Part shown: positions 1 to 64,000 of the stretch, in pieces
Layout: each line of letters begins with the position of its first letter
Position numbering within the stretch: position 1 is the stretch's first letter
NCBI GenBank assembly: GCA_017457155.1
Contig: JAFTHZ010000016.1
Span: 1 to 64,000 of the forward strand
DNA: 64,000 nucleotides
Reading direction: 5' to 3'
Source: Ruminococcus sp.
Lineage (GTDB): Bacteria > Bacillota > Clostridia > Oscillospirales > Acutalibacteraceae
Made by a program: the position numbers and the translations under genes
The notes under the pieces: generated by a model
What the model saw: only the letters and a program-made list of their open reading frames with translations
Database searches by the model: none
Told to the model about the DNA's origin: nothing

Positions 1-57
1 CTACCCTGCTTCGAACTGCATCGAAGTACAGCCTATAACACTCACCATGATGTATAG

Positions 58-132
58 AGGGCTGTAGCCAAGCGGTAAGGCAACAGACTTTGACTCCGTC
101 ACTCGTGGGTTCGAACCCCGCCAGCCCAGCCA
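58..132 (+). tRNA. tRNA-Gln (anticodon TTG)
   Basis: A cloverleaf can be folded by eye. The D stem is GCC/GGC, the anticodon loop CTTTGAC holds TTG, the T stem is GTGGG/CCCGC around TTCGAAC, and CCA is encoded. Two pairs are off: A1 faces A72 at the end of the acceptor stem, and A85 faces C97 inside the anticodon stem. The tRNA may still work or may be a slightly decayed copy. A terminator follows directly. Confidence 0.9.
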
Positions 133-136
133 GCAT

Positions 137-170
137 AAAAGGTCTCACATTTTGTGAGGCCTTTTTTGTT
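137..170 (+). terminator. Rho-independent terminator after tRNA-Gln
   Basis: GGTCTCAC (141-148) pairs with GTGAGGCC (154-161) with one G-U pair, and a T-rich tract follows. It sits 8 bases behind the tRNA CCA end. Confidence 0.85.
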
Positions 171-262
171 TTATTATAAGATTACTATTTTATAGGATTA
201 CAATTATTTAAACTGCACAGAAAACCCTTATCTTTTTTTCTGCTATAGACGTAAAAATAATA

Positions 263-291
263 TTGTAAACTTTTGTCTGAAAATATATAAT
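263..291 (+). promoter_or_regulatory. Probable sigma-A promoter for the zinc-ribbon/VWA operon
   Basis: TTGTAA (263-268) and TATAAT (286-291) are separated by 17 bases. The AAGGAGG ribosome site and the ATG at 316 lie just downstream. The rest of 171-262 is AT-rich and I see nothing else in it. Confidence 0.6.
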
Positions 292-315
292 AATGTTATA
301 AAGGAGGTCATATTT

Positions 316-1185
316 ATGTTTTGTCCTAAATGCGGAAACGAAATTAAAGGTCAGGTGAAGTTCTGTCCTAAATGCGGAAGGAGTCTTACCCCCAATGCTC
401 AGACAACTCCTCCTCAAAATGAACCTGCTCCTGTAGCTCCAGCGCAGTCCGCTCCTACAGCACAGGCACCAGTCACTCCACCACCCTATCCCACCAACAA
501 TGCACCCCAGTATCCTGTGAACAGCACTCCACAGGCTCCTGTTGCATATAACAACCAAAAACCTGCTCCCACAAATACTCCGAAACCTAAGAAACAAAAA
601 GTTAAGAAAGAAAAATCACCTGTGGACTCTAAAAAGCTCCTGATAACCTGTGTCCTCACATTGATTCTCTTCTGCTTATATGCATTGACTTCTTATATTG
701 CCCTGGCTCTGCCCTCTATGGAGGACACGATTATTGTCAGCACTATATCTGACAGTGATAATGAAATCGGCATCACTCTGGGAGAAATGCTTTCTGTGAT
801 GATTCATGGAAATCGAATCTTCTATCCCACTGCAATCTCCTCCGCGCTGGGTACCATAACCTACATTTTCCTGTACTCAGTACCTGTTTTTGCCGGACTT
901 GCTTTTGTGGGATCTGTCATCAACAAAAGAGCTACTTCTCTGAATATCGCTTTCTCTGTCATTTCACTGATCAGCGCAGCAGTTTCTGCTCTGGTAGTGC
1001 CTGTGACGGTAATGCTCATCCCGGAATTCAAGCAGCTTCTGTCTATTAATGCGGGAGTTGTGTTTAACGATATCGGAAAGCTCTCCTGTACAAAACTTAT
1101 GATATTTGCAGGATTGACAGTTTTACTGGTTATCGCATCAATCGTATTCTCCGCAATCGTTAAGGTAAGGAGGAATAAGAAATGA
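316..1185 (+). CDS. Zinc-ribbon multi-pass membrane protein
   Basis: This is a 289-residue protein. It starts with a short zinc ribbon made of two CPKCG knuckles (Cys3/Cys6 and Cys17/Cys20). A Pro/Ala/Thr-rich linker runs to about residue 90, followed by a lysine-rich patch. Roughly four hydrophobic segments follow near 108-135, 175-198, 208-235 and 262-285. The start is supported by AAGGAGG eight bases upstream. Zinc-ribbon membrane proteins of this type (zinc_ribbon_2 head) are common in Firmicutes and mostly uncharacterised. The stop overlaps the start of the VWA gene in ATGA, so the two are probably co-translated and may work together in the membrane. I do not recognise a specific function. 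Confidence 0.85.
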   Translation: MFCPKCGNEIKGQVKFCPKCGRSLTPNAQTTPPQNEPAPVAPAQSAPTAQAPVTPPPYPTNNAPQYPVNSTPQAPVAYNNQKPAPTNTPKPKKQKVKKEKSPVDSKKLLITCVLTLILFCLYALTSYIALALPSMEDTIIVSTISDSDNEIGITLGEMLSVMIHGNRIFYPTAISSALGTITYIFLYSVPVFAGLAFVGSVINKRATSLNIAFSVISLISAAVSALVVPVTVMLIPEFKQLLSINAGVVFNDIGKLSCTKLMIFAGLTVLLVIASIVFSAIVKVRRNKK

Positions 1186-4106
1186 AAAATTCAACCCGAT
1201 TCTTCAATAAACTCAAGAAAATTCTCAGGATAACCCTCATAATCACTCTTGTGCTGGGAATCCTCTCCTCTGCTTTAGGTGTAACAGTTGTTGCTGTGAA
1301 TCAATACAAAACCAACACAGCCCAAGGCACAGTCAACGAAAGCACAGAACAGATTGAAGAAGCAGAGACTGATATATACGAATCTCCCACAAAGAACTAC
1401 GCAGAGCTTAAGAATGAGGTCAGCCTGAAGGAGAACGTAACAGTTCTGACTGTACAGGAGTCAAAAGACCTGACCTCATCCATCACAACCATAGAATCAA
1501 ATGACGGCTACTACGGCGACACCATGACCCTTACACTGGAGGGCGAGGACCATAAGGAGCTGGATGACCTGTCATATGATGACATCGTATATATTCAGGG
1601 AGACGAAACCTCACCTTTGGGAGACGATCGTATCTTCAGAGTAGAGGGTGTCTCATCATATAATGACAAGACCTATCTGGAGGTATCGGAACCTTATCTT
1701 GAGGATGTATTTGAGAATATGGAAATAGCTGCCTCAGATGCTCTGACAGAAGACAATCTTGTTAACAGCTACTACGCATCAGGTGTTACATCTCACTTCG
1801 GAAATGTAGAGACAGAGATGCCCGATGTTACAAACAAAAGTGACCTGAGCGATGACACAGATCTGCCCACAGAGCTCCCCCCTGCCGAAACAGAGCCTGC
1901 AACAGAAAATGCACCTCAGACCACAGCCCCTGCACCCACACAGACCCAGCCCACACAGCCTCAGACAGAGATCACAGAACCTCCTGCATCAACAGGAGCA
2001 CAGCTGCTCTCCTATGTAGCAGGCTCTAAGACTCAGGTGCAAACGCTGGGTGCTGCCTCAACACCTCAGGTTCAGACCATGGCAGCAACAGACAACAGCA
2101 CAAAGCTGGGCGACCTTATCATCGAAGTAGACTATGACTTCAACAAGAACAAAGACAAAGAGGAAAGCTCAGATGACAATACAAGCACATCCTTCGGTAT
2201 CAAGGGTACCATCGGTCTCAGAGACCTGACCTCTCACCTTGTCTGCGATATGCCCACAGCAGGAAACTTTGAGGAGCTGTACCTGGGTCTGAGCGGAGAG
2301 AAGTTCTGGGATATCGACCTATATGGAAGCATCTCTGCAGAAGCCCAGATGGAAGCCAGCAAGAAAGAGACCGCTCTGTTCAGCTTTGAGGGACTTAACG
2401 AGAAGCGCTTCCCCATCGCTGTGTTCCAGTTCAAGGGTACTACCCCTGTATACATTAACAACACTGCTTTTGAAAACAGCAGAGAAAGCATCATCCCCTC
2501 CCTGTTCCTGGTTGTATATGCCGACTGGGAAGGCAACATCAGCCTTGAGCTCAACGGAGGCATCGAATCATCTGACAGCTTCAACAGCGGTCTGCGTGTG
2601 TTCAAGGAAGGGGAGCTTGCGGTTTCCTTTGAGAACTACCCATACACTCAGTCATACGACGTTGAGTCACAGGACGGACTTGCTTGGGATATGACACTTG
2701 AGCTGGAGGCATACACAGACCTGACACTCCTGGGAGGATCGGTACTGTTCTATGTTGCAGGTGTAAACATAGGTGAAGTCTCCATCGCAAGGCTGGGAGT
2801 CCAGGCGGAATGTAATGCCAGTGTATCGGCAAACTCCAAGGAGGGAGTAAAACTCATGGAGTCCGATGACACAGAATTCTTCATACGAGGGTATTTCAAC
2901 CTTATAGAAGTAAAGGTCAAGCTGAAGGCTGAGGGAAAATCTTTCCTGAGTAACCTTTCCTTTGACATTGACTTTGAGTTCGGATTGCTGAAGCTTACAC
3001 TCTTTGAGCATGGACTCGTACCGGAACAATACAAGACCAAGCTTCCTGTATCATCTATGGTAGCTCCAACGGAGTTTGCGTCCCTGACTACCATGGTGTT
3101 CGATGTATCGGGCTCAATGTACGACCACATTGATACGGGACAAACAAAGCTGGAGGCTGCAAAGGAAGCAGCTAACTCCATCATAGACACTACAGAACAA
3201 TGGTCGAAGACCTATGACGGAAACTACGGATTCGGCATTGTTATGTTCTCTGATGACGCACAAACAGTATCTGTCCCCCATGTTGACTATGACTACCTGA
3301 GAGACTGTATCGAAACCATGGAAGATGGTGGCGGAACAGAAATATACTCCGGAATTGATACAGGCGTAGCTCAGCTTGACAGCGTTACATCTGACAGCAA
3401 GGTTATGATACTGATGACTGATGGACAGGACTCCTATGAGAGCGAGACCCTTGAATCAGCAGAAAAAGCCGCAGAAAAAGGCATCAAAATCTATACCATC
3501 GGATTCGGCGATGATGTTAACGAAGATATCCTCACTGAAATCGCAGAAACCACAGGCGGCGAATACAGATTTGCTACCACAGACAATATTATGGGAATCA
3601 TCGGAAGCTTCATCTATGCTCAGCAAGCAAGTACATCTCAGGTTCTCACAGAGATCGAGGACACTGTCAGCGAGGGCGAAACCTCTGATCCCACAAGCTT
3701 CAATGTTGAGGACAAGAGCGGCGACCTGGTTGTTATTAATTCATGGCCCGGCTCCTTCCTTGATACTATTCTTGTGGATCCCACAGGAAGGGTAGTTGAT
3801 GAGGATTATCCCAACTCCTACACAGATGAAAGCCAGATCCCTTCCACAATAATTGTCAACAATCCCATCAAGGGAGAATGGACCGTCAGCGTCAAGGGTG
3901 TCGAAACCTCTTACGAAGAAGAACCCTTCTACACCATAGTTTCTTTCAAGGAGCTTGATGCTCAGAAGATAAACAGCGCAATGACTACCGCTGAGGTGGT
4001 TGCCGCATACTGTATCTCTGTTGGCTCCTTCACAGCAGTTGCAAGCTTTATGCTCCTGTTCTGTATCGGCAGAAAAAGAAAAGAAGAAGCTGAAAAGCAA
4101 CACTAA
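1182..4106 (+). CDS. Large membrane-anchored von Willebrand factor A (VWA) protein
   Basis: This is a 974-residue protein. An N-terminal transmembrane segment lies near 15-40, followed by an extracellular region with a Thr/Pro-rich linker near 225-262, a long beta-rich part, and a VWA domain from about 635. The metal-site (MIDAS) pieces are visible: DVSGSMYD near 641, GGGTEIYSG near 717 and LMTDGQDS near 744. A C-terminal transmembrane segment near 945-965 is followed by a basic Lys/Arg-Glu tail. The protein is therefore anchored at both ends with the VWA domain outside. VWA domains bind protein ligands through a divalent metal. The ligand is unknown; surface adhesion or envelope sensing are possible. 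It forms an operon with the zinc-ribbon protein through a 4-base overlap. Confidence 0.85.
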   Translation: MKNSTRFFNKLKKILRITLIITLVLGILSSALGVTVVAVNQYKTNTAQGTVNESTEQIEEAETDIYESPTKNYAELKNEVSLKENVTVLTVQESKDLTSSITTIESNDGYYGDTMTLTLEGEDHKELDDLSYDDIVYIQGDETSPLGDDRIFRVEGVSSYNDKTYLEVSEPYLEDVFENMEIAASDALTEDNLVNSYYASGVTSHFGNVETEMPDVTNKSDLSDDTDLPTELPPAETEPATENAPQTTAPAPTQTQPTQPQTEITEPPASTGAQLLSYVAGSKTQVQTLGAASTPQVQTMAATDNSTKLGDLIIEVDYDFNKNKDKEESSDDNTSTSFGIKGTIGLRDLTSHLVCDMPTAGNFEELYLGLSGEKFWDIDLYGSISAEAQMEASKKETALFSFEGLNEKRFPIAVFQFKGTTPVYINNTAFENSRESIIPSLFLVVYADWEGNISLELNGGIESSDSFNSGLRVFKEGELAVSFENYPYTQSYDVESQDGLAWDMTLELEAYTDLTLLGGSVLFYVAGVNIGEVSIARLGVQAECNASVSANSKEGVKLMESDDTEFFIRGYFNLIEVKVKLKAEGKSFLSNLSFDIDFEFGLLKLTLFEHGLVPEQYKTKLPVSSMVAPTEFASLTTMVFDVSGSMYDHIDTGQTKLEAAKEAANSIIDTTEQWSKTYDGNYGFGIVMFSDDAQTVSVPHVDYDYLRDCIETMEDGGGTEIYSGIDTGVAQLDSVTSDSKVMILMTDGQDSYESETLESAEKAAEKGIKIYTIGFGDDVNEDILTEIAETTGGEYRFATTDNIMGIIGSFIYAQQASTSQVLTEIEDTVSEGETSDPTSFNVEDKSGDLVVINSWPGSFLDTILVDPTGRVVDEDYPNSYTDESQIPSTIIVNNPIKGEWTVSVKGVETSYEEEPFYTIVSFKELDAQKINSAMTTAEVVAAYCISVGSFTAVASFMLLFCIGRKRKEEAEKQH

Positions 4107-4127
4107 AACTCCATAACAAACAAAGGC

Positions 4128-4167
4128 AAAGCCCCTCCGCAAACCATCAGCGGAGGGGCTTCGTATT
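4128..4167 (+). terminator. Terminator of the zinc-ribbon/VWA operon
   Basis: GCCCCTCCGC (4131-4140) pairs perfectly with GCGGAGGGGC (4150-4159), followed by TTCGTATTT. Confidence 0.75.
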
Positions 4168-4186
4168 TCAGTCGATCAGATATGAC

Positions 4187-4220
4187 ACAAAAAAGCAGCC
4201 GAGGACAATGCCTCGGCTGC
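4187..4220 (-). terminator. Terminator of the dockerin/starch-module gene
   Basis: GCAGCCGAGG (4195-4204) and CCTCGGCTGC (4211-4220) form a perfect 10-bp stem. On the minus strand it is followed by a run of T (4189-4194). Confidence 0.88.
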
Positions 4221-4254
4221 ACATTCACTGATTATTCAGTTGATTGTTGACAAA

Positions 4255-5523
4255 TCAACCTGCGTATGCAGAAGAGTAAGTGTTCCACTTGGAAGCACCC
4301 TGCTCGGGTGTGAAGAGGATTCTGTTACCATCTGTTTCAATGTCAATCTTGATGTCGTTGGTCTGCAGGAAATCATCCCAAACGCCGTCACCATTGCCCT
4401 TGAAGAGGCCTGTGGTGATCTTGGAGTTGATTGTGATGTACCAGATATCTGTGCCCTCTACCTGATTCATAACGTGATATGAACCAAAGGAAGCGTCGTT
4501 CCACTGATAGAAAGCAACATAGTTCCACTGTGTAACAGAGTTATCAAAGTAGATAATGATATCGTTAGATACCTCGGGAATCTTATCTATCCAGGAACCA
4601 ACGCCGTCACCTGTGGGAGCATAGATAACCATATCACCACGGTCGCCTGCACTCCAAGCATTGTAAACAACACCCTCGGTCTCACGATCGAATCTGATGT
4701 TTGTTACTGTCTCGGGAACGTCAACTGTCCAGATAATAGCCTCGGGATCCTTTGTCATGATATATGTTGTGTCGGTGTCAACATCGATGAGGTTTACGCC
4801 GGAAGCATAATCCTGTACCCATGCACAACCCTCTGAATAGAAGGTGATTGTGATTGTTGCAACGGGCTCTGTAACAACAGGCTCGGAAACTACGGGATCA
4901 GAAACTACAGGATCGGAAACTACAGGATCAGAAACTACGGGATCAGAAACCACGGGATCGGAAACTACGGGATCAGAAACCACGGGATCAGTAACTACAG
5001 GATCGGAAACCACGGGATCAGAAACTACGGGATCAGTAACAACAGGATCAGAAACCACGGGATCAGAAACCACGGGATCAGAAACTACGGGATCAGTAAC
5101 AACAGTAACAGTTACAACAGGAACTGTTACTACGGGCTGTGTAGGCTCAACAGGAACCTTAGCGTAAAGCTCTGTGCCGATGAGCTCGTTGTTGGACATA
5201 AGAGCAACCCACTTCTGGATCTCTGTTGCGTCTCTAACGGTAATATCCTCATCACCATTTACATCTGCCAGAACGCGTTCCTCGCCGAGCTGAATCAGCA
5301 TAGCAACTTCCTTCTGGATAGTGGTAGCGTCGCGTACATCGACCTTACCATTTGTATCAGCATCGCCAATAATACCGATGAGATACTCATCTGCAGAAGA
5401 CACTACATCTGTGGGGATATCTGTGTCAACGTCAGTGTTTGCAGAAACTCCCATGCAGAACATGGAAAGAATCATAGCGAAAACCATGATCATTGAGAGG
5501 ATCTGTGCAAACTGTCTTTTCAT
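4255..5523 (-). CDS. Secreted dockerin protein with repeat linker and starch-binding-like domain
   Basis: The start at 5523 (MKRQFAQ) is chosen because TAGGAGATGATTTC precedes it and a signal peptide of about 29 residues begins there. The mature 422-residue precursor carries a type I dockerin near 48-107, with two calcium-loop repeats (DADTNGKVDVRD and DVNGDEDITVRD). About 16 copies of a VVSDP/VVTDP pentapeptide follow, then a C-terminal beta-rich region of about 215 residues with Trp/Tyr-rich motifs such as IYFDNSVTQWNYVAFYQW. That motif resembles CBM26-type starch-binding modules. No catalytic domain is visible. Dockerins plug proteins into cohesin-bearing scaffoldins, so the likely role is to bring a starch-binding module to an amylosome. 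A strong minus-strand promoter (5570-5598) and a terminator make it a single-gene unit. Confidence 0.85.
   Translation of the reverse strand: MKRQFAQILSMIMVFAMILSMFCMGVSANTDVDTDIPTDVVSSADEYLIGIIGDADTNGKVDVRDATTIQKEVAMLIQLGEERVLADVNGDEDITVRDATEIQKWVALMSNNELIGTELYAKVPVEPTQPVVTVPVVTVTVVTDPVVSDPVVSDPVVSDPVVTDPVVSDPVVSDPVVTDPVVSDPVVSDPVVSDPVVSDPVVSDPVVSDPVVSEPVVTEPVATITITFYSEGCAWVQDYASGVNLIDVDTDTTYIMTKDPEAIIWTVDVPETVTNIRFDRETEGVVYNAWSAGDRGDMVIYAPTGDGVGSWIDKIPEVSNDIIIYFDNSVTQWNYVAFYQWNDASFGSYHVMNQVEGTDIWYITINSKITTGLFKGNGDGVWDDFLQTNDIKIDIETDGNRILFTPEQGASKWNTYSSAYAG
4864..5103 (-). repeat. 15-bp tandem repeat array coding for VVSDP units
   Basis: About 16 near-identical 15-bp units, of the type GGATCAGAAACTACG on the plus strand, encode the stalk between the dockerin and the starch-module-like domain. 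Units vary at only a few third positions plus Ser/Thr and Asp/Glu swaps. Such arrays readily change copy number by slippage. Confidence 0.9.
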
Positions 5524-5569
5524 GAAATCATCTCCTAAAAAAATATTCCAGTATAAAACTGATATAAAT

Positions 5570-5598
5570 ATTATACAATGTATTAAGATGTTATTCAA
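5570..5598 (-). promoter_or_regulatory. Promoter of the dockerin/starch-module gene
   Basis: On the minus strand TTGAAT (5598-5593) and TATAAT (5575-5570) are 17 bases apart, about 50 bases upstream of the start codon. Confidence 0.6.
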
Positions 5599-5655
5599 TA
5601 GAAAACAGCAAAATAATTAACACATTTTTTATAATTGCCATTTATTATCTTTTGC

Positions 5656-5683
5656 TTGCATTTTTTTCATTATATGATATAAT
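5656..5683 (+). promoter_or_regulatory. Probable promoter of the SecB-like gene
   Basis: TTGCAT (5656-5661) and TATAAT (5678-5683) are separated by 16 bases, 37 bases ahead of the ATG. Confidence 0.55.
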
Positions 5684-5720
5684 TTGAACAAATAAATTTT
5701 ATTTGACAGGAGACATAACA

Positions 5721-6122
5721 ATGGCATGTTGTCAGCTTAAAGCATACACAGTTTCGGATGTATCATTTGTAAACAGACTGGACCCCAACATTCAGATTAA
5801 AATCGGAAACAAGTTTTCATATAATGTCAAATATCCTAACAACAGCGATGTTGAAGTTTGCAGAGGAGAGCTGGAGGTTGAGGTTGGCGACACCTCTGAG
5901 GACAGCAAGCTGAGTGTTAAGGTAACACTTGTTGGTATCTTCGGATATGACAAAGCAGCAAAGAGAGAGCTCATCCACACAGAGAGCTTCAAGGTGCTCT
6001 ACCCCTATGCAAGAGCTATGGTGACAACCATCACAGCCAATGCAGGCATAAAGCCTATCATTCTCCCCAATATCGACATTGACTCACAGAACATTTATCG
6101 TTTCGACGGAAACCCCCAGTAA
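5721..6122 (+). CDS. SecB-like protein (probable export chaperone family)
   Basis: This is a 133-residue protein starting MACCQLKAY. ATG at 5721 is preferred over an upstream TTG because CAGGAG lies 9 bases before it. The alternating beta-strand pattern, the conserved ending PNIDIDSQNIY and the length fit the small SecB-like family found in some Firmicutes. Proteobacterial SecB keeps preproteins unfolded for SecA. In Gram-positives the homologues are scattered and their clients are largely unknown; some partner toxin-antitoxin systems, but no toxin pair is adjacent here. It is a single-gene unit with its own promoter, between a secreted dockerin protein and tRNA-Gly. The assignment rests on recalled family features, not an alignment. 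Confidence 0.55.
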   Translation: MACCQLKAYTVSDVSFVNRLDPNIQIKIGNKFSYNVKYPNNSDVEVCRGELEVEVGDTSEDSKLSVKVTLVGIFGYDKAAKRELIHTESFKVLYPYARAMVTTITANAGIKPIILPNIDIDSQNIYRFDGNPQ

Positions 6123-6140
6123 ATTTTTCTTATTTTTTAA

Positions 6141-6170
6141 TTGACAAAGCAACGGTAGTTATGGTATACT
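6141..6170 (+). promoter_or_regulatory. tRNA-Gly promoter
   Basis: TTGACA (6141-6146) and TATACT (6165-6170) are separated by 18 bases, and the mature tRNA starts 19 bases later. Confidence 0.75.
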
Positions 6171-6188
6171 ATCTATCGTTGCAAATAT

Positions 6189-6262
6189 GCGGATGTAGTT
6201 TAGTGGTAGAACTTCAGCCTTCCAAGCTGATCGTGTGGGTTCGATTCCCATCATCCGCTCCA
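6189..6262 (+). tRNA. tRNA-Gly (anticodon TCC)
   Basis: The acceptor stem GCGGATG/CATCCGC is perfect. The anticodon stem TCAGC/GCTGA encloses CTTCCAA with anticodon TCC, the T loop is TTCGATT, and CCA is encoded (6260-6262). Confidence 0.97.
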
Positions 6263-6500
6263 AAGAAAAGACACCTGAGTTTCAGGTGTCTTTTTTCTAT
6301 GTGTTTTTTACAACCTAAAAAATGATGGGAATCGAAAGGGCGTCAAGAAAACAGTCCGGGGGACTGTTTTTAGCCCGTCGCGATGATGAGACTTTTCCTA
6401 TCCCGCACGTCCCATCATACGATATGAGACTTCATTGATGGCTCATCCCCCATCATCCGCTCCAAAGAAAAGACACCTGAGTTTCAGGTGTCTTTTTTCT
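6247..6500 (+). repeat. 52-bp direct repeat of the tRNA-Gly 3' end plus terminator, flanking a structured insert
   Basis: Bases 6247-6298 (tRNA 3' end, CCA and terminator) are repeated without a mismatch at 6449-6500, 202 bases downstream. The roughly 150-base insert between them begins with an inverted 15-base copy of the tRNA T arm (6322-6336, ATGATGGGAATCGAA). It then has a perfect 10-bp hairpin (6348-6357 with 6361-6370, loop GGG) nested in GGGC/GCCC, and further CCCATCAT fragments near 6411. The arrangement resembles attL/attR flanks or a small non-coding mobile element that targets the tRNA 3' end. No ORF is present. Confidence 0.85.
6263..6298 (+). terminator. Terminator of tRNA-Gly
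   Basis: AGACACCTGA and its complement TCAGGTGTCT form a hairpin around GTT, followed by six T. The same hairpin recurs at 6465-6500 as part of a 52-bp direct repeat. Confidence 0.88.
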
Positions 6501-6562
6501 TCTTAATTATATTATCTGAAAAAGCAAGGGATAATAATCTCTCCAACTACACAGAGGGGTTA

Positions 6563-7606
6563 TCAGTCTAATTCAAAAACCTCAAAGCCTGCTATATTTG
6601 ATTCTCCAACGGTGAGCTTTCTGTCGGTGATGGTATCTACAAGCTTATCAAGCTCATCAACGATAAACTGCTCTGCCTCGATAATATCATAATTGAAGTT
6701 AAATGTACACTTCTCAACAGAACCATTTTCGTCATACTCACGGGTGAAGGAGCTGATGTATCCATCTTCGTCGTAGGTATACTCAAAGGAAACAATTATG
6801 TTATACTCTACATCCTCAAAGGTCTTGGCGGTAATGTTGCCGTTATCGTCATATTCATAGGTTATAAGAACCTGAGAAAGGACTTCGCCGCTGTCATCAA
6901 CTGTTGTCATCTCAGTTATATTGCCATAGTCATCAGTAACATAATTGTATGTACACTCATAAACAGTTCCATCATCACGGTGGTATTTGTAGTCCTTGAA
7001 CTTTCCGTTCTCGTTATAAGTATACTCGTACTCTACTTTGTCTCCGTTATATACACTCATACCTGTTTTGTTACCATCTATGTCATAGGCATAAGTACAA
7101 TGATACACCAGAGTGTCACCAAAATATTCCAGCTCCTCTGACCTGTTGCCCAGATTATCATAGAGATACTCTGTTCTGTCGGTTTCGGTACCATCCTCGA
7201 TCAGGGTCTTGGAGGTCATATTGCCAACCTCGTCAAACTCGAAGACATAATCATTCTGTACAGAATCCTCGTAGAAGGTCTCAAGATAAGGATACTCAAT
7301 GGTACCTGAATATGAGGTAGTCTTGTAGAGGACCCCGTCCATATATACATCGCACATATTGAGATTGTTATACTCAGAGTAAGTATACTCATAAACATAG
7401 TCTGTGGTAGTACCTTCGTACTCCCTGGTAACCTCAACAGAGTTCAGCCTCTGCACAGGGAAAACAGGCTCTGTGGCAACTGTGACGGTGTTATTCTCTA
7501 TTGTGTATGAATTTTCGGGAAGGGTTTCTTCTTCGCTGCCGTTGCATCCAAAGAACACAGACAGAGCAAAGAGCACGCAAAATAACAAAGCTAACCTGGA
7601 CTTCAT
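6563..7606 (-). CDS. Putative lipoprotein with RHS/YD-like repeats
   Basis: This is a 347-residue protein with a signal peptide ending SVFFGC, so Cys21 is the likely lipidation site. The mature part is built from repeating Tyr/Asp/Gly/Asn-rich beta-hairpins such as YEYDDNGNIT, DEVGNM and YTYDEDGYIS. They match the YD repeat seen in RHS-type proteins and in many surface proteins. A ribosome site AAGGTGA lies ahead of the ATG. No toxin, protease or binding domain follows the repeats, so it is not a full RHS toxin. The function is unknown and the location is probably the outer face of the membrane. The following gene (7658-8305) on the same strand is also an envelope protein. Confidence 0.78.
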   Translation of the reverse strand: MKSRLALLFCVLFALSVFFGCNGSEEETLPENSYTIENNTVTVATEPVFPVQRLNSVEVTREYEGTTTDYVYEYTYSEYNNLNMCDVYMDGVLYKTTSYSGTIEYPYLETFYEDSVQNDYVFEFDEVGNMTSKTLIEDGTETDRTEYLYDNLGNRSEELEYFGDTLVYHCTYAYDIDGNKTGMSVYNGDKVEYEYTYNENGKFKDYKYHRDDGTVYECTYNYVTDDYGNITEMTTVDDSGEVLSQVLITYEYDDNGNITAKTFEDVEYNIIVSFEYTYDEDGYISSFTREYDENGSVEKCTFNFNYDIIEAEQFIVDELDKLVDTITDRKLTVGESNIAGFEVFELD

Positions 7607-7657
7607 AATATCACCTTTTTGCTAGAATTATCTACTGTCACCCATATGGATGAGCAA

Positions 7658-8305
7658 TTAAATCTTTGTCAGAGTAACAACATCTTCTTCGTTAGTGAGT
7701 GTCATTGTATCAGAGGAAATCTCTACGTCGTATGTGATCAATAATTCGTTTGAAGAACTATACACATAATACTGAAGCACTCCTGACTCATCGTCATAAT
7801 TAAAGCTGCAGATCACAGAACGGGATGACCCTGAGCCGGTGGTTGTGGTAATATGCAGATTTGCCACATCAAAAAAGGTCCATGTCACTTTTGCATCGGT
7901 GGAAGTCTCCTTCCACTTGCCGACGATAGGCGACTGGGGATCAACATAAGGTTTGAAGTCTGCAGGATAGGAGACTTCTGTGTCAGCATCTCCATCGGGC
8001 ACATCTGTCTCGCTGTCGGAATCTGAGGTTGAGTCTGTCAGGGTTGAGTCAACAGCGTTTGTGGATGTAACACTGTCGGTAGCAGCCTCAGAGGATGAAA
8101 CACTTGTCTCTACGGGAGAAGAAACATCCGAAGAGGCTGTTGTCTCCTGAGATACCTCTCCTGTTGACACCTGATCACCTGCTACTTCAGAGCCTGACTG
8201 AGGACCGGCAGGTGCCTTGGTATATGCGATTTGTCCCATAAATCCAACCAGAATAGTGGCTATGATCAGAATTGCACCACAGGCAATAATAAACTTATTC
8301 TTCAT
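7658..8305 (-). CDS. Membrane-anchored protein with Ser/Thr-rich stalk and lipocalin-like C-terminal domain
   Basis: This 215-residue protein has a single hydrophobic N-terminal segment (about 5-28). A low-complexity Ser/Thr/Asp/Val stalk follows to about residue 112. The C-terminal domain of about 100 residues starts IVGKWKET and runs as alternating beta strands ending TLTNEEDVVTLTKI. The GKW opening and the strand pattern are those of lipocalin-like or DUF5640-type ligand-binding barrels, known from many Clostridia. The function is unknown. It lies 51 bases upstream of the YD-repeat lipoprotein on the same strand and the two may be co-transcribed. A similar small beta-barrel lipoprotein is at 21522-21887. 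Confidence 0.7.
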   Translation of the reverse strand: MKNKFIIACGAILIIATILVGFMGQIAYTKAPAGPQSGSEVAGDQVSTGEVSQETTASSDVSSPVETSVSSSEAATDSVTSTNAVDSTLTDSTSDSDSETDVPDGDADTEVSYPADFKPYVDPQSPIVGKWKETSTDAKVTWTFFDVANLHITTTTGSGSSRSVICSFNYDDESGVLQYYVYSSSNELLITYDVEISSDTMTLTNEEDVVTLTKI

Positions 8306-8341
8306 AATACTACCCTTTATAATTTACAATAATACATAAGT

Positions 8342-8375
8342 CAGATTCTGTAATCCTTAGGGATTACAGAATCTG
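8342..8375 (-). other. Perfect 15-bp inverted repeat over the Clp gene stop codon
   Basis: CAGATTCTGTAATCC (8342-8356) and GGATTACAGAATCTG (8361-8375) are exact complements around TTAG. The stop codon of the Clp ATPase (8364-8366) lies inside one arm. There is no clear T run on the minus side, so it is a strong hairpin but not a textbook terminator. Confidence 0.8.
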
Positions 8376-10712
8376 CATATTAAGCTGATTGTCAACCACA
8401 GAAAGATCTATGCCGATAATTCCGCCCTCGCCTCTCTCTATCATAACAGTAGCAATACGCTCCTCAACCTCTTTGCGAATAATATTGCGCAGGTCTCGTG
8501 CACCGCTTCTGCCGTCTTCAATCTTGTCTGCAAGGAAAGTGCAGACCTCATCTGTGTAGGAGAAGGCAATGCCCTTCTCCTTGAGAGTATCGATATATTC
8601 AGAAAGCATAAGTCCTGATATTTTCCTCAGGTCATCCTTCTCAAGATGACGGAATACGATGACCTCATCGACGCGGGCAATAAACTCGGGACGAAGGAAA
8701 TCGGACAAAGCCTTCATAACTTTCTCACGGGTTGCGTCTGCCTCGGACTTGGCAAATCCCAGAGCATTCTCTTTTTTATCAGAGCCTGCGTTGCTGGTCA
8801 TAACAATGACTGTATTCTCAAAATTAACAGCTCTGCCGTGAGCATCGGTGAGCTTGCCCTCGTCCAGAATTTGCAGGAGAATATTAAGCACGTCGGGATG
8901 GGCCTTCTCAATCTCGTCAAAAAGAAGCACTGAGTAGGGTCTGCGACGAACCTTCTCGGTAACCTGACCCGCCTCGTCGTAGCCCACATAACCGGGAGGT
9001 GAACCGATAATCTTGGAAACAGAGTGCTTCTCCATAAACTCTGACATATCCAGACGGATAAGAGTCTCGGGAGTGTCAAACAGAAGCTGAGAAAGGACCT
9101 TGACCAGCTCGGTCTTTCCCACACCAGTGGGTCCTACAAAGATAAAGGACGCAGGACGGCGACGAGGAGAGATCTGGACTCTGCTGCGTTTGATTGCATT
9201 GGCAAGGACTCTGACAGCCTCATCCTGTCCGATAATTTTCTCCTTCATCTGATCTTCTATATTCACAAGTTTTGCAAGCTCATTCTCTCTCACATGGGTT
9301 GAGGGAATACCTGTCCACAGCTCGATAACCTTGGCAAGATCCTCCTCTGTGACAGCAGTCGTCAGCTCTTCTTCAGGGATAAGAGCTATATCCTGCTCTA
9401 TCTTTGCAAGCTCACTCTTGACAGTGGCAAGCTTCTCGTAATCCACATTTTCGTCTTTAGTGAGTTTTTCCTGCCTGAGGGTGAGCTTCTGTTTCTCGTC
9501 ACAGAGCTTATCGTACATCTCACGCTGAGTGTTCCTCAGTCCTGCACAGGCAGAGGCCTCGTCCAGAAGGTCGATGGCCTTGTCAGGAAGGAATCGGTCA
9601 GTGATGTATCTCTCAGAGAAGATAACCGCCTTGCGGATAATATCCTCTCCTACTGTGACACGATGATGATCCTCGTAATAATCCTTGATTCCGGACAGAA
9701 CCTCTATTGCGTCTGCAACAGAAGGCTCAGAAACCTTAACAGGCTGGAAACGACGCTCAAGGGCGGAATCCTTCTCAATGTATTTTCTGTATTCGTTGAA
9801 AGTTGTGGCACCAATAACCTGAATCTCTCCGCGGGAAAGAGCAGGCTTGAGAATATTGGCAGCATTCATACTGCCCTCTGCATCACCTGTACCTACAAGG
9901 TTGTGCACCTCATCAATAAACAGGATGATGTTTCCCAGATTCTTTACCTCTTCAGTGAGGCCCTTGATTCGGCTCTCAAACTGACCTCTGAACTGGGTAC
10001 CTGCCACCAAAGCAGTCAGATCAAGCAGATGTATCTCCTTGTTCTTCAGACGCTGGGGCACATTGCCCTGGGCAATTCTCATGGCAAGGCCCTCGGCTAT
10101 GGCGGTCTTACCTACTCCAGGCTCACCAATGAGACAGGGGTTGTTTTTTGAGCGACGGGAGAGAATCTGGATGACACGCTCGATCTCTTTATCTCTGCCA
10201 ATAATTCTGTCGGTCTTGCCCTCACGTGCCTTGCGGGTCAGGTCGTAGCAATAAAGGCCGAGGAACTTTCTCTCCTTCTTCTCCTTTTTCTCCTGCTTCT
10301 TGGCTTTTCTGGGGTCAGCGGGTGCACCCTCAGGAGGCTTGGCTCCGCCACCGAAAAAGTTATTGAAAAAGGTCGGAAAAGTAGGAGCACCACCAGGAGT
10401 GAAGTCCTTGTCAGAATCAGGCTCGTCGGAATCCTCCTCAAGCTTCATCTGCTCAACCATCTCTCCCTGAAGTCCCTCCATCATCTCGTTAAGGTCGCCG
10501 TTGTCAGAGATATTCTCCATCATAGCGCCCATCTGGTCCTCCATGGCAGCCAGATCCTCCTCGCTGACTCCCATCTTCTTCAGCAGGTCGTCAACGGGCT
10601 TTATGCCAAGCTCCTTGGCACAGGTGAGACAATAGCCCACAGGGGTTGAATCGTCTTTATTTGTGGAAACAAACACCACGGCGGTACGCTTACCGCATCG
10701 TGAACATAACAT
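8364..10712 (-). CDS. ClpE/ClpC-like AAA+ protease ATPase with N-terminal zinc finger
   Basis: The start is set at 10712 (MLCSRCGK) by GGAAGGAG upstream. The 782-residue protein opens with a four-Cys zinc finger (CSRCG and CLTCA), an acidic region, and a Lys-rich linker instead of the usual Clp N-domain. Two AAA+ modules follow: the first has GEPGVGKT and a DEVHN Walker B; the second has GPTGVGKTE, DEIEKAHPDV and an LGF tripeptide that fits ClpP docking. A short coiled-coil middle region lies between them. This is the ClpE architecture, which unfolds damaged proteins for ClpP. No clpP or CtsR gene is adjacent. Its tail overlaps a long hairpin, and pgsA lies 22 bases upstream on the same strand. 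Confidence 0.88.
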   Translation of the reverse strand: MLCSRCGKRTAVVFVSTNKDDSTPVGYCLTCAKELGIKPVDDLLKKMGVSEEDLAAMEDQMGAMMENISDNGDLNEMMEGLQGEMVEQMKLEEDSDEPDSDKDFTPGGAPTFPTFFNNFFGGGAKPPEGAPADPRKAKKQEKKEKKERKFLGLYCYDLTRKAREGKTDRIIGRDKEIERVIQILSRRSKNNPCLIGEPGVGKTAIAEGLAMRIAQGNVPQRLKNKEIHLLDLTALVAGTQFRGQFESRIKGLTEEVKNLGNIILFIDEVHNLVGTGDAEGSMNAANILKPALSRGEIQVIGATTFNEYRKYIEKDSALERRFQPVKVSEPSVADAIEVLSGIKDYYEDHHRVTVGEDIIRKAVIFSERYITDRFLPDKAIDLLDEASACAGLRNTQREMYDKLCDEKQKLTLRQEKLTKDENVDYEKLATVKSELAKIEQDIALIPEEELTTAVTEEDLAKVIELWTGIPSTHVRENELAKLVNIEDQMKEKIIGQDEAVRVLANAIKRSRVQISPRRRPASFIFVGPTGVGKTELVKVLSQLLFDTPETLIRLDMSEFMEKHSVSKIIGSPPGYVGYDEAGQVTEKVRRRPYSVLLFDEIEKAHPDVLNILLQILDEGKLTDAHGRAVNFENTVIVMTSNAGSDKKENALGFAKSEADATREKVMKALSDFLRPEFIARVDEVIVFRHLEKDDLRKISGLMLSEYIDTLKEKGIAFSYTDEVCTFLADKIEDGRSGARDLRNIIRKEVEERIATVMIERGEGGIIGIDLSVVDNQLNMQIL

Positions 10713-10734
10713 AGTTTTTTCTCCTTCCTGAGCT

Positions 10735-11343
10735 TTAATCAGCAGATTTGCCGAGCTGCTCAGCCTTAGCATTTTTCATTGTTTTTCTGAATATCATTGA
10801 GTATCTGATCAGCGAGTAAACCATGATCACTGCTGTTAATGACAATAATATGAGAAATAAAGGACGGACATTCTCAAATCCCAGTATAAGGTCAAAGACC
10901 ACAATACCCGCCACTGTAAAATAGAAACACACAGTACCAAGCTTTCCGTACCACTCAGAGCCGCAGGGGGTGATCTTCTTCCTGAGCATTACCGAAGCTC
11001 CGACAAGCATCAAAAGATCCTTGAGAGCAAGGATGATGATAATAGGGATAAACACATGCTCTACAATTGCAAGACAAACACCCACCGCAAACAAAGTGAG
11101 CTTGTCCGCCACAGGATCAAGCATCTTACCAAGCTCCGTCTGTTGGTTGAGTTTACGGGCAAGGAATCCGTCCACACAATCGCTCAATCCCGAGGCAATA
11201 ATACACATAGCCGCACCGATATATTTCTCTCTGAGAAAAAGTACAACAAAGGGAAGAATCAAAATGATACGGATGTAGCTAAGGATGTTTGGAATTGTAA
11301 AGATGTATTTGTAGTCAATCTTTTTTTCTTTATTCCACTCCAT
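10735..11343 (-). CDS. pgsA: CDP-diacylglycerol-glycerol-3-phosphate 3-phosphatidyltransferase
   Basis: This is a 202-residue membrane enzyme with about five hydrophobic segments. It transfers phosphatidyl from CDP-diacylglycerol to glycerol-3-phosphate, the committed step to phosphatidylglycerol. The CDP-alcohol phosphatidyltransferase motif is visible near residues 55-80: DCVDGFLAR, then GKMLDPVADK, giving the conserved Asp set. One conserved Gly is Cys in the first part (DCVDG rather than DG). A good ribosome site (AGGAGAAGG) precedes the ATG. It sits in a minus-strand run between cvpA and the Clp ATPase, with short gaps that suggest one transcript. Other CDP-alcohol transferases are possible, but length and motif favour PgsA. 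Confidence 0.85.
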   Translation of the reverse strand: MEWNKEKKIDYKYIFTIPNILSYIRIILILPFVVLFLREKYIGAAMCIIASGLSDCVDGFLARKLNQQTELGKMLDPVADKLTLFAVGVCLAIVEHVFIPIIIILALKDLLMLVGASVMLRKKITPCGSEWYGKLGTVCFYFTVAGIVVFDLILGFENVRPLFLILLSLTAVIMVYSLIRYSMIFRKTMKNAKAEQLGKSAD

Positions 11344-11371
11344 TAATACCTTCTCCTAACGTTGATTCCCG

Positions 11372-12109
11372 TCAACCGAGAATCATGTTTTCTGAATTAT
11401 ATACAAACTGCTGGAACCAGGAGAGAATTACGTCTCCGTGGAGCACAGACAGCAGCTCTGAACCTTTCATATATCCTTCTACTACTGATGCTGTAGAGGT
11501 TGGTAGCATTGGAAGTATAAGGCTTACAAGCGCCGCAGACACCGCTACAACAATTAGTCCCTGAAGCAAGCCGACAGCCACACCAAGGATGCTGTCAACC
11601 GTACGAATAAGCGGAAGGGTGAAAACCCGGGACAGAAGTTTTGCCACCCAAAGCAGTACTGCAAGTAAAATTACAAAAAGTACAATACTCAGCATGGATG
11701 CAACCGCTCCTGTTACGGAGGGTCTGAGTGCATCTGTGATGCTGATTGCGGCTTTATCAGACGCAGCAGCAACAGCATCAGAGCAGTAGCTCTCAAGCGA
11801 AGTATCCGTAACTCCAAAGTAGCTCAGCGCACTAACGGCGTATGTAGGCATAGCCTCAATAATGGATGCAGACAGTCCCGCTGTCTCGTTAGCATATGCC
11901 TGAGTCAGAGACTGAGAAATCCTGTCGGCGATAGCCTGTCTGAGGAAAGCATCAAAGATAACCTCAGCCAGAATCTCGGACAGTATAAATGCAGCACAGG
12001 CGGCAATAAGCACCGCTGAGAACGAAAGAATGGTTTTAGCCGCTCCCCGATATATTCCCAGTGCCGCAAACAGCAGTATGACAACTGCCAGAATAATATC
12101 AACTATCAT
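11372..12109 (-). CDS. CvpA family membrane protein
   Basis: This is a 245-residue protein. The start is placed at 12109 (MIVDIILAV) because the alternative GTG nine bases earlier has no ribosome site. Its N-terminal hydrophobic run of the MIVDIILAVVILLFA type, the glycine-bearing GIYRGAAKTI loop and about four transmembrane segments (near 1-20, 25-45, 105-130 and 155-185) match the CvpA family. In E. coli CvpA is linked to colicin V export and envelope permeability; in Firmicutes homologues the role is unclear. It is spaced 12 bases after the DUF5711 gene and 28 bases before pgsA, so it is probably one operon. Confidence 0.8.
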   Translation of the reverse strand: MIVDIILAVVILLFAALGIYRGAAKTILSFSAVLIAACAAFILSEILAEVIFDAFLRQAIADRISQSLTQAYANETAGLSASIIEAMPTYAVSALSYFGVTDTSLESYCSDAVAAASDKAAISITDALRPSVTGAVASMLSIVLFVILLAVLLWVAKLLSRVFTLPLIRTVDSILGVAVGLLQGLIVVAVSAALVSLILPMLPTSTASVVEGYMKGSELLSVLHGDVILSWFQQFVYNSENMILG

Positions 12110-12121
12110 ATATATCACCCG

Positions 12122-13348
12122 TTAGAATGTGCAGACAACAACCTTATCCAGACCGAGGATATATACACTGTTGGCGCTGTACATACGAATCTGCTCACAC
12201 TGACTCAAAAGCTTGTGGGTTACTTCAAACTCACCTGCATCATTATATCTGTAAAGAGAAACTCCGTCAGTGACAGTGATTCTGTCCTTGATGGTTGAAA
12301 CAGAGATAATCTCATAATCGGTTTCTATGTTTCTTTGCACCGCACCCTCTGTGTCAACAAGACGGATAGTACAGTTTCTTCCGTCACCGCTTCTGGACAG
12401 AGAGAGGGTGAGTCTGCCTATATCTGCATTGAAGTCATAGGCTGTAAGCTCCATCTGGTCGTAGCTTGTTGCGACAATCTCTGAGAAATCCCTACCCTTG
12501 CATATAAAAGCAGAAGCAGAACCCACCGCACATACGGACTGAGAGCTGATGAAATCGCAATCAAAGATAACCTCATCCTCGATTATGTGCTTTGCCAAAG
12601 GTTCTTCTTTGGTAAAATCAAGAACATAAACTGCGCTGACACTCTTGCCCTGCTGAGTAGAGACTCCGCACAGCACAGCACCGCTTCCGTCAGGACTTAA
12701 AGCCATTGATGTAATGTAATACTCAGAGAAGTTATAGGCATACATAAGACTATGCTCTGCTGAATAAATCTCAAAGCGAGCATTGTATCCGCTGCTCTCG
12801 GTAACAAATCCGTAGCACAGCTGTGAAGTTACATCTGCAAGATATATATTCTCCTGAGTATTGGATGACTTGAGAGTCGATTCTTCAGACACCAGAGTGT
12901 ATCCTGTGCTGCCCATATCGTATATGATGCCCGCTGTCTTGTCGCTACGGAACATAGGCTGAGCATAGGCTATCTGGACAGAATGAAGTTTCTCTCCATC
13001 CTCGTTCATATACACAAAATCCGTGTCAGATACGTATCCGACACCCTCGGAATATGTGCGGAAGTTACCGGGCTCCACATCCAGTCCGGATATGGCATAG
13101 GAAACCTCCTTGGGCTGGGTCTGAATACCCACACAAGAAGCGATGGAGCCTCTGCAGAAATACACCACAACGCAAAGCACCAGAAGAACTATGATAGAAA
13201 CTCCAATGATAACGCGCTTTCTGTCAAGACGAAGTTCGTGAGCTTCAGGTTTCTTCTCGTATTCCTCAAGAGGGAGCTGTTCATAGCTGAGCACATCTCT
13301 GGAGTTCTTTTTCTTATTTTTTGCTTGAAAGTGACCTGGCTTTTTCAT
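12122..13348 (-). CDS. DUF5711-type single-pass membrane protein
   Basis: This is a 408-residue protein with a basic cytoplasmic head, one transmembrane segment (about 43-66, ending VVYFCRG), and an outer region of about 330 residues made of repeated short beta strands, consistent with a beta-propeller. The start is supported by AAAGGAGACGG. The layout and operon position beside cvpA match a conserved but uncharacterised Clostridia family that I recall as DUF5711. No enzymatic motif is visible. It may act in the envelope with CvpA, as the two are 12 bases apart on one transcript; that is inference only. Confidence 0.7.
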   Translation of the reverse strand: MKKPGHFQAKNKKKNSRDVLSYEQLPLEEYEKKPEAHELRLDRKRVIIGVSIIVLLVLCVVVYFCRGSIASCVGIQTQPKEVSYAISGLDVEPGNFRTYSEGVGYVSDTDFVYMNEDGEKLHSVQIAYAQPMFRSDKTAGIIYDMGSTGYTLVSEESTLKSSNTQENIYLADVTSQLCYGFVTESSGYNARFEIYSAEHSLMYAYNFSEYYITSMALSPDGSGAVLCGVSTQQGKSVSAVYVLDFTKEEPLAKHIIEDEVIFDCDFISSQSVCAVGSASAFICKGRDFSEIVATSYDQMELTAYDFNADIGRLTLSLSRSGDGRNCTIRLVDTEGAVQRNIETDYEIISVSTIKDRITVTDGVSLYRYNDAGEFEVTHKLLSQCEQIRMYSANSVYILGLDKVVVCTF

Positions 13349-13367
13349 AAGCCGTCTCCTTTCTCTT

Positions 13368-14150
13368 TTATGTTAAATCATAGAAAACCTTGTCAAGATA
13401 AAGTCCGCAGGCAGGAGCAGTGGGTCCTGCAGCAGACCTGTCAAGGGCACAAAGGACACGGGGAATGGAATCCTCTGAAAGTCCTCCTTCGTTAATATAC
13501 AGAAGGGTGCCTACCATAATACGGACCATATTATACAGGAACCCATCCGCTGTAACAGAGAAGTACACCATATCGCCCTCCCGCCACACCGAAAAGTCAG
13601 AGACAGTGCGGACAAAGTCCCCTATCTCCCTCTTATCAAGTGTGCAAAAAGAGGTGAAATCGTGGGCTCCGATGTATGCTTTGGATGCACGGCTGAGCAT
13701 TTCAACGTCGATGGGTCTTCGATAATGGAGAGCTCTTCCCTGAAGGAAGGGGTCTCTCACCTGAGAATTGAGGACCTTGTAGACGTATCTCTTGCCCAGT
13801 GCGCTGTATCGTGCGTGAAAATCCGCAGGCACCTCTCTGACGGAGGTGACAACCACATTAAGAGGCAGGTGGCTGTTAAGGGCGGCCACAAACCTCTCAC
13901 AAGGAATAGGATGGGTTATCCTCATACTGATACAGAACATATTTGCATGGACCCCTGAGTCCGTACGGCTGCACCCCTTGATATCGGGGCAACTGCCCAG
14001 AATCTTCGCTACGGCTTCCTGAAAAACCTGCTGAACAGTCAGGGCATTATGCTGAATCTGCCAGCCGTGAAAAGCGCTTCCGTCAAAACGAAGGGTAATG
14101 AGCAGATTACGCTCACAGACAGGAGTGGGATTTACAGGAGTATGTTGCAT
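13368..14150 (-). CDS. truA: tRNA pseudouridine(38-40) synthase TruA
   Basis: This 260-residue enzyme converts uridines 38-40 of the tRNA anticodon arm to pseudouridine. The conserved opening LITLRFDGSAFHGWQIQ and the catalytic segment GCSRTDSGVHA, with the nucleophile Asp, are present, as is the C-terminal DGFLYNMVRIMVG motif. Length is normal for the family. The ribosome site AGGGGTGAT precedes the ATG, and the start lies inside the ecfT 3' end (19-base overlap). The ecfA-ecfA-ecfT-truA order is standard in Firmicutes. Confidence 0.95.
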   Translation of the reverse strand: MQHTPVNPTPVCERNLLITLRFDGSAFHGWQIQHNALTVQQVFQEAVAKILGSCPDIKGCSRTDSGVHANMFCISMRITHPIPCERFVAALNSHLPLNVVVTSVREVPADFHARYSALGKRYVYKVLNSQVRDPFLQGRALHYRRPIDVEMLSRASKAYIGAHDFTSFCTLDKREIGDFVRTVSDFSVWREGDMVYFSVTADGFLYNMVRIMVGTLLYINEGGLSEDSIPRVLCALDRSAAGPTAPACGLYLDKVFYDLT

Positions 14151-14932
14151 AGTATCACCCCTGCCATTACAACTGCAAATACTGCGAAAGCCACCACATC
14201 ACGTTTTCCCATGTGGAGCTGCTTCATTCTTGTTCTTCCGCTGCCGCCCTGGTAGCACCTGCACTCCATAGCCATAGCAAGCTCGTAGGCTCTGCGGAAG
14301 GCAGACACAAACAGAGGTATGAGAATGGGAATCAACGCCTTGACACGAGCGATGAGATTTCCGCTCTCCATATCCGCACCACGAGCCTTCTGAGCAGACA
14401 TAATTTTGTCTGTCTCCTCAAGCAGAGTAGGCACAAAACGCAGAGCAATGGTCATCATCATTGCTATCTCGTGGGTCTTTATCCTGAAAATCCCCAGCGG
14501 CTTCATCAGCCTCTCCAGAGCATCTGTCAGGTCTGTGGGAGAGGTTGTGAAGGTAAGACATGAGCTGAGCATAACCAGAAAGATTATACGAACAGCAACG
14601 AAAATAGCATTCCTGATACCATCTGCTGTTATCCTGAATATCCACCACTGGACAAGCACCTCACCCGTTCCGTAGAAAAGGTTCAGGAATGAGGTGATGA
14701 GAATGACGAAGATGATAGCTTTCATACTCTTCAGATACAGCTTCAAGGGAACCTTGCTCAACAGTACAGAGGCTATGACAAGTCCCACTACAACTGTGAG
14801 AGAGAAGAAATTGAATGCACAGAATATGAGCACAATGGCTCCCACAAGAAGAAGTATCTTAGCTCTGGGATCAAGTCGGTGAAGTACTCCTCCGGAGGGG
14901 AAATACTGACCGAGAGTAATATCACTCAGCAT
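14132..14932 (-). CDS. ecfT: ECF transporter transmembrane subunit EcfT
   Basis: This 266-residue integral membrane protein is the energising membrane subunit of group II ECF vitamin transporters. It couples the two EcfA ATPases to exchangeable S-components. The start [15 protein letters not shown] at 14932 follows GGAGGGAAAGAT. Five to six transmembrane segments are visible. The coupling motifs appear as AQKARGADMESG and a second Ala-Arg-Gly-like motif in the C-terminal half. It overlaps ecfA2 by 7 bases and truA by 19. RibU and FolT, encoded at 29.6-31 kb, are likely clients in this genome. Confidence 0.93.
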   Translation of the reverse strand: MLSDITLGQYFPSGGVLHRLDPRAKILLLVGAIVLIFCAFNFFSLTVVVGLVIASVLLSKVPLKLYLKSMKAIIFVILITSFLNLFYGTGEVLVQWWIFRITADGIRNAIFVAVRIIFLVMLSSCLTFTTSPTDLTDALERLMKPLGIFRIKTHEIAMMMTIALRFVPTLLEETDKIMSAQKARGADMESGNLIARVKALIPILIPLFVSAFRRAYELAMAMECRCYQGGSGRTRMKQLHMGKRDVVAFAVFAVVMAGVILCNILL

Positions 14933-15795
14933 ATCTTTCCCTCCTTTCGGAGAATACCGCATATCTGTTCAAACGCTTCATCAACGGTGAGAATTCCCTC
15001 GGGAAGGGCAACTCCCATATCACGAAGCATAGTTGTGATTTTTGTAATCTGAGGCACCCGCAGTCCCATCTGCTCAAGCTCGTCACTTCTGGCAAATACT
15101 GCCTTGGGAGTATCCAGCATAACACACTCTCCCTTGTACATAACAAGGACTCTGTCTGCAATGCGGGCAATATCCTCCATGCTGTGAGACACAAGCAAAA
15201 CAGTATTTCCGCGGGATTTGTGGTAGGCATCGATCTGCTCCAGAAGCACATCCCTGCCCATAGGATCAAGACCTGCAGTTGGCTCGTCCAGAATAAGGAT
15301 CTCGGGATCCATAGCAATAACACCTGCTATGGCTGCACGACGCTTCTCTCCACCTGAAAGGTCGAAGGGAGAGCGATCAAGAAGCTCCTCACGAAGTCCC
15401 GCAAACTTTGCGGCCTTGCGGATACGTTTATCCACAGCCTCTGCGGGAAGTCCCATGTTACGGGGACCAAAGGAGATATCCTTGCGGACAGTCTCCTCAA
15501 ACAGCTGGTTCTCGGGATACTGGAACACAAGACCAACCTTGAAGCGAACCTGTCTCAGGTTCTTTTTATTCTCAAATATATCGGCACCATCCAGATAAAC
15601 TGTGCCGTCGGTGGGTGTGATAAGTCCGTTGAGCATCTGCATAAGGGTGGATTTACCTGAGCCTGTGTGGCCGATAACTCCGATTACCTCGCCCTTGTTT
15701 ATCTCGATGTTCACGTTCTTTACCGCTTGTTTCTCAAAGGGAGTGTTGATGCCATAGGTAAAGCTCAGTCCCTCTGTCCTCAGAAGTACACTCAT
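14926..15795 (-). CDS. ecfA2: ECF transporter ATPase EcfA2
   Basis: This 289-residue ABC ATPase starts at 15795 ([15 protein letters not shown]) after GGAGGTG. Walker [11 protein letters not shown]-loop [13 protein letters not shown], signature [13 protein letters not shown], Walker [13 protein letters not shown] and the switch His (LVSHSM) are all intact. It powers vitamin uptake with EcfA1 and EcfT. It overlaps ecfA1 by 4 bases and ecfT by 7, so the subunits are translationally coupled. Confidence 0.95.
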
Positions 15796-16643
15796 AACAG
15801 CACCTCCGAAAGCATCCTCACACATTCGTCAGTAGAAAGTGGAAGCTCCTTGAAGCTGAGTCCTACTCCCCTGAGCATTGAGCAAAGCTCCGTTGCCTGG
15901 GGTACGTCCAGCTTGTGACGGCGCAGACGCTCCACCTGAGAGAAAACCTCAACGGGGGTTCCCTCTGTGAGCACCTTGCCGCTGTCCATAACTATTACGC
16001 GGTCACAATCCACAGCTTCCTCCATATTGTGAGTAATGAGTACCACAGTGATGGACTGCTCTCTGTTGAGTCGGGTAATGGCCGAGATAACCTCTTCCCT
16101 GCCCTTTGGGTCCAGCATGGCCGTAGGCTCGTCCAGAACAATACAGTCGGGTTCCATTGCCAGAATACCTGCAATAGCCACACGCTGCTTCTGACCGCCT
16201 GAGAGTTTGTGAGGTGCATGATGACGATAGTCATACATATCCACAGCCTTGAGGGCACTGTCTACACGACGGCGTATCTCAGAAGGCTCAACTCCCAGAT
16301 TCTCGGGGCCGAAGGCCACGTCCTCCTCCACAATACTTGCCACAAGCTGATTGTCGGGATTCTGAAGCACAAGTCCCACCTTTCGGCGTACGTCATAAAT
16401 GCGGTCCTCGTCGTTTGTGTCTATTCCGTCCACAAGCATTCTGCCCCCCGTGGGAAGCAGGATTGCATTCATGTGCTTTGACAGGGTGGATTTGCCCGAG
16501 CCGTTGTGACCGATAACAGCCACAAACTCGCCCTTACGCACAGATACAGACACGCCCTTCAGGACAAGCTTCACATTATTCGGTTGTTCCTCATCTTCAC
16601 CCTCATAGTAAAAGGTGAGGTTTTCAGCCTGAATAAACTCCAT
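15792..16643 (-). CDS. ecfA1: ECF transporter ATPase EcfA1
   Basis: This 283-residue ABC ATPase is the first gene of the ECF module. Walker [11 protein letters not shown]-loop [10 protein letters not shown], signature [13 protein letters not shown], Walker [13 protein letters not shown] and the switch His (LITHNMEE) are all present. The ribosome site TAGGAGATATAA precedes the ATG. The 106-base gap to the methyltransferase upstream is AT-rich and probably holds the promoter, but I could not fix one. Confidence 0.95.
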
Positions 16644-16749
16644 TTATATCTCCTAAAAAAACTAAGTATCACAATAAATAATAACAGATATCCGAAACAT
16701 ATTTGTATCGAAACTGTTAAGTTTGAATTACGGGTTAATAGACAAATCG

Positions 16750-17616
16750 TCAGTCCTTCTGCCAGATTGCAGTGCTGCCACAGGGAAGTACCAGTCCGCT
16801 GGCGGTAACAGGCAGACCGATCTCGTCACAGGTGACGGTGCCGCCCATTCTGGGGACAATGACAGAGCTGATGATATACTTCATAACTGAGGGAGAAAGT
16901 CCCGCTGTGTATGAATTGAGTATGAAAAACCGTGCATCGTCATGAAGAAGCCCTGCGCAAAGCTCAACAAATGAGTAGATATTCTCCTCAAGTCTCCAGA
17001 CCTCTCCTGAGGGACCTCTGCCATATGAGGGAGGGTCCATAATGATACCATGGTACTTGTTGCCACGGCGGATCTCACGATTGACAAACTTGATGCAGTC
17101 ATCCACAAGCCATCTGACAGGCTTATCCTGCAGACCGCTCTCACGGGCATTGTCTCTTGCCCACTGGACCATACCCTTGGAGGCATCCACATGACACACA
17201 CGGGCGCCTGCGTTAAGACACGCAAGGGTGGCACAGCCTGTATATCCGAAGAGGTTGAGGACGCTGAGCTCCTTGTCGGAGGACCTGATGATATCCCCTG
17301 CAAAATCCCAGTTGACAGCCTGCTCGGGAAAAACACCTGTATGCTTGAATCCCATAGTGCGCACATTGAAGCTGAGATCATCGTATTTTATGTTCCATCT
17401 GTCAGGAAGATTTCTGTATACCTCCCACTTGCCGCCGCCCTGCTTTGAGCGGATGTATCGTGCGTGGGCAGTCTTCCATCGGCTGTCCTTCTTCTCTGTA
17501 TTCCATATTATCTGGGGGTCAGGTCTGATAAGGATAATGTCGCCCCAGCGCTCAAGCCTCTCGCCGTTGCTACAGTCAAGAAGCTCGTAATCTCTGAATC
17601 TGTCGGCAACTCTCAT
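16750..17616 (-). CDS. Class I SAM-dependent methyltransferase (RlmK/RlmI-like domain)
   Basis: This is a 288-residue protein. The SAM-binding motifs are NLFGYTGCAT near 125, VDASKGMVQWA near 150 and a catalytic-type DPPSYGRG near 200. These match the C-terminal half of RlmI/RlmK 23S rRNA cytosine/guanine methyltransferases. The N-terminal half (DRFRDYELLDCSNGERLERWG) is the small beta domain seen in this subgroup, without a PUA or THUMP domain. The substrate is not certain, but rRNA is likely. The ATG overlaps the glmM stop (ATGA), so translation is coupled to glmM although the functions appear unrelated. Confidence 0.82.
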   Translation of the reverse strand: MRVADRFRDYELLDCSNGERLERWGDIILIRPDPQIIWNTEKKDSRWKTAHARYIRSKQGGGKWEVYRNLPDRWNIKYDDLSFNVRTMGFKHTGVFPEQAVNWDFAGDIIRSSDKELSVLNLFGYTGCATLACLNAGARVCHVDASKGMVQWARDNARESGLQDKPVRWLVDDCIKFVNREIRRGNKYHGIIMDPPSYGRGPSGEVWRLEENIYSFVELCAGLLHDDARFFILNSYTAGLSPSVMKYIISSVIVPRMGGTVTCDEIGLPVTASGLVLPCGSTAIWQKD

Positions 17617-18965
17617 CAGCAGAGACGCTCCTTTATGACAGCTGCGGTCTCGTTGGCAAGGCGTGATATCTCAGCATAATCCTCACCCTCCAGCATAACG
17701 CGGATGATGGGCTCTGTGCCTGAGAGTCTCACAAGTATTCTTCCCCTGCCCTCCAGGATATTATCAACTCTCTTGATTTCTTCTTTGATTTCTTTATCTG
17801 TGTAGAATTTGTTTTTGTTCTCGTTGGCTACCTTAACATTGATGAGAACCTGGGGGAAACGCTCCATCAATGTTGCAATAGAAGAAAGGCGAGCCTGACG
17901 GCGGTTGATAAGACTCAGAAGCTGTGCACCTGTGAGCTGGCCGTCGCCTGTGGTAGAATAATCCAGACAGATAACGTGACCTGACTGCTCGCCACCGATG
18001 TTGTAGTCCTCCAGTCTCATAGCCTCCAGAACATATCTGTCGCCAACCTTTGTGGAGACAAAGTTCATTCCGTTTGCCTCACAGAACTTCTGGAAGCCCA
18101 TATTGGTCATAACCGTTCCCACAACTGTGTTGCGGTTGAGCTTGCCTCTGCTCTTGAAATCAGCTGCGATGATAGCAATAATAAAATCACCGTCAACCAG
18201 CTCTCCGTGGTCATCCACAGCAAGGCATCTGTCTGCGTCTCCGTCAAAAGCAAGGCCTGCATCCAAACCATTGTCGCGGACGTATTTCATGAGAGTCTCG
18301 GTATGAGTTGAGCCGCAGTTCTCGTTAATATTGATTCCGTCGGGATGATCAAATAGCATATGACACTGAGCGCCCAGCTTCTCAAAAAGCTTCTTGGCTG
18401 TGCGGGAAGCAGAACCGTTGGAGCAATCCAGCGCAATACGCATACCGGAAAGGTCATAGTCAACGGTAGATACAACATGGTCAATATATTTGTCCGCAGC
18501 ATCTGTAACATACTCTACTGTGCCGATGTCATCACCCTCGCAGACCTTGTAGGGCTGTGAACTGTCCAGAACGATGGACTCAATCTGATCTTCCAGCTCA
18601 TCAGGAAGCTTGAATCCCTCGTCATTGAACAGCTTGATTCCGTTGAACTCATAGGGATTATGAGAAGCAGAAATCATAATACCTGCATCGGCCTTGTACT
18701 CCTTCACGAGATATGCTACAGCAGGAGTAGGAACAACTCCAAGAATCTTAACATTGGCACCTACAGAACAAAGTCCTGCAATCAGCGCACCCTCAAGCAT
18801 ATCACCTGAGAGACGGGTGTCCTTGCCGATAACAAAGGTGGGGTGAGCAACCTCTTCGCTTGTGAGTACCATGGCAGCAGCTCTGCCGATGTTCATAGCA
18901 AGCTCACAGGTGAGCTCTGTATTAGCGACGCCTCTTGCGCCGTCTGTTCCGAATAATCTTCCCAT
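17616..18965 (-). CDS. glmM: Phosphoglucosamine mutase
   Basis: This 449-residue enzyme interconverts glucosamine-6-phosphate and glucosamine-1-phosphate, on the route to UDP-GlcNAc for peptidoglycan. The opening MGRLFGTDGARGVAN is diagnostic. The active-site serine loop GIMISASHNPYEFNG, the metal loop DGDADRCLAVD, the sugar loop GGEQSGH and the phosphate loop RLSGTEPIIRVM are all intact. The ribosome site CGGAGGTCAATT precedes the ATG. It is the first gene before the methyltransferase with a 110-base spacer to ruvB. Confidence 0.96.
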   Translation of the reverse strand: MGRLFGTDGARGVANTELTCELAMNIGRAAAMVLTSEEVAHPTFVIGKDTRLSGDMLEGALIAGLCSVGANVKILGVVPTPAVAYLVKEYKADAGIMISASHNPYEFNGIKLFNDEGFKLPDELEDQIESIVLDSSQPYKVCEGDDIGTVEYVTDAADKYIDHVVSTVDYDLSGMRIALDCSNGSASRTAKKLFEKLGAQCHMLFDHPDGININENCGSTHTETLMKYVRDNGLDAGLAFDGDADRCLAVDDHGELVDGDFIIAIIAADFKSRGKLNRNTVVGTVMTNMGFQKFCEANGMNFVSTKVGDRYVLEAMRLEDYNIGGEQSGHVICLDYSTTGDGQLTGAQLLSLINRRQARLSSIATLMERFPQVLINVKVANENKNKFYTDKEIKEEIKRVDNILEGRGRILVRLSGTEPIIRVMLEGEDYAEISRLANETAAVIKERLC

Positions 18966-19075
18966 AATTGACCTCCGAAAAATTTATTTGATACGATTAA
19001 TCTCTATAAATATCTATGCCGTTATCAGCGGCAAATTCTGTTTCTGACAAAATAAACTGAAAGCTTTGACCAAGC

Positions 19076-20140
19076 TCAGAACAAGGTAGGCTGACAGTCG
19101 CAATCTTTGCCGTCTTTCTTTATTCCCAGATGCTCATAAGCAAGGTTTGTGACACAGCGGCCGCGGGGTGTTCGTGACAGAAATCCTATCTGCATAAGAT
19201 AGGGCTCGTACACATCCTCGATGGTGACAGCTTCCTCGCCTATTGCCGCAGCGATTGTGTCAAGTCCCACAGGACCTCCGCCGTAGTTGTTTATCATGGC
19301 CATAAGCATTCTTCTGTCGTTCTGATCAAGTCCCAGCGAATCTATCTCCAGTCTGTCCAGAGCATCCTTTGCTATTTCATAGGTGATGACTCCGCTGCCG
19401 CACACCTGTGCGAAATCACGGACACGCTTGAGCAGTCGGTTTGCGATTCGAGGTGTTCCGCGGGATCTGGATGCAAGCTCCAGTGCTCCGTCAGGGTCGA
19501 TATCTATACCGAGGATTCCTGCTGAGCGGGTGATAATACCCGACAACTCCTCGGGGCTGTACAGCTCAAGTCTGAGCACAACTCCGAATCTGTCACGCAA
19601 GGGGGCTGAGAGCTGTCCCGCACGGGTGGTAGCTCCAACCAGCGTGAACCTTGGCAGAGGCAGGTGATAGGACGCAGCCATCTGACCTTTGCCTGTTATG
19701 ATGTCTATGGCAAAATCCTCCATAGAAGGATAGAGAATCTCCTCTACCGCACGGCTCATACGATGAATCTCATCGATAAACAGTACATCTCCGGGGTTGA
19801 GGTTTGTGAGCAACGCCGCCAGATCCCCGGGTTTTTCAATGGCAGGGCCAGAGGTGATTCGGATGTTCACACCCAGCTCGTTGGCAATAATAGCTGAGAG
19901 GGTGGTTTTTCCAAGTCCGGGAGGGCCGTAGAGAAGCACATGATCCAGAGCCTCTCCTCTGAGCTTTGCCGCCTCAATGTATACCTTCAGATTATCTTTG
20001 ACCTTCTCCTGACCTACATAGTCATCAAAGGTCTTGGGACGGAGAGGATTGTCTCCCTCAAGGGTGTCTGTAGGTATCTCCGATGTATCGACTATTCTGT
20101 TTTCAAAATCAAAGTCGTCTGTAAAAACATTTGAACTCAT
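19076..20140 (-). CDS. ruvB: Holliday junction branch-migration helicase RuvB
   Basis: This 354-residue AAA+ motor drives branch migration at Holliday junctions with RuvA. Walker [12 protein letters not shown], Walker [11 protein letters not shown], sensor [19 protein letters not shown] and the C-terminal winged helix with FLSRTPRGR are visible. It is the last gene of ruvC-ruvA-ruvB on the minus strand, 2 bases after ruvA. Confidence 0.97.
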
Positions 20141-20142
20141 AA

Positions 20143-20736
20143 TTATCTACCCATTCTTCTCAAGGTTTGTGCGATAAGCTGTTCCACCGTAAGTGTGGGA
20201 TCAAGCTTACTGAGCACGGGGGTAACATCTGCAGAGGAATATCCCAGCACCGCCAGAGCAGCCACAGCCTTGGGGATGTTGCCTGTGTCGGCGATAACAG
20301 ATCCGCCCATATCCACCGAAATCTCTGATGTAGCCAGTCCCTTCATCTTGTCCTTAAGCTCAAGAATGATTCGCTGGGCAAGCTTTGGACCAACTCCGGA
20401 AGCACGGGTCAGGGATTTTACGTCTCCTGAAGCAACAGCCATGGCCACCTGCTCAGGAGAGAGTTCACTGAGAATCGAAAGCGCCATCTTGGGTCCTACA
20501 CCCGAAACTCCGATGAGAGTACGAAAGGTGGTCAGCTCCGACTGTCCTGCAAAGCCAAACAGCTCCATGGCATCTTCTCTCACATTCAGGTGAGTATAAA
20601 GGATGACCTCGCTGTTGAGCTTTATGCTGCGCTGAGTATTGACGGTGGTCTGGCATTTGTAGCCAACTCCCCCACACTCAACAACCGCAAATCCAGGCTC
20701 CATATGAATAAGGGTTCCTCGGACTGAATAAAACAT
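20143..20736 (-). CDS. ruvA: Holliday junction DNA-binding protein RuvA
   Basis: This 197-residue protein forms the tetrameric platform that holds the four-way junction. The N-terminal OB fold starts [15 protein letters not shown]. Two helix-hairpin-helix motifs ([16 protein letters not shown] and [19 protein letters not shown]) follow, and a C-terminal RuvB-binding domain ends QTLRRMGR. A ribosome site CGAGGTAGATT is adjacent. Confidence 0.96.
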
Positions 20737-20789
20737 AATCTACCTCGTAAAAAAACTGATTTAACTATTATTGAGAGAACTTACAGGGG

Positions 20790-21299
20790 TTACTTTATCC
20801 CGCTGTTTCTCATCTGAAGTCGGACGCCTGTGCCTGCAGCATGGACATGACATATAGCAACCGCAAGAGCATCTGCGGTATCATCGTATCTGGGCATTTT
20901 TGAGAGCTTCAACAAACGCTTGGTCATCTCCATAACCTGAGGCTTCTTTGCCTTGCCGTAACCAGTGACTGCAGTCTTAACCTGCAAAGGAGTGTACTCA
21001 TACACAGGAATACCCGCAAGCCTTGCAGAGAGGAGAATGACTCCACGTGCCTCTGCAACCATGATGCCTGTCTTCTGATTATTCTGAAAATACAAAGACT
21101 CGATGGACAATGCATCAGGTCTGACCTCAGCTATAAGTCGGTTCATATTCTCAAAAATTATCTGAAGCCTTTCATCAAAAGGTGTGTCCGCGTCGGTGGT
21201 GATGGCACCGCAGCCCAGTGCCTGATAGGACGCTCCCTGAAAGGATATCACCCCATAACCCACAATGGCATACCCGGGGTCTATTCCAAGAACGATCAT
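20790..21299 (-). CDS. ruvC: Holliday junction resolvase RuvC
   Basis: This 169-residue endonuclease starts MIVLGIDPG at 21299, which is preferred to an upstream ATG because the family starts there and a G-rich ribosome site (GGGGGGTG) is in place. The catalytic acids are in GIDPGYAIVGYG, SIESLYFQ and YDDTADALAVAICH. It resolves Holliday junctions, and its location ahead of ruvA-ruvB is the usual order. Confidence 0.95.
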   Translation of the reverse strand: MIVLGIDPGYAIVGYGVISFQGASYQALGCGAITTDADTPFDERLQIIFENMNRLIAEVRPDALSIESLYFQNNQKTGIMVAEARGVILLSARLAGIPVYEYTPLQVKTAVTGYGKAKKPQVMEMTKRLLKLSKMPRYDDTADALAVAICHVHAAGTGVRLQMRNSGIK

Positions 21300-21428
21300 A
21301 TCCGCACCCCCCTGCAAAGTGGCATAGTAGGCCACATTAATTTCCATAATAAAGTATTATAACATACAAGTATATAATTAGCAACTTTTTATGCATGTTT
21401 TTTTCAAAAAATAATCTATTTTTTTGAA

Positions 21429-21456
21429 CAAAAAATCCTCACCATAAAGGTGAGGA
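21429..21456 (-). terminator. Terminator of the small lipoprotein gene
   Basis: CCTCACC (21437-21443) and GGTGAGG (21449-21455) form a 7-bp stem, followed on the minus strand by ATTTTTTG. Confidence 0.75.
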
Positions 21457-21521
21457 AATCAGATAAACTTAAGACATAAAAAACCTCTTCAAATTCGATG
21501 ATTCAGCAATCGACGCACTTG

Positions 21522-21887
21522 TTATTCCGAGGTTGGGATTTTCAAAAAAGTCAGGGAATTTCCCATATATGACAGCACCGCTCTGTCCGGGTATACATCA
21601 TAGGCGAAAACATAGGTTCTGAACATATTGTCAGCGGTGATATATAGTCTCTCCTCGTCAACGGAATAAACCCCGCCGAAAGAGACAGCCTCATCCCCCG
21701 AGGCTGTCTCAAGCGTCACATATGCTCTGTCATCACTAAAGCGAAGAACACAACTTGTACCGTTTGAATTTTTACACTGCCATGAGGATGTGACAAGCTC
21801 ATCCTGAGGCAAAACAATGACCCTCTCACACCCACAGAAAAGGATGAGAAAAGTCGGCAATAGGATAGTTATTAACATTCTTTTCAT
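21522..21887 (-). CDS. Small lipoprotein of unknown function
   Basis: This 121-residue protein has a signal peptide ending ILFCGC, which is a lipobox-like site with Cys20 as the probable anchor. The mature part is a compact beta-strand domain (SSWQCKNSNGTSCVLRF, then AYVTLETAS, RLYITADN and AVLSYMGNSLTFLKI). That pattern resembles small lipocalin-like barrels, also seen at 7658-8305. It is monocistronic, with its own terminator, and divergent from the DUF2804 gene. I do not recognise a specific function. Confidence 0.72.
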   Translation of the reverse strand: MKRMLITILLPTFLILFCGCERVIVLPQDELVTSSWQCKNSNGTSCVLRFSDDRAYVTLETASGDEAVSFGGVYSVDEERLYITADNMFRTYVFAYDVYPDRAVLSYMGNSLTFLKIPTSE

Positions 21888-21999
21888 GCTATGTCACCTG
21901 ATTTTTATAAAAATTTACTGTATTTTTTTGAAAGCATTGAATTAAGAATCAAAAGATGTATAATTATAATATCAAACCAATCCGAAGGAGTGTTACCGA

Positions 22000-23004
22000 A
22001 TGCAAAGTGAAATCACAAAAATCACTGATGTGTTCGATTCTTCCGGTCAGGTCAGCACTGTAGGCTGGAGCAAACAGCCTGTGTTTGTGCTGGATAAATC
22101 CCATTGTAAAAAGCGCATGTCTTTCTATGAGAGAGACAGTTACATGATAACAAACGATCGCGTTTCTATATATCTTACAGTATCTGAAAACGGAGCTAAC
22201 TCCGAGATTTCCATTGTTATTGCTGACCACGAAACAGGCAATATCGACAGCCGTACCCTGAGAAAATATATGTCATTCGGTAAGCTGGATATGCCTGCAA
22301 CAAGCAAAAACGGAGATGTGACCTTTGCTGATACAAGAGCAGGAGTCAATTTCTCAAATACTGCACTCAAAAGATATATCCGCTGTGACTGCGTGGATTT
22401 CTCTGACGACAAGAATCTGTACATCAACATTGCACTGGAAGAAGGTACCGACGAGAGTCTTAACACCCTGATTCCTGCAAAGAAAAACAAGAGAAACTTC
22501 TACCTGAAGCGCTTTTTGCCTGCCCTGCGCCCCTCGGGTGTAGTGCGTTGCGGAGGTGCTGAATACACCTTTACGCCTGAGGACAGCTTTGCGTTTTTGG
22601 ACTGGCAGAGATGCCTGATGAACGACAAATCCTGTCATCATGGTCTGTACGCAGACACAAGGATAAACGGACATCAGTTCTCGCTGTGTCTGGCAGGTGG
22701 CATCGGAAACACCTTCAAAGGCTCCGAAAACTGCTACTTCTATGACGGAAAGATCCACAAGCTGGCATCTGTGAAAGCAGACGGAAACGATGATAAGCTG
22801 GACAAAACCTGGCATTTCACCGCAGGAAGCTCAGCCCTGGATATTACCTTCAGACCTGAGATCAAAGGCGGTCATCTGATGGCACAGAAATGCGCCAGCA
22901 AAACCATTGTTTTCGGCAGACTTCAGGGTACTATACAGCAGTATGACACTGATCCTGTGGTACTTGATGCGGTGCCTGCACACATTGAATTTTCTATGAT
23001 ATAA
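22000..23004 (+). CDS. DUF2804 family protein
   Basis: This 334-residue soluble protein has the family hallmarks as I recall them: an N-terminal block with GQVSTVGWSKQP, a central WQRCLMNDKSCHHG-like motif, and a C-terminal beta region with LDITFRPE and FGRLQGTI. DUF2804 proteins are related to the hydroxyneurosporene-synthase-like/AttH lipocalin-type fold and have no proven function in Firmicutes. The start follows CGAAGGAGTG. The gene stands alone between divergent and convergent neighbours. Confidence 0.82.
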   Translation: MQSEITKITDVFDSSGQVSTVGWSKQPVFVLDKSHCKKRMSFYERDSYMITNDRVSIYLTVSENGANSEISIVIADHETGNIDSRTLRKYMSFGKLDMPATSKNGDVTFADTRAGVNFSNTALKRYIRCDCVDFSDDKNLYINIALEEGTDESLNTLIPAKKNKRNFYLKRFLPALRPSGVVRCGGAEYTFTPEDSFAFLDWQRCLMNDKSCHHGLYADTRINGHQFSLCLAGGIGNTFKGSENCYFYDGKIHKLASVKADGNDDKLDKTWHFTAGSSALDITFRPEIKGGHLMAQKCASKTIVFGRLQGTIQQYDTDPVVLDAVPAHIEFSMI

Positions 23005-23007
23005 AAC

Positions 23008-23042
23008 AAAAAGTACACCTATATGAAAGGTGTACTTTTTTT
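23008..23042. terminator. Terminator after the DUF2804 gene
   Basis: AAAGTACACCT (23010-23020) and AGGTGTACTTT (23028-23038) form an 11-bp stem followed by T residues. The A tract on the other side would also serve the convergent minus-strand gene. Confidence 0.88.
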
Positions 23043-23054
23043 GCTTTTTTGTAT

Positions 23055-23086
23055 TCAAAAAGGTCCTCCCCTATGGGAAGGACCTT
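23055..23086 (-). terminator. Terminator of the LCP gene
   Basis: AAGGTCC...TCCC pairs with GGGA...AGGACCTT around CTAT with one bulged base, and T residues follow on the minus strand. Confidence 0.8.
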
Positions 23087-23100
23087 AACTTTGCTATTGA

Positions 23101-24192
23101 TTAATTCTGGACAAAATCCTCTTCGTAGATAAAGGTGCCCAGGTCTGCTCGTGCCTGATTCCAATCGGAAACAAGGATAACAGAACCTGCGTCGTTGTAG
23201 CCGTAGTACCAGTTGCCGTCTGCAGGCATAGCACACTGCTCTACATCATACTTCAGGTATGTGAGGGAGTCTGCAACAAGGCTCTGGATCTCGGTCTTCT
23301 TCAGGTCTGTTGTAACAGAGGGACCGACGCTGTTTACAATCTGGACAATCTCTGTGAGAGAGGCATCCTTCATATTATTGATAACGGCCTCAAGGAACTT
23401 TCTCTGACGGTCTGTACGGTCCCAGTCATCGCCTGAGAAGGTCTGACCGTTATATGTGCCGCCTCGGTTTCTGGCATACCAGAGGGACTGCTGTCCATCG
23501 AGAGTGACCATTCCCTCAGTTGCATAGAGATAGTGATCAGTCTGGCCGTTCTCGACCAGCTGAGCGTTGATGTAGTCAATCTCATTCTGAGTTACATACA
23601 GCTCTACTCCGCCCATAATATCAACGATCTCCTTGAAGGTGGAGAAGTTAACAGTTGCGTATCTGTCGATCTTGATTCCGTAGTTTGCCTCGATGGTCTG
23701 GATAGAGCGGGCTGCACCACCCTCTGCGTAGGCATAGTTGAGCTTGTGAGAGCATACTCCAGGAATCTCAACGTAGGTGTCACGCAGGAAGGATGTCATC
23801 TTCAGCTTCTGGTTAACGTTGTCAATAGAGAGCAGGATCATGGTATCAGAGAGACCTGCGTCACCGTATCTGTCGGTACCAAAGAGCATAATATTGAGAA
23901 CATAGTCACTGTTGAGAAGTGAGTTATTGTTCTTATCTGTGGCAGTGCTCTGTGCATTTCCACCTACATTACCGGTCTGCTGGGGATTCGGAGTCTGAGT
24001 GCCCAGGTGTTCATAACCAATGCTGTTGATTGTAGCATAAGCATACAGGGACACACAACCTCCCACAAGAAGCAACAGAGAAATCACAAGAGACACAATT
24101 CTGATGGTGAGAACCTTGTTGTTCTTCTTGGGTTTGCTGTTGGAATCTATATTCAATTTAGCACGATTGTTGATATCGATATAATCGCTCAT
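23101..24192 (-). CDS. LytR-CpsA-Psr (LCP) family wall-polymer ligase
   Basis: This 363-residue protein has a short cytoplasmic head, one transmembrane segment (about 28-53), a low-complexity spacer, and an LCP domain. Visible LCP motifs are LFGTDRYGDAGLSDTMILLS, the paired arginine segment SFLRDTYVEIPG, KLNYAYAEGG and WYARNRGG. Family members attach teichoic acids, capsule or other polyprenyl-linked polymers to peptidoglycan outside the cell. The ribosome site AAGGAGAAGG precedes the ATG at 24192. It is monocistronic, with its own terminator. Confidence 0.92.
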   Translation of the reverse strand: MSDYIDINNRAKLNIDSNSKPKKNNKVLTIRIVSLVISLLLLVGGCVSLYAYATINSIGYEHLGTQTPNPQQTGNVGGNAQSTATDKNNNSLLNSDYVLNIMLFGTDRYGDAGLSDTMILLSIDNVNQKLKMTSFLRDTYVEIPGVCSHKLNYAYAEGGAARSIQTIEANYGIKIDRYATVNFSTFKEIVDIMGGVELYVTQNEIDYINAQLVENGQTDHYLYATEGMVTLDGQQSLWYARNRGGTYNGQTFSGDDWDRTDRQRKFLEAVINNMKDASLTEIVQIVNSVGPSVTTDLKKTEIQSLVADSLTYLKYDVEQCAMPADGNWYYGYNDAGSVILVSDWNQARADLGTFIYEEDFVQN

Positions 24193-24231
24193 ATACCTTC
24201 TCCTTCCGAAAAAATGAATATCTGAACACAG

Positions 24232-24262
24232 AAAAAATTGTCAGAAAATGAATTACTGACAA
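24232..24262 (-). terminator. Possible terminator downstream of yfbR
   Basis: TTGTCAG (24238-24244) and CTGACAA (24256-24262) form a 7-bp stem with six T after it on the minus strand. The stretch between yfbR and the LCP gene (24193-24407) otherwise looks like plain AT-rich leader. Confidence 0.5.
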
Positions 24263-24407
24263 AATTCTTCAAATATCATTATACCTCTATAAAATCAAGT
24301 TATTGTTCTATAACAGAAATATACACAGGAATAATATGAATTTCGTATTAACTTTTCATAAGTTTCGGGATATTGTCGGCAAAAGCTCCCAAAGAAACAC
24401 AGTTCCC

Positions 24408-24989
24408 TTATTCAAGCTCATCCAAAGTCAGCTCATAGGCAGGCAGGAACTCCTCCATAAACACCTCAAGAGCAGGAAGCCTCATATTGCTCAGGCTGTC
24501 TCGGATAGTCCGCTCTGCCTTGACAAATTCAGTATTGCCCATTCGTATCTCGCAGATACATTTGATGAGGGCAGAAAGCTTGTCGGCCGCCTTCACATAC
24601 ACACGCAGTTGTTCGTCTGCTTTTGAGGAATCGATGAGAGGCTCGTATGTTGCTCTGAGATAATCGGGAAGCATAGACAGAAGCCTCTGCTCCGAGACCT
24701 GCTCTATACGCTGATAGGCATTTTTGATCTCATCATCATAGTATTTTATGGGTGTGGGCATATCCCCAGTGATGGTCTCGCTCGCATCATGAAACACAGC
24801 CATAACCGCCGCTCTGTCTGCAGACAGTCCTGCAGAAAATTTCTCATTAGCAATAGTAACCAATGCATGAGCAAGCAGCGCTACCTCATGGCTGTGCTCG
24901 CTGATGTTTTCTTCTTTTGTGTTGTTCATAAGCCCCCAGCGGTTGATGTAACGCATACGGGAAAGCATGGCAAAAAAATTGTAATTCAT
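24408..24989 (-). CDS. HD-domain 5'-deoxynucleotidase (YfbR-like)
   Basis: This 193-residue protein removes the phosphate from deoxynucleoside 5'-monophosphates in E. coli YfbR. The hallmark opening (MLSRMRYINRWGLM), then the HD residues SEHSHEVALLAHAL, the FHDASETITGDMPTP segment and a C-terminal AADKLSALIKC block are present. Divergent to the dipeptidase gene; AGGTTATATT precedes its ATG. A role in dNMP balance fits the family; substrate range is not visible. Confidence 0.88.
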   Translation of the reverse strand: MNYNFFAMLSRMRYINRWGLMNNTKEENISEHSHEVALLAHALVTIANEKFSAGLSADRAAVMAVFHDASETITGDMPTPIKYYDDEIKNAYQRIEQVSEQRLLSMLPDYLRATYEPLIDSSKADEQLRVYVKAADKLSALIKCICEIRMGNTEFVKAERTIRDSLSNMRLPALEVFMEEFLPAYELTLDELE

Positions 24990-25115
24990 AATATAACCTC
25001 AGAATCAAAAAAGTTAGTGCAATTTGTAATATATTGTGGTATACTGATATATATTATATACTATACCGCTCGTTTGGTAAAGTTATTTTTATTTTTATCT
25101 ACTTCGGAGGACACT

Positions 25116-26477
25116 ATGAGCTTTGGTGAAAAAATACTTAACTATAAAGAGGAATTCCTCAGAGACCTTGACGAACTTATGAAGATCCGCTCTGTGTATG
25201 CAGAGGATCCAAAAAAATGCAAAGATGCCCTTGACTGGATGCTGAAGAAGGCCGAGAGCTTTGGTCTTGTGACAAAGAACATCGAAAACAAGGCAGGCCA
25301 TGCAGAACTTGGTGAAGGAGGAAAGCTTTGTGCTACTCTCACCCACCTTGATGTGGTGCCTGCAGGTGAGCACTGGGATTGCGAGCCCTTTGCACTGACA
25401 GAGAAGGACGGCAAGTATCTGGGCAGAGGCATTGCCGACGACAAGGGTCCCGCCCTTCTGACCCTATACTGTCTGAGAGCCCTCAAGGATGAGGGTGTTG
25501 TGGGAAACAATACTCTCAGGGCTATCTTTGGCACAGACGAAGAGGTAGGAATGACTGATGTTGTGGCATACTTCTCAAAAGAGCAGATGCCTGATATGTC
25601 CTTTACTCCTGACTCAGGCTATGGTATATGTGCCGCAGAAAAGGGAATACTCCAGCTGGAGATATCCACCAAAAACCGCAACGCAGAAATACTGACAGAG
25701 CTCAAGGGAGGAACCGCTACAAATGCTGTTCCCGACAAAGCATATGCACTACTCAACTGCACCGAGAATGACGACCATCAGCTTATGCGACTGGCAGATG
25801 CCAAAGAGGGTGACTTTGAGTTTCGATACACCATCGACGGCCTGATGATTATCAGCCGCGGAAAGGCTGCCCACGCCTGCGAGCCTCATCTGGGTCAGAA
25901 CGCCATATCAGAGCTGGTAGACCTGCTGGCTTCTAACTTTGCCCTGAGCTCTCTGGGCAATCTGTGCTCCTTTATCTCTACCAATATACGCACAGAATAC
26001 GACGGCACATCTCTGGGCATGAAAATGCGCGACTCCCAGTCCGGCGCACTGACAGTCTGCCTCTCCACAATCTGCATTGACGATGTAAACGCAAAAGCTA
26101 CCATCGACATCAGATACCCTGTTACCTTCGGAGGCAAGGAGCTTATCCGTCGTGTCAAGAAGGCCGCTGAATATGAGAACGTGGACGTAAAGATTCTCTC
26201 TCACACTTTGCCCCTGTGTCTGGATGAAAGCAAGCCTATCATAGGAATCCTCAAGGACTCCTACGCCGAGATCTGCTCTGAAGAACCTGATATGTACTCC
26301 ACAGGTGGCGGAACCTACGCCAGAAAGCTGGGAGGAAACGGCGTTGCCTTCGGTCCTGTGTTCCCCGGTGAGGACGCAAGGCTCCACAACAGCAACGAGG
26401 GAATCAACACCGAAAACTTCTGGAAGCACGCTCAGATATGCCTTGAGGCAATGTACAGAATGTACACCGCAGAATAA
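25116..26477 (+). CDS. Sapep/PepV-type M20 metallo-dipeptidase
   Basis: The true start is ATG 25116 (MSFGEKIL), with CGGAGGACACT upstream; the reading frame is open further 5' but overlaps yfbR. The 453-residue zinc peptidase shows metal ligands in THLDVVPAG, GIADDKGP, GTDEEVGMTD and the C-terminal HNSNEGI. These fit the PepV/Sapep group of M20 peptidases that cleave dipeptides with an unblocked N-terminus. A lid domain (about 175-380) is inserted, as in PepV. The protein is cytoplasmic, with no signal peptide. The downstream membrane-protein gene follows at 39 bases. Confidence 0.9.
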   Translation: MSFGEKILNYKEEFLRDLDELMKIRSVYAEDPKKCKDALDWMLKKAESFGLVTKNIENKAGHAELGEGGKLCATLTHLDVVPAGEHWDCEPFALTEKDGKYLGRGIADDKGPALLTLYCLRALKDEGVVGNNTLRAIFGTDEEVGMTDVVAYFSKEQMPDMSFTPDSGYGICAAEKGILQLEISTKNRNAEILTELKGGTATNAVPDKAYALLNCTENDDHQLMRLADAKEGDFEFRYTIDGLMIISRGKAAHACEPHLGQNAISELVDLLASNFALSSLGNLCSFISTNIRTEYDGTSLGMKMRDSQSGALTVCLSTICIDDVNAKATIDIRYPVTFGGKELIRRVKKAAEYENVDVKILSHTLPLCLDESKPIIGILKDSYAEICSEEPDMYSTGGGTYARKLGGNGVAFGPVFPGEDARLHNSNEGINTENFWKHAQICLEAMYRMYTAE

Positions 26478-26516
26478 TCATCTTCTGAATCAGCTGAGCT
26501 CTGAAAGGAGAACTAA

Positions 26517-27338
26517 ATGAGTCCGGAAAAAACCATTCGAAAACAGACTCAGAAAACCCTGTCCCACAACAATTGGTCCGGAGCGGTTGCCGCCGCCATA
26601 GTGGTATGTGTGGCAGTTATGATGGCCATATTCCTGTCATCGGGAATCGACCTTGGGGTCAGCTATCTGTACGAGCTGTTTATGAAATACACCATGAAGG
26701 TGGAGGACTATGAGGCAAGCGCTGCGATGTCTGTTACCCTCCTGCCGATAATACTGCTTATCAGTCCCATCGCTGTGGGTTTTCTCAGATATATCTACCT
26801 GATGATGAAGCACGGTGAGACAGACTTCAATGAGATTTTCCACTATATGGGCAGCAGACACCTTAAGACCATCGGAGTTACCCTGATGTTTATTCTGCGT
26901 AATCTATGGAAGTTTATCGTCTGTTTTCTACCCTACCTTTTCTGTTACGGAGCTTTTATGACGTCCAACGCAGAAAAGATAAATAAGCTGGAAAACCTTG
27001 ATTTTTCAGGGATTTTGTGGTATGTTATATCTTATGCTCTGCTATATATCGGAGCACTGGTCTGTATGCGGTTGTGTGCAAACCAGTTCCTGTACTTTTT
27101 CATATACTTTGAGAATGACAATCTCACCTCCAAAGAGCTGTCCCTCATAAGCAATATGTACATGCAAAGGTTCAGATCCGATGTATCAAAGCTTTTTTTC
27201 TCACTTCTGCCATGGATGCTCACCTGCGTCCTGGTAATTCCCATTATTTTTGTTCTGCCGTATGTGACGGCGGTGCTATCTACATCAGCAAAGTGGATTC
27301 TTGCTTTGCAGGACAACTTAGGAAATAAGGATGAGTAA
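26517..27338 (+). CDS. Multi-pass membrane protein (DUF975-like)
   Basis: This 273-residue protein has six or so hydrophobic segments (near 22-45, 70-95, 120-145, 160-185, 190-205 and 235-260) and no charged catalytic motif. The opening RKQTQKTLSHNNWSGAVAAA and the helix pattern resemble DUF975 integral membrane proteins. The ribosome site AAAGGAGAACTAA is strong. Its stop overlaps the glycosyltransferase start, so it belongs to the glycosyltransferase-LicD operon and may assist polymer assembly or export; that is inference. Confidence 0.7.
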   Translation: MSPEKTIRKQTQKTLSHNNWSGAVAAAIVVCVAVMMAIFLSSGIDLGVSYLYELFMKYTMKVEDYEASAAMSVTLLPIILLISPIAVGFLRYIYLMMKHGETDFNEIFHYMGSRHLKTIGVTLMFILRNLWKFIVCFLPYLFCYGAFMTSNAEKINKLENLDFSGILWYVISYALLYIGALVCMRLCANQFLYFFIYFENDNLTSKELSLISNMYMQRFRSDVSKLFFSLLPWMLTCVLVIPIIFVLPYVTAVLSTSAKWILALQDNLGNKDE

Positions 27339-28431
27339 TAATATGTTGGTTTCACTATGCGTAATCGCATACAACGAACAAAAGGTCCTTAACGGACTTT
27401 TCCGCAACATTTCAGCACAGACCTACCCCCACAACGACATCGAGGTTATCCTCGTTGACAGCAACTCCACAGACAACACCCGTGCCATGATGGAGGATTT
27501 CAGGGATACTGACTACAAGTTCAGACGTGTGGCAATCGTTGAGAACACCCGTCTGCGTCAGGCCTGCGCATGGAACTGCGCTCTCTGTGAAGCAAAGGGC
27601 GACGTTATCATTCGCATTGATGCTCATGCATCCATCCCCAGAGATTTCATCCGTCGTTGCGTGGACAACCTGGAGGAAGGCGAAAACATCGTCGGAGGCG
27701 GCAGACCCAATATTGTTGACAACGAGACCCCCTGGAAGCTGACTCTGCTGGCAGCAGAGGAGTCACTCTTCGGCAGTTCTATCGCCGAATACAGACGTCC
27801 CACGGAGAAGAAGGAGTACCACGACTCGCTCTTCCACGCTGCATACAGAAGAAAGGTTTTTGAGAAGGTAGGCGGCTTCAACGAGAGTCTGGGCAGAACC
27901 GAGGACAACGAGCTTCACTACCGAATCCGCGAAGCAGGATTCAAGATGTGCAGCTGTCCCGACATTATCTCCTTTCAGCACACAAGAAACACCTTCAAAC
28001 ATATGATAAAGCAGAAGTTTGGCAACGGCTACTGGATAGGACTCACCTTCGGCGTTTGCAGAGGATGTCTCTCCTACTTCCACTTTGTGCCCTTTGCGTT
28101 TGTAATGGCACTGCTGCTGTTTGGTATTCTGGCATGCTTTGGATTCAGCTATCCTCTGATGTTTATGGTGCTTGCATACGGTATGTTTGACTTTACAAAT
28201 ACTGTGGGTTGCTTCATCACAAAGAAAGTCCAACCTCAGTTTATTGTGCTCCCTGCACTCTTCCCCGTGCTGCACATAGCCTACGGAGTAGGCACTCTGT
28301 ACGGACTTATAAAGATGCCTTTCTGGAAGAAGAAGCTGGGCACAAAACCCTATGACCGAATCGAAGAGGTCCGTCAGATTATGATAAAGAACGGACAGGA
28401 ATCCTGCGACGAAGAAACTGATAATACATAA
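27331..28431 (+). CDS. Family 2 glycosyltransferase with C-terminal membrane segments
   Basis: This 366-residue protein has the GT2 core: opening LVSLCVIAYNEQ, nucleotide site LVDSNSTDNT, DXD-like RIDAHASIP, and the acceptor/catalytic GRTEDNELHYRIR motif. Three hydrophobic segments near 240-330 follow. The overall pattern resembles ExoA-like transferases of exopolysaccharide synthesis. The start could be either ATG 27331 or 27343. It overlaps the membrane-protein gene by 8 bases and sits 15 bases before LicD. The three genes likely decorate or build a cell-surface glycan. Confidence 0.88.
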   Translation: MSNNMLVSLCVIAYNEQKVLNGLFRNISAQTYPHNDIEVILVDSNSTDNTRAMMEDFRDTDYKFRRVAIVENTRLRQACAWNCALCEAKGDVIIRIDAHASIPRDFIRRCVDNLEEGENIVGGGRPNIVDNETPWKLTLLAAEESLFGSSIAEYRRPTEKKEYHDSLFHAAYRRKVFEKVGGFNESLGRTEDNELHYRIREAGFKMCSCPDIISFQHTRNTFKHMIKQKFGNGYWIGLTFGVCRGCLSYFHFVPFAFVMALLLFGILACFGFSYPLMFMVLAYGMFDFTNTVGCFITKKVQPQFIVLPALFPVLHIAYGVGTLYGLIKMPFWKKKLGTKPYDRIEEVRQIMIKNGQESCDEETDNT

Positions 28432-28446
28432 TATCAGGTGAAAAAT

Positions 28447-29292
28447 ATGACAGAAAACTTGAAACTCACACAGGAACAACTGAGAGAGCTTCAGCTTTGT
28501 GAGCTGGACGGACTGCTGTACTTTGACAGCTACTGCAGGCGTCACGGACTCACCTACTACATCTGCGGAGGATGCCTAATCGGAGCTCTCCGTCACAAGG
28601 GATTCATACCCTGGGATGATGACGCAGATGTGCTTATGCCAAGACCCGACTACGAACGATTCCTAAAACTATATCGGGAAGAAAATCCCAGCGAGAGGTT
28701 TGTTCTTGTAAATGACGAGGACGAGCACTCTCTGACAGGAAACATCTTTGCAGTTCTCAGCGACACAGACCACACTATGGTCAAGGACTATCAGCAGGAT
28801 TTTGATATGCCAAAGGGCCTGCCTCTGGACATCTTTCCTATTGATGGTCTGGCAGACAGCAGGATGGGTCGATATGTGCAGTACTTCTGGACTATGGTTT
28901 ACTCTCTGTTCAGATCTCAGATTGTACCGAAGAATCACGGCGGGCTGCTGAGTATTGGCAGCAAGGCACTGCTCAGAATATTCAGAAAACCAAAAACAAG
29001 ATTCAGAATCTGGAAATACGCAGAAAAACGGATGACCAGGTACAACTTTGACACAAGCGAGAATGTGGCAGAGCTGTGTGCGGGTTTCTACTTTATGAAG
29101 AAGGTTTATCCCCGCAGCATATATGACGGCACAACAGAGCTTGAGTTTGAGGGCCATAAGCTGATGGCTATGAGGGACTATGACAGATACCTGAGGATTC
29201 CTTTCGGAGACTATATGGAGCTGCCCCCTGAGGAGGAGCGAATCCCCCACCATGACATCACGGAACTTCGGCTCCACACCCCCTGCAGATAA
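28447..29292 (+). CDS. LicD family nucleotidyl/phosphotransferase
   Basis: This 281-residue protein is started at ATG 28447 because CAGGTG serves as its ribosome site; an in-frame GTG at 28438 is less likely. The LicD core motif CGGCLIGALRHKGFIPWDDD and the following Asp-rich PRPDYERF are clear, near residues 40-75. LicD proteins add phosphocholine or similar phospho-substituents to surface glycans. With the GT2 gene upstream, a modified surface polysaccharide is a reasonable guess. The choline supply genes licABC are not in the window, so the donor is unknown. Confidence 0.88.
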   Translation: MTENLKLTQEQLRELQLCELDGLLYFDSYCRRHGLTYYICGGCLIGALRHKGFIPWDDDADVLMPRPDYERFLKLYREENPSERFVLVNDEDEHSLTGNIFAVLSDTDHTMVKDYQQDFDMPKGLPLDIFPIDGLADSRMGRYVQYFWTMVYSLFRSQIVPKNHGGLLSIGSKALLRIFRKPKTRFRIWKYAEKRMTRYNFDTSENVAELCAGFYFMKKVYPRSIYDGTTELEFEGHKLMAMRDYDRYLRIPFGDYMELPPEEERIPHHDITELRLHTPCR

Positions 29293-29308
29293 CTTCTCAA
29301 AAAAAGTG

Positions 29309-29337
29309 TTGACAAATACCCATGTGGGTAATATTAT
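29309..29337 (+). promoter_or_regulatory. ribU promoter with inverted repeat in the spacer
   Basis: TTGACA (29309-29314) and TATTAT (29332-29337) are 17 bases apart. The spacer contains TACCC/GGGTA arms (29317-29330). Confidence 0.7.
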
Positions 29338-29347
29338 ATTAGAAAGA

Positions 29348-29470
29348 AATCTTTGAGGCGGGGTGAAAGTCCCCACCGGTGGTACAGCCCACAAGCAAGT
29401 ATAATTACCTTATATTTGCCGAACAGGTGCAATTCCTGTGCCGACGGTATAGTCCGGATGAGAAAGGATT
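29348..29470 (+). ncRNA. FMN riboswitch (RFN element)
   Basis: Conserved RFN segments are read directly: GAGGCGGGGTGAAAGTCCCC, ACCGGTGGTACAGCCC, the GCCGAACAGGTGCAATTCCTG arm and GACGGTATAGTCCGGATG. P1 closes as AATCTTT with AAGGATT. It sits between the promoter and a terminator ahead of ribU, so FMN should switch off riboflavin uptake by termination. Confidence 0.97.
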
Positions 29471-29519
29471 GAACCGAAGCCCATATACTTTATCATATGG
29501 TGCTTTGGAATTTTGCTTT

Positions 29520-29551
29520 TTATCCCCACGGGTTTCGTGGGGATTTTTTTA
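29520..29551 (+). terminator. Riboswitch-controlled terminator ahead of ribU
   Basis: ATCCCCACG (29522-29530) and CGTGGGGAT (29536-29544) form a 9-bp stem followed by seven T. It is the expression platform of the FMN riboswitch. Confidence 0.9.
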
Positions 29552-29573
29552 TTAATTATCGGGAGGAATCCGT

Positions 29574-30206
29574 ATGAGCGATATTGAAAAAAACAAAAAC
29601 AAAAAGAGTTTTTTTACCACAGGAAACATGGTGAGCTGTGCTATGCTCTCTGCCTGTGCTACCATACTGATGCTCTTTGAGATTCCCCTGACCTTCATCG
29701 CACCATCTTTCTACAAGATAGATCTGTCAGAGCTGCCTGTACTCATCGGAGCCTTCTCCATGGGCCCTGTGGCAGGAGTTATTATTGAGCTGCTGAAGGT
29801 TCTGCTGAATCTGGTTATCAACGGCACAGAGACCGCCTTTGTGGGAGAGATTGCAAACTTTGTGGTAGGTTGCACCTATGTGGTACCTGCTGCCATTATA
29901 TACCAGCACAAGAAGACCAAGGGCACTGCCCTGCTGTCACTTCTGGTAGGCGGTGTAATGATGTCCCTGCTCTCAACGGTTATCAACGCCTTCGTGATGC
30001 TTCCTATGTATGCAAAGCTGTTTGATATGCCTGTATCTGCTATCATTGAGATGGGAAGTGCTATCTTCCCCTTTGTGGACAGCATGTTCGACTTCTGTCT
30101 TGTGTGTGTGCTTCCCTTTAACCTTATCAAGGCTCTGGTGGTATCAACCATCACCTTCTTCATCTACAAACCCCTCAGTGTGCTGATTAAGGGACTCAAC
30201 AATTGA
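29574..30206 (+). CDS. ribU: Riboflavin ECF transporter S-component RibU
   Basis: This 210-residue membrane protein has six hydrophobic segments and binds riboflavin for import by an ECF module. The helix-1 region with MVSCAMLSACATILMLFE, the PSFYKIDLSELPVLIGAF loop and a GEIANFVVG helix fit RibU. The FMN riboswitch directly upstream confirms the substrate class. GGGAGGAATCC precedes the ATG. It probably pairs with EcfA1-EcfA2-EcfT at 14.1-16.6 kb. Confidence 0.93.
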   Translation: MSDIEKNKNKKSFFTTGNMVSCAMLSACATILMLFEIPLTFIAPSFYKIDLSELPVLIGAFSMGPVAGVIIELLKVLLNLVINGTETAFVGEIANFVVGCTYVVPAAIIYQHKKTKGTALLSLLVGGVMMSLLSTVINAFVMLPMYAKLFDMPVSAIIEMGSAIFPFVDSMFDFCLVCVLPFNLIKALVVSTITFFIYKPLSVLIKGLNN

Positions 30207-30230
30207 CAAAACTATATATTGTGATATAAT
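30203..30230 (+). promoter_or_regulatory. folT promoter
   Basis: TTGACA (30203-30208, overlapping the ribU stop) and TATAAT (30225-30230) are 16 bases apart, 9 bases before the THF riboswitch. Confidence 0.8.
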
Positions 30231-30238
30231 ATGTAACT

Positions 30239-30347
30239 ACAGAGTAGAAGCTGTGCGTGAAGTGCCTGTGAAACGGGGAGTTGTTCGCAGGACGAAGGAG
30301 TGCTCTTGACAAAGAGTCTCTGCGGTGCAGACTTCGCATCCCGCTGT
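30239..30347 (+). ncRNA. Tetrahydrofolate (THF) riboswitch
   Basis: The known THF-I pattern is visible: the AGAGTAG opening, GTGCGTGAAGTGCC, CGGGGAGTTGTTCGC with GGACGAAGG, and the closing CTTCGCATCCCGCTGT. P1 pairs ACAG with CTGT. It precedes a terminator and a folate-type S-component, the normal context of this class in Firmicutes. Confidence 0.9.
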
Positions 30348-30363
30348 TTGATACAAAAGCTGT

Positions 30364-30393
30364 GGGACGGATATTCTGTATCCGTCCCTTTTT
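30364..30393 (+). terminator. Riboswitch-controlled terminator ahead of folT
   Basis: GGGACGGATA (30364-30373) pairs perfectly with TATCCGTCCC (30379-30388) and is followed by TTTTTA. Confidence 0.92.
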
Positions 30394-30439
30394 ATCTTTG
30401 CTTTTCTGTTCAACGGCGAAAAAGAAGGGGTCTTTTTCT

Positions 30440-30997
30440 ATGAACAAATTATTCGCAAAATTCTCTCGCTCTGCGCAGGAGCTTACAAATATCCGCAGCA
30501 TATCCGTCTGTGCCATGATGCTGGCACTGAGGGTGGTGCTTGGATACTTCTCCAACATCTCCCTGAGCATCACACCCAACGCAAAGGTAGGATTCGCCTT
30601 TCTGCCTATTGCCCTTGCGGCAATGCTCTGCGGGCCTGTGGCAGGAATGATAGTCGGAGGGCTGGGAGACGTAATCAGTTTCATACTGATGCCTATGGGC
30701 GGATACTTCTTTGGCTGGACACTCAACGGTATCCTTGTGGGTATGCTTTACGGAATATTTCTTTATGAGAATAAAGATAAGTTCCTGCTGAAGCTTATCC
30801 TCTGTGAGTTTCTTATCAACTTTGCTGTGGAGGTTCCGCTGGGATCGTTGTGGCTGATGATTCAGTATAGCAAAGCTTTCTGGATTATGGCAGGAACAAG
30901 ATCCCTGAAATGTATCATCGCCCTGCCCATAGAGGTGCTGCTTGTGTACTTTTTTGAGAAAGTCACACGGAGAATCCCCCACCTGAGAAAAAAATAA
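30440..30997 (+). CDS. folT: Folate ECF transporter S-component FolT
   Basis: This is a 185-residue membrane protein. The ATG at 30440 (MNKLFAKF) is chosen because it starts after the riboswitch terminator; the ribosome site AGAAGGGG is only fair. The S-component pattern is visible: an N-terminal Ala-rich helix MMLALRVVLGYFS, the loop with PNAKVGFAFLPIALAAMLCGP and the helix GLGDVISFILMPMGGYF. The THF riboswitch upstream indicates folate. It uses the shared ECF module at 14.1-16.6 kb. Confidence 0.92.
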   Translation: MNKLFAKFSRSAQELTNIRSISVCAMMLALRVVLGYFSNISLSITPNAKVGFAFLPIALAAMLCGPVAGMIVGGLGDVISFILMPMGGYFFGWTLNGILVGMLYGIFLYENKDKFLLKLILCEFLINFAVEVPLGSLWLMIQYSKAFWIMAGTRSLKCIIALPIEVLLVYFFEKVTRRIPHLRKK

Positions 30998-31011
30998 ATA
31001 GTGAAAACACA

Positions 31012-31053
31012 AAACACCCCGCCTATACTCTTTTCTGAGTATAAGCGGGGTTT
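31012..31053. terminator. Terminator between folT and the dockerin gene
   Basis: ACCCCGC-TATACTC pairs with GAGTATA-GCGGGGT with one mismatch, and TTTATTAT follows. It can serve both convergent genes. Confidence 0.8.
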
Positions 31054-31083
31054 ATTATATGAAATCAGAATCTAAAAAAAAGA

Positions 31084-32709
31084 TTACTCAAGATACTTAT
31101 CAGGGTTAAACATATCAATGGTCTCATCAGTGAATACTTTGTCACCCTTTGTGGGGGTTGTGCCATACTCGCCGTTGCCGTAATAGTAGAACCATTCACC
31201 CTCAAAAGTCATCCTCCCTGTAAATACGCTGGATGTGGTGTAATAAGGGTCAATAACATAGATCATTCCGTCAAAGGTGGACAGACCCTCGGGATAAAAG
31301 TCGCTTTCACCCGGGTCATAACACTCTGTACCGATGTTTTTTGTCTGGATTGCAGCTTTATATATGTCGGCTGTCTGGTCTGCTCCGCCGTCGATGTTAT
31401 TGTTCCAGATGATGGCCAGGGTATCTTTCGGAACATCATAATAATAGATACCCTCAGCATCAGCCTTGTGTGCCTTGTAGCCGGGCCACTGCGTAGGAAT
31501 ATTCGGACCGTCCCACCAGTATATTCCTGCACAATCAGAATACTCGTTGCACATAAATTCAGGCATATAGAAATAGTAACGGTTGCACTCAACAACACCT
31601 GCTATGTGCTTCTGGATAGCGGTTGCATCCTTGATGTTCACACCATCAGACTCGATAAAGTTCATATAGCCTGTGTTTCTGAATCCCTCGAAACCTGCAA
31701 TATACTTCTGGATATATGTTGCATCCTTGATATCAAGCTTGCCGTCGTCATTGGCGTCTGCCTTGTGTCTGCCAATGCTGCCTGACTCAAAAGCAGGAGC
31801 AAGGTCAAGACTCTCGTCCTCCCATGCCTCTTCCAGTGTAAGAACCTTACCCAAAGCAGGCACATACACATAGTGTCCCAGATCATAAGGAAACTCAATA
31901 TTAGAACTGGTAACTTTATAATCTCCGAAGCGTTCTGTCACAGAAGCAGGTTCGCAAGCCCCTGTATGAGCGATAAACACCACGTACTCTCCCTCATTTT
32001 CGGCAGTATCCTCGTCCATATTGGCATAGAGCATATCATAATAGCTCCAGGGTACAAGCTGGTCAGCGTAACTCTCGGGATAGAAATAAGGGATAATCTC
32101 CTCCATATAACTATAGTCGTTGTCAGGATACAGATCCTTTATGAAGTTTACCTCAATGTCAAAGGGAGTGCCATACTCTCCGTCTCCAAAATAGTAGTAC
32201 CAGTCTCCGTTGAAGGTATTGTGCTGGAAGGAGTTGAAACCGCTCATGTCCTCCATATCAGGGAAAAAGAGCATTCCGTTGAAATACACCTTATCCTTGT
32301 ACATCTCGTAATATTTCACTCCGCTGTAACTCTTAAGACTTACACCGGGGGTCCTGAATGCATAGTCGTATTTTTCTGAGCCTGAGAATCCTCCATCAAG
32401 ATAGTTGTTCCACATAATGGTTTCAACATCCTTGGGTACATCATAGTAATAGACTCCTTCAGCGTCTGCTTTGTGAGCCTTGTAACCGGGCCAGGTCTCG
32501 CAGGCATCGGTCCCCTCATACCAATACACTCCTGCACAGTCTGTGTACTGATTGTACCACTCCTGCGGCATAAGGAAGAAGTAGCGGTAGCATCCCTGTG
32601 CAACCTCGGGAAGCTCAGCCACATCCGCCGAAACAGTACCAAAAGACAGAGAAAACAAGGACAGCATCATCAGAAATGTCAGGATTAAGCTTATAGTTTT
32701 TCTTGTCAT
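31084..32709 (-). CDS. Secreted protein with two starch-module-like repeats around a central dockerin
   Basis: This 541-residue protein has a signal peptide (about 1-28, ending VSADVAE). Two homologous modules of about 160 residues, near 35-195 and 370-540, share the signature WPGYKAHKADAEG followed by YYYDVPKD and an IIWNN/IMWNN motif. These resemble glycan-binding modules of the CBM26 kind. Between them (about 308-365) is a dockerin with one canonical calcium loop (DANDDGKLDIKD) and one shortened loop (FIESDGVNIKD). No catalytic domain is present. The start follows TAGGAGG. Central placement of a dockerin is uncommon. It probably docks onto a scaffoldin and offers two carbohydrate-binding sites. 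Confidence 0.82.
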   Translation of the reverse strand: MTRKTISLILTFLMMLSLFSLSFGTVSADVAELPEVAQGCYRYFFLMPQEWYNQYTDCAGVYWYEGTDACETWPGYKAHKADAEGVYYYDVPKDVETIMWNNYLDGGFSGSEKYDYAFRTPGVSLKSYSGVKYYEMYKDKVYFNGMLFFPDMEDMSGFNSFQHNTFNGDWYYYFGDGEYGTPFDIEVNFIKDLYPDNDYSYMEEIIPYFYPESYADQLVPWSYYDMLYANMDEDTAENEGEYVVFIAHTGACEPASVTERFGDYKVTSSNIEFPYDLGHYVYVPALGKVLTLEEAWEDESLDLAPAFESGSIGRHKADANDDGKLDIKDATYIQKYIAGFEGFRNTGYMNFIESDGVNIKDATAIQKHIAGVVECNRYYFYMPEFMCNEYSDCAGIYWWDGPNIPTQWPGYKAHKADAEGIYYYDVPKDTLAIIWNNNIDGGADQTADIYKAAIQTKNIGTECYDPGESDFYPEGLSTFDGMIYVIDPYYTTSSVFTGRMTFEGEWFYYYGNGEYGTTPTKGDKVFTDETIDMFNPDKYLE

Positions 32710-32745
32710 AAAAAAACCTCCTAAAAAGTTTTTTCCTATAATTTC

Positions 32746-32773
32746 ATTATAGCATAATCAAATGTACATTCAA
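32746..32773 (-). promoter_or_regulatory. Promoter of the central-dockerin gene
   Basis: On the minus strand TTGAAT (32773-32768) and TATAAT (32751-32746) are separated by 16 bases. The neighbouring 32774-32910 stretch shows nothing else. Confidence 0.55.
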
Positions 32774-32913
32774 TTCTCACTCTCAACAAAATTGCCTTGA
32801 ATCAGTTGTTGAAAATCACAGTAGAATCGTCCTTACAAGACTATTATATCAACAGAAGTCCGCTTTAACAATGAACGCTGAATGGATAATATCAACCGAA
32901 AGTTTAATTACAA

Positions 32914-32953
32914 AATACAAAAAGGTTCCGACCTGATAAAAGTCGGAACCTTT
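32914..32953 (-). terminator. Terminator of alaS
   Basis: AAAGGTTCCGAC (32921-32932) and GTCGGAACCTTT (32942-32953) are perfect complements, with T residues following on the minus strand. Confidence 0.92.
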
Positions 32954-32975
32954 AGTTTATTAATACTAATAATTA

Positions 32976-35606
32976 TCAGCCGAGGATTGCTTTGACAGAA
33001 TCAGCCACAGATGCCAGAGCATCCATAACCTTGGAAGTATCCTTGCCGCCTGCCATAGCCATATCGGGTTTGCCACCGCCGTTACCGCCTGTTATCTGTG
33101 CAGCGGTCTTGACGATGTTACCAGCTTTGATGCCCTTTGCAACAGCATCCTTGCCACATGCACAGCAGAGAGTCAGCTTCTCGCCGTTGATACCTGCGAG
33201 GAGCACTACCGCACACTTCTCCTTGTCGGTTACAAGAGAACACATATTGCGGAGCATATCAGCATCAGCGTCATCAATCTTCTCTGTGAGAATTTTGACT
33301 CCGTCAATCTCAACTGCCTTGTCAAGAAGGCTGCCAATCTTGCTTGCAGCTATCTCTCCCTCCAGCTCAGCGATACGCTTCTCGCTTTTCTTGAGCTCTT
33401 CCATAAGCTTCTCGCAGCCTGCGGGAAGCTCGTTCAGGTTGTTAACCTTGAGGATTGCTGTACACTGAGCAACCAGACCCAGAAGATTTCCCATCATCTC
33501 CAGCACACCGTCACCTGTGCGAGCCTCGATACGACGCACACCGGCAGCAACAGAGCCCTCGGAGCGAATCTTGAACAGACCCAGCTTGGAGGTGTTGTCT
33601 ACGTGAGTACCGCCACACAGCTCCACAGAACAATCCTGAGCATTTACTACGCGAACCACGTCGCCGTACTTCTCGCCGAAGAGTGCCATAGCACCCATCT
33701 CCTTAGCCTGTGCAATGGGCATCTCACAGGTAATAACAGGGATTGCATCGAAGATATACTTGTTGACAAGTGTCTCAACCTCTGCCATCTCCTTGGCTGT
33801 GAGAGCAGAGAAGTGAGTGAAGTCAAAACGAACAGCCACGTCGTTTACAAGCTGACCTGCCTGCTCAACATGGTTGCCGAGAACCTGTCTCAGAGCTGCC
33901 TGAAGCAGGTGTGCGGCTGTATGGTTACGCATAATAGCCATTCTGCGGTCAGCATCAATGGATGCAACAGCACAGTCATCAACAGCAAAGCTGCCCTTTC
34001 TGACTACGCCTGTGTGCATAAATATACCTGCGGGATCCTTGGTGGTGTTTGTAACCTCAAACTCGGTGTCGCCGATTCTGATGATACCTGTGTCACCAAC
34101 CTGTCCGCCGCTCTCTGCATAGAAGGGGGTCTTGTTGAGAACAACAACTGCGTTGTCTCCCTCAGCAGCAGCTACCTCACGCTCGCCGTTAACAATGAGA
34201 GCCAGCACCTTGGCATCTGCTGTATATTCGGTATATCCCACAAACTCTGTCTGTGCAATATCAGACAGGTCTACGCTGTCAGAAATCCAGGCATCAGCGC
34301 CTGCGTTCTTTCGGGCATTACGGGAGCGCTTCTTCTGCTCTGCAAGAAGCTCGTAGAAGCGGTCTGTATCCACCTCGATACCCTTCTCTGCCAGAATCTC
34401 TCTGGTCAGGTCCACAGGGAAGCCGAAGGTATCGTTGAGCTTGAAGGTATCTTCGCCTGAGAAGACCTTCACGTCGCCCTTGGTGATGATGGAATCAAGC
34501 ATAGCAAATCCCTGCTCGATAGTCTTTGCAAAGTTCTCTTCCTCAACACGGATGAGCTTTGTGATGAACTCCTCTTTCTCGCGAAGCTCGGGATATGCAG
34601 ACTCGTTCTCCTTGATAACTGTAGCACATATCTCATGGAGGAAAGGCTTGTTGTATCCCAGAAGTCTGCCGTGACGGGCAGCACGACGGAGGAGTCGGCG
34701 GAGAACATAGCCTCTGCCTTCGTTGGAGGGCATAACTCCGTCGCCGATCATAAAGGTTGTGGAACGGATATGGTCGGTGATAACACGAAGAGAAATGTCG
34801 CTCTTGTCGTCTCTGCCGTACTCAACACCTACAACAGAGGAGATATGCTTCATAATATTCTGAACAGTATCAACCAGGAACAGGTTATCAACGCCCTGCA
34901 TTACGCAGGCAAGACGCTCAAGTCCCATACCTGTGTCGATGTTGGGATGGTCAAGAGGAGTGTAGTTGCCCTTTCCGTCACTCTCAAACTGTGTGAACAC
35001 AAGGTTCCATACCTCTACGAAACGGTCGCACTCACAACCAACCTTACAATCGGGTGAGCCGCAACCCTTCTCCTCGCCTCGGTCAAAGTAAATCTCAGAG
35101 CAGGGACCGCAGGGGCCTGAGCCATGCTCCCAGAAGTTGTCCTCCTTGCCCATACGAACCATATGGGAGGGATCAACGCCTACCTGCTGAGTCCAGATAT
35201 CGTATGCCTCGTCGTCATCCTCATAGATAGAAACATAGAGGAGCTCCTTTGGCATCTCGAGAACCTCGGTGAAGAACTCCCATGCCCAGGCGGTAGCCTC
35301 CTTCTTGAAATAATCGCCGAAGGAGAAGTTACCCAGCATCTCAAAGTATGTGCCGTGACGGGCAGTGATACCAACACGCTCGATATCGGGGGTACGGATA
35401 CACTTCTGGCAGGTGGTGACTCTTGTTCTGGGGGGAGTTACCTCGCCTGTAAAGTACTTTTTCATAGGTGCCATTCCGCTGTTTATAAGCAGAAGGCTGT
35501 TGTCATCCTTGGGGATGAGAGGGAAGCTCTGAAGTCGGAGACATCCCTTGCTCTCCATAAAAGAGAGGAATTTCTCACGAAGTTCGTTAAGACCTGTCCA
35601 CTGCAA
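32976..35606 (-). CDS. alaS: Alanyl-tRNA synthetase
   Basis: This 876-residue synthetase charges tRNA-Ala. TTG at 35606 (giving MQWTGLNELREKF) is preferred to ATG 35615, because AAAGGA stands 8 bases before the TTG but directly abuts the ATG. The class II catalytic core (PLIPKDDNSLLLINSGMAPM), the editing-domain metal site HTAAHLLQAAL with CGGTHVDNTSKLG, and the C-terminal C-Ala region with GGNGGGKPDMAMAGG are intact. A T-box leader upstream makes expression respond to uncharged tRNA-Ala. Confidence 0.96.
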   Translation of the reverse strand: MQWTGLNELREKFLSFMESKGCLRLQSFPLIPKDDNSLLLINSGMAPMKKYFTGEVTPPRTRVTTCQKCIRTPDIERVGITARHGTYFEMLGNFSFGDYFKKEATAWAWEFFTEVLEMPKELLYVSIYEDDDEAYDIWTQQVGVDPSHMVRMGKEDNFWEHGSGPCGPCSEIYFDRGEEKGCGSPDCKVGCECDRFVEVWNLVFTQFESDGKGNYTPLDHPNIDTGMGLERLACVMQGVDNLFLVDTVQNIMKHISSVVGVEYGRDDKSDISLRVITDHIRSTTFMIGDGVMPSNEGRGYVLRRLLRRAARHGRLLGYNKPFLHEICATVIKENESAYPELREKEEFITKLIRVEEENFAKTIEQGFAMLDSIITKGDVKVFSGEDTFKLNDTFGFPVDLTREILAEKGIEVDTDRFYELLAEQKKRSRNARKNAGADAWISDSVDLSDIAQTEFVGYTEYTADAKVLALIVNGEREVAAAEGDNAVVVLNKTPFYAESGGQVGDTGIIRIGDTEFEVTNTTKDPAGIFMHTGVVRKGSFAVDDCAVASIDADRRMAIMRNHTAAHLLQAALRQVLGNHVEQAGQLVNDVAVRFDFTHFSALTAKEMAEVETLVNKYIFDAIPVITCEMPIAQAKEMGAMALFGEKYGDVVRVVNAQDCSVELCGGTHVDNTSKLGLFKIRSEGSVAAGVRRIEARTGDGVLEMMGNLLGLVAQCTAILKVNNLNELPAGCEKLMEELKKSEKRIAELEGEIAASKIGSLLDKAVEIDGVKILTEKIDDADADMLRNMCSLVTDKEKCAVVLLAGINGEKLTLCCACGKDAVAKGIKAGNIVKTAAQITGGNGGGKPDMAMAGGKDTSKVMDALASVADSVKAILG

Positions 35607-35645
35607 TTTTATCATCCTTTCATTACTGAAAATATAATATACAAA

Positions 35646-35885
35646 ATAAAAAAACTCCTGCCCCAAAAGGGACAAGAGTAAAATCCTGCGGTACCACCCT
35701 GATTGACGTATATAAGAATACACGCCCACTCAATATCTTTAACGCAGACCTACGCTGTGTTCATCACACAGAGCTCGGGGGTGGCTGATAACCTGAACCT
35801 TCAAAGCATCTTGCAGCCGAGGATGCTCTCTCTGGATGAAAGTCTGTGGGGCTATCTCGTCCCGTCAAAGCCTTTTGACAATATC
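35646..35885 (-). ncRNA. T-box leader of alaS
   Basis: The minus strand carries the T-box core AGGGTGGTACCGCAGG (about 35699-35684). A terminator follows, with ACTC...GTCCC pairing with GGGGC...GAGT and a long T run (35647-35680). Upstream are the folded stem regions expected of stem I. I did not fix the specifier codon by eye, but the gene implies an alanine codon. Confidence 0.9.
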
Positions 35886-35893
35886 TATGGGTA

Positions 35894-35922
35894 ATTATAG
35901 CCTTTAGTACAAGGATTGTCAA
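35894..35922 (-). promoter_or_regulatory. alaS promoter
   Basis: TTGACA (35922-35917) and TATAAT (35899-35894) are consensus, with a 17-base spacer on the minus strand. The 35923-36010 region beyond it is featureless AT-rich DNA. Confidence 0.9.
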
Positions 35923-36019
35923 GGAAATCTTTTTATCATTTTTCGTAAGCAATACTCACAAATTCAAAGCAGAATATTTGTACAAAAAATCAAAGTTATG
36001 AAGCAATTAAACATTGCAG

Positions 36020-36048
36020 TTGACGTGAAGGTTATTCAATGATAATAT
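36020..36048 (+). promoter_or_regulatory. Possible promoter of the small dockerin gene
   Basis: TTGACG (36020-36025) and TAATAT (36043-36048) are 17 bases apart, about 70 bases before the start codon. Confidence 0.4.
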
Positions 36049-36120
36049 GATAATAGCAGAAAGATATCCTCCTTTACCTAAAGGGGTTAAATAACAACAT
36101 CAGGAAGGAGTTAATTAATA

Positions 36121-36753
36121 ATGAGAATAATAAAGAAAATCATCCCCCTATTTATTACTATTTCGCTCCTGATATCCTGCATTTTTTCAGCTGATGCGAA
36201 AACCACCGAGGAAGAATTATTCGATGACTTTGTTGTGTATTGTGAAGAAAAGCTGAACATTAAGTACGACCCTGAAAACCCCTTGGAATCTTCCATAATA
36301 ATATACAGCTACTACGAGACTCCTGATGCAACATTCTTCTGCGGCAACGGCTCATCACCGATCCTGCTCATGGAATACTCCGAAAATATCGGGAACTGGT
36401 ACTTTGTCAGCCCCGTGATATTCTCTCCGGGCGGGTTAGGATTGTTTGTCCGGAGTAAGGGTGAGATTTATACCCTGAGGGAAGCCTACAACTCAGGAGT
36501 TATCACAGACCTGAGCCCTACACTACACCTGACAGACATAATTAATTATGAAATATATCCTAACGGAGACGCAAATGGTGACGAGACAGTAAACATCAAG
36601 GATGCCACAACCATACAGAAATACCTTGTAGGAATTGATACAACACTTGCTGAAGTCCAAGATGTCCGCATCCTGATGGATACAAACACAGACGGAACAG
36701 TCAACATAAAAGATGCAACAACTATACAGAAGAAGCTCACAAACCTTGAATAA
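36121..36753 (+). CDS. Small secreted dockerin protein
   Basis: This 210-residue protein has a signal peptide (about 1-26, ending FSADAK), a short unclassified globular part (about 28-135) and a C-terminal dockerin. Both calcium loops are canonical: DANGDETVNIKD and DTNTDGTVNIKD, each followed by ATTIQK. The middle domain has no enzyme or known binding motif that I can recognise. AAGGAG precedes the ATG. It is probably a non-catalytic amylosome/cellulosome component; its globular part could be a new module. It is monocistronic, with a terminator 11 bases after the stop. Confidence 0.82.
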   Translation: MRIIKKIIPLFITISLLISCIFSADAKTTEEELFDDFVVYCEEKLNIKYDPENPLESSIIIYSYYETPDATFFCGNGSSPILLMEYSENIGNWYFVSPVIFSPGGLGLFVRSKGEIYTLREAYNSGVITDLSPTLHLTDIINYEIYPNGDANGDETVNIKDATTIQKYLVGIDTTLAEVQDVRILMDTNTDGTVNIKDATTIQKKLTNLE

Positions 36754-36754
36754 C

Positions 36755-36800
36755 AAAAAAACTCAGGCAATCATCTCATCAGATGACTGCCTGTTTTTTA
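36755..36800. terminator. Terminator between the dockerin and U32 genes
   Basis: CAGGCAATCATCT (36764-36776) and AGATGACTGCCTG (36781-36793) pair with one mismatch. A runs lie on one side and T runs on the other, so it can act in both directions. Confidence 0.85.
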
Positions 36801-36804
36801 TGTC

Positions 36805-38037
36805 TTATTTACGACGTACTCTCAGGAAGGACCCTGCGGGGATTTGTCTGTCGCAGTGGAGCTCAAGTCTCTGCATAGGATGAGGGGTGGAATCGACCTC
36901 TTCCCCATACTCATTTATGAGCTTCTCGGCCTTTACCATAAAAGGAATTCCCGAGGGAGGAAGTATATCCACCTCGTCGACTAAGTAGAATTTATTTCTC
37001 TGGGTGATGATACCGCCGAAGGGCGTCTCTTCCTCACACAGTGCCACCAGGTCGTAGTGACGAATATATCCGCCTGAGTCGGTGGTCTGGCCGGGAGTAG
37101 TGCCCAGATAGAAACCTGTGCTGTATGCTCTGTGGCTTATCTTCTCCAGCTCCTCTTTGATAAGAGGAGAGGTTACATAGTCATCACGAAGTCCACCCTC
37201 AAAATAAGCATCCAGAGCCTGACGGTAGGCGTTGGTTGTGACTGCGCTGTAGTAGGCGGTCTTGGCTCTGCCCTCAATCTTGAAGCTGCTGATGCCTGCC
37301 TTCACAAGCTGAGGAATGTGGTCTATCATGCACATATCCTTTGAGTTGTACAGGTAGGTGCCTCCGTCCTCCTCAAAAACAGGAAAGAAGTTGCCCTCCC
37401 TATTCTCCTCAAAGAGATGATACTTCCATCTGCAGGGCTGAGAGCAATCCCCTCGGTTGGGGTCTCTGCCTGTAAGATACTCTGAGATGAGACATCTGCC
37501 TGAGAAGGATACGCACATAGCACCCTGGACAAAGCACTCAATCTCCAGCTCCTTGGGGATATTGGCACGAATCTGTGATATCTCCTCAAAGGACAGCTCT
37601 CTTGCCAATACAACTCTGGAAGCTCCAAGGTTATACAGTGCCTTTGCGCTCTCGCTGTTGACAATACCCACCTGGGTGGACATATGGATCTGGGTATCGG
37701 GGGCGTACTTCTTTGCAAGCTCAAGCACACCCAAGTCCGCAATAATCAGAGCGTCCACCCCACACTCCTGTGCAAAGGACAGAAACTGAGGCAGGAGTTT
37801 TATCTGGGGCTCACGAGGGAGAACGTTACAGGTAAGGTAAAGTTTCTTGCCCATTCTGTGAGCAGACTCTACTGCTCTCGGCAGGGACTCATCGTCAAAG
37901 TTCTTTGGTGATGTACGCATACCGAACTGCTGTGCACCTACGTAGACAGCATCTGCACCAAAGCGGAGTGCAGCGAGTAGTGCCTCCTCGTCCCCTGCGG
38001 GAGCGAGAATCTCGGGTTTATTTATATTATTCATCAT
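36805..38037 (-). CDS. Peptidase U32 family protein
   Basis: This 410-residue protein starts with LAPAGDEEALLAALRFGADAV and has the U32 signature ECFVQGAMCVSFSGRC near residue 170. The four Cys of the C-terminal iron-sulfur region (CSQPC, then later) and the SKDMCMIDHI segment are also visible. Members were first described as collagenases. Several are now known to hydroxylate RNA (RlhA, TrhP), so a tRNA/rRNA modification role is at least as likely as proteolysis. It follows mltG by 2 bases and is likely co-transcribed with it. Confidence 0.88.
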   Translation of the reverse strand: MMNNINKPEILAPAGDEEALLAALRFGADAVYVGAQQFGMRTSPKNFDDESLPRAVESAHRMGKKLYLTCNVLPREPQIKLLPQFLSFAQECGVDALIIADLGVLELAKKYAPDTQIHMSTQVGIVNSESAKALYNLGASRVVLARELSFEEISQIRANIPKELEIECFVQGAMCVSFSGRCLISEYLTGRDPNRGDCSQPCRWKYHLFEENREGNFFPVFEEDGGTYLYNSKDMCMIDHIPQLVKAGISSFKIEGRAKTAYYSAVTTNAYRQALDAYFEGGLRDDYVTSPLIKEELEKISHRAYSTGFYLGTTPGQTTDSGGYIRHYDLVALCEEETPFGGIITQRNKFYLVDEVDILPPSGIPFMVKAEKLINEYGEEVDSTPHPMQRLELHCDRQIPAGSFLRVRRK

Positions 38038-38039
38038 AA

Positions 38040-39410
38040 TTACTGAAGTCCTGCTGCTGAAAGGTTAGCTGAATGGTCGCTGAAGTTAGTGGCGTAGTAG
38101 GCTGTTACAACACCATCGGAATCTGTACCATGACAGAAATACAGGTAGTCTGTGTAGTTGGGCTCGAGAGCTGCCATAAAGGCATCGCTACCTGCAGAGC
38201 ATACTGCACCGGGAGGAAGTCCCTCGCTATCGTAGGTCTCGTAGGGGCTGTCATAGTCCTCGGGAGCAGACTCTGCGTCATCATAGGGATAGAACGCAGT
38301 ACAGTCAAGTCCCAGGGTATGAATAGAGTACAGATAGCCGTAATCAAGACGATTGTTGATAACAGAAGAAACGTTGTACATATCATCAACATTCGCAGCT
38401 TCTGCCTGAACCAGAGAGGCCATTGTGACGATCTCGTCCAGAGTATATTCGCTCTCGTCTATGAGGCTGCCGATGGTCACGGGCTCCATATATCCGGGAG
38501 GATATACATCAGTCTCGTATATTTTTGTCTGGAAGTTAGCAAGAAAACGTCTGATGGTTACATCAGGCTCCTCGTCTGCATAGAACTCGTATGTATCAGG
38601 GAACATATATCCCTCAAGCTTGTACACTCTGTCCTCGGGAGCATCAATAGCACCCACAAAGTCGTATTCGTCATCAAACTCGTCGCTGTCACAAAGCTCA
38701 AGGAACTTGTCCACATCGTTGATAACACCTGCGTCGAGAAGAATCTCGGCGAGCTCGGGAATGCTTGTACCCTCTGTGATCTGGAGGGTGATGGTGTCGT
38801 TGCTGACGCTCAAATCACGCATATAATTGATAATTCCCAGATAATCCTTATTCTTGGGGATAAGGTATGTGCCGGGGTCGATATCATCGCTCTTGCCTGT
38901 GATGTTTGAGAACAAGGTAAAGAACACAGGGGAGTCGATTACTCCGCCTGCCTTAAGCTTTGCAGAGATATCATCGATAGAATCTGTCTCCTCAATAACG
39001 ATCTTTGCCTCTGTGTCGTCCTCGCGCTTGATGGCGAGAAAATCGTTGGAGCCTACAACCAGGAACTGAGAAACAATAACGCACATCATGATAATTATCA
39101 CAAGACCTGACATCTGATACACACGCTTGTTGCGGTTGGCTTTGATGCGCTGAATCTTGCGCTGCTCTTTCTTCTGACGGCGAAGCTCCTTCTTGGATGC
39201 ACGCTCTATCTGAGCCTTTGTGCTCTCTGTGCTGAAGGATGTAATCTCATCGGAAAAATCCGACTCTGCGTCTGCCTTGGTATCCTCGTTGCTGTTTATG
39301 TTGAGTCTGAACTGATTGACTCTCTCCTGTCGGTAGCGCTGAACCTCCTCTGAACGAATATCATCGTTATCGTGGTTCAAATTGTTATCTGAATAGAAAT
39401 TATCGCTCAC
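38040..39410 (-). CDS. mltG: Endolytic transglycosylase MltG
   Basis: This 456-residue protein starts at GTG 39410 (MSDNFYSDN), with AAGGGGTG as ribosome site. A long charged cytoplasmic head (about 1-100) precedes one transmembrane segment (about 103-125), then the LysM-like and YceG domains. LEGYMFPDTYEF and TMASLVQAEAANVDD are the family blocks. In the second, the usual Glu-Lys-Glu reads Gln-Ala-Glu, so only the distal Glu is kept. MltG cuts nascent peptidoglycan strands and sets glycan length. It lies in a run with the folate genes. Confidence 0.9.
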   Translation of the reverse strand: MSDNFYSDNNLNHDNDDIRSEEVQRYRQERVNQFRLNINSNEDTKADAESDFSDEITSFSTESTKAQIERASKKELRRQKKEQRKIQRIKANRNKRVYQMSGLVIIIMMCVIVSQFLVVGSNDFLAIKREDDTEAKIVIEETDSIDDISAKLKAGGVIDSPVFFTLFSNITGKSDDIDPGTYLIPKNKDYLGIINYMRDLSVSNDTITLQITEGTSIPELAEILLDAGVINDVDKFLELCDSDEFDDEYDFVGAIDAPEDRVYKLEGYMFPDTYEFYADEEPDVTIRRFLANFQTKIYETDVYPPGYMEPVTIGSLIDESEYTLDEIVTMASLVQAEAANVDDMYNVSSVINNRLDYGYLYSIHTLGLDCTAFYPYDDAESAPEDYDSPYETYDSEGLPPGAVCSAGSDAFMAALEPNYTDYLYFCHGTDSDGVVTAYYATNFSDHSANLSAAGLQ

Positions 39411-39455
39411 CGAAATCACCCCTTCCAATAGGTATATATGTAAAGATAATGATTA

Positions 39456-40043
39456 TTATTTGTCTGATGCTCGACGAATATATCCGTCTGTGGCAATCAC
39501 TGACACAGGCACATCGTGGGACTCACAGGGAATGTTCCACTTGATAAAGCTGCTGTAACACAGTCCCACCGTCACTCCCTGATAATCACGAAGAAACCTG
39601 TCATAGTATCCTCCCCCATATCCCAGACGATTGCCTGCAGGATCAAAGGAATATCCCGGAACAATACACAAAGAGGAGGAAAAATCCGTCACAGGAGTAC
39701 ATCTGTCAGGGTCCGGCTCAAGAATGCCGTTTTTTCCCTTAACAAGAGAATCCACTCCGTCAATGTAGTAAAAACTCATCTTACCCTCTGACTCACATAC
39801 GGGAACGGCTACCTTCTTATTATTGGCAAGGGCCGCATAGATGATTCCTCTGGTCTCAATTTCAGTATCCTTGGCAACATATGTGAGCAGAAGTTTTGCT
39901 TTGCTGTACTGCTCGCTGCACAGGAATCTGGACGCAATATCCAGGTCAAGGTCGTGCTTGTATTGTGATGACATCTTAGTCCGCATCTTCTTGTAGTGAT
40001 CGCGGAGCATAGACTTCTCTTCTATAATCTTATTCACGGACAT
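39456..40043 (-). CDS. 5-formyltetrahydrofolate cyclo-ligase
   Basis: This is a protein of up to 195 residues. It converts 5-formyl-THF to methenyl-THF with ATP. The N-terminal LRDHYKKMRTKMS motif and the conserved PGYSFDPAGNRLGYGGGYYDRFL region are present (the last is split around Asp and Gly-rich turns). An alternative start at 40010 (MLRDHYKKM) has a better ribosome site (AGAAGAGAAGTCT), so the first 11 residues may not be translated. The gene overlaps the DJ-1 gene by 10 bases. Together with thyX and tmk it forms a folate/thymidylate cluster. Confidence 0.9.
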   Translation of the reverse strand: MSVNKIIEEKSMLRDHYKKMRTKMSSQYKHDLDLDIASRFLCSEQYSKAKLLLTYVAKDTEIETRGIIYAALANNKKVAVPVCESEGKMSFYYIDGVDSLVKGKNGILEPDPDRCTPVTDFSSSLCIVPGYSFDPAGNRLGYGGGYYDRFLRDYQGVTVGLCYSSFIKWNIPCESHDVPVSVIATDGYIRRASDK

Positions 40044-40582
40044 TGCATTGAATCCCTCAGCTTTTCAGCAACATCGGCACCCTTCAGGGTCTCTACTATC
40101 AGCAGAGCAAAATCCACAGTACAACCGGGACCGCGACCTGTGATAATATTGCCATCCTTGACAGCTGCTGCCTCCATATATTCGGCGCCAATGAGCTCTC
40201 CCTCAAAGCCGGGGAAGCAGGTGGCACGCTTGCCCCTCAGCAGTCCCATATGACCCAGTATCTGTGGAGCCGCGCATATTGCGCATATATATTTATTATT
40301 CTCTGCACAGTAACGAATAAGGTCACCCACAGTCTTGGATTTTTCCAGATTTACTGTGCCCGGCATACCTCCCGGAAGAATAATACCATCTATATTCGCT
40401 GTACGAATATCCTTCTGGCGAAGATCAGTAACCAGGGACATATTATGAGCACCTGCAATAACATCACTGTTCAGCTTGCTGATACCGACTGTACGCACAT
40501 CAATCCCTGCACGTCTGAGAATGTCAACGGTTGCAACAGTCTCTATCTCTTCAAAGCCGCGTGCTACAAGACAATAAAACAT
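40034..40582 (-). CDS. DJ-1/PfpI family protein
   Basis: This 182-residue protein has the DJ-1/ThiJ fold motifs. The start is MFYCLVARGFEEIE; the nucleophile-elbow Cys is in AICAAPQILG near residue 103; GGMPG and GRGPGCTVDFAL follow. Family members act as glyoxalase/deglycase-like enzymes or chaperones, and the precise activity cannot be read from sequence. The position between tmk and the 5-formyl-THF ligase suggests co-transcription with a folate cluster. Ribosome site AAAGGAAGAG. Confidence 0.88.
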   Translation of the reverse strand: MFYCLVARGFEEIETVATVDILRRAGIDVRTVGISKLNSDVIAGAHNMSLVTDLRQKDIRTANIDGIILPGGMPGTVNLEKSKTVGDLIRYCAENNKYICAICAAPQILGHMGLLRGKRATCFPGFEGELIGAEYMEAAAVKDGNIITGRGPGCTVDFALLIVETLKGADVAEKLRDSMQCP

Positions 40583-40612
40583 ATTTCTCTTCCTTTCAGA
40601 AAACTTCTATCT

Positions 40613-41353
40613 TCAATCACAGAGAAACTCCTCTGCTGCTGCATAGACCTTCTGCGCAATCTCGTCAATGGACAGAGGATTATCTCCGTCACTGCAGGGG
40701 ATAACCTTCCAACCCTGACGCTGTGCGGCATAAAGTGCACTCTCGCGACAAGCACGCAGAAACTCAACATTCTTCTCGTGCAGGTCCTTCTTGGACTCGT
40801 CGCTGTTGTATCTGCCTGACATAAGTCTCTGGGAGACATCTGTGGGCATATCAAGGTATATTACTCCGTCAGGTCTTGGAAGACCAAGACGGTCAAACTC
40901 GTATTCATCCAGCCATCCAAGAAAGCTGTCCCACTCGTCACGGGGAAGCTTGGAGGTCATATAGACCATATTGGATGTGGTGTATCTCCACTCGTCACAG
41001 GGAAGCTTGGAGGTCATATAGACCATATTGGATGTGGTGTATCTGTCCAAAACAAAAAGGGTGCCCTTTTCGTAGTCTTCCCGCCAGCTTTTCAGGTAGC
41101 TGGCTACTCTGTCAACCGCATAGAAAGATGCGGCAGCGTAGGCATTGACACAGGAGGGATCCTTGCCGAACTCTCCTCCAAGATACATTCTCACAGGAGC
41201 AGAACCATCGCTGTCATAATCAGGGAAAGACAACTTTTTTACTGAATACTTCTCGGATAATCTGTCCATGAGGATTCTTGACTGGGTGGCCTTGCCTGAT
41301 CCGTCAAGTCCTTCAATAACGATAATACGTCCCTTTTGATTGTTATTTTCCAT
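40613..41353 (-). CDS. tmk: Thymidylate kinase with internal 19-residue tandem duplication
   Basis: This 246-residue protein has the P-loop GLDGSGKATQS, DRY substrate motif (FVLDRYTTSN) and the LID region (SGRYNSDESKKD). It phosphorylates dTMP to dTDP and lies next to ThyX. Straight after the DRY motif the segment RYTTSNMVYMTSKLPCDEW is followed by a second copy with Arg for Cys. This is a 57-bp tandem repeat in frame, coded by 40931-40987 and 40988-41044. It lengthens the protein by 19 residues next to the substrate site. The rest of the protein looks normal. Activity may be altered, or the copy may be polymorphic. Confidence 0.85.
   Translation of the reverse strand: MENNNQKGRIIVIEGLDGSGKATQSRILMDRLSEKYSVKKLSFPDYDSDGSAPVRMYLGGEFGKDPSCVNAYAAASFYAVDRVASYLKSWREDYEKGTLFVLDRYTTSNMVYMTSKLPCDEWRYTTSNMVYMTSKLPRDEWDSFLGWLDEYEFDRLGLPRPDGVIYLDMPTDVSQRLMSGRYNSDESKKDLHEKNVEFLRACRESALYAAQRQGWKVIPCSDGDNPLSIDEIAQKVYAAAEEFLCD
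40931..41044 (-). repeat. 57-bp tandem duplication inside tmk
   Basis: Two 57-base copies (40931-40987 and 40988-41044) differ at one base (G 40942 versus A 40999). The junction is in frame. Confidence 0.97.
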
Positions 41354-42149
41354 AGCCGTACAGTTCCCTTACTTCTTTGATTTTTCCGCAGGTCATGCTG
41401 CCCTCAGGACAAGCTCCGCGCATACATGAGGGGCCGCTCTTTGAGAACAGATGAGGAGCCTCTGCCTTACAGAGCAGGAGCATCTGACGGGCAACCTCAC
41501 GAATTTCCCACTGAGCACGGTTGCAACAGCGGTGAGCAAAGAAGTTCTCCAGACTGCGAACATTGAAGGTACAGACGATCTTGGTGGTGCAGGCATTGGG
41601 CAGAATATAGCGTGCATCCTCGTTGGCCTTCTTGATGAAAGCGGAGCACTTGGATTTGTTCTCTGCCTTGAACTGCTCTATGATCTGTGCGTCGGTTCCG
41701 CTGTACTCAACTGAAGAATACTCCCTAATGTACTTTACTGCAAGGGCATCCCTAATCTCGGAATAAGCCTGCTTCTGAAGCTCAATCACCTTGCTGTAAA
41801 CCTGAGTACAATGAGGATCATCCGCAATCTCGGGAGGGGTGACAAACTCAAAGTTGTTACCATCCACATAGCGCTGGGACTGCTGGCTGTATGAGGCGAT
41901 ACGATGACGCACAAGCTGATGTGAGCAGGCACGTGAGATACCTTCTATACCAAAGGTGAATGATGCGTGCTCTGTGGGACTGGCATGACCCAGGTCTGCA
42001 AGCATCTTCACAAAAGAAGCAGTAGACTCCTCTGTGAGACCCTCGCGGATACTGCTGATATCTGAGGGAGAGTAGCACAGCTTTGCTGCGGCGGCTACAA
42101 TCTCCTCGGGGCTGGGTGTATGTGCCAGTAGTGTCACCTTGATTGCCAT
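41343..42149 (-). CDS. thyX: Flavin-dependent thymidylate synthase
   Basis: The start is taken as ATG 42149 (MAIKVTLLAHTP), with AGAGGGGATAATT as ribosome site. The 268-residue enzyme has the ThyX motif RHRIASYSQQSQRY near residue 88, and a C-terminal catalytic-type block FAHRCCNRAQWEIREV. ThyX makes dTMP using methylene-THF and FAD without an active-site Cys nucleophile. It overlaps tmk by 11 bases, so dTMP synthesis and phosphorylation are co-expressed. Confidence 0.95.
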   Translation of the reverse strand: MAIKVTLLAHTPSPEEIVAAAAKLCYSPSDISSIREGLTEESTASFVKMLADLGHASPTEHASFTFGIEGISRACSHQLVRHRIASYSQQSQRYVDGNNFEFVTPPEIADDPHCTQVYSKVIELQKQAYSEIRDALAVKYIREYSSVEYSGTDAQIIEQFKAENKSKCSAFIKKANEDARYILPNACTTKIVCTFNVRSLENFFAHRCCNRAQWEIREVARQMLLLCKAEAPHLFSKSGPSCMRGACPEGSMTCGKIKEVRELYGYGK

Positions 42150-42222
42150 AATTATCCCCTCTATATATAAAATAAAACAGTTGAATTCTAAAAAAGTACA
42201 CACTTATCCACTATTTCGTTTT

Positions 42223-42251
42223 ATTATATCATAGTACTACATAAAAATCAA
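42223..42251 (-). promoter_or_regulatory. Probable promoter of the thyX-tmk cluster
   Basis: On the minus strand TTGATT (42251-42246) and TATAAT (42228-42223) are 17 bases apart. It lies between the phage-cassette terminator and thyX. Confidence 0.5.
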
Positions 42252-42253
42252 GA

Positions 42254-42297
42254 AAACAAAGGCGGTGCTCTCCCCAAAAAATGAGGAAAACACCGCC
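42254..42297 (-). terminator. Terminator of the phage-derived lysis cassette
   Basis: GGCGGTG (42261-42267) pairs with CACCGCC (42291-42297), with extension through CTCTCCCC against TGAGGAAAA, followed on the minus strand by TTTGTTTTC. It separates the holin gene from thyX. Confidence 0.78.
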
Positions 42298-42311
42298 ATT
42301 TTCTTAGTCTT

Positions 42312-42584
42312 TTATTTATCTTTCAGATAAGCCTGCAGTCGCTGTGAGGAAATTTCTCCTGACTTGATCTTGTCAAGAATGATCTGCGCCATCCTCGCCG
42401 CAGGAGTAAAGTTGTTGTTCTTCCACATAGTCCACACAGAAATCACAACTGTCACCATAACAGAGACAAACTGATATATATCGCTGTCAGATACTGCCAG
42501 CGGATTAATACCAGATACTGTGAGGATGGTGTTTATCATCGAAACAATAAAAAAGACTAATCTTACTATAAGACCTTTGTCCAT
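42312..42584 (-). CDS. SPP1-type phage holin
   Basis: This 90-residue protein has two hydrophobic segments (about 6-28 and 37-56) separated by a short polar turn (NPLAVSDSD), and a charged C-terminus with AARMAQIILDKIKSGEIS. That layout fits the small SPP1-family holins that open the membrane for endolysins. It sits 9 bases downstream of the GH25 endolysin gene and is the last gene of the cassette. Confidence 0.82.
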   Translation of the reverse strand: MDKGLIVRLVFFIVSMINTILTVSGINPLAVSDSDIYQFVSVMVTVVISVWTMWKNNNFTPAARMAQIILDKIKSGEISSQRLQAYLKDK

Positions 42585-42593
42585 AAATACTCC

Positions 42594-43577
42594 TTACTCC
42601 AACCCTGCCAGCTGTTTCTGCAGGGCGGTCACGTCCTTAATATCCACATCCCCGTCTGCGTTTATATCTCCAACGGATCTGATATCCTCAAGCAGCTGAC
42701 TGACCTTATCCTCATAACTCTTATCCCTTGCGATTCTCCTGAGATTCACCTGATGCTCCAGATCGCTGATAAACTTCAGAGTCACGGAGATATCCTCGCT
42801 GTCATATCCCAGATATGCTTTTGCCTCTTTGATGGCAGCTGTGGTCAGTCTGCCAACCTTGTTATCAATAGGTTTCACAAAGGTTTTGACTATGCCCTGA
42901 GCATAAGCCTGACGGAGAAGAGCTTGTACCCCTGCTGTCTCAAGTGACTCATTTTCGCTGAGAGGAAGCTCCCCGTTATATATCCTGTTCAGGTCAACGT
43001 TACCGCTGATGCCGCTCACAGACCCCTCGGAGCTGTATTGCCATACATCGCACTCAAAGGCAGGCTGTGTGGCATAATGAGCAAGCCAGATATAATACTT
43101 GGAGCGAAGTTCGTTATAATCCAGATGGTTTCTGAACCAGTCCGGATTAGAGTACACACCTGCTCTAAATCCTCCTCTGATTATTTCGTCACAGAAGGTT
43201 TTTGCCATCTGTGTGAGGACAGATTTCCCCAGAGATTTCTGGGAGTTCTCCTCCATATCAAAGAAAACAGGCAGCTCAAGGCTCTTTCCCTCAAGCACCT
43301 TAAGACAAGCCGTTGCCTCACGCTTGGCCGTAGCAACACCGTCCGCATAGGAATACCAGTAAACACCTATCTTTACTCCTGCGGTTTTTGCGCTGTCGTA
43401 ATTTCGTTCAAACTGCTCGTCCATCTGCTCTGCATATCTGCCGTACCCTGCTCGAAGAATTGCATGGTCGTAACCGTCAGCTCTGACCTTTTTCCAGTCA
43501 ACTTTACCCTGCCAGGTAGACACATCAATACATTTAATATTCGCTATTTTTCTCACCTCCCATAAAATACTATTCAT
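42594..43577 (-). CDS. GH25 phage-type lysozyme ending in a dockerin repeat
   Basis: This 327-residue protein has a GH25 (Cellosyl-like) muramidase core: IDVSTWQGKVDW near 17, AILRAGYG, KIGVYWYSYA, the catalytic VFFDMEE near 105, and AGVYSNPDWF. No signal peptide is present, as expected for a holin-released endolysin. After about residue 210 comes a peptidoglycan-binding-like region (VGRLTTAAIKEAKAYLG). The last 27 residues are one dockerin repeat (DINADGDVDIKD followed by VTALQKQL). A single repeat is half a normal dockerin. ATG 43577 has a modest AAGAAGTGA site; a stronger GGGAGGTGAG sits downstream but has no good start codon. It lies between the XhlA-like gene and the holin gene. Confidence 0.85.
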   Translation of the reverse strand: MNSILWEVRKIANIKCIDVSTWQGKVDWKKVRADGYDHAILRAGYGRYAEQMDEQFERNYDSAKTAGVKIGVYWYSYADGVATAKREATACLKVLEGKSLELPVFFDMEENSQKSLGKSVLTQMAKTFCDEIIRGGFRAGVYSNPDWFRNHLDYNELRSKYYIWLAHYATQPAFECDVWQYSSEGSVSGISGNVDLNRIYNGELPLSENESLETAGVQALLRQAYAQGIVKTFVKPIDNKVGRLTTAAIKEAKAYLGYDSEDISVTLKFISDLEHQVNLRRIARDKSYEDKVSQLLEDIRSVGDINADGDVDIKDVTALQKQLAGLE

Positions 43578-43598
43578 AAATTCACTTCTTGGTGAATA

Positions 43599-43883
43599 TT
43601 ATCCTAACCCCATACGGATGAGTACAAAGCTCACAACCGCCGCAATCACTGTCAGCAGGATCTTGTCAATCACCGCGTCAAAGCGTTTGGCGGGCTTTCC
43701 AAGCATTGACTTGATGTCTGATTTCATCTCATCAATGTTCATCTCCATGCTGTTCTGCTTCTCTGCAAGCACTGCCACGATCTTGATGAGCTCCTCAATA
43801 TGATCAGCTCTGTGCTCAAGCTTCTCAATACGTTTGGAATTGGATTTGCTTCTGTCAATAGCCTCTTGAAGTCTGACTTCCAT
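43599..43883 (-). CDS. XhlA-like phage accessory lysis protein
   Basis: This 94-residue protein starts at ATG 43883 with GGAGGTGTGT upstream. A coiled-coil front (RSKSNSKRIEKLEHRADH, then EEL and EKQNSMEMNIDEMKSD) precedes one transmembrane segment near 73-92. This is the hemolysin XhlA layout, known from phage lysis modules where it assists the holin. It is 21 bases upstream of the GH25 gene. Confidence 0.78.
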   Translation of the reverse strand: MEVRLQEAIDRSKSNSKRIEKLEHRADHIEELIKIVAVLAEKQNSMEMNIDEMKSDIKSMLGKPAKRFDAVIDKILLTVIAAVVSFVLIRMGLG

Positions 43884-43898
43884 ACACACCTCCGACTA

Positions 43899-44072
43899 TC
43901 AGATAATCTCTGAATCATCAGGATAGACATAATCAGGATATCCCTCGCGCAGGTTCTCCGACTCTGCGAGACGTCGGGTGTACTCCTCCTCTGTGAGCAG
44001 GACAAATGCTGGGTCAGAGATCTCTGCATCAGAAGAGAAGAGATGAGTATTCCGCTCATAATAGTATTTCAT
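43899..44072 (-). CDS. 57-residue small acidic protein of the phage cassette
   Basis: This short ORF starts MKYYYERNTHLF at 44072 and ends PDDSEII at 43899. It is rich in Glu, Asp and Tyr (TEEEYTRRLAES). The start overlaps the previous stop by one base in TGATG, and the gap to the XhlA gene is 15 bases, so translation is coupled. Tail-fibre clusters often carry such small proteins, but I do not recognise this one. Confidence 0.68.
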   Translation of the reverse strand: MKYYYERNTHLFSSDAEISDPAFVLLTEEEYTRRLAESENLREGYPDYVYPDDSEII

Positions 44073-44527
44073 CAGACTTCCTCCCCTGCCAAGTAGAATG
44101 TATAGGTCATATCCTCAAGGAATATAAACGGAGCAGGAAAGCTCACACTGTAGCCATCATCCGTCCATGAATCAATGGTTGTATTGGCTTTTATGACACC
44201 GCTCTCAAACACCAATTCTCCGTTGATATATCCCAACACCCCTGTCTTTTCTTTTTCTCGGGAGTAACAGGCAACTGTGTTTTCAACCGCCACGGCTCTC
44301 TCAACGCTGATATACACAAGGGTCGGAACAAACGAAAGTCCCGATACCGAGAAAGTGCTTGTGGACTCTCCGGGAGTGAAGGTACCTGTTACACAATACT
44401 TGCATTTTGAGAGTGCGTTTGCGTAGGTATCAATGGTGTCGCTATCAGAAATATCAGCACCTCGTCTGTTGATAGCCTCCCTTAGCTCTGATTTCCCCTT
44501 TGAGATTCTGAGAAGTTCTGTTTTCAT
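44072..44527 (-). CDS. Phage tail-associated protein
   Basis: This 151-residue protein has an N-terminal helical part of about 45 residues with KSELREAINRRGADIS and DTIDTYANAL, typical of Siphoviridae tail-fibre-like proteins in Firmicutes prophages. A C-terminal beta-rich half (GTFTPGESTSTFSVSGLSF) follows. No enzymatic motif is visible. It lies 14 bases after the tail-fibre/baseplate gene. Confidence 0.68.
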   Translation of the reverse strand: MKTELLRISKGKSELREAINRRGADISDSDTIDTYANALSKCKYCVTGTFTPGESTSTFSVSGLSFVPTLVYISVERAVAVENTVACYSREKEKTGVLGYINGELVFESGVIKANTTIDSWTDDGYSVSFPAPFIFLEDMTYTFYLAGEEV

Positions 44528-44541
44528 ATACCCATCCCTCC

Positions 44542-45642
44542 TCAGTATTCAGACAAGAAGTTATCAAGTCCCGACAGGGTCTCGCCTATCTCCTGCAAAG
44601 CGCCCTCCACCGTATCGGACAGAAAGTAGTCTCCCTCATCGTCGATGGTACGGATACCCTGAAGAAGCTCTATGCTGAGATAGTCAGCGGTCACAGGAAT
44701 CTTTGTGATTCCTCCCAGGCCCTTCATATACTGATACCACTCTAAAGTGTCTGTGCTGAACATATTGAGCACCATACCAGTGTTGTCGGTAAAGCCTATG
44801 TAAGAAACTCCTGCTCCAACCAGCTCTGCATCCTCAAAATTATCCGTGAACTCAAGGCTGTACATAGTGTCGCCTTTGCCCAGAAGAGAACCAAGAAAAT
44901 CGTAGGAATATACGCTGTACATAGACACCTTCTCAGGGTATGCTCTGTCAAGCTTTTCGGGACTTATTGCCCCTGGTGTTATTTTCTCGGCGGTTACTGA
45001 CTCGTTGTGAAGCTTATCGGTTGTGACAGATGCTTCTGCCAGCTTTTCTGTTGTGATAGAAGAGTCTGCCAGTTTCTCTGTTGTGACAGCTCCGTCTGCA
45101 ATCTGGGATGTCTCTGACCTTCCGACTGAAGGATGACCGCTGTCTACATACTGACCCTTGCTGCTGTCAAAAATAAACCAGTTGCCATTATCGCCGATAA
45201 CAGGCATAAGCAAAGAAGCCTGACTCACGGTTTCGCTCAGAGAATTGAGCTTCTCCTCATATTCAAGGAACTCTGAATTCTCCTTGAGAAACGTGTCAGA
45301 CAGCTCGGTGCTGTCTCCTACCACAAAAGTATCGGTGGTGGTATGATATACCACTCCTTCGTCAGAGAACACCTTGATCTGCGCCCGGACAAGTCCGCAC
45401 TTGAAGATATGACCCAGCTCTACCTGCCAGGTGAGCACAACACCCTTGTCTGTCACGCGTGAAGGGAGAACAAAGTAATTAACTGTACCGTCATCAAAGG
45501 TAAGGTAGATGCGGTAGATACGACTTTCCTCCGAAACTCCGTCCAGAAGAAATTCGATGGTCCTGTAGAGGTTATCGCCTGCAAAACCGATAAAACGCTC
45601 TTTTTCGGGGATGGTAAGTTTTCCATCCAGAATTGTAATCAT
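44542..45642 (-). CDS. Phage baseplate upper protein/tail-fibre-like protein
   Basis: This 366-residue protein starts at ATG 45642 (MITILDGKLTIPEKERF), with TGGAGGTG upstream. The first 110 residues resemble a BppU-like baseplate head (FAGDNLYRTIEF, IYLTFDDGTVNYF). Near 180-230 there are five 10-residue repeats of the type SITTEKLAEA/SVTTDKLHNE, common in phage tail fibres, then a globular tip. No tail tape measure or tail tube gene follows, so this is a fragment or a cassette. Receptor binding is the usual role of such proteins. Confidence 0.75.
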   Translation of the reverse strand: MITILDGKLTIPEKERFIGFAGDNLYRTIEFLLDGVSEESRIYRIYLTFDDGTVNYFVLPSRVTDKGVVLTWQVELGHIFKCGLVRAQIKVFSDEGVVYHTTTDTFVVGDSTELSDTFLKENSEFLEYEEKLNSLSETVSQASLLMPVIGDNGNWFIFDSSKGQYVDSGHPSVGRSETSQIADGAVTTEKLADSSITTEKLAEASVTTDKLHNESVTAEKITPGAISPEKLDRAYPEKVSMYSVYSYDFLGSLLGKGDTMYSLEFTDNFEDAELVGAGVSYIGFTDNTGMVLNMFSTDTLEWYQYMKGLGGITKIPVTADYLSIELLQGIRTIDDEGDYFLSDTVEGALQEIGETLSGLDNFLSEY

Positions 45643-45667
45643 ATGATATACACCTCCACCCACAACA

Positions 45668-45707
45668 CAAAAAAAAGAGAAATTGCACAAAAGAATGCAA
45701 TTTCTCT
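45668..45707 (-). terminator. Terminator of uvrA
   Basis: AGAGAAATTGCA (45676-45687) and TGCAATTTCTCT (45696-45707) are perfect 12-bp arms followed by T residues on the minus strand. Only 26 bases remain before the tail-fibre start codon. Confidence 0.92.
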
Positions 45708-45723
45708 GAAAAAGATGATATTT

Positions 45724-48549
45724 TTATTTTTTCAGCAGTTTTCTGAGGAACTGTCCTGTGTAGGACTCAGCACAATCTGCCACCTTCTCGGGGGTACCTT
45801 GTACCAGGATTGTACCTCCCCCGTCTCCGCCCTCGGGACCAAGGTCAATGATATGGTCAGCAGTCTTGATAAGGTCAAGGTTATGCTCGATAACCACCAC
45901 GCTGTTCCCCTTGTCCACAAGCTGCTGGAGCACATCGATGAGGCGGTGTACGTCAGCCGCATGGAGACCTGTTGTGGGCTCGTCCAGAATATAGATGGTC
46001 TTGCCTGTAGAGCGACGTGAAAGCTCGGTTGCAAGCTTCACGCGCTGAGCTTCACCACCTGACAGAGTGGTGGCAGGCTGGCCAATCTTGATGTATCCCA
46101 GACCAACATCATAGAGGGTTTTGAGTCTGCGGTAAATCTTAGGAATATTGCTGAAGAACTCCATTCCCTCTTCTACTGTCATCTCCAGAACATCATAGAT
46201 GGACTTGCCCTTATATTTGACCTCAAGGGTCTCTCGATTATATCGTCTGCCTTTGCACACATCGCAGGGTACATACACATCAGGCAAAAAGTGCATCTCA
46301 ATCTTTATGATTCCGCCACCCTCGCAGGCCTCGCATCGTCCTCCCTTGATATTGAAGGAGAATCGCCCGGATGTAAATCCGCGGAGTTTTGCCTCCTGAG
46401 TCTTAGCGAAAAGCTCACGTATATCCGTAAACATTCCTGTATATGTGGCGGGATTTGAGCGGGGTGTCCTGCCGATGGGGCTCTGGTCTATATCGATAAC
46501 CTTGTCAAGATGCTCAAGACCTTTGATTTCCTTGTGCTTGCCTGCACGCATCTTGGCACCCATCAGATCGTGAGCCAGCTTCTTATACAGTATCTCGTTT
46601 ATGAGTGAGGACTTGCCCGAGCCGGACACACCTGTCACACAAACAAGCTGACCCAGAGGTATATTCACATTTATATTCTTCAGGTTGTTCTGAGATGCGC
46701 CGAGAATTTTCAGGGAGTTTCCTGAGCCCTTTCGTCTCTTCTCGGGAACAGGCACAGCCAGCTCTCCGCTGAGGTACTTTCCTGTGAAGGAATCCTTACA
46801 TTTAATGATATCCTTTACGGTACCGCTGCACACAACCTGTCCTCCGTGCACACCTGCACCGGGACCGATATCAACAATATGATCCGCAGACAGCATTGTA
46901 TCTGTGTCGTGCTCTACAACAATAACAGTATTGCCAAGATCACGCAGACGTTTGAGAGTACCGAGGAGCTTCTCATTATCACGCTGATGGAGACCGATAC
47001 TGGGCTCGTCCAAAATATAGACAACCCCCATAAGTGAACTTCCGATCTGAGTTGCCAGACGGATACGCTGACTCTCGCCGCCTGAGAGGGTACCTGCAGA
47101 GCGGGACAGGGTCAGATATCCTAGTCCCACGCTATCCAGAAATCCCAGTCTCTCGGTAATTTCCTTGACGATTGCTCCGCCAATGAGCATCTGACGCTCG
47201 GACAGAGTATTCTCATTAATAAACTTCAGAGCCTGCGACACGGACATATCACAGAACTGTGCAATATTCAGTCCACCTACGGTTACTGCAAGGGACATCT
47301 TTGAAAGTCTCCTGCCGCCGCATTCATCACAGGGAATGGCAGACATAAAGGACTCAATCTCTTCCTTTATCCAGTTGCTGGAGGTCTGATGGAAACGACG
47401 ATCAAGGTTATTGATTATACCCTCAAAGGGAGCATAATACTCCCCTCCTGCATAGAGTCCCGTACGCACAAGGCGTATTTTCTCCCCCTTTGTACCATAG
47501 AGGAGAATATCAACGATCTCATCAGGCAGGTCCTTGATGGGAGTATCGAGGGAGAAACCATAATGCTCGGAAAGTCCCTTATAATACATTGAAGCGATGG
47601 TGTTGCCCTCCATGGCCCAGCCACCAGCCTTGATGCCGCCCTGAGCAACAGACTTGTTTCTGTCAGGGATAACTCTGTCCGGGTCAATTCTCATGAATAC
47701 CCCCAGACCCGTACACTTGGGACAGGCACCCTGAGGTGCGTTGAAAGAAAACATACGGGGCGTCAGCTCGTCAATGCTGCTGCCGTGCTCGGGACAAGCG
47801 TAGCTCTGGGAGAAGAGAATATCATCTTCACCCTCCACAGCCACAAGTACAAGTCCCCCTGCAAGTTTGGAGGCGGTCTCTACGCTGTCTGACAGACGGG
47901 AGCGTATGCTGTCCTTGATTATAAGCCTGTCGACTACGATTTCTATACTGTGTTTTTTATTCTTTTCGAGAACTATCTCTTCTGACAAATCATAGATTAT
48001 GCCGTCAACTCTGGCTCTGACAAAGCCTCCCTTGCGAGCAGAGTCCAGCTCTTTCTGGTGCTCGCCCTTGCGTCCTCTGACAACAGGAGCCATCACCTGA
48101 ATTCTGCTGCCCTCGGACAGCTTCATCACCCGATCAACGATCTGGTCCACTGACTGCTGTTTGATCTCTCTGCCGCATATAGGACAATGAGGAGTACCCA
48201 GCCTTGCATACAAAAGTCTCAGGTAGTCGTATATCTCGGTAACAGTTCCCACCGTGGAACGGGGATTCTTTGAGGTGGTTTTCTGGTCAATGGATATGGC
48301 AGGAGAAAGCCCGTCTATACCATCCACATCCGGCTTGTCCATCTGACCCAGAAACATTCTGGCATAGGACGAGAGGGACTCTACGTATCTCCTCTGGCCC
48401 TCGGCATAGATTGTGTCAAAGGCAAGAGAGGACTTGCCCGAGCCTGAGAGTCCTGTGATAACAACAAGCTTATCTCTGGGGATATCCACATCTATGTTCT
48501 TCAGGTTGTGCTCTCTGGCACCCCTGACGGAAATATATTTTTCGGACAT
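45724..48549 (-). CDS. uvrA: Excinuclease ABC subunit A
   Basis: This 941-residue ATPase starts at ATG 48549 ([10 protein letters not shown]), with GAAGGTGACAG as ribosome site. It has two ABC modules ([11 protein letters not shown] and [22 protein letters not shown] and [12 protein letters not shown]) and zinc-binding Cys pairs ([27 protein letters not shown]). It recognises bulky DNA damage and loads UvrB. No uvrB is nearby. It sits after ftsH with a spacer holding an inverted repeat. Confidence 0.97.
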
Positions 48550-48593
48550 TTCTGTCACCTTCTTTACACAGGGAATTATATCATTCTAAAGAT

Positions 48594-48622
48594 GGCGGAT
48601 AACACAGAATATGTTACCCGCC
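48594..48622 (-). terminator. Possible weak terminator between ftsH and uvrA
   Basis: GGCGGATAACA and TGTTACCCGCC pair over 11 positions with one wobble or mismatch. The minus-strand tail ATCTTTA is weak, so partial termination or an mRNA-processing hairpin is possible. Confidence 0.4.
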
Positions 48623-48639
48623 AGCCAACGAAAGTTTAT

Positions 48640-50604
48640 TTACAGTGTATCACCGTCGGAGTCCTCCTCGGGAAGCTCCTCAGGCTCAACAAAGGTACCG
48701 TCCATCATAGCGCTGAAGTCTGCACCAGACATCTTCTCATGCTTGATAAGATAGCCTGCAACCTCATGGAGTTTGCCCATATGAGCATTGAGGATCTTCT
48801 CTGTCTTCTCATAGCACTCGCTGATGATACGATGAATCTCTGCGTCTATCTTTGCGGCGGTGTTGTCGGAGTAATCCTTCACCTGACCCATGTCTCTGCC
48901 AATGAACACCTCTGTACCGCCTGATGCATAGTTGATGCATCCCAGCAGGTCGGACATACCATACTTGGTGACCATGGAGCGGGCTGTGGAGGTTGCCTTC
49001 TCGATATCATTGGAAGCACCTGTGGAGATATCTCCAAGGATGAGAGCCTCAGCTACGCGTCCGCCAAGACATACAACGATATTCTCCAGCATCTCGTTTC
49101 TGGAGCTGTAGGACTTATCCTCTGAGGGCAGAGGCATTGTGTATCCGCCTGCCATTCCTCTGGGGATAATAGAAATCTGATGCACGGGATCCTGAGTCTC
49201 GCATGCATAGAATGCAATGGCGTGACCAGCCTCGTGGTATGCAGTCAGCTTCTTCTCCTTGTCAGACATAACCTTGGACTTCTTCTCGGTACCGACAACA
49301 ACCTTGATTGTTGCCTCCTCGATCTCTTCCATGGTGATGGCCTTCTTGCCCTTACGCGCTGCAAGCAGAGCAGCCTCGTTGAGCAGATTTGCCAGGTCTG
49401 CACCTGTGAAGCCTGCAGTAGTCTTTGCGATGGTTCTGAGCTTAACATCGGGAGCCAGGGGCTTCTTTCTTGCGTGGACCTTGAGGATTGCCTCTCGACC
49501 CACAACATCGGGATAGCCCACCATGACCTGACGGTCAAAACGACCCGGACGCAGAAGCGCAGGATCAAGAATATCGGGACGGTTGGTAGCCGCGATAACA
49601 ATAACGCCCTCGTTAGCACCGAAGCCGTCCATCTCAACCAGCATCTGGTTAAGGGTCTGCTCACGCTCGTCGTGGCCGCCGCCAAGTCCTGTTCCACGCT
49701 GTCTGCCCACTGCATCGATCTCATCGATAAAAATGATACAGGGAGAGTTCTTCTTTGCGTGCTCAAACAGGTCTCTTACTCGGGAAGCACCCACACCTAC
49801 AAACATCTCTACGAAATCTGAGCCTGAGATTGAGAAGAAAGGAACACCTGCCTCACCTGCAACTGCTCGTGCAAGGAGGGTCTTACCTGTTCCGGGAGGG
49901 CCCACAAGGAGCACGCCCTTGGGAATCTTTGCGCCAAGATCGTTGTACTTGCCGGGATTCTTGAGGAATTCTACAATCTCCTCAAGCTCCTCTTTCTCCT
50001 CGTCTGCACCCGCAACATCGTCGAAGGTGGTTTTTCTCTTCTCGTCGTTTGTATCCTTGAACTTAGCCTTGCCGAACTGGAACTCCTTGCCGCCCATTCC
50101 GCCGTTGCCCATCTTCTTCATAATAAAGAACCAGAAGAAGGCAAATACGATTATTACCAGCACAATGGGAATAAGCTCCATCAGGAAGGAGTTGTTGGTG
50201 GCGGGGATATAGTCGTACTTGAGAGGCTCCTCGTGAGTCTCGTTGTACTCCAGAATATAGTCATTCACATCTGAGTAGAACAGGTCAACGCTGGCAAGCT
50301 TGTACTCTACGGTCTTGAGCTTATCTTTGTCAATGGTTCCTGCCTGATCAGCTGTAGACTCTGTCTTCTGGGATTCATCCTTACCCTCGGCCTTGTCGTC
50401 CTCTATCTTCATCTCCAGCATACCGGTACCAACATTCACCTCGAAGCTGTGTACCTTCTGGTCTCTGAAATATCCGACTATATCCGAGTAGGTCAGTTCT
50501 TCTGCATTAGCACCTATCCTGAAAAGGACAGATATACACAGAACTATCAGAATGGGGATTCCCAGATAGATCAGCAATTTTTTTACTGTCAGTTTATTCT
50601 GCAA
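48640..50604 (-). CDS. ftsH: Membrane AAA+ zinc protease FtsH
   Basis: This 654-residue membrane protease has two N-terminal hydrophobic segments (about 8-28 and 130-150) around a short external domain. The AAA+ core shows [21 protein letters not shown] and the SRH region [16 protein letters not shown], and the zinc site is HEAGHA. It starts at TTG 50604 with AAGGAGTGAAT ahead of it, an uncommon start. It degrades unstable or misassembled membrane and regulatory proteins. It follows hpt in the conserved tilS-hpt-ftsH order. Confidence 0.96.
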
Positions 50605-50647
50605 ATTTATTCACTCCTTAGACTATTATGCAAAATTGTACTTGAAA

Positions 50648-51184
50648 TTATGAGTAAACAGAAGGCTTGAGTACACCTACGTACGGAAGATTTCTGTATT
50701 TTTCATCGTAATCCAGTCCATATCCGATAACGAACTCATCGGGAACTTCCTGTCCCACGTAATCTACGGGAATATCCACAACTCGTCTGTCGGGCTTTGA
50801 CAGGAGGGTGCATATACGGACGCTGGCTGCGTTCTTTGCAGCAAAATATTTTGTGATAAAGTTCAGGGTATTTCCGCTGTCGATAATATCCTCAACAATA
50901 AGCACATCCTTGCCGTCCAGAGGCTGAGAAACATCCTTGACGATATTGACTCTGCCCGAGGACTCTGTGCCTGAGCCGTAGCTGGAAGCACAAATAAAGT
51001 CGATTTTACAGTCGACGGTCAGTTCCTTCATCAGGTCTGTCATAAACATAACAGAGCCCTTGAGAAGACCCACAAGCAGAAGATTCTTGTCCTTATAATC
51101 CTCAGAAATTGTTTTTGCCATATCCTTGACTATTGAACTTATTTTTTCCTCACTCAGGAGTATGTACTCGCAATCCTTGTGCAT
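50648..51184 (-). CDS. hpt: Hypoxanthine phosphoribosyltransferase
   Basis: This 178-residue salvage enzyme makes IMP or GMP from hypoxanthine or guanine and PRPP. The PRPP-binding signature VLIVEDIIDSGNTL, the LVGLLKGSVMFM loop and the C-terminal DEFVIGYGLDYDE are present. The ATG follows AGGAGGAGG and begins directly beside the tilS stop. Gene order tilS-hpt-ftsH is standard for Gram-positives. Confidence 0.95.
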   Translation of the reverse strand: MHKDCEYILLSEEKISSIVKDMAKTISEDYKDKNLLLVGLLKGSVMFMTDLMKELTVDCKIDFICASSYGSGTESSGRVNIVKDVSQPLDGKDVLIVEDIIDSGNTLNFITKYFAAKNAASVRICTLLSKPDRRVVDIPVDYVGQEVPDEFVIGYGLDYDEKYRNLPYVGVLKPSVYS

Positions 51185-52525
51185 TTATATTTTCCTCCTC
51201 CTAACATTTATGTATATCCCCTTGTCTGCTGTGGGGGGCAACTTGCCTTGTTCTGAGACACCAATTCCCTCTGCCCAAAGAACTGTATTTCCTATAGCAA
51301 TGACAAGACTTCTGTCCCGATCATAAGCAGGAATCTTCAACTCGTTCTGAAGCTTACGCAGAGGCTTTGTGATGCCTCGACGCAGAAGGGCAAATCGGTC
51401 CCCTTCTCCCCGTGTGCGGACAATGGTATCCTCGCTTATTATATCACAGGGTATGCAGTCAGATGCTAACTTTCTGTTAATAATGTCCTGCATTAATAAT
51501 TCCTCAAAAGAATATTCTGCCCCTGCATATTGAAAAGTCATGGGCACTGTTAGTCTCACAGCCTCAAAAACTTCTGTATCTGACTGTTCGGCTACTCGAA
51601 AAATCCCCTGTCTGCATACTGCAGTGAGTCCTCCGGGAAGGGTAACCGCTCCTCCCTCTGTGAGAATCTTCTTGCACAGAGAAATATGACGATACTCGCT
51701 GACTCCACCCTGCATAGAGATGTATTGGCTCAGAGCGTAGCCCAGCACCGCATCATGAAGAGCACAGAGCTTATCAGCAGAGAGGCCGCCATCACATCTG
51801 CAATCCTCAAGAGCCTCATCAGCCATCAGGTTCATAAATTCATCCACCTGAGAAAGCTGACTGCGAAGTCGGGAGAAGCTTCTGTGGAATCCCTCAGAAA
51901 GCTCTGAGAGAGGAGGAAGCACTGAAAGCCTTATCTTGTTTCGGCTGCAAACATCCTCCGAGAAGTTTGTGCTGTCCTGTACAAAGGACAAGCCCTGTCC
52001 GCTGCAGTACTCCTCAATCTGCTGACGAGTACAGTCAAGCAGCGGTCGTATAATATAGTCCCTTTTGTAGGGAATGGAACACAGACCATGAAGAGTAGTC
52101 CCCCTGGCTATGTTGTAAAGCATGGTTTCTTCTGCGTCGCTCATGGTATGGGCGGTGGCTACCTTGGCACCGTGTGTACGGGAAAGCTCTGAAAAGAACT
52201 CATAACGCACATCTCTGCCACATAGCTCCATGCTCATTCCCCTTTGACGGGAGAGCTCCCCCACATCCTCCGAACGGACAAAGAGCTCCACAGAAAGCTC
52301 CTCGCAGAGCTTCCTGACAAAGCGCTCATCCCTGTCTGACTCCTCGCCCCTCAGGCGATGGTTCACGTGAGCCGCCATTATGCTGATTCCCAGCTCTTCT
52401 CTGAGAGAAAGCAGAACATACAGAAGAGATACGGAATCTGCTCCGCCTGACAGGGCAACAATCACCTTGTCTGAGGGAGACAGAAGTTTATGATCTGAAA
52501 TTGTCTTCAGAACGATCTTATTCAC
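51185..52525 (-). CDS. tilS: tRNA(Ile)-lysidine synthase TilS
   Basis: The start is GTG 52525 (MNKIVLKTISD), with TGGAGGCCGGTC upstream. The frame is open much further 5', but that part overlaps dnaB. The 446-residue enzyme has the PP-loop SGGADSVSLLYV and the HVNHRLRG segment. It changes C34 of tRNA-Ile(CAU) to lysidine, so AUA is read as Ile. The GTG start overlaps the dnaB stop by 8 bases. Confidence 0.94.
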   Translation of the reverse strand: MNKIVLKTISDHKLLSPSDKVIVALSGGADSVSLLYVLLSLREELGISIMAAHVNHRLRGEESDRDERFVRKLCEELSVELFVRSEDVGELSRQRGMSMELCGRDVRYEFFSELSRTHGAKVATAHTMSDAEETMLYNIARGTTLHGLCSIPYKRDYIIRPLLDCTRQQIEEYCSGQGLSFVQDSTNFSEDVCSRNKIRLSVLPPLSELSEGFHRSFSRLRSQLSQVDEFMNLMADEALEDCRCDGGLSADKLCALHDAVLGYALSQYISMQGGVSEYRHISLCKKILTEGGAVTLPGGLTAVCRQGIFRVAEQSDTEVFEAVRLTVPMTFQYAGAEYSFEELLMQDIINRKLASDCIPCDIISEDTIVRTRGEGDRFALLRRGITKPLRKLQNELKIPAYDRDRSLVIAIGNTVLWAEGIGVSEQGKLPPTADKGIYINVRRRKI

Positions 52526-53888
52526 GACCGGCCTCCACAGATGTAAATCGCATAAACTGTCCCTGCCAATGTAGCTTGACAGATCTGGTCTCGCCGTGAC
52601 GGTTCTTGGCGACCAAACACTCAGCTGCGTTCTGATCAGCTGTGGGAGCAGCATCGGGAGCACCCTCCTTGGAGTAATAGTCCTCACGATACAGGAACAG
52701 TACGATATCTGCATCCTGCTCGATTGAACCTGAATCTCTGAGGTCAGACAGCTGGGGTCTGTGGTCGGTTCTCTGCTCACTGGCTCGGCTGAGCTGTGAC
52801 AGACATATTACGGGAACGTTCAGTTCCTTTGCCATAATCTTCAGGTTTCGTGTGATCTCTGAGATCTCCTGCACACGATTGCCGTCTCCTCTTCTGCCTG
52901 TTGACATAAGCTGAAGGTAGTCTATTACAACCAGATCAAGATTTCTCAGTCGTCTGAGCTTTGCTTTCATAGCAGGAACAGTGATACCCGGGGTATCGTC
53001 CAGATACAGGTTCATCTTGGAGAGGATATCTCCTCCTGCAATGATTCTCTGCCACTCCTCATCAGAGAGCTTGCCTGTACGTAATTTGGTGCCTTCTACC
53101 AGCGCTTCTGTGGACAGAAGTCTGGAAGCAAGCTGCTCCTTGGACATTTCCAGAGAGAAGAACGCAACCGTCCTCTGCTGGGGGCCTGCAACACTCTTGG
53201 CAATATTCAGCGCAAAGCTGGTCTTACCCATACCGGGACGAGCAGCCAGAAGTATCAGGTCTGAACGGTTGAGACCTGTGATTACACGATCCAGATCACC
53301 GATACCTGAGGATACAGGCTTCAGCGCGGGATCGTCCTTATTGAGCATATCAAGTCTGTCAAAGGTCTGGAGGATAACCTCGTCCACCCTCTGGAGTCCC
53401 TGGATATTCTTGCCTCTGCGGATATCAAAAATCATCTGCTCCGCACTGTCTACAAGCATATCGGACTCAAACTCACCTGCGGATGCCTCGTCGATAATCC
53501 GACGGGCAGCGTAGATGAGCTGACGTACATCATATTTGTCCCTGACAAGTTTTGCGTAAATCTCTACATTAGAAATTGAGGGACAGTTGTCGCACAGACC
53601 CAGCATGTATGCCTTGCCCTCTGTGGGGTCAAAGTCCTTCTCATGCTTAAGCTCCTCATAAAGGGTGACAAAGTCAATGCTTCTGCCATGAGTGAACATT
53701 GTGAGGATTGTGCTGTAGATAAGTCTGTGCAGAGAGATATGGAAATAATCGGGCTTTGTGATGATCTCTGCTACCCTGCCGATGCAATCAGGCTCAAGGA
53801 TAACAGCTCCCAGCACTGCCTGCTCTGCTTCGGGGCTATAGGGTAAGTTCAGCCCGTCATATTCGATTTTCGGAGTATTGTCTGCCAT
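52518..53888 (-). CDS. dnaB: Replicative DNA helicase DnaB
   Basis: This 456-residue helicase starts at ATG 53888 (MADNTPKIEY), with AGGAGTGAATGAA upstream. An N-terminal helical domain begins PYSPEAEQAVLGAVI. RecA-like motifs are ARPGMGKTSFALN (Walker A), LVVIDYLQLMS (Walker B), LSQLSRASEQR and DLRDSGSIEQDADIV. It unwinds the replication fork. It lies between rplI and tilS. Confidence 0.96.
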   Translation of the reverse strand: MADNTPKIEYDGLNLPYSPEAEQAVLGAVILEPDCIGRVAEIITKPDYFHISLHRLIYSTILTMFTHGRSIDFVTLYEELKHEKDFDPTEGKAYMLGLCDNCPSISNVEIYAKLVRDKYDVRQLIYAARRIIDEASAGEFESDMLVDSAEQMIFDIRRGKNIQGLQRVDEVILQTFDRLDMLNKDDPALKPVSSGIGDLDRVITGLNRSDLILLAARPGMGKTSFALNIAKSVAGPQQRTVAFFSLEMSKEQLASRLLSTEALVEGTKLRTGKLSDEEWQRIIAGGDILSKMNLYLDDTPGITVPAMKAKLRRLRNLDLVVIDYLQLMSTGRRGDGNRVQEISEITRNLKIMAKELNVPVICLSQLSRASEQRTDHRPQLSDLRDSGSIEQDADIVLFLYREDYYSKEGAPDAAPTADQNAAECLVAKNRHGETRSVKLHWQGQFMRFTSVEAGRE

Positions 53889-53924
53889 TTCATTCACTCC
53901 TGTTTAGTTTTTTTCTGAGAGATA

Positions 53925-54368
53925 TCAGAGCTCGGTCACAACTACCTTTACGGTTGCAACAATGCCTGAGTGGAGCTTGACCTCTGCGTTGTAGGTACCG
54001 CAGGTCTTCACATCAGCCATAGCAATCTTTCTCTTGTCGATATCAACCCCGTACTGATTCTTAAGCTCAGCGGCAACCTCCTTTGTGGTTACAGAGCCGA
54101 AGAGCTTACCTTCCTTGCCTGCCTTTGATTTGATATTAACGGATTTGCCCTCCAGAGTTGCCTTTGCCTTCTCTGCTGCAAGGACCTCCTGGTCGTGCTT
54201 ATATTTCTTGGAGTTCTCAGCGTTCTTGTACTCGTTCATAACCTGAGCATTGACCTCTTTGGCCAGGCCTCTGGGGATAAGGTAGTTGCGTGCATATCCG
54301 TCGGAGGAGTTTACAAGCTCACCTTTTTTTCCGAGTGCCTTAACGTCCTGTAAAAGAATTACTTTCAT
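53925..54368 (-). CDS. rplI: 50S ribosomal protein L9
   Basis: This 147-residue protein starts [17 protein letters not shown] and has the RNLIPRGLA-like N-terminal RNA-binding motif ([14 protein letters not shown]). A long helix and a C-terminal globular domain ([15 protein letters not shown]) follow. The gdpP-rplI-dnaB order is conserved in Firmicutes. AAAGAGGATATATACC leads to the ATG. Confidence 0.96.
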
Positions 54369-54427
54369 GGTATATATCCTCTTTTCTGATTAGTTTTTTG
54401 TGATAAAAGTTTCAGGGAGACACAGCA

Positions 54428-56362
54428 TCACTCGCTGTCAATAGCCGACAACAGCTGTCTCACAGCATTCTCAACGGTTTCATCCCGCAGCTGTGCCGCC
54501 GCCATAGCATGATGACCGCCGCCGCCCAGCTTTTCCATAACAATCTGTACATTACGCTTGCCGTAACTTCGAGCAGAGATGTTGACGGTTCTCTGGTCTG
54601 TGCGGAACACAACGAAGGATGCATTGACTCCCTTGAGTCCCAGGAGCTCGTCCGCTGCCTTTGAGGCGATGAGTCGGATATCGGGAAGCTCCTTGTCCGC
54701 AATAACAATAGCGCACTTCTTATAGATACGGGCGGTAGACACCAGCTCGTATTTGTTTCTGTATAGTTCGATAGAATCTGCAAACAAGGTGCGTACATTC
54801 ACAGTATCGGCACCATGCCTGCGCAGATATGCCGCAGCCTCAAAGGTACGGAATCCTGAATTCACAACAAAATTCTTTGTGTCCAGTATTATACCCGAGA
54901 GAAGCGCCTCGGCCTCTGATTTGTTAAGAATATCGTCGAAGAGTGTATCAATAACCTCCACGCACATCTCTGATGCAGAGGATGCGCTGGGCTCGTGATA
55001 GAACACAAGTGTGTTCTGCAGATGATCCACACTCATACGGTGATGGTCTATGACGATTACTCTGCTGCAGGCTTTGTACAGGTCTGCACTCTCCAGTCTT
55101 GATTCGGACTGGGTATCCACAATAATCAGCAGAGTATCGGGCGTTACATGATGAACAAGCTCACGAGGATTTACAAATACCCCATCGCCGCAAACCTGCT
55201 TGTATGTATCGATAAGACCTTTTGCCATTGATGTATCATAGTCAACAGCAATACAAGTCTTCTTGTTCATTCCCCTTGTAATTGCACCGCAGAGACCTAT
55301 AGCAGAGCCAACGCTGTCAAGGTCAGAGAACTTGTGTCCCATAATGATGACCTTGTCGCTCTCTTCCACAGCGGTCATAAGAGACTTGGAGATAACACGG
55401 ATACGGACCTTGCTCTGGCGCTCACCACCGGAGGATTTTCCACCGAAGAACTCAAAGTCTCCGTCCTTGAATATCGCAACCTGATCGCCGCCTCGGCCCA
55501 GTGCCATATCGAGAGCACGCTTGGCAGCGGACTGACTTTTTCTCAGGTCGGGCTCACCCCTGCCGATTCCGATAGAGATAGTGGCCCCCACATCGTCCAG
55601 TTTAATCTCTCTGACTTTTGAGAGAATGTCAAACTTTGTATCGATGAGCTTTCTGATGTATCTTTCCTCGAATATCAGCATATATCTGCTGCTGCCCCAT
55701 TTTCTGTACAGGGCATTGTACTCGGTGGCCCATTTCTGAAGGATCGACTCAACCTCCATGGCTACGCGTGCATAGTCATCCTCGTCCTCATCCTCAAAGG
55801 CGTCCCTGTTATCCAGTACAACCAGAGCCACTGACTGACGGGAGTCATTGTACTCCTGCTCCACGTCCTTGTAGTATGTATCATCAAAGAAGTACAGCAA
55901 AAATCCCTGATCGATGGGATTGGCATAAACAGAGAACTTCTTCTTGCCGACAGATATGTCGCCGCCCTTGCTGCCACACAACTCTGCCAGACTGCGACCC
56001 TTAATCAGGTTTGTGGTGCTGACTCCATACATTCCGCTTTCGTCACAGAATTCCCGCGAAAAAGCATCATTGTACCAGATGAACTCATTCTCCTTGTTGA
56101 CAACTGCAACAGGGAATCCGAATCTGTCCAAATATTTTTTATTGACACCCTTGGTTGTAGCAAGCACGCTATGGATGATGGTCCTGACACAGTGGTTGTA
56201 TCTTAGGTAGATAACCAGTGTCACAAGGATTCCTGCAAAGGCGATGGTGCTCTGGACTGCAAATATTGTTTTGCTGTAAAACAATGATGCAACAGCGCTG
56301 AGCAACATCACCACACAGAAAAGTGCCAAATAAGGTAATATCAGCTTTGATTTATTTTTCAT
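54428..56362 (-). CDS. gdpP: Cyclic-di-AMP phosphodiesterase GdpP
   Basis: This is a 644-residue protein. ATG 56362 is preferred to the in-frame ATG at 56368, because GCGGAGGA would be too close to the latter. Two transmembrane segments (about 8-52) are followed by a PAS-like domain, a degenerate GGDEF domain (near 170-300, without the GGDEF residues), a DHH domain (GHKFSDLDSVGSAIGL, IVIDHHRMS) and DHHA1 with GGGGHHAMAAA. It degrades the essential messenger c-di-AMP and so affects osmotic and cell-wall homeostasis. Confidence 0.94.
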   Translation of the reverse strand: MKNKSKLILPYLALFCVVMLLSAVASLFYSKTIFAVQSTIAFAGILVTLVIYLRYNHCVRTIIHSVLATTKGVNKKYLDRFGFPVAVVNKENEFIWYNDAFSREFCDESGMYGVSTTNLIKGRSLAELCGSKGGDISVGKKKFSVYANPIDQGFLLYFFDDTYYKDVEQEYNDSRQSVALVVLDNRDAFEDEDEDDYARVAMEVESILQKWATEYNALYRKWGSSRYMLIFEERYIRKLIDTKFDILSKVREIKLDDVGATISIGIGRGEPDLRKSQSAAKRALDMALGRGGDQVAIFKDGDFEFFGGKSSGGERQSKVRIRVISKSLMTAVEESDKVIIMGHKFSDLDSVGSAIGLCGAITRGMNKKTCIAVDYDTSMAKGLIDTYKQVCGDGVFVNPRELVHHVTPDTLLIIVDTQSESRLESADLYKACSRVIVIDHHRMSVDHLQNTLVFYHEPSASSASEMCVEVIDTLFDDILNKSEAEALLSGIILDTKNFVVNSGFRTFEAAAYLRRHGADTVNVRTLFADSIELYRNKYELVSTARIYKKCAIVIADKELPDIRLIASKAADELLGLKGVNASFVVFRTDQRTVNISARSYGKRNVQIVMEKLGGGGHHAMAAAQLRDETVENAVRQLLSAIDSE

Positions 56363-56443
56363 ACTCATTCCTCCGCTTTCTGCGAAAGCTCCCGAGGGAC
56401 AGATACCCTTATATCACATCCCTAGGGAAACATCTCCTATCCA

Positions 56444-58333
56444 TCAGACCTCCATCAGGATAGGCAGTATCATAGGATAGCGTCCTGTGCTCTTGCTGAT
56501 GCATGATGACACAGCGTCCTTGATTTTGTTCTTGATAACGCCCCACTCATGAATGTTTCTGTCGGCACAATCCTCCAGAACATTCAGAGCAATATGGCGA
56601 ATCTCATCAAGCAGGGACTCGCTCTCCTTCACATATACAAATCCTCTGGAAACAATATCGGGACCGCTGATAACGTGTCCGTCGTATACATCCAGGGATG
56701 CAACTACAATAATAAGTCCGTCCTGTCCAAGGTGCTTTCTGTCGCGAAGGACGATGCTTCCCACATCACCTACACCCAGACCATCAACAAACACCTTGCC
56801 TGCGGGTACAGGCTCCAGCTCCTTCATATAATCCTCGTGGAGCTCAAGGCACTTTCCGTTGTCGCCAATATATACGTTCTCCTTGGGAACGCCCATGGAC
56901 ACCGCAAGGTTGCGATGACTGCGCAGATGCTTCTGCTCACCGTGAACAGGGATAAAGTACTTAGGCTTTGTCAGACACTGAATGATCTTCAGCTCCTCCT
57001 GACAGGCGTGGCCCGAAACATGAACCTCATACATAGACTCATAGATAACCTCACAGCCACGCTTGAGAAGCTCGTCAACAACATTACCGACGGTTCTCTC
57101 GTTGCCGGGAATGGGGTTTGCAGAGATAATGATGCAGTCACCCTCTCCCACAGACACCTTACGATGGTCAGAGTATGCCATACGTGAAAGTGCAGACATG
57201 GGCTCGCCCTGGCTGCCTGTGGTGATGAGCACTACCTGCTCGGGAGGATACTTTGACAGCATATCAATATCGATGAGCACTCCTGCGGGGATATCAAGGT
57301 ATCCCAGCTCAGACGCAACGGACATATAGTTGACCATGCTCCTGCCTGAGAAAGCAACCTTTCTGCCATATTTGTGGGCGCAGTTTATGATAGACTGCAC
57401 ACGTCCCACATTAGAGGCAAAGGTAGCTATAATGATACGCTTCTTCATAGCATTCTTGAACAGATAGTCAAAGCTCTCAGACACGGTCTGCTCGGTGGGA
57501 GTATTGCCGGGTCGGGAGGCATTGGTACTGTCTGCCAGCAAACAAAGAACACCCTCACTTCCAAGCCTTGCAAATGTGCTCAGGTCAATGGGACCGCCCC
57601 AGGTGGGGGTATAGTCAACCTTGAAGTCACCTGTGTGGACAATGGTACCAGCAGGGGTATGCAGTGCAATTGCCACAGCATCGGGAATGGAATGATTGAC
57701 GTGTATAAACTCAATCTCCATACAACCCAGCTTGATTCTCTCACCCGGCTTCACTTCATGAAGCTCGGCAGGCTTGGGAAGGCTGTGCTCACGGAGCTTG
57801 TTGCCTATGATGCCGTTTGTCAGGGATGTGGAGTATATGGGAACACTCATCTTGCCCAGCAGGTACGGAAGACCGCCGATGTGGTCCTCGTGGGCATGGG
57901 TTATGATGATACCCCTGAGCTTATCTTTGTTCTGCTCAACATAGGTGAAATCAGGGATAACCAGGTCAACACCCAGCATATCGCCGTCAGGGAATGCCAT
58001 ACCGCAATCCACCATCACCATATCTCCCATACACTCAAAAAGGGTAATGTTCTTTCCGATTTCGTTGAGTCCTCCCAGGAACATTACGCGCACAGAAGGC
58101 TTGGGTGCCTTCTGAACAGTCTTTTTCTTACTGCTCTTATGGTAAGAGGGAGAGTAGGTTTTTCTCTTGTTCTGTTTTTTGGGAGCAGAGTTGCTGCTTT
58201 TTCCGGAGGTCTTTGCAGCGGTCTTTGATGTAGCTGCATTGCCTTTGGCAGCGGTCTTTTTCTTCTGGCCTGAAGCTTTGTTATTCTTCGGTTTCTTGTA
58301 ATTTTCTTTGTTAGAATTATTATTCTGACTCAC
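56444..58333 (-). CDS. rnj: Ribonuclease J
   Basis: This 629-residue enzyme starts at GTG 58333 (MSQNNNSNKENYKK), after GGAGGATTAAA. A Lys/Asn-rich basic head of about 75 residues, unlike the short head of Bacillus RNase J1, precedes the metallo-beta-lactamase core with HAHEDHIGGLPYL. The beta-CASP region and the conserved VHVSGHA segment follow. It is an endo- and 5'-exonuclease for mRNA turnover and rRNA maturation. The leader upstream (58334-58510) is long and seems structured, so autoregulation is possible. Confidence 0.93.
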   Translation of the reverse strand: MSQNNNSNKENYKKPKNNKASGQKKKTAAKGNAATSKTAAKTSGKSSNSAPKKQNKRKTYSPSYHKSSKKKTVQKAPKPSVRVMFLGGLNEIGKNITLFECMGDMVMVDCGMAFPDGDMLGVDLVIPDFTYVEQNKDKLRGIIITHAHEDHIGGLPYLLGKMSVPIYSTSLTNGIIGNKLREHSLPKPAELHEVKPGERIKLGCMEIEFIHVNHSIPDAVAIALHTPAGTIVHTGDFKVDYTPTWGGPIDLSTFARLGSEGVLCLLADSTNASRPGNTPTEQTVSESFDYLFKNAMKKRIIIATFASNVGRVQSIINCAHKYGRKVAFSGRSMVNYMSVASELGYLDIPAGVLIDIDMLSKYPPEQVVLITTGSQGEPMSALSRMAYSDHRKVSVGEGDCIIISANPIPGNERTVGNVVDELLKRGCEVIYESMYEVHVSGHACQEELKIIQCLTKPKYFIPVHGEQKHLRSHRNLAVSMGVPKENVYIGDNGKCLELHEDYMKELEPVPAGKVFVDGLGVGDVGSIVLRDRKHLGQDGLIIVVASLDVYDGHVISGPDIVSRGFVYVKESESLLDEIRHIALNVLEDCADRNIHEWGVIKNKIKDAVSSCISKSTGRYPMILPILMEV

Positions 58334-58378
58334 TTTAATCCTCCAATTCTGAATCGTCAACTGTAATCCAAGCTAAGA

Positions 58379-58472
58379 TTATTCAATAAATATATCACGG
58401 GGTGCACTCCCCGAAATCCGTCATAAATGGGGTGGAAAACCCTGCTGTTTCCCACATTGTACTCTTGAATAA
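58379..58472 (-). ncRNA. Probable structured leader RNA of rnj
   Basis: Inside the roughly 175-base leader, TTATTCAA (58379-58386) pairs with TTGAATAA (58465-58472). The closed region holds a hairpin CGGGG/CCCCG (58398-58413) and a second one, GTGGAAA against TTTCCCAC (58432-58455, one bulge). No terminator tail is visible. I do not recognise a known RNA family. Confidence 0.45.
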
Positions 58473-58516
58473 ATGCCAAAAAAGCATATATGTACCTAAT
58501 ATAACTATTCCATTTT

Positions 58517-58545
58517 ATTGTACCCCTTTATCCATTTTATGTCAA
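58517..58545 (-). promoter_or_regulatory. Promoter of rnj
   Basis: On the minus strand TTGACA (58545-58540) and TACAAT (58522-58517) are 17 bases apart. The predicted start is near 58510, giving a leader of about 175 bases. The 58546-58636 stretch between this and the rnhA promoter is AT-rich, without a feature I can name. Confidence 0.75.
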
Positions 58546-58636
58546 GGCAGGATTGGATAATTAATACCACTAATAATTACCGTATTTGTGATAATCATAG
58601 TATTACATATAATATGAAAAATATTCTTTATAAAGG

Positions 58637-58664
58637 TTGCAAATGGAATTTTCGGTGGTATAAT
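58637..58664 (+). promoter_or_regulatory. Promoter of rnhA-nifS-nifU
   Basis: TTGCAA (58637-58642) and TATAAT (58659-58664) are 16 bases apart. The transcript would start near 58671, just at the hairpin region 58668-58722. Confidence 0.7.
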
Positions 58665-58667
58665 ATA

Positions 58668-58722
58668 GGGTGGTAAGCGTTTAGCATATGCTAACCACCC
58701 ATAAACACCCTGTTGTCAGGGT
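58668..58722 (+). promoter_or_regulatory. Palindromic rnhA leader hairpins
   Basis: GGGTGGT (58668-58674) pairs with ACCACCC (58694-58700), enclosing a perfect 14-base palindrome TTAGCATATGCTAA (58681-58694). A second hairpin ACCCTG/CAGGGT (58707-58722) follows. The site overlaps the predicted transcript start and could be an operator or a leader structure. Confidence 0.45.
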
Positions 58723-58747
58723 AGCCCACTGAGAGGAGGTCCCGCTT

Positions 58748-59185
58748 ATGAAGCAGGTCGAAATATTCACTGACGGAGCCTGCAGCGGTAATCCCGGCCC
58801 CGGCGGTTGGGGTGCAATACTCCGATACAAGGGCACCGAGAAAGAAATCTCCGGCGGAGAAACCAACACCACCAACAACCGTATGGAGCTGCTGGCGGTT
58901 ATCAACGCCCTGGAGATGCTCAAAGAACCCTGTGCAGTCACCCTGTACTCAGACTCCCAGTATGTATGCAACGCGCTGGAAAGAGGCTGGGCAAAGAACT
59001 GGCAGAAAAACGGATGGATGAGAAACCGCAAGGAACCTGCCCTGAATCCTGATCTTTGGGAGCGACTTCTCTCCCTATATGACAAGCATCAGGTCACCGT
59101 TGTATGGGTCCGCGGTCATGCAGGTCATCCTGAGAATGAGCGTTGCGACAAGCTTGCTGTTGCACAGGCTCAGAGATTCAGCTGA
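58748..59185 (+). CDS. rnhA: Ribonuclease HI
   Basis: This 145-residue enzyme cuts RNA in RNA-DNA hybrids. The catalytic residues are in [16 protein letters not shown] (Asp), NRMELLAV (Glu), YSDSQYV (Asp) and the C-terminal [15 protein letters not shown] (His/Asp). The basic protrusion typical of E. coli type ([12 protein letters not shown]) is present. GAGAGGAGG precedes the ATG. nifS starts 50 bases later. Confidence 0.95.
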
Positions 59186-59235
59186 GGATAATCCCCCCTC
59201 TGCTGTGCACAATACCCTATGCAAGGAGGATATAT

Positions 59236-60411
59236 ATGAAAATATACGCTGATAATGCAGCAACCACCGCATTATCGCCCAAGGTTCTGGAGGCAATGAC
59301 CCCCTATCTCACAGAGATATACGGCAACCCCTCCAGCTTATATCAGATCGGCGCAGTAGCAAAGGATGCTGTTGAGAGCTCCCGCGAGACTGTTGCAAAG
59401 CTCATCGGAGCAAAGAACCCTAACGAGATCTACTTTACATCAGGCGGATCCGAAGCCGACAACTGGGCTATCAAAGGTGTCTGCAAAGCCCTGAAGAACA
59501 AGGGTAAAAACCACATCATCACCTCAAAGTTTGAGCATCATGCAGTGCTTCATGTTTGTGAGTCCATGGAAAAGGAAGGTTTTGAGGTCACATATCTGGA
59601 TGTGTATGAGGATGGACTCGTCAGACCTGAGGACGTAAAGGCCGCCATCCGTCCCGAAACCGCCCTGGTCACAATTATGTACGCAAACAACGAGATCGGC
59701 ACTGTTCAGCCCATCGCAGAGATTGGAAAAATCTGCCGCGAGGCAAAGGTACTCTTCCACACAGACGCTGTTCAGGCTGTAGGTAATGTTCCCATAAATG
59801 TTGAGGAAGAGTGTATTGATCTGCTCTCCCTCACTGCTCACAAGTTCCACGGTCCCAAGGGCTGCGGCGCGCTGTATGTGAGAAAGGGTGTTCTTATCCG
59901 CAACCTCATCGAGGGCGGTGCACAGGAACGCTCAAGAAGAGCAGGAACTGAGAACGTAGCAGGCATTGTAGGACTCGCAAAGGCTATGGAACTGGCAATC
60001 GGCTCCATGGAGGACAGAGCCGAAAAGCTCACAAAAATGAGAGACCGACTCATTGACGGACTCCTCTCAACCATAGAGCGTTCCCGCCTCAACGGCAGCC
60101 GTGAGCACCGACTCCCCGGAAACATCAACATGTGCTTCGAGGGTATTGAGGGCGAGAGCCTCCTGCTTAAGCTGGATCTGGCAGGTGTCAGCGCATCCTC
60201 AGGCTCAGCATGCACATCAGGAAGTCTGGACCCCAGCCATGTGCTTCTGTCTCTGGGACTTCCCCACGAGATCGCACACGGAAGCTTGAGACTCTCTTTC
60301 AGCGATGACAACACAGAAGAGCATATTGATTATCTGCTGAAGGTTATCCCCGAAACAGTAGAGTACCTTCGCAGTTTCTCTCCCCTTTGGGATAAGATAA
60401 AGAGCGAATAA
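59236..60411 (+). CDS. nifS: Cysteine desulfurase (NifS/IscS-like)
   Basis: This 391-residue PLP enzyme starts [15 protein letters not shown] at 59236, with AAGGAGG upstream; the frame is open to 59143 but that part overlaps rnhA. PLP Lys lies in [10 protein letters not shown], and the mobile catalytic Cys loop is [12 protein letters not shown]. It takes sulfur from cysteine for Fe-S cluster assembly. The NifU-type scaffold follows at 18 bases, giving a minimal two-gene Fe-S operon common in anaerobes. Confidence 0.95.
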
Positions 60412-60429
60412 TTCTTAGGAGGAATATAA

Positions 60430-60876
60430 ATGGCATATTCAGAGAAGGTTATGGACCATTTCGCCAATCCTCGTAATGTAGGCGAAATTCCCGATGCCTC
60501 AGGTGTAGGCGAGGTTGGAAACTCCAAGTGCGGAGACATTATGAGAATGTACATCAAGGTTGAGGGCAACGTCATCACCGACTGTAAGTTCAAGACCTTT
60601 GGTTGCGGAGCTGCAATTGCAACCAGCTCTATGGCAACAGAGCTCATCAAGGGCAAGACTATTGACGAGGCGCTGAAGCTGACAAACAAAGCAGTTATGG
60701 AAGCACTGGATGGCCTTCCTCCAGTGAAGGTTCACTGCTCTGTGCTGGCTGAGCAGGCAATCAAAGCTGCCCTGTCTGACTACTACACCAGACTGGGTGT
60801 AGACCCCACCCCCATCGTGGGAGTAATCCAGGAGTGCGATCACGACCACGGATGTGGATGCGAGAGCTGCAACTGA
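60430..60876 (+). CDS. nifU: Fe-S cluster scaffold protein (NifU/IscU-like)
   Basis: This 148-residue protein starts MAYSEKVMDHFANPRNVG. It holds the three scaffold Cys in NSKCGDIM, FGCGAAIATSS and VHCSVLAEQA, with the nearby Asp. It ends with an unusual His/Cys-rich tail, DHDHGCGCESC, which may add a metal site. AGGAGG ahead of the ATG. It works with NifS upstream. Confidence 0.94.
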   Translation: MAYSEKVMDHFANPRNVGEIPDASGVGEVGNSKCGDIMRMYIKVEGNVITDCKFKTFGCGAAIATSSMATELIKGKTIDEALKLTNKAVMEALDGLPPVKVHCSVLAEQAIKAALSDYYTRLGVDPTPIVGVIQECDHDHGCGCESCN

Positions 60877-60890
60877 TAATTTAGCTGTAC

Positions 60891-60928
60891 AGAACACCGT
60901 CTGCATATTCTGCAGATGGTGTTTTTTA
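60891..60928 (+). terminator. Terminator of the nifS-nifU operon
   Basis: AACACCGTCTGCA (60893-60905) and TGCAGATGGTGTT (60911-60923) pair with one wobble, followed by T residues. Confidence 0.88.
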
Positions 60929-60942
60929 ATATCAAAACAAGC

Positions 60943-60980
60943 AAAAAAAAGCCGTCCCTGATCATAGACCGGGGACGGCT
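60943..60980 (-). terminator. Terminator of nrdR
   Basis: GCCGTCCC (60951-60958) pairs with GGGACGGC (60972-60979), followed on the minus strand by a run of T (60943-60950). Confidence 0.88.
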
Positions 60981-61024
60981 ATCTAATTCCACTTTTCTCT
61001 CAAGTCGGAACAATATTCAATTCA

Positions 61025-61483
61025 TCAGGACTGAGCCTTGCGCAGACGGTTGAGCTCCTCCATAAATGTATCTGTGTCCTCAAAGTTCTTATACACAGAT
61101 GCAAAACGTATGTAGGCTACCTTGTCCACTTCTTTCAGAAGCTCCATAACAAGCTCACCAATATGCTGAGATGTGACCTCCCTGTCATATCCACTCTGGA
61201 GCTTGGACTCGATAGTATCTACCATACCCTCAATCTGGTCGATGGAAATGGGGCGCTTCTCGCATGCACGGAGGAATCCGCCCATAAGCTTGCTGCGATT
61301 GAAAACCTCACGGGATTTGTCTCTCTTGACAACCACAATGGGCACTGTCTCGATTATCTCGTGAGTAGTAAAACGCTTGGCACAGCTGAGGCATTCTCTG
61401 CGACGACGGATGCGCTCGCCATCATCCGCAGGACGAGAGTCGATAACCTTACTTTCTTCAAATCCGCAAAAAGGACATTTCAT
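61025..61483 (-). CDS. nrdR: Transcriptional repressor NrdR
   Basis: This 152-residue repressor starts at ATG 61483 ([11 protein letters not shown]), after GGAGTGG. The zinc ribbon has CPFCG and CLSCAKR (four Cys), followed by an ATP-cone starting [16 protein letters not shown]. It senses ATP/dATP and represses ribonucleotide reductase genes. No nrd genes are in the window. It is monocistronic. Confidence 0.95.
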
Positions 61484-61655
61484 ATATATTCCACTCCACA
61501 TATAGTATTTATTATTCTATATAAAAATTATAACACAATATTTAGTAAATTCAAGTTACTATTTTTTAAGAATTGTTACAGAGTGTAAAATTTTTGACAA
61601 AAAAACAGACTTCCTGTTACAAGGAAGTCTATGTTTCGTAAATATACTGCAATAC

Positions 61656-62090
61656 TTAATCGTTTTTATCTCCGGGCTCACGTTTTTTCAGAAGATGAGT
61701 GTCATACAAACATACAACCACCATACATACTATACCAAGCACGCCCAGGATATAATCCATAACAAAGGAGCCTATGGGAACACTGCTCATAACCTTGTTA
61801 TACATTCCAAGCAGCTGAATCACCCACAGCATACCCACAACTATATCCAGAAGGGGCTCGGGGGATTTTGCTGCACGACGAATAAAAACCACTATCGCGG
61901 TACATGTGCCAAGGATTCCTGCCCAGGTATCAGAGACAAAAGCCTTGAAGGTAATTTCTGTGCCAACGCTGAAAACAGCTTCAGGGTCAGAACCGCCGTC
62001 AAGAATACTCAGCGAAATACCAAGAATCTGCAACACAAAGAAAACAATGCCTGCCACAAAGAAGAAAACTCCTATATCCTTTTTTCTCAT
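61656..62090 (-). CDS. Small membrane protein of unknown function
   Basis: This 144-residue protein has four hydrophobic segments (near 5-27, 47-68, 78-98 and 108-130) with short loops, and a charged, Lys-rich C-terminus (LKKREPGDKND). I do not recognise a family. Flanking genes are nrdR and the alpha-amylase. The upstream AGGAATTTCT is a fair ribosome site. Confidence 0.65.
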   Translation of the reverse strand: MRKKDIGVFFFVAGIVFFVLQILGISLSILDGGSDPEAVFSVGTEITFKAFVSDTWAGILGTCTAIVVFIRRAAKSPEPLLDIVVGMLWVIQLLGMYNKVMSSVPIGSFVMDYILGVLGIVCMVVVCLYDTHLLKKREPGDKND

Positions 62091-62221
62091 AGAAATTCCT
62101 CCAAAGTAGTGAAATCCGCAGTAAAACTGCCTTTTAGATGATATTACAACATAATAATTCTCTTGTCAATAAAATACCACTAAACACCAATGAATTTCAC
62201 ACAATTGGAATATCCTATGGA

Positions 62222-62257
62222 CAAAAATCACCCTCGGGTGATATACGCCCGAGGGTG
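62222..62257 (-). terminator. Terminator of the alpha-amylase gene
   Basis: CACCCTCGGGTG (62229-62240) pairs with CGCCCGAGGGTG (62246-62257) with one wobble, followed by ATTTTTG on the minus strand. Confidence 0.88.
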
Positions 62258-62292
62258 AGAATAAACTATTCAGTATTAATCAGTAATCTGAA

Positions 62293-64000
62293 TTATGCGT
62301 ATGTTCCGATGTCGGAATCAGGAAGCATCAGAGCAACCCACTTCTGAATTGCGGTAGCATCCTTAACGTTAACGTTGCCGCTGTTGTCAACATCAGCTGC
62401 TGCCTCGTTGTAAGAAGCAACCTCCATCAGAGCTACAACCTTCTGGATTGTAGTAGCATCCTTAACGTTAACTGTATTGTTACCATCAACGTCACCAACC
62501 ATTACGCGATCAGGATCAGTAACGGGAGGCTTGCCCTGTGTCTCTGTAGGAGTTGTATCTGCGGGAGTTGAGGGAGTTGTGGGAGTTGTGGGCTTGTGAT
62601 CATAGAAGGGGCAATCCCAGTAGCCTACTGTCCACTTACCATCTACACCTGAAGTATCCTTCATGTACATACCGATGCTGTCTGTAACTGTCAGGTCGAT
62701 TGTCTGGTTAGAACCGCCGCCGGTACCGTTGTTGATGATGTAGCAGTCATACTCCTCAGGAACATAAGCAACGTACTGCTTCTCGCCGTAGTCGTTGTAA
62801 CGTGCAAACTTCATCTCTCTGCCGGGCCATGCAAACTCGCACTCCTCTGTGCCCTGCTTCCAGCAGTAGTAATAAACTGTGCTCCAGTTAGAGCTATTGG
62901 ATGCGGAGTAAACAACAGTGTTGTAACCCTCAACTCTGGGATAGAGCTCATCATAAATCTCGATCTCCCAGGGATCATCGGGAAGCTCAGGGAATGTGGG
63001 AGCAACATCGTCCTCTGCATAGTAGATACATGCGATACCTGTTGCGCCGATGGAACCTGTGAGCATCTGGTCAGCAACTACGAACTCGTTGCCTGTGATA
63101 GCATCGATGTACTTACCATCTGCCAGAGTGTAGGTCTTCATGTTTACAGTCTTGACTGTGCCGGACAGGTTAACAAGAGTTGCACCCAGACCGCCACGCT
63201 CGATGATTGCAACCTTATCAATGGTCTTGCAGTACTCGGAAGCGTTGCCGAAGTAGTTGTCGAACTGGTTAACAGCTGCAACCTCGGGTGTTGCCCAAGA
63301 AGTTACGTTTGCCTCACCAAGAACGATGTCTGCACAGATTTTCTCAATAGCTGCACGGTTTGCACCTGTTGCATCGTTGGGACGTGCAAAGTAAACGCCT
63401 GTGATCTCCTGGCGAGCTGCTGTGAGAGCCCAGATCTTGTTTCTCTGCTGGATTGTCAGAGAGGATGTGCCGCCGTCGATGTATGTATCGTGGGACTCGT
63501 TCCACTGGATAACGTTCTCTTTTGTGAAGTTAACAGTTGTGGGATCACAACCCTCTTTCTCAGACTTGTAGAAAGGAGTAGCGTTGCCGCCGTTGCCGCT
63601 CTTCTGAACAGCGTCCTTGATTGACCAGTAAGAAGAAGAGTCAGTAACGTCCATGAGCTCTGTATACTCGTGGAAGGGACGACCGTCGCCGCACTTGTTG
63701 AGAATCTCGCCGTATGCGTAGTTCTCCATGTCGGGATAGTTAGCTCTGAGCTTGAGGAGAGTGTTATCCCAGAAGTCAGATGCAAAGTATGTGTCGTGCT
63801 TTGTCTCGATGTGCTTTGCAGCGTCAAAACGGAAGCCGTCTGCGCCGGCCTCAACCAGCTCTACAAAGTAATCATAGATAGTATCCTGAACCAGCTTAGT
63901 CTCAGTTGCAAGGTCAGGAAGACCGGATGTACAATGCTGAGTCAGGTCCTCTTCGATGTCGTAATCGCTGTAGCCATCCCAGTAGTTCTCTTTGTATGTC
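62293..64000 (-). CDS. GH13 alpha-amylase with starch-binding module and dockerin (N-terminus off window)
   Basis: The frame stays open to the window edge and 568 codons are seen. The GH13 catalytic blocks are read as GFRFDAAKH (nucleophile Asp), YGEIL (acid/base Glu) and ESHDTY (third Asp), in the usual order. A C-terminal beta domain follows. Next comes a CBM26-like module (VYSASNSSNWSTVYYYCW, then WPGREM and YIINNGTGG), a Thr/Pro linker (TPTTPSTPADTTPTE), and a dockerin with two intact calcium loops (DVDGNNTVNVKD and DVDNSGNVNVKD). It hydrolyses starch outside the cell and docks on a scaffoldin, as in the R. bromii amylosome. The signal peptide would lie upstream of the window. Confidence 0.93.
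   Translation of the reverse strand, partial: TYKENYWDGYSDYDIEEDLTQHCTSGLPDLATETKLVQDTIYDYFVELVEAGADGFRFDAAKHIETKHDTYFASDFWDNTLLKLRANYPDMENYAYGEILNKCGDGRPFHEYTELMDVTDSSSYWSIKDAVQKSGNGGNATPFYKSEKEGCDPTTVNFTKENVIQWNESHDTYIDGGTSSLTIQQRNKIWALTAARQEITGVYFARPNDATGANRAAIEKICADIVLGEANVTSWATPEVAAVNQFDNYFGNASEYCKTIDKVAIIERGGLGATLVNLSGTVKTVNMKTYTLADGKYIDAITGNEFVVADQMLTGSIGATGIACIYYAEDDVAPTFPELPDDPWEIEIYDELYPRVEGYNTVVYSASNSSNWSTVYYYCWKQGTEECEFAWPGREMKFARYNDYGEKQYVAYVPEEYDCYIINNGTGGGSNQTIDLTVTDSIGMYMKDTSGVDGKWTVGYWDCPFYDHKPTTPTTPSTPADTTPTETQGKPPVTDPDRVMVGDVDGNNTVNVKDATTIQKVVALMEVASYNEAAADVDNSGNVNVKDATAIQKWVALMLPDSDIGTYA

What the first reader, a model, noticed from the sequence alone, without database searches (positions are those of the whole stretch)
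42312..45642. Compact phage-derived lysis cassette whose endolysin carries a dockerin repeat
A tail-fibre/baseplate-like gene, a tail-associated gene, a 57-residue protein, an XhlA-like protein, a GH25 lysozyme and an SPP1-type holin form one closely spaced run. There is no integrase, terminase, portal, capsid or tape-measure gene, and both sides are housekeeping genes (uvrA, thyX). The endolysin ends in a dockerin repeat (DINADGDVDIKD, then VTALQKQL). I know of no phage lysin with this feature. A domesticated cassette could release large enzyme complexes through the wall, remodel the wall at scaffold attachment sites, or kill neighbours while tethered to the cell by cohesin-dockerin contact. 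Holin/endolysin-driven secretion is known (for example TcdE in C. difficile and the Serratia chitinase system), which makes the idea plausible.
Basis: partly seen in the sequence, partly recalled or inferred. Interest (0 to 1): 0.85.

Follow-up and report, generated by a model that had tools for sequence, protein, structure and literature searches.

The report
Scattered hairpin-linked gene transfer agent
Six phage-type genes between two housekeeping genes of a gut Ruminococcus-type bacterium look like the detached fibre-and-lysis part of a conserved, scattered set of phage-particle genes that share one hairpin leader, which likely makes a gene transfer agent (a domesticated phage that would carry host DNA between cells).

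Summary
In detail: fibre, two small tail-type genes, XhlA-like protein, GH25 lysin and SPP1-type holin lie between uvrA and thyX, without other phage genes. The enzyme-release or scaffold-tether reading is not supported: the lysin ends in one dockerin repeat, not two, in all 120 listed homologues, and a 59%-identical lysin sits in a contig filed as viral. Elsewhere in the same genome (G000:C9) lies an 11-kb packaging, head and baseplate cluster without lysis genes. Its gene order recurs in 20 fetched loci; its baseplate J gene is found in 150 of 161 congeneric genomes, once in 139; its trees follow uvrA, and it is under purifying selection. Both loci start with the same hairpin plus T-run. Across the genus that hairpin precedes mainly the fibre gene and the head cluster, and also lysis cassettes, replication-initiator-like, VapE-like and MuF-toxin/barstar genes. 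Best reading: a dispersed, co-regulated, domesticated particle, likely a gene transfer agent like the published two-operon Faecalibacterium FpGTA. The same study saw 4.6-kb packaging in Ruminococcus callidus; the sections I read name no genes for it. Particles, DNA packaging and transfer are untested here.

The parts
45676..45707 (-). Shared leader hairpin (12-bp stem, T-run), directly upstream of the fibre gene; covariance model R1 match 45666-45709
   Evidence: Terminator-like hit; R1 E=2.0e-8 (this site is in the model's training set); covariation; same element upstream of the head cluster
44542..45642 (-). Tail-fibre gene: BppU-like N-terminal attachment domain, conserved; variable C-terminal part
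   Evidence: PHROG tail-fibre matches; AlphaFold/Foldseek match to phage baseplate proteins (NF5, 80alpha, 4v96); N-terminal domain in 98 of 161 congeners
44072..44527 (-). 151-aa tail-associated protein
   Evidence: phrog_24330 tail fibre, E=0.0013; relatives in L075 and L076
43899..44072 (-). 57-aa protein, XkdX-like by position only (recalled)
   Evidence: No family match; weak relative in L076
43599..43889 (-). XhlA-like lysis-associated protein
   Evidence: phrog_937 'hemolysin' E=3.5e-11
42594..43577 (-). GH25 endolysin with a single dockerin repeat at the C-terminus
   Evidence: PF01183; phrog_291; 750 homologues, 120 listed; alignment
42597..42671 (-). Single (half) dockerin repeat of the lysin
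42312..42584 (-). SPP1-type holin
   Evidence: PF04688, phrog_263
42261..42297 (-). Terminator-like hairpin closing the cassette
   Evidence: 16-bp stem, 9 G-C pairs, T-rich tail

Best explanation
The cassette is likely the fibre-and-lysis module of a vertically inherited, scattered phage-particle gene set whose head, packaging and baseplate genes lie at G000:C9:4056-15197, and it would work as the release and recipient-binding arm of a gene transfer agent. Shown: both loci, recurring order of the head cluster, tree congruence with uvrA, purifying selection, and one shared hairpin leader found mainly upstream of these and other phage-type genes. Inferred: under an unknown signal the hairpin-led operons would be switched on together. 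TerS/TerL would fill small capsids with host DNA; the BppU-type domain would dock the variable fibre on the baseplate; holin and lysin would burst the producer; particles would bind kin through the fibre. The hairpin is read as a conditional terminator, or less likely a DNA operator. The half-dockerin is read as a calcium-binding cap of the lysin, not a scaffold tether.
For: Head cluster: TerS, TerL, portal, protease-like, decoration, capsid, LysM hub, hub, spike-like, gp25-like, baseplate J, gp48-like; same order in 20 of 20 fetched loci apart from single genes cut off, absent or not called; no lysis or integrase match among its genes. Baseplate J in 150 of 161 congeners, one copy in 139. Trees against uvrA: TerL r=0.75, capsid 0.71, portal 0.82, J 0.73, BppU-N 0.61, thyX control 0.82, each 0 of 2000 permutations; lysin only 0.31, 19 of 2000. 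Median dN/dS: TerL 0.07, capsid 0.09, BppU-N 0.14. Hairpin core: 8 or more of 10 bases upstream of 39 of 39 fibre genes (34 exact) and in 32 of 34 TerS regions (21 exact); shuffled windows reach 8 in 2.7% and 8.2%, exact in none. 16 of these fibre genes have moved to other loci, 12 of them with the exact core. Control: of 962 ORFs of 150 aa or more, 48 carry core plus T-run upstream, 43 of them fibre or TerS. Published: two-operon FpGTA particles, and 4.6-kb packaging in R. callidus (PMC12946183; abstract, sections 9, 10, 26 and passages).
Against: No particle, packaged DNA or transfer was observed in this organism. Homology with FpGTA was not tested. BppU-N was found in only 98 of 161 genomes by a single-sequence query; R1 in 140 of 161, so 21 genomes had no site at 1e-4. 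The TerS leader is weak or missing in some: G043 and G008 gave no R1 site there and G153 only E=0.015. In six genomes the uvrA-thyX site is empty and the fibre lies elsewhere, in several without a lysin that I recognised beside it. TerL of G058 and the capsid of G049 read with internal stops. The leader also precedes replication-initiator-like and VapE-like genes, which classical gene transfer agents lack (recalled). No sheath match, and no tape-measure-sized ORF in the cluster: how baseplate joins head is unclear. G050, G051 and G062 have the cassette but no baseplate J match (the three are 68-90% complete).
Confidence: 0.76

Rival explanations
1. The cassette is a decaying remnant of a prophage that once sat at uvrA-thyX.
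For: All genes with a match are phage-type and the lysin family also occurs in a contig filed as viral.
Against: Same place in many species, usually single copy, open frames, purifying selection, anchor domain co-evolving with the host, and head genes conserved elsewhere.
Confidence: 0.05
2. One reading: a stand-alone domesticated holin-lysin cassette releases or tethers scaffolded enzymes through the half-dockerin.
For: The genome has cohesins and many dockerins; lysis-type secretion systems exist (recalled).
Against: One repeat only in 120 of 120 listed homologues; a lysin in a contig filed as viral has it too; relatives have CHAP or amidase lysins without a dockerin match; shared leader with the head cluster.
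Confidence: 0.05
3. The particle is a killer rather than a courier: a PBSX-like defective phage that kills relatives, perhaps also by delivering a MuF toxin, with barstar giving immunity to kin.
For: The leader also precedes a MuF/RNase gene followed by a barstar gene in G016 and a MuF-barstar remnant in G000. Fibres are variable. The FpGTA authors leave this open for their particle.
Against: Conserved TerS, TerL, portal and capsid argue for DNA packaging; sheath match in only 5 of 161 genomes.
Confidence: 0.25
4. On the leader alone: it is a DNA operator, an 18-bp palindrome bound by an activator ahead of an A-T-rich element about 19 bases downstream, and not an RNA attenuator.
For: Fixed core; a TATARG-like element at a near-fixed distance in 60 of 88 leaders against a mean of 19 in shuffles; the pattern was written after seeing the sequences.
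Against: Wobble pairs exceed mismatches in the core (22 against 8), all 88 have a T-run, the stem covaries beyond the core, and in fibre leaders little room is left for a start site before the ribosome-binding site.
Confidence: 0.35

Closest known systems
FpGTA of Faecalibacterium (PMC12946183; abstract, sections 9, 10, 26 read)
   Same: Two separate operons in a related group of gut Bacillota: one with terminase, portal and capsid, one with fibre, holin and endolysin
   Different: Here the baseplate J and gp48-like genes sit in the head cluster; more loci share the leader hairpin, which the sections read do not mention; sequence homology was not tested
RcGTA of Rhodobacter (recalled)
   Same: Split loci with lysis and fibre genes apart from the main cluster, vertical inheritance
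   Different: Different host phylum; the leader-bearing set here includes replication-type genes
PBSX of Bacillus subtilis (recalled)
   Same: Similar order of fibre, XkdX-type, XhlA, lysin and holin genes; LysM and baseplate hub genes
   Different: PBSX is one contiguous element with sheath and tape measure; here scattered and without a sheath match
MuF polymorphic toxins (PMC5576092, abstract and outline seen)
   Same: MuF-type N-terminus with a toxic C-terminal domain (L255, PF00545), barstar gene behind it
   Different: There described as encoded only in temperate phages and prophages; here under the particle leader, with no other phage gene seen in the stretch

Membership tests
Gene transfer agent | Host-encoded packaging, head and tail/baseplate genes | tested here: met
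Gene transfer agent | No integrase or self-mobilising genes at the loci | tested here: met
   Genes of the G000 cassette and head cluster scanned against PHROGs and most against Pfam; flanks only read by eye; no dedicated integrase search was run
Gene transfer agent | Vertical inheritance with the host and purifying selection | tested here: met
   not met for the lysin, whose tree shares no more splits with uvrA than shuffles do
Gene transfer agent | Packages host DNA non-specifically, in fragments too small for its own genes | not testable with these tools
   Only published packaging in R. callidus, 4.6 kb
Gene transfer agent | Delivers DNA to recipients | not testable with these tools
   No experiment possible
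FpGTA | Sequence homology of capsid and portal with FpGTA I | not tested
   No named Faecalibacterium sequence was fetched; the capsid gene has one match each in 43 of 295 genomes of the order, six families
Contractile tailocin | Tail sheath gene | tested here: not met
   PF04984 in 5 of 161 genomes, none in G000
Siphophage baseplate element | Dit-type distal tail protein | tested here: not met
   PF05709 in 3 of 161 genomes, none in G000
Type I dockerin | Two calcium-binding repeats over the family cut-off | tested here: not met
   One repeat, 15.3 of 22.9 bits; one repeat in the last 90 residues of 120 of 120 listed homologues (119 by pattern, P0023 by eye)
Type I dockerin | Binds a cohesin | not testable with these tools
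   Cohesin matches exist in G000

The most novel reading that the evidence does not exclude
Ruminococcus-type gut bacteria carry a gene transfer agent broken into several unlinked operons (head, fibre plus lysis, replication starters, MuF toxin with barstar immunity). They act as one machine because each operon begins with the same hairpin, a terminator that one antitermination factor would open. The toxin-immunity pair would restrict gene delivery to kin.
Probability: 0.3. Interest if true: 0.93.

Novelty: new variant of a known kind. Interest (0 to 1): 0.86.

Why it matters
It offers candidate genes for the gene-transfer-agent-like DNA packaging reported for Ruminococcus callidus. It gives a sequence signature (hairpin model R1) that finds the scattered operons of such systems in unannotated genomes. 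It also shows how phage parts can be dispersed over a chromosome yet look like one regulon. Gene flow among gut Ruminococcus-type bacteria becomes directly testable.

Tried and rejected
Isolated-remnant and scaffold-release readings were rejected on the genus survey. Siphophage-tail and contractile-tailocin readings were tested with Dit and sheath families and rejected. An SOS link through uvrA was considered: no GAACNNNNGTTC site in the window; one in L116 inside the TerL gene, a number that 36 of 200 shuffles reach; not pursued. Rfam gave two weak eukaryotic-family matches over the leader, both far below their gathering scores. Literature: dockerin plus endolysin gave 13 papers, none judged relevant from the listing. 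Searches for gene transfer agent with Ruminococcus, Firmicutes, R. callidus, Faecalibacterium or regulon terms gave one relevant paper; the library holds open-licence papers only. Of the 42 unassigned hairpin sites, 20 were fetched and read and a few more were already read; the rest were not.
Full report
1. What is in the window. The six genes are at the stated coordinates on the minus strand, between uvrA (45724-48558) and thyX (41343-42146). Families: SPP1 holin, GH25 with a single dockerin repeat, XhlA-like, tail-fibre-like. The 57-aa gene has no family match. The unit is bounded by a hairpin with a T-run upstream (45676-45707) and a terminator-like hairpin downstream (42261-42297). The fibre's first 110 residues fold confidently (pLDDT about 90, 71 in residues 21-30; the whole model is poor, mean 63). 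The model matches phage NF5 and 80alpha baseplate proteins and 4v96 (TP901-1 baseplate, recalled) in the PDB, and several BppU-named viral proteins.

2. The dockerin. The repeat scores 15.3 bits against a cut-off of 22.9 and covers positions 2-23 of a 57-position model. Of 750 lysin homologues 120 were listed; all 120 have one calcium-loop motif in the last 90 residues and none has two (119 by pattern, P0023 by eye; alignment of 20). A 59%-identical lysin, aligned through residue 327, lies in a 48.5-kb contig filed as viral (L069). There it follows a tail-fibre-type gene and a 2130-aa ORF of a phage family, and no leader hairpin is found. So the half-dockerin is a stable trait of this lysin family. 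The genome has 54 dockerin and 5 cohesin matches, so contact with a scaffold is not excluded, only unsupported.

3. Conservation of the place. In the 161 congeneric genomes searched, the fibre's N-terminal 165 residues are found in 98, one copy in 97 and two in G109. Of 39 genomes with a fetched fibre gene, 23 have it directly behind uvrA and 16 elsewhere, next to genes that I read as housekeeping genes. In six of these (G065, G005, G018, G170, G175, G129) uvrA and thyX are only about 140-640 bases apart. Behind the conserved anchor the rest varies. Of 10 fibres scanned, four matched GDSL hydrolase, M14 peptidase, DUF6273 or BspA-type repeats above cut-off. Companions include LamG-like, CBM5/12, exo-endo-phosphatase-like and tyrosine-phosphatase genes; lysins are GH25, amidase or CHAP types; there are two holin families. 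In G083 a CHAP lysin and small genes that I read as holin- and XhlA-like stay at uvrA-thyX while the fibre is elsewhere.

4. The rest of the particle. Baseplate J (PF04865) is present in 150 of 161 congeners, one copy in 139. In the window's genome it lies at G000:C9 inside an 11-kb cluster (4056-15197): TerS (PF03592), TerL (PF03237), portal (phrog_30703, 1e-114), a protease-like gene, decoration, capsid (PF25209), three connector- or tube-type ORFs, LysM hub, hub, spike-like, gp25-like, J, gp48-like and a 156-aa ORF (several matches lie below the Pfam cut-offs). The order is the same in 20 of 20 fetched loci, apart from single genes cut at contig ends, not called by my ORF picker, or absent (the 156-aa ORF in L131 and L132). 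No lysis gene is among them. Sheath (PF04984) occurs in 5 of 161 genomes and Dit (PF05709) in 3. Four of the five sheath genomes (G058, G065, G072, G134) have extra J copies, so those are probably separate elements.

5. Vertical inheritance. Against uvrA, distance correlations are 0.71-0.82 for TerL, capsid, portal, protease-like and J, and 0.61 for the fibre anchor (0 of 2000 permutations each; 14-18 shared splits of 31-35, at most 3 in shuffles). The thyX control gives 0.82. The lysin gives 0.31 (19 of 2000) and shares 2 of 11 splits, no more than shuffles. Median dN/dS among pairs with dS under 2: TerL 0.072 (13 pairs), capsid 0.093 (14), portal 0.105 (12), J 0.164 (8), BppU-N 0.141 (11), lysin 0.077 (4), uvrA 0.031 (11), thyX 0.045 (8). 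The pairs were chosen by me. Frames without internal stop: TerL 36 of 38 genomes, capsid 37 of 38, portal 38 of 38, J 42 of 42.

6. One leader for the parts. The hairpin core TTGCA-N8-TGCAA stands ahead of the fibre gene in 39 of 39 genomes at 8 or more of 10 bases, exact in 34, including the 16 moved genes (12 exact). It stands ahead of TerS in 32 of 34 regions, exact in 21; for the other 4 of 38 genomes with TerL the stretch held no upstream sequence. Shuffled windows reach 8 in 2.7% (fibre) and 8.2% (TerS) and the exact core in none. I dropped three of the 32 (G043, G008, G153) as doubtful; later R1 found G153 only at E=0.015 and no TerS site in G043 or G008. The two misses, G049 and G054, had under 60 bases of upstream sequence; R1 found the G054 site in the whole genome. 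On 48 leaders the 12-bp stem is paired in 94.3% of cells (0 of 500 shuffles), with 52 cells changed on both sides (14.6 in shuffles); pairs with a change on both sides are 6 against 4.2, reached by 23 of 500 shuffles. Over 88 leaders the 7 core pairs are 586 Watson-Crick, 22 wobble, 8 mismatched; all 88 have four or more T's behind. Among 962 ORFs of 150 aa or more in the fetched loci, 48 have core plus T-run upstream: 28 fibre, 15 TerS, 5 other; I read the 5 as genes divergent from a leader-bearing gene.

7. The regulon. Model R1 finds the element in 140 of 161 genomes at E of 1e-4 or better. Of 148 sites copied from the printed part of that list, 47 precede the fibre gene, 39 precede TerS (judged from the distance to J), 20 lie within 1.5 kb behind uvrA, 42 are other. 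In the 60 genomes not used for training: 28, 22, 17 and 35. Of 20 'other' sites read, 8 precede the TerS-TerL cluster, 4 lysis cassettes, 1 a divergent fibre gene, 4 replication-initiator-like or DUF6291 genes, 2 VapE-like genes, 1 is unclear. G000 has four places: the cassette, TerS, a MuF-barstar remnant (C1) and a DnaD-like helicase-loader gene (C10; weak, E=0.005 on the gene's strand). In G016 the third site precedes a MuF-type protein with a barnase-type RNase domain, followed by a barstar gene.

8. Comparison. PMC12946183 (abstract, sections 9, 10 and 26 and passages read) reports FpGTA: operon I with terminase, portal and capsid, operon II with baseplate, fibre, holin and endolysin, about 40-nm particles and about 9-kb DNA. 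It also reports GTA-like packaging of 4.6-kb fragments in Ruminococcus callidus; no operon is given for it in the sections read. The present loci have a similar division of labour. Homology was not tested. The capsid gene occurs in 43 of 295 genomes of the order, in six families, one match each. In IMG/VR, 31 of 33 contigs with it are under 19 kb and 11 are 10-12 kb, as expected for host loci cut out as 'proviruses'.

9. Limits. Many of the genomes are drafts and all are unnamed; the organism's name is inferred from names of homologues and of matching contigs. Nothing here shows expression, particles, packaging or transfer. RNA attenuator versus DNA operator is unresolved: a TATARG-like element sits about 19 bases behind the palindrome in many leaders (60 of 88; shuffles 19; pattern chosen after looking).

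Noticed in passing
window 40613-41353 (tmk): The thymidylate kinase reads with a tandem repeat (RYTTSNMVYMTSKLP.DEW twice), about 18 residues longer than in the relatives seen (246 against 217-229 aa).
   Followed up: no
G000:C1:42681-42724 / L246:6176-6664: Leader hairpin before an ORF that joins a short MuF-like piece to a barstar domain without a toxin part; G016 has MuF plus RNase followed by a separate barstar gene.
   Followed up: partly
L274, L281, L248, L250, L262, L252, L253: Leader hairpins in other species precede VapE-like, HTH_36/replication-initiator-like and DUF6291 genes, which suggests a replication arm of the regulon.
   Followed up: partly
L203 (IMG/VR contig, 80 kb): A distant version of the head cluster (capsid 50% identical) lies beside genes that look like glycolysis genes and has an extra 343-aa ORF that looks like a tail sheath; possibly an ancestral contractile form.
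   Followed up: no
L119, L122-L124, L126-L129, L134, L135: In many genomes the head cluster sits beside ORFs that look like prs, pth and mfd, while the fibre-lysis cassette sits beside uvrA: two repair-gene neighbourhoods.
   Followed up: no
window 5212-5367, 36565-36738, 62341-62496: Dockerin matches over the family cut-off in other frames of the same window.
   Followed up: no
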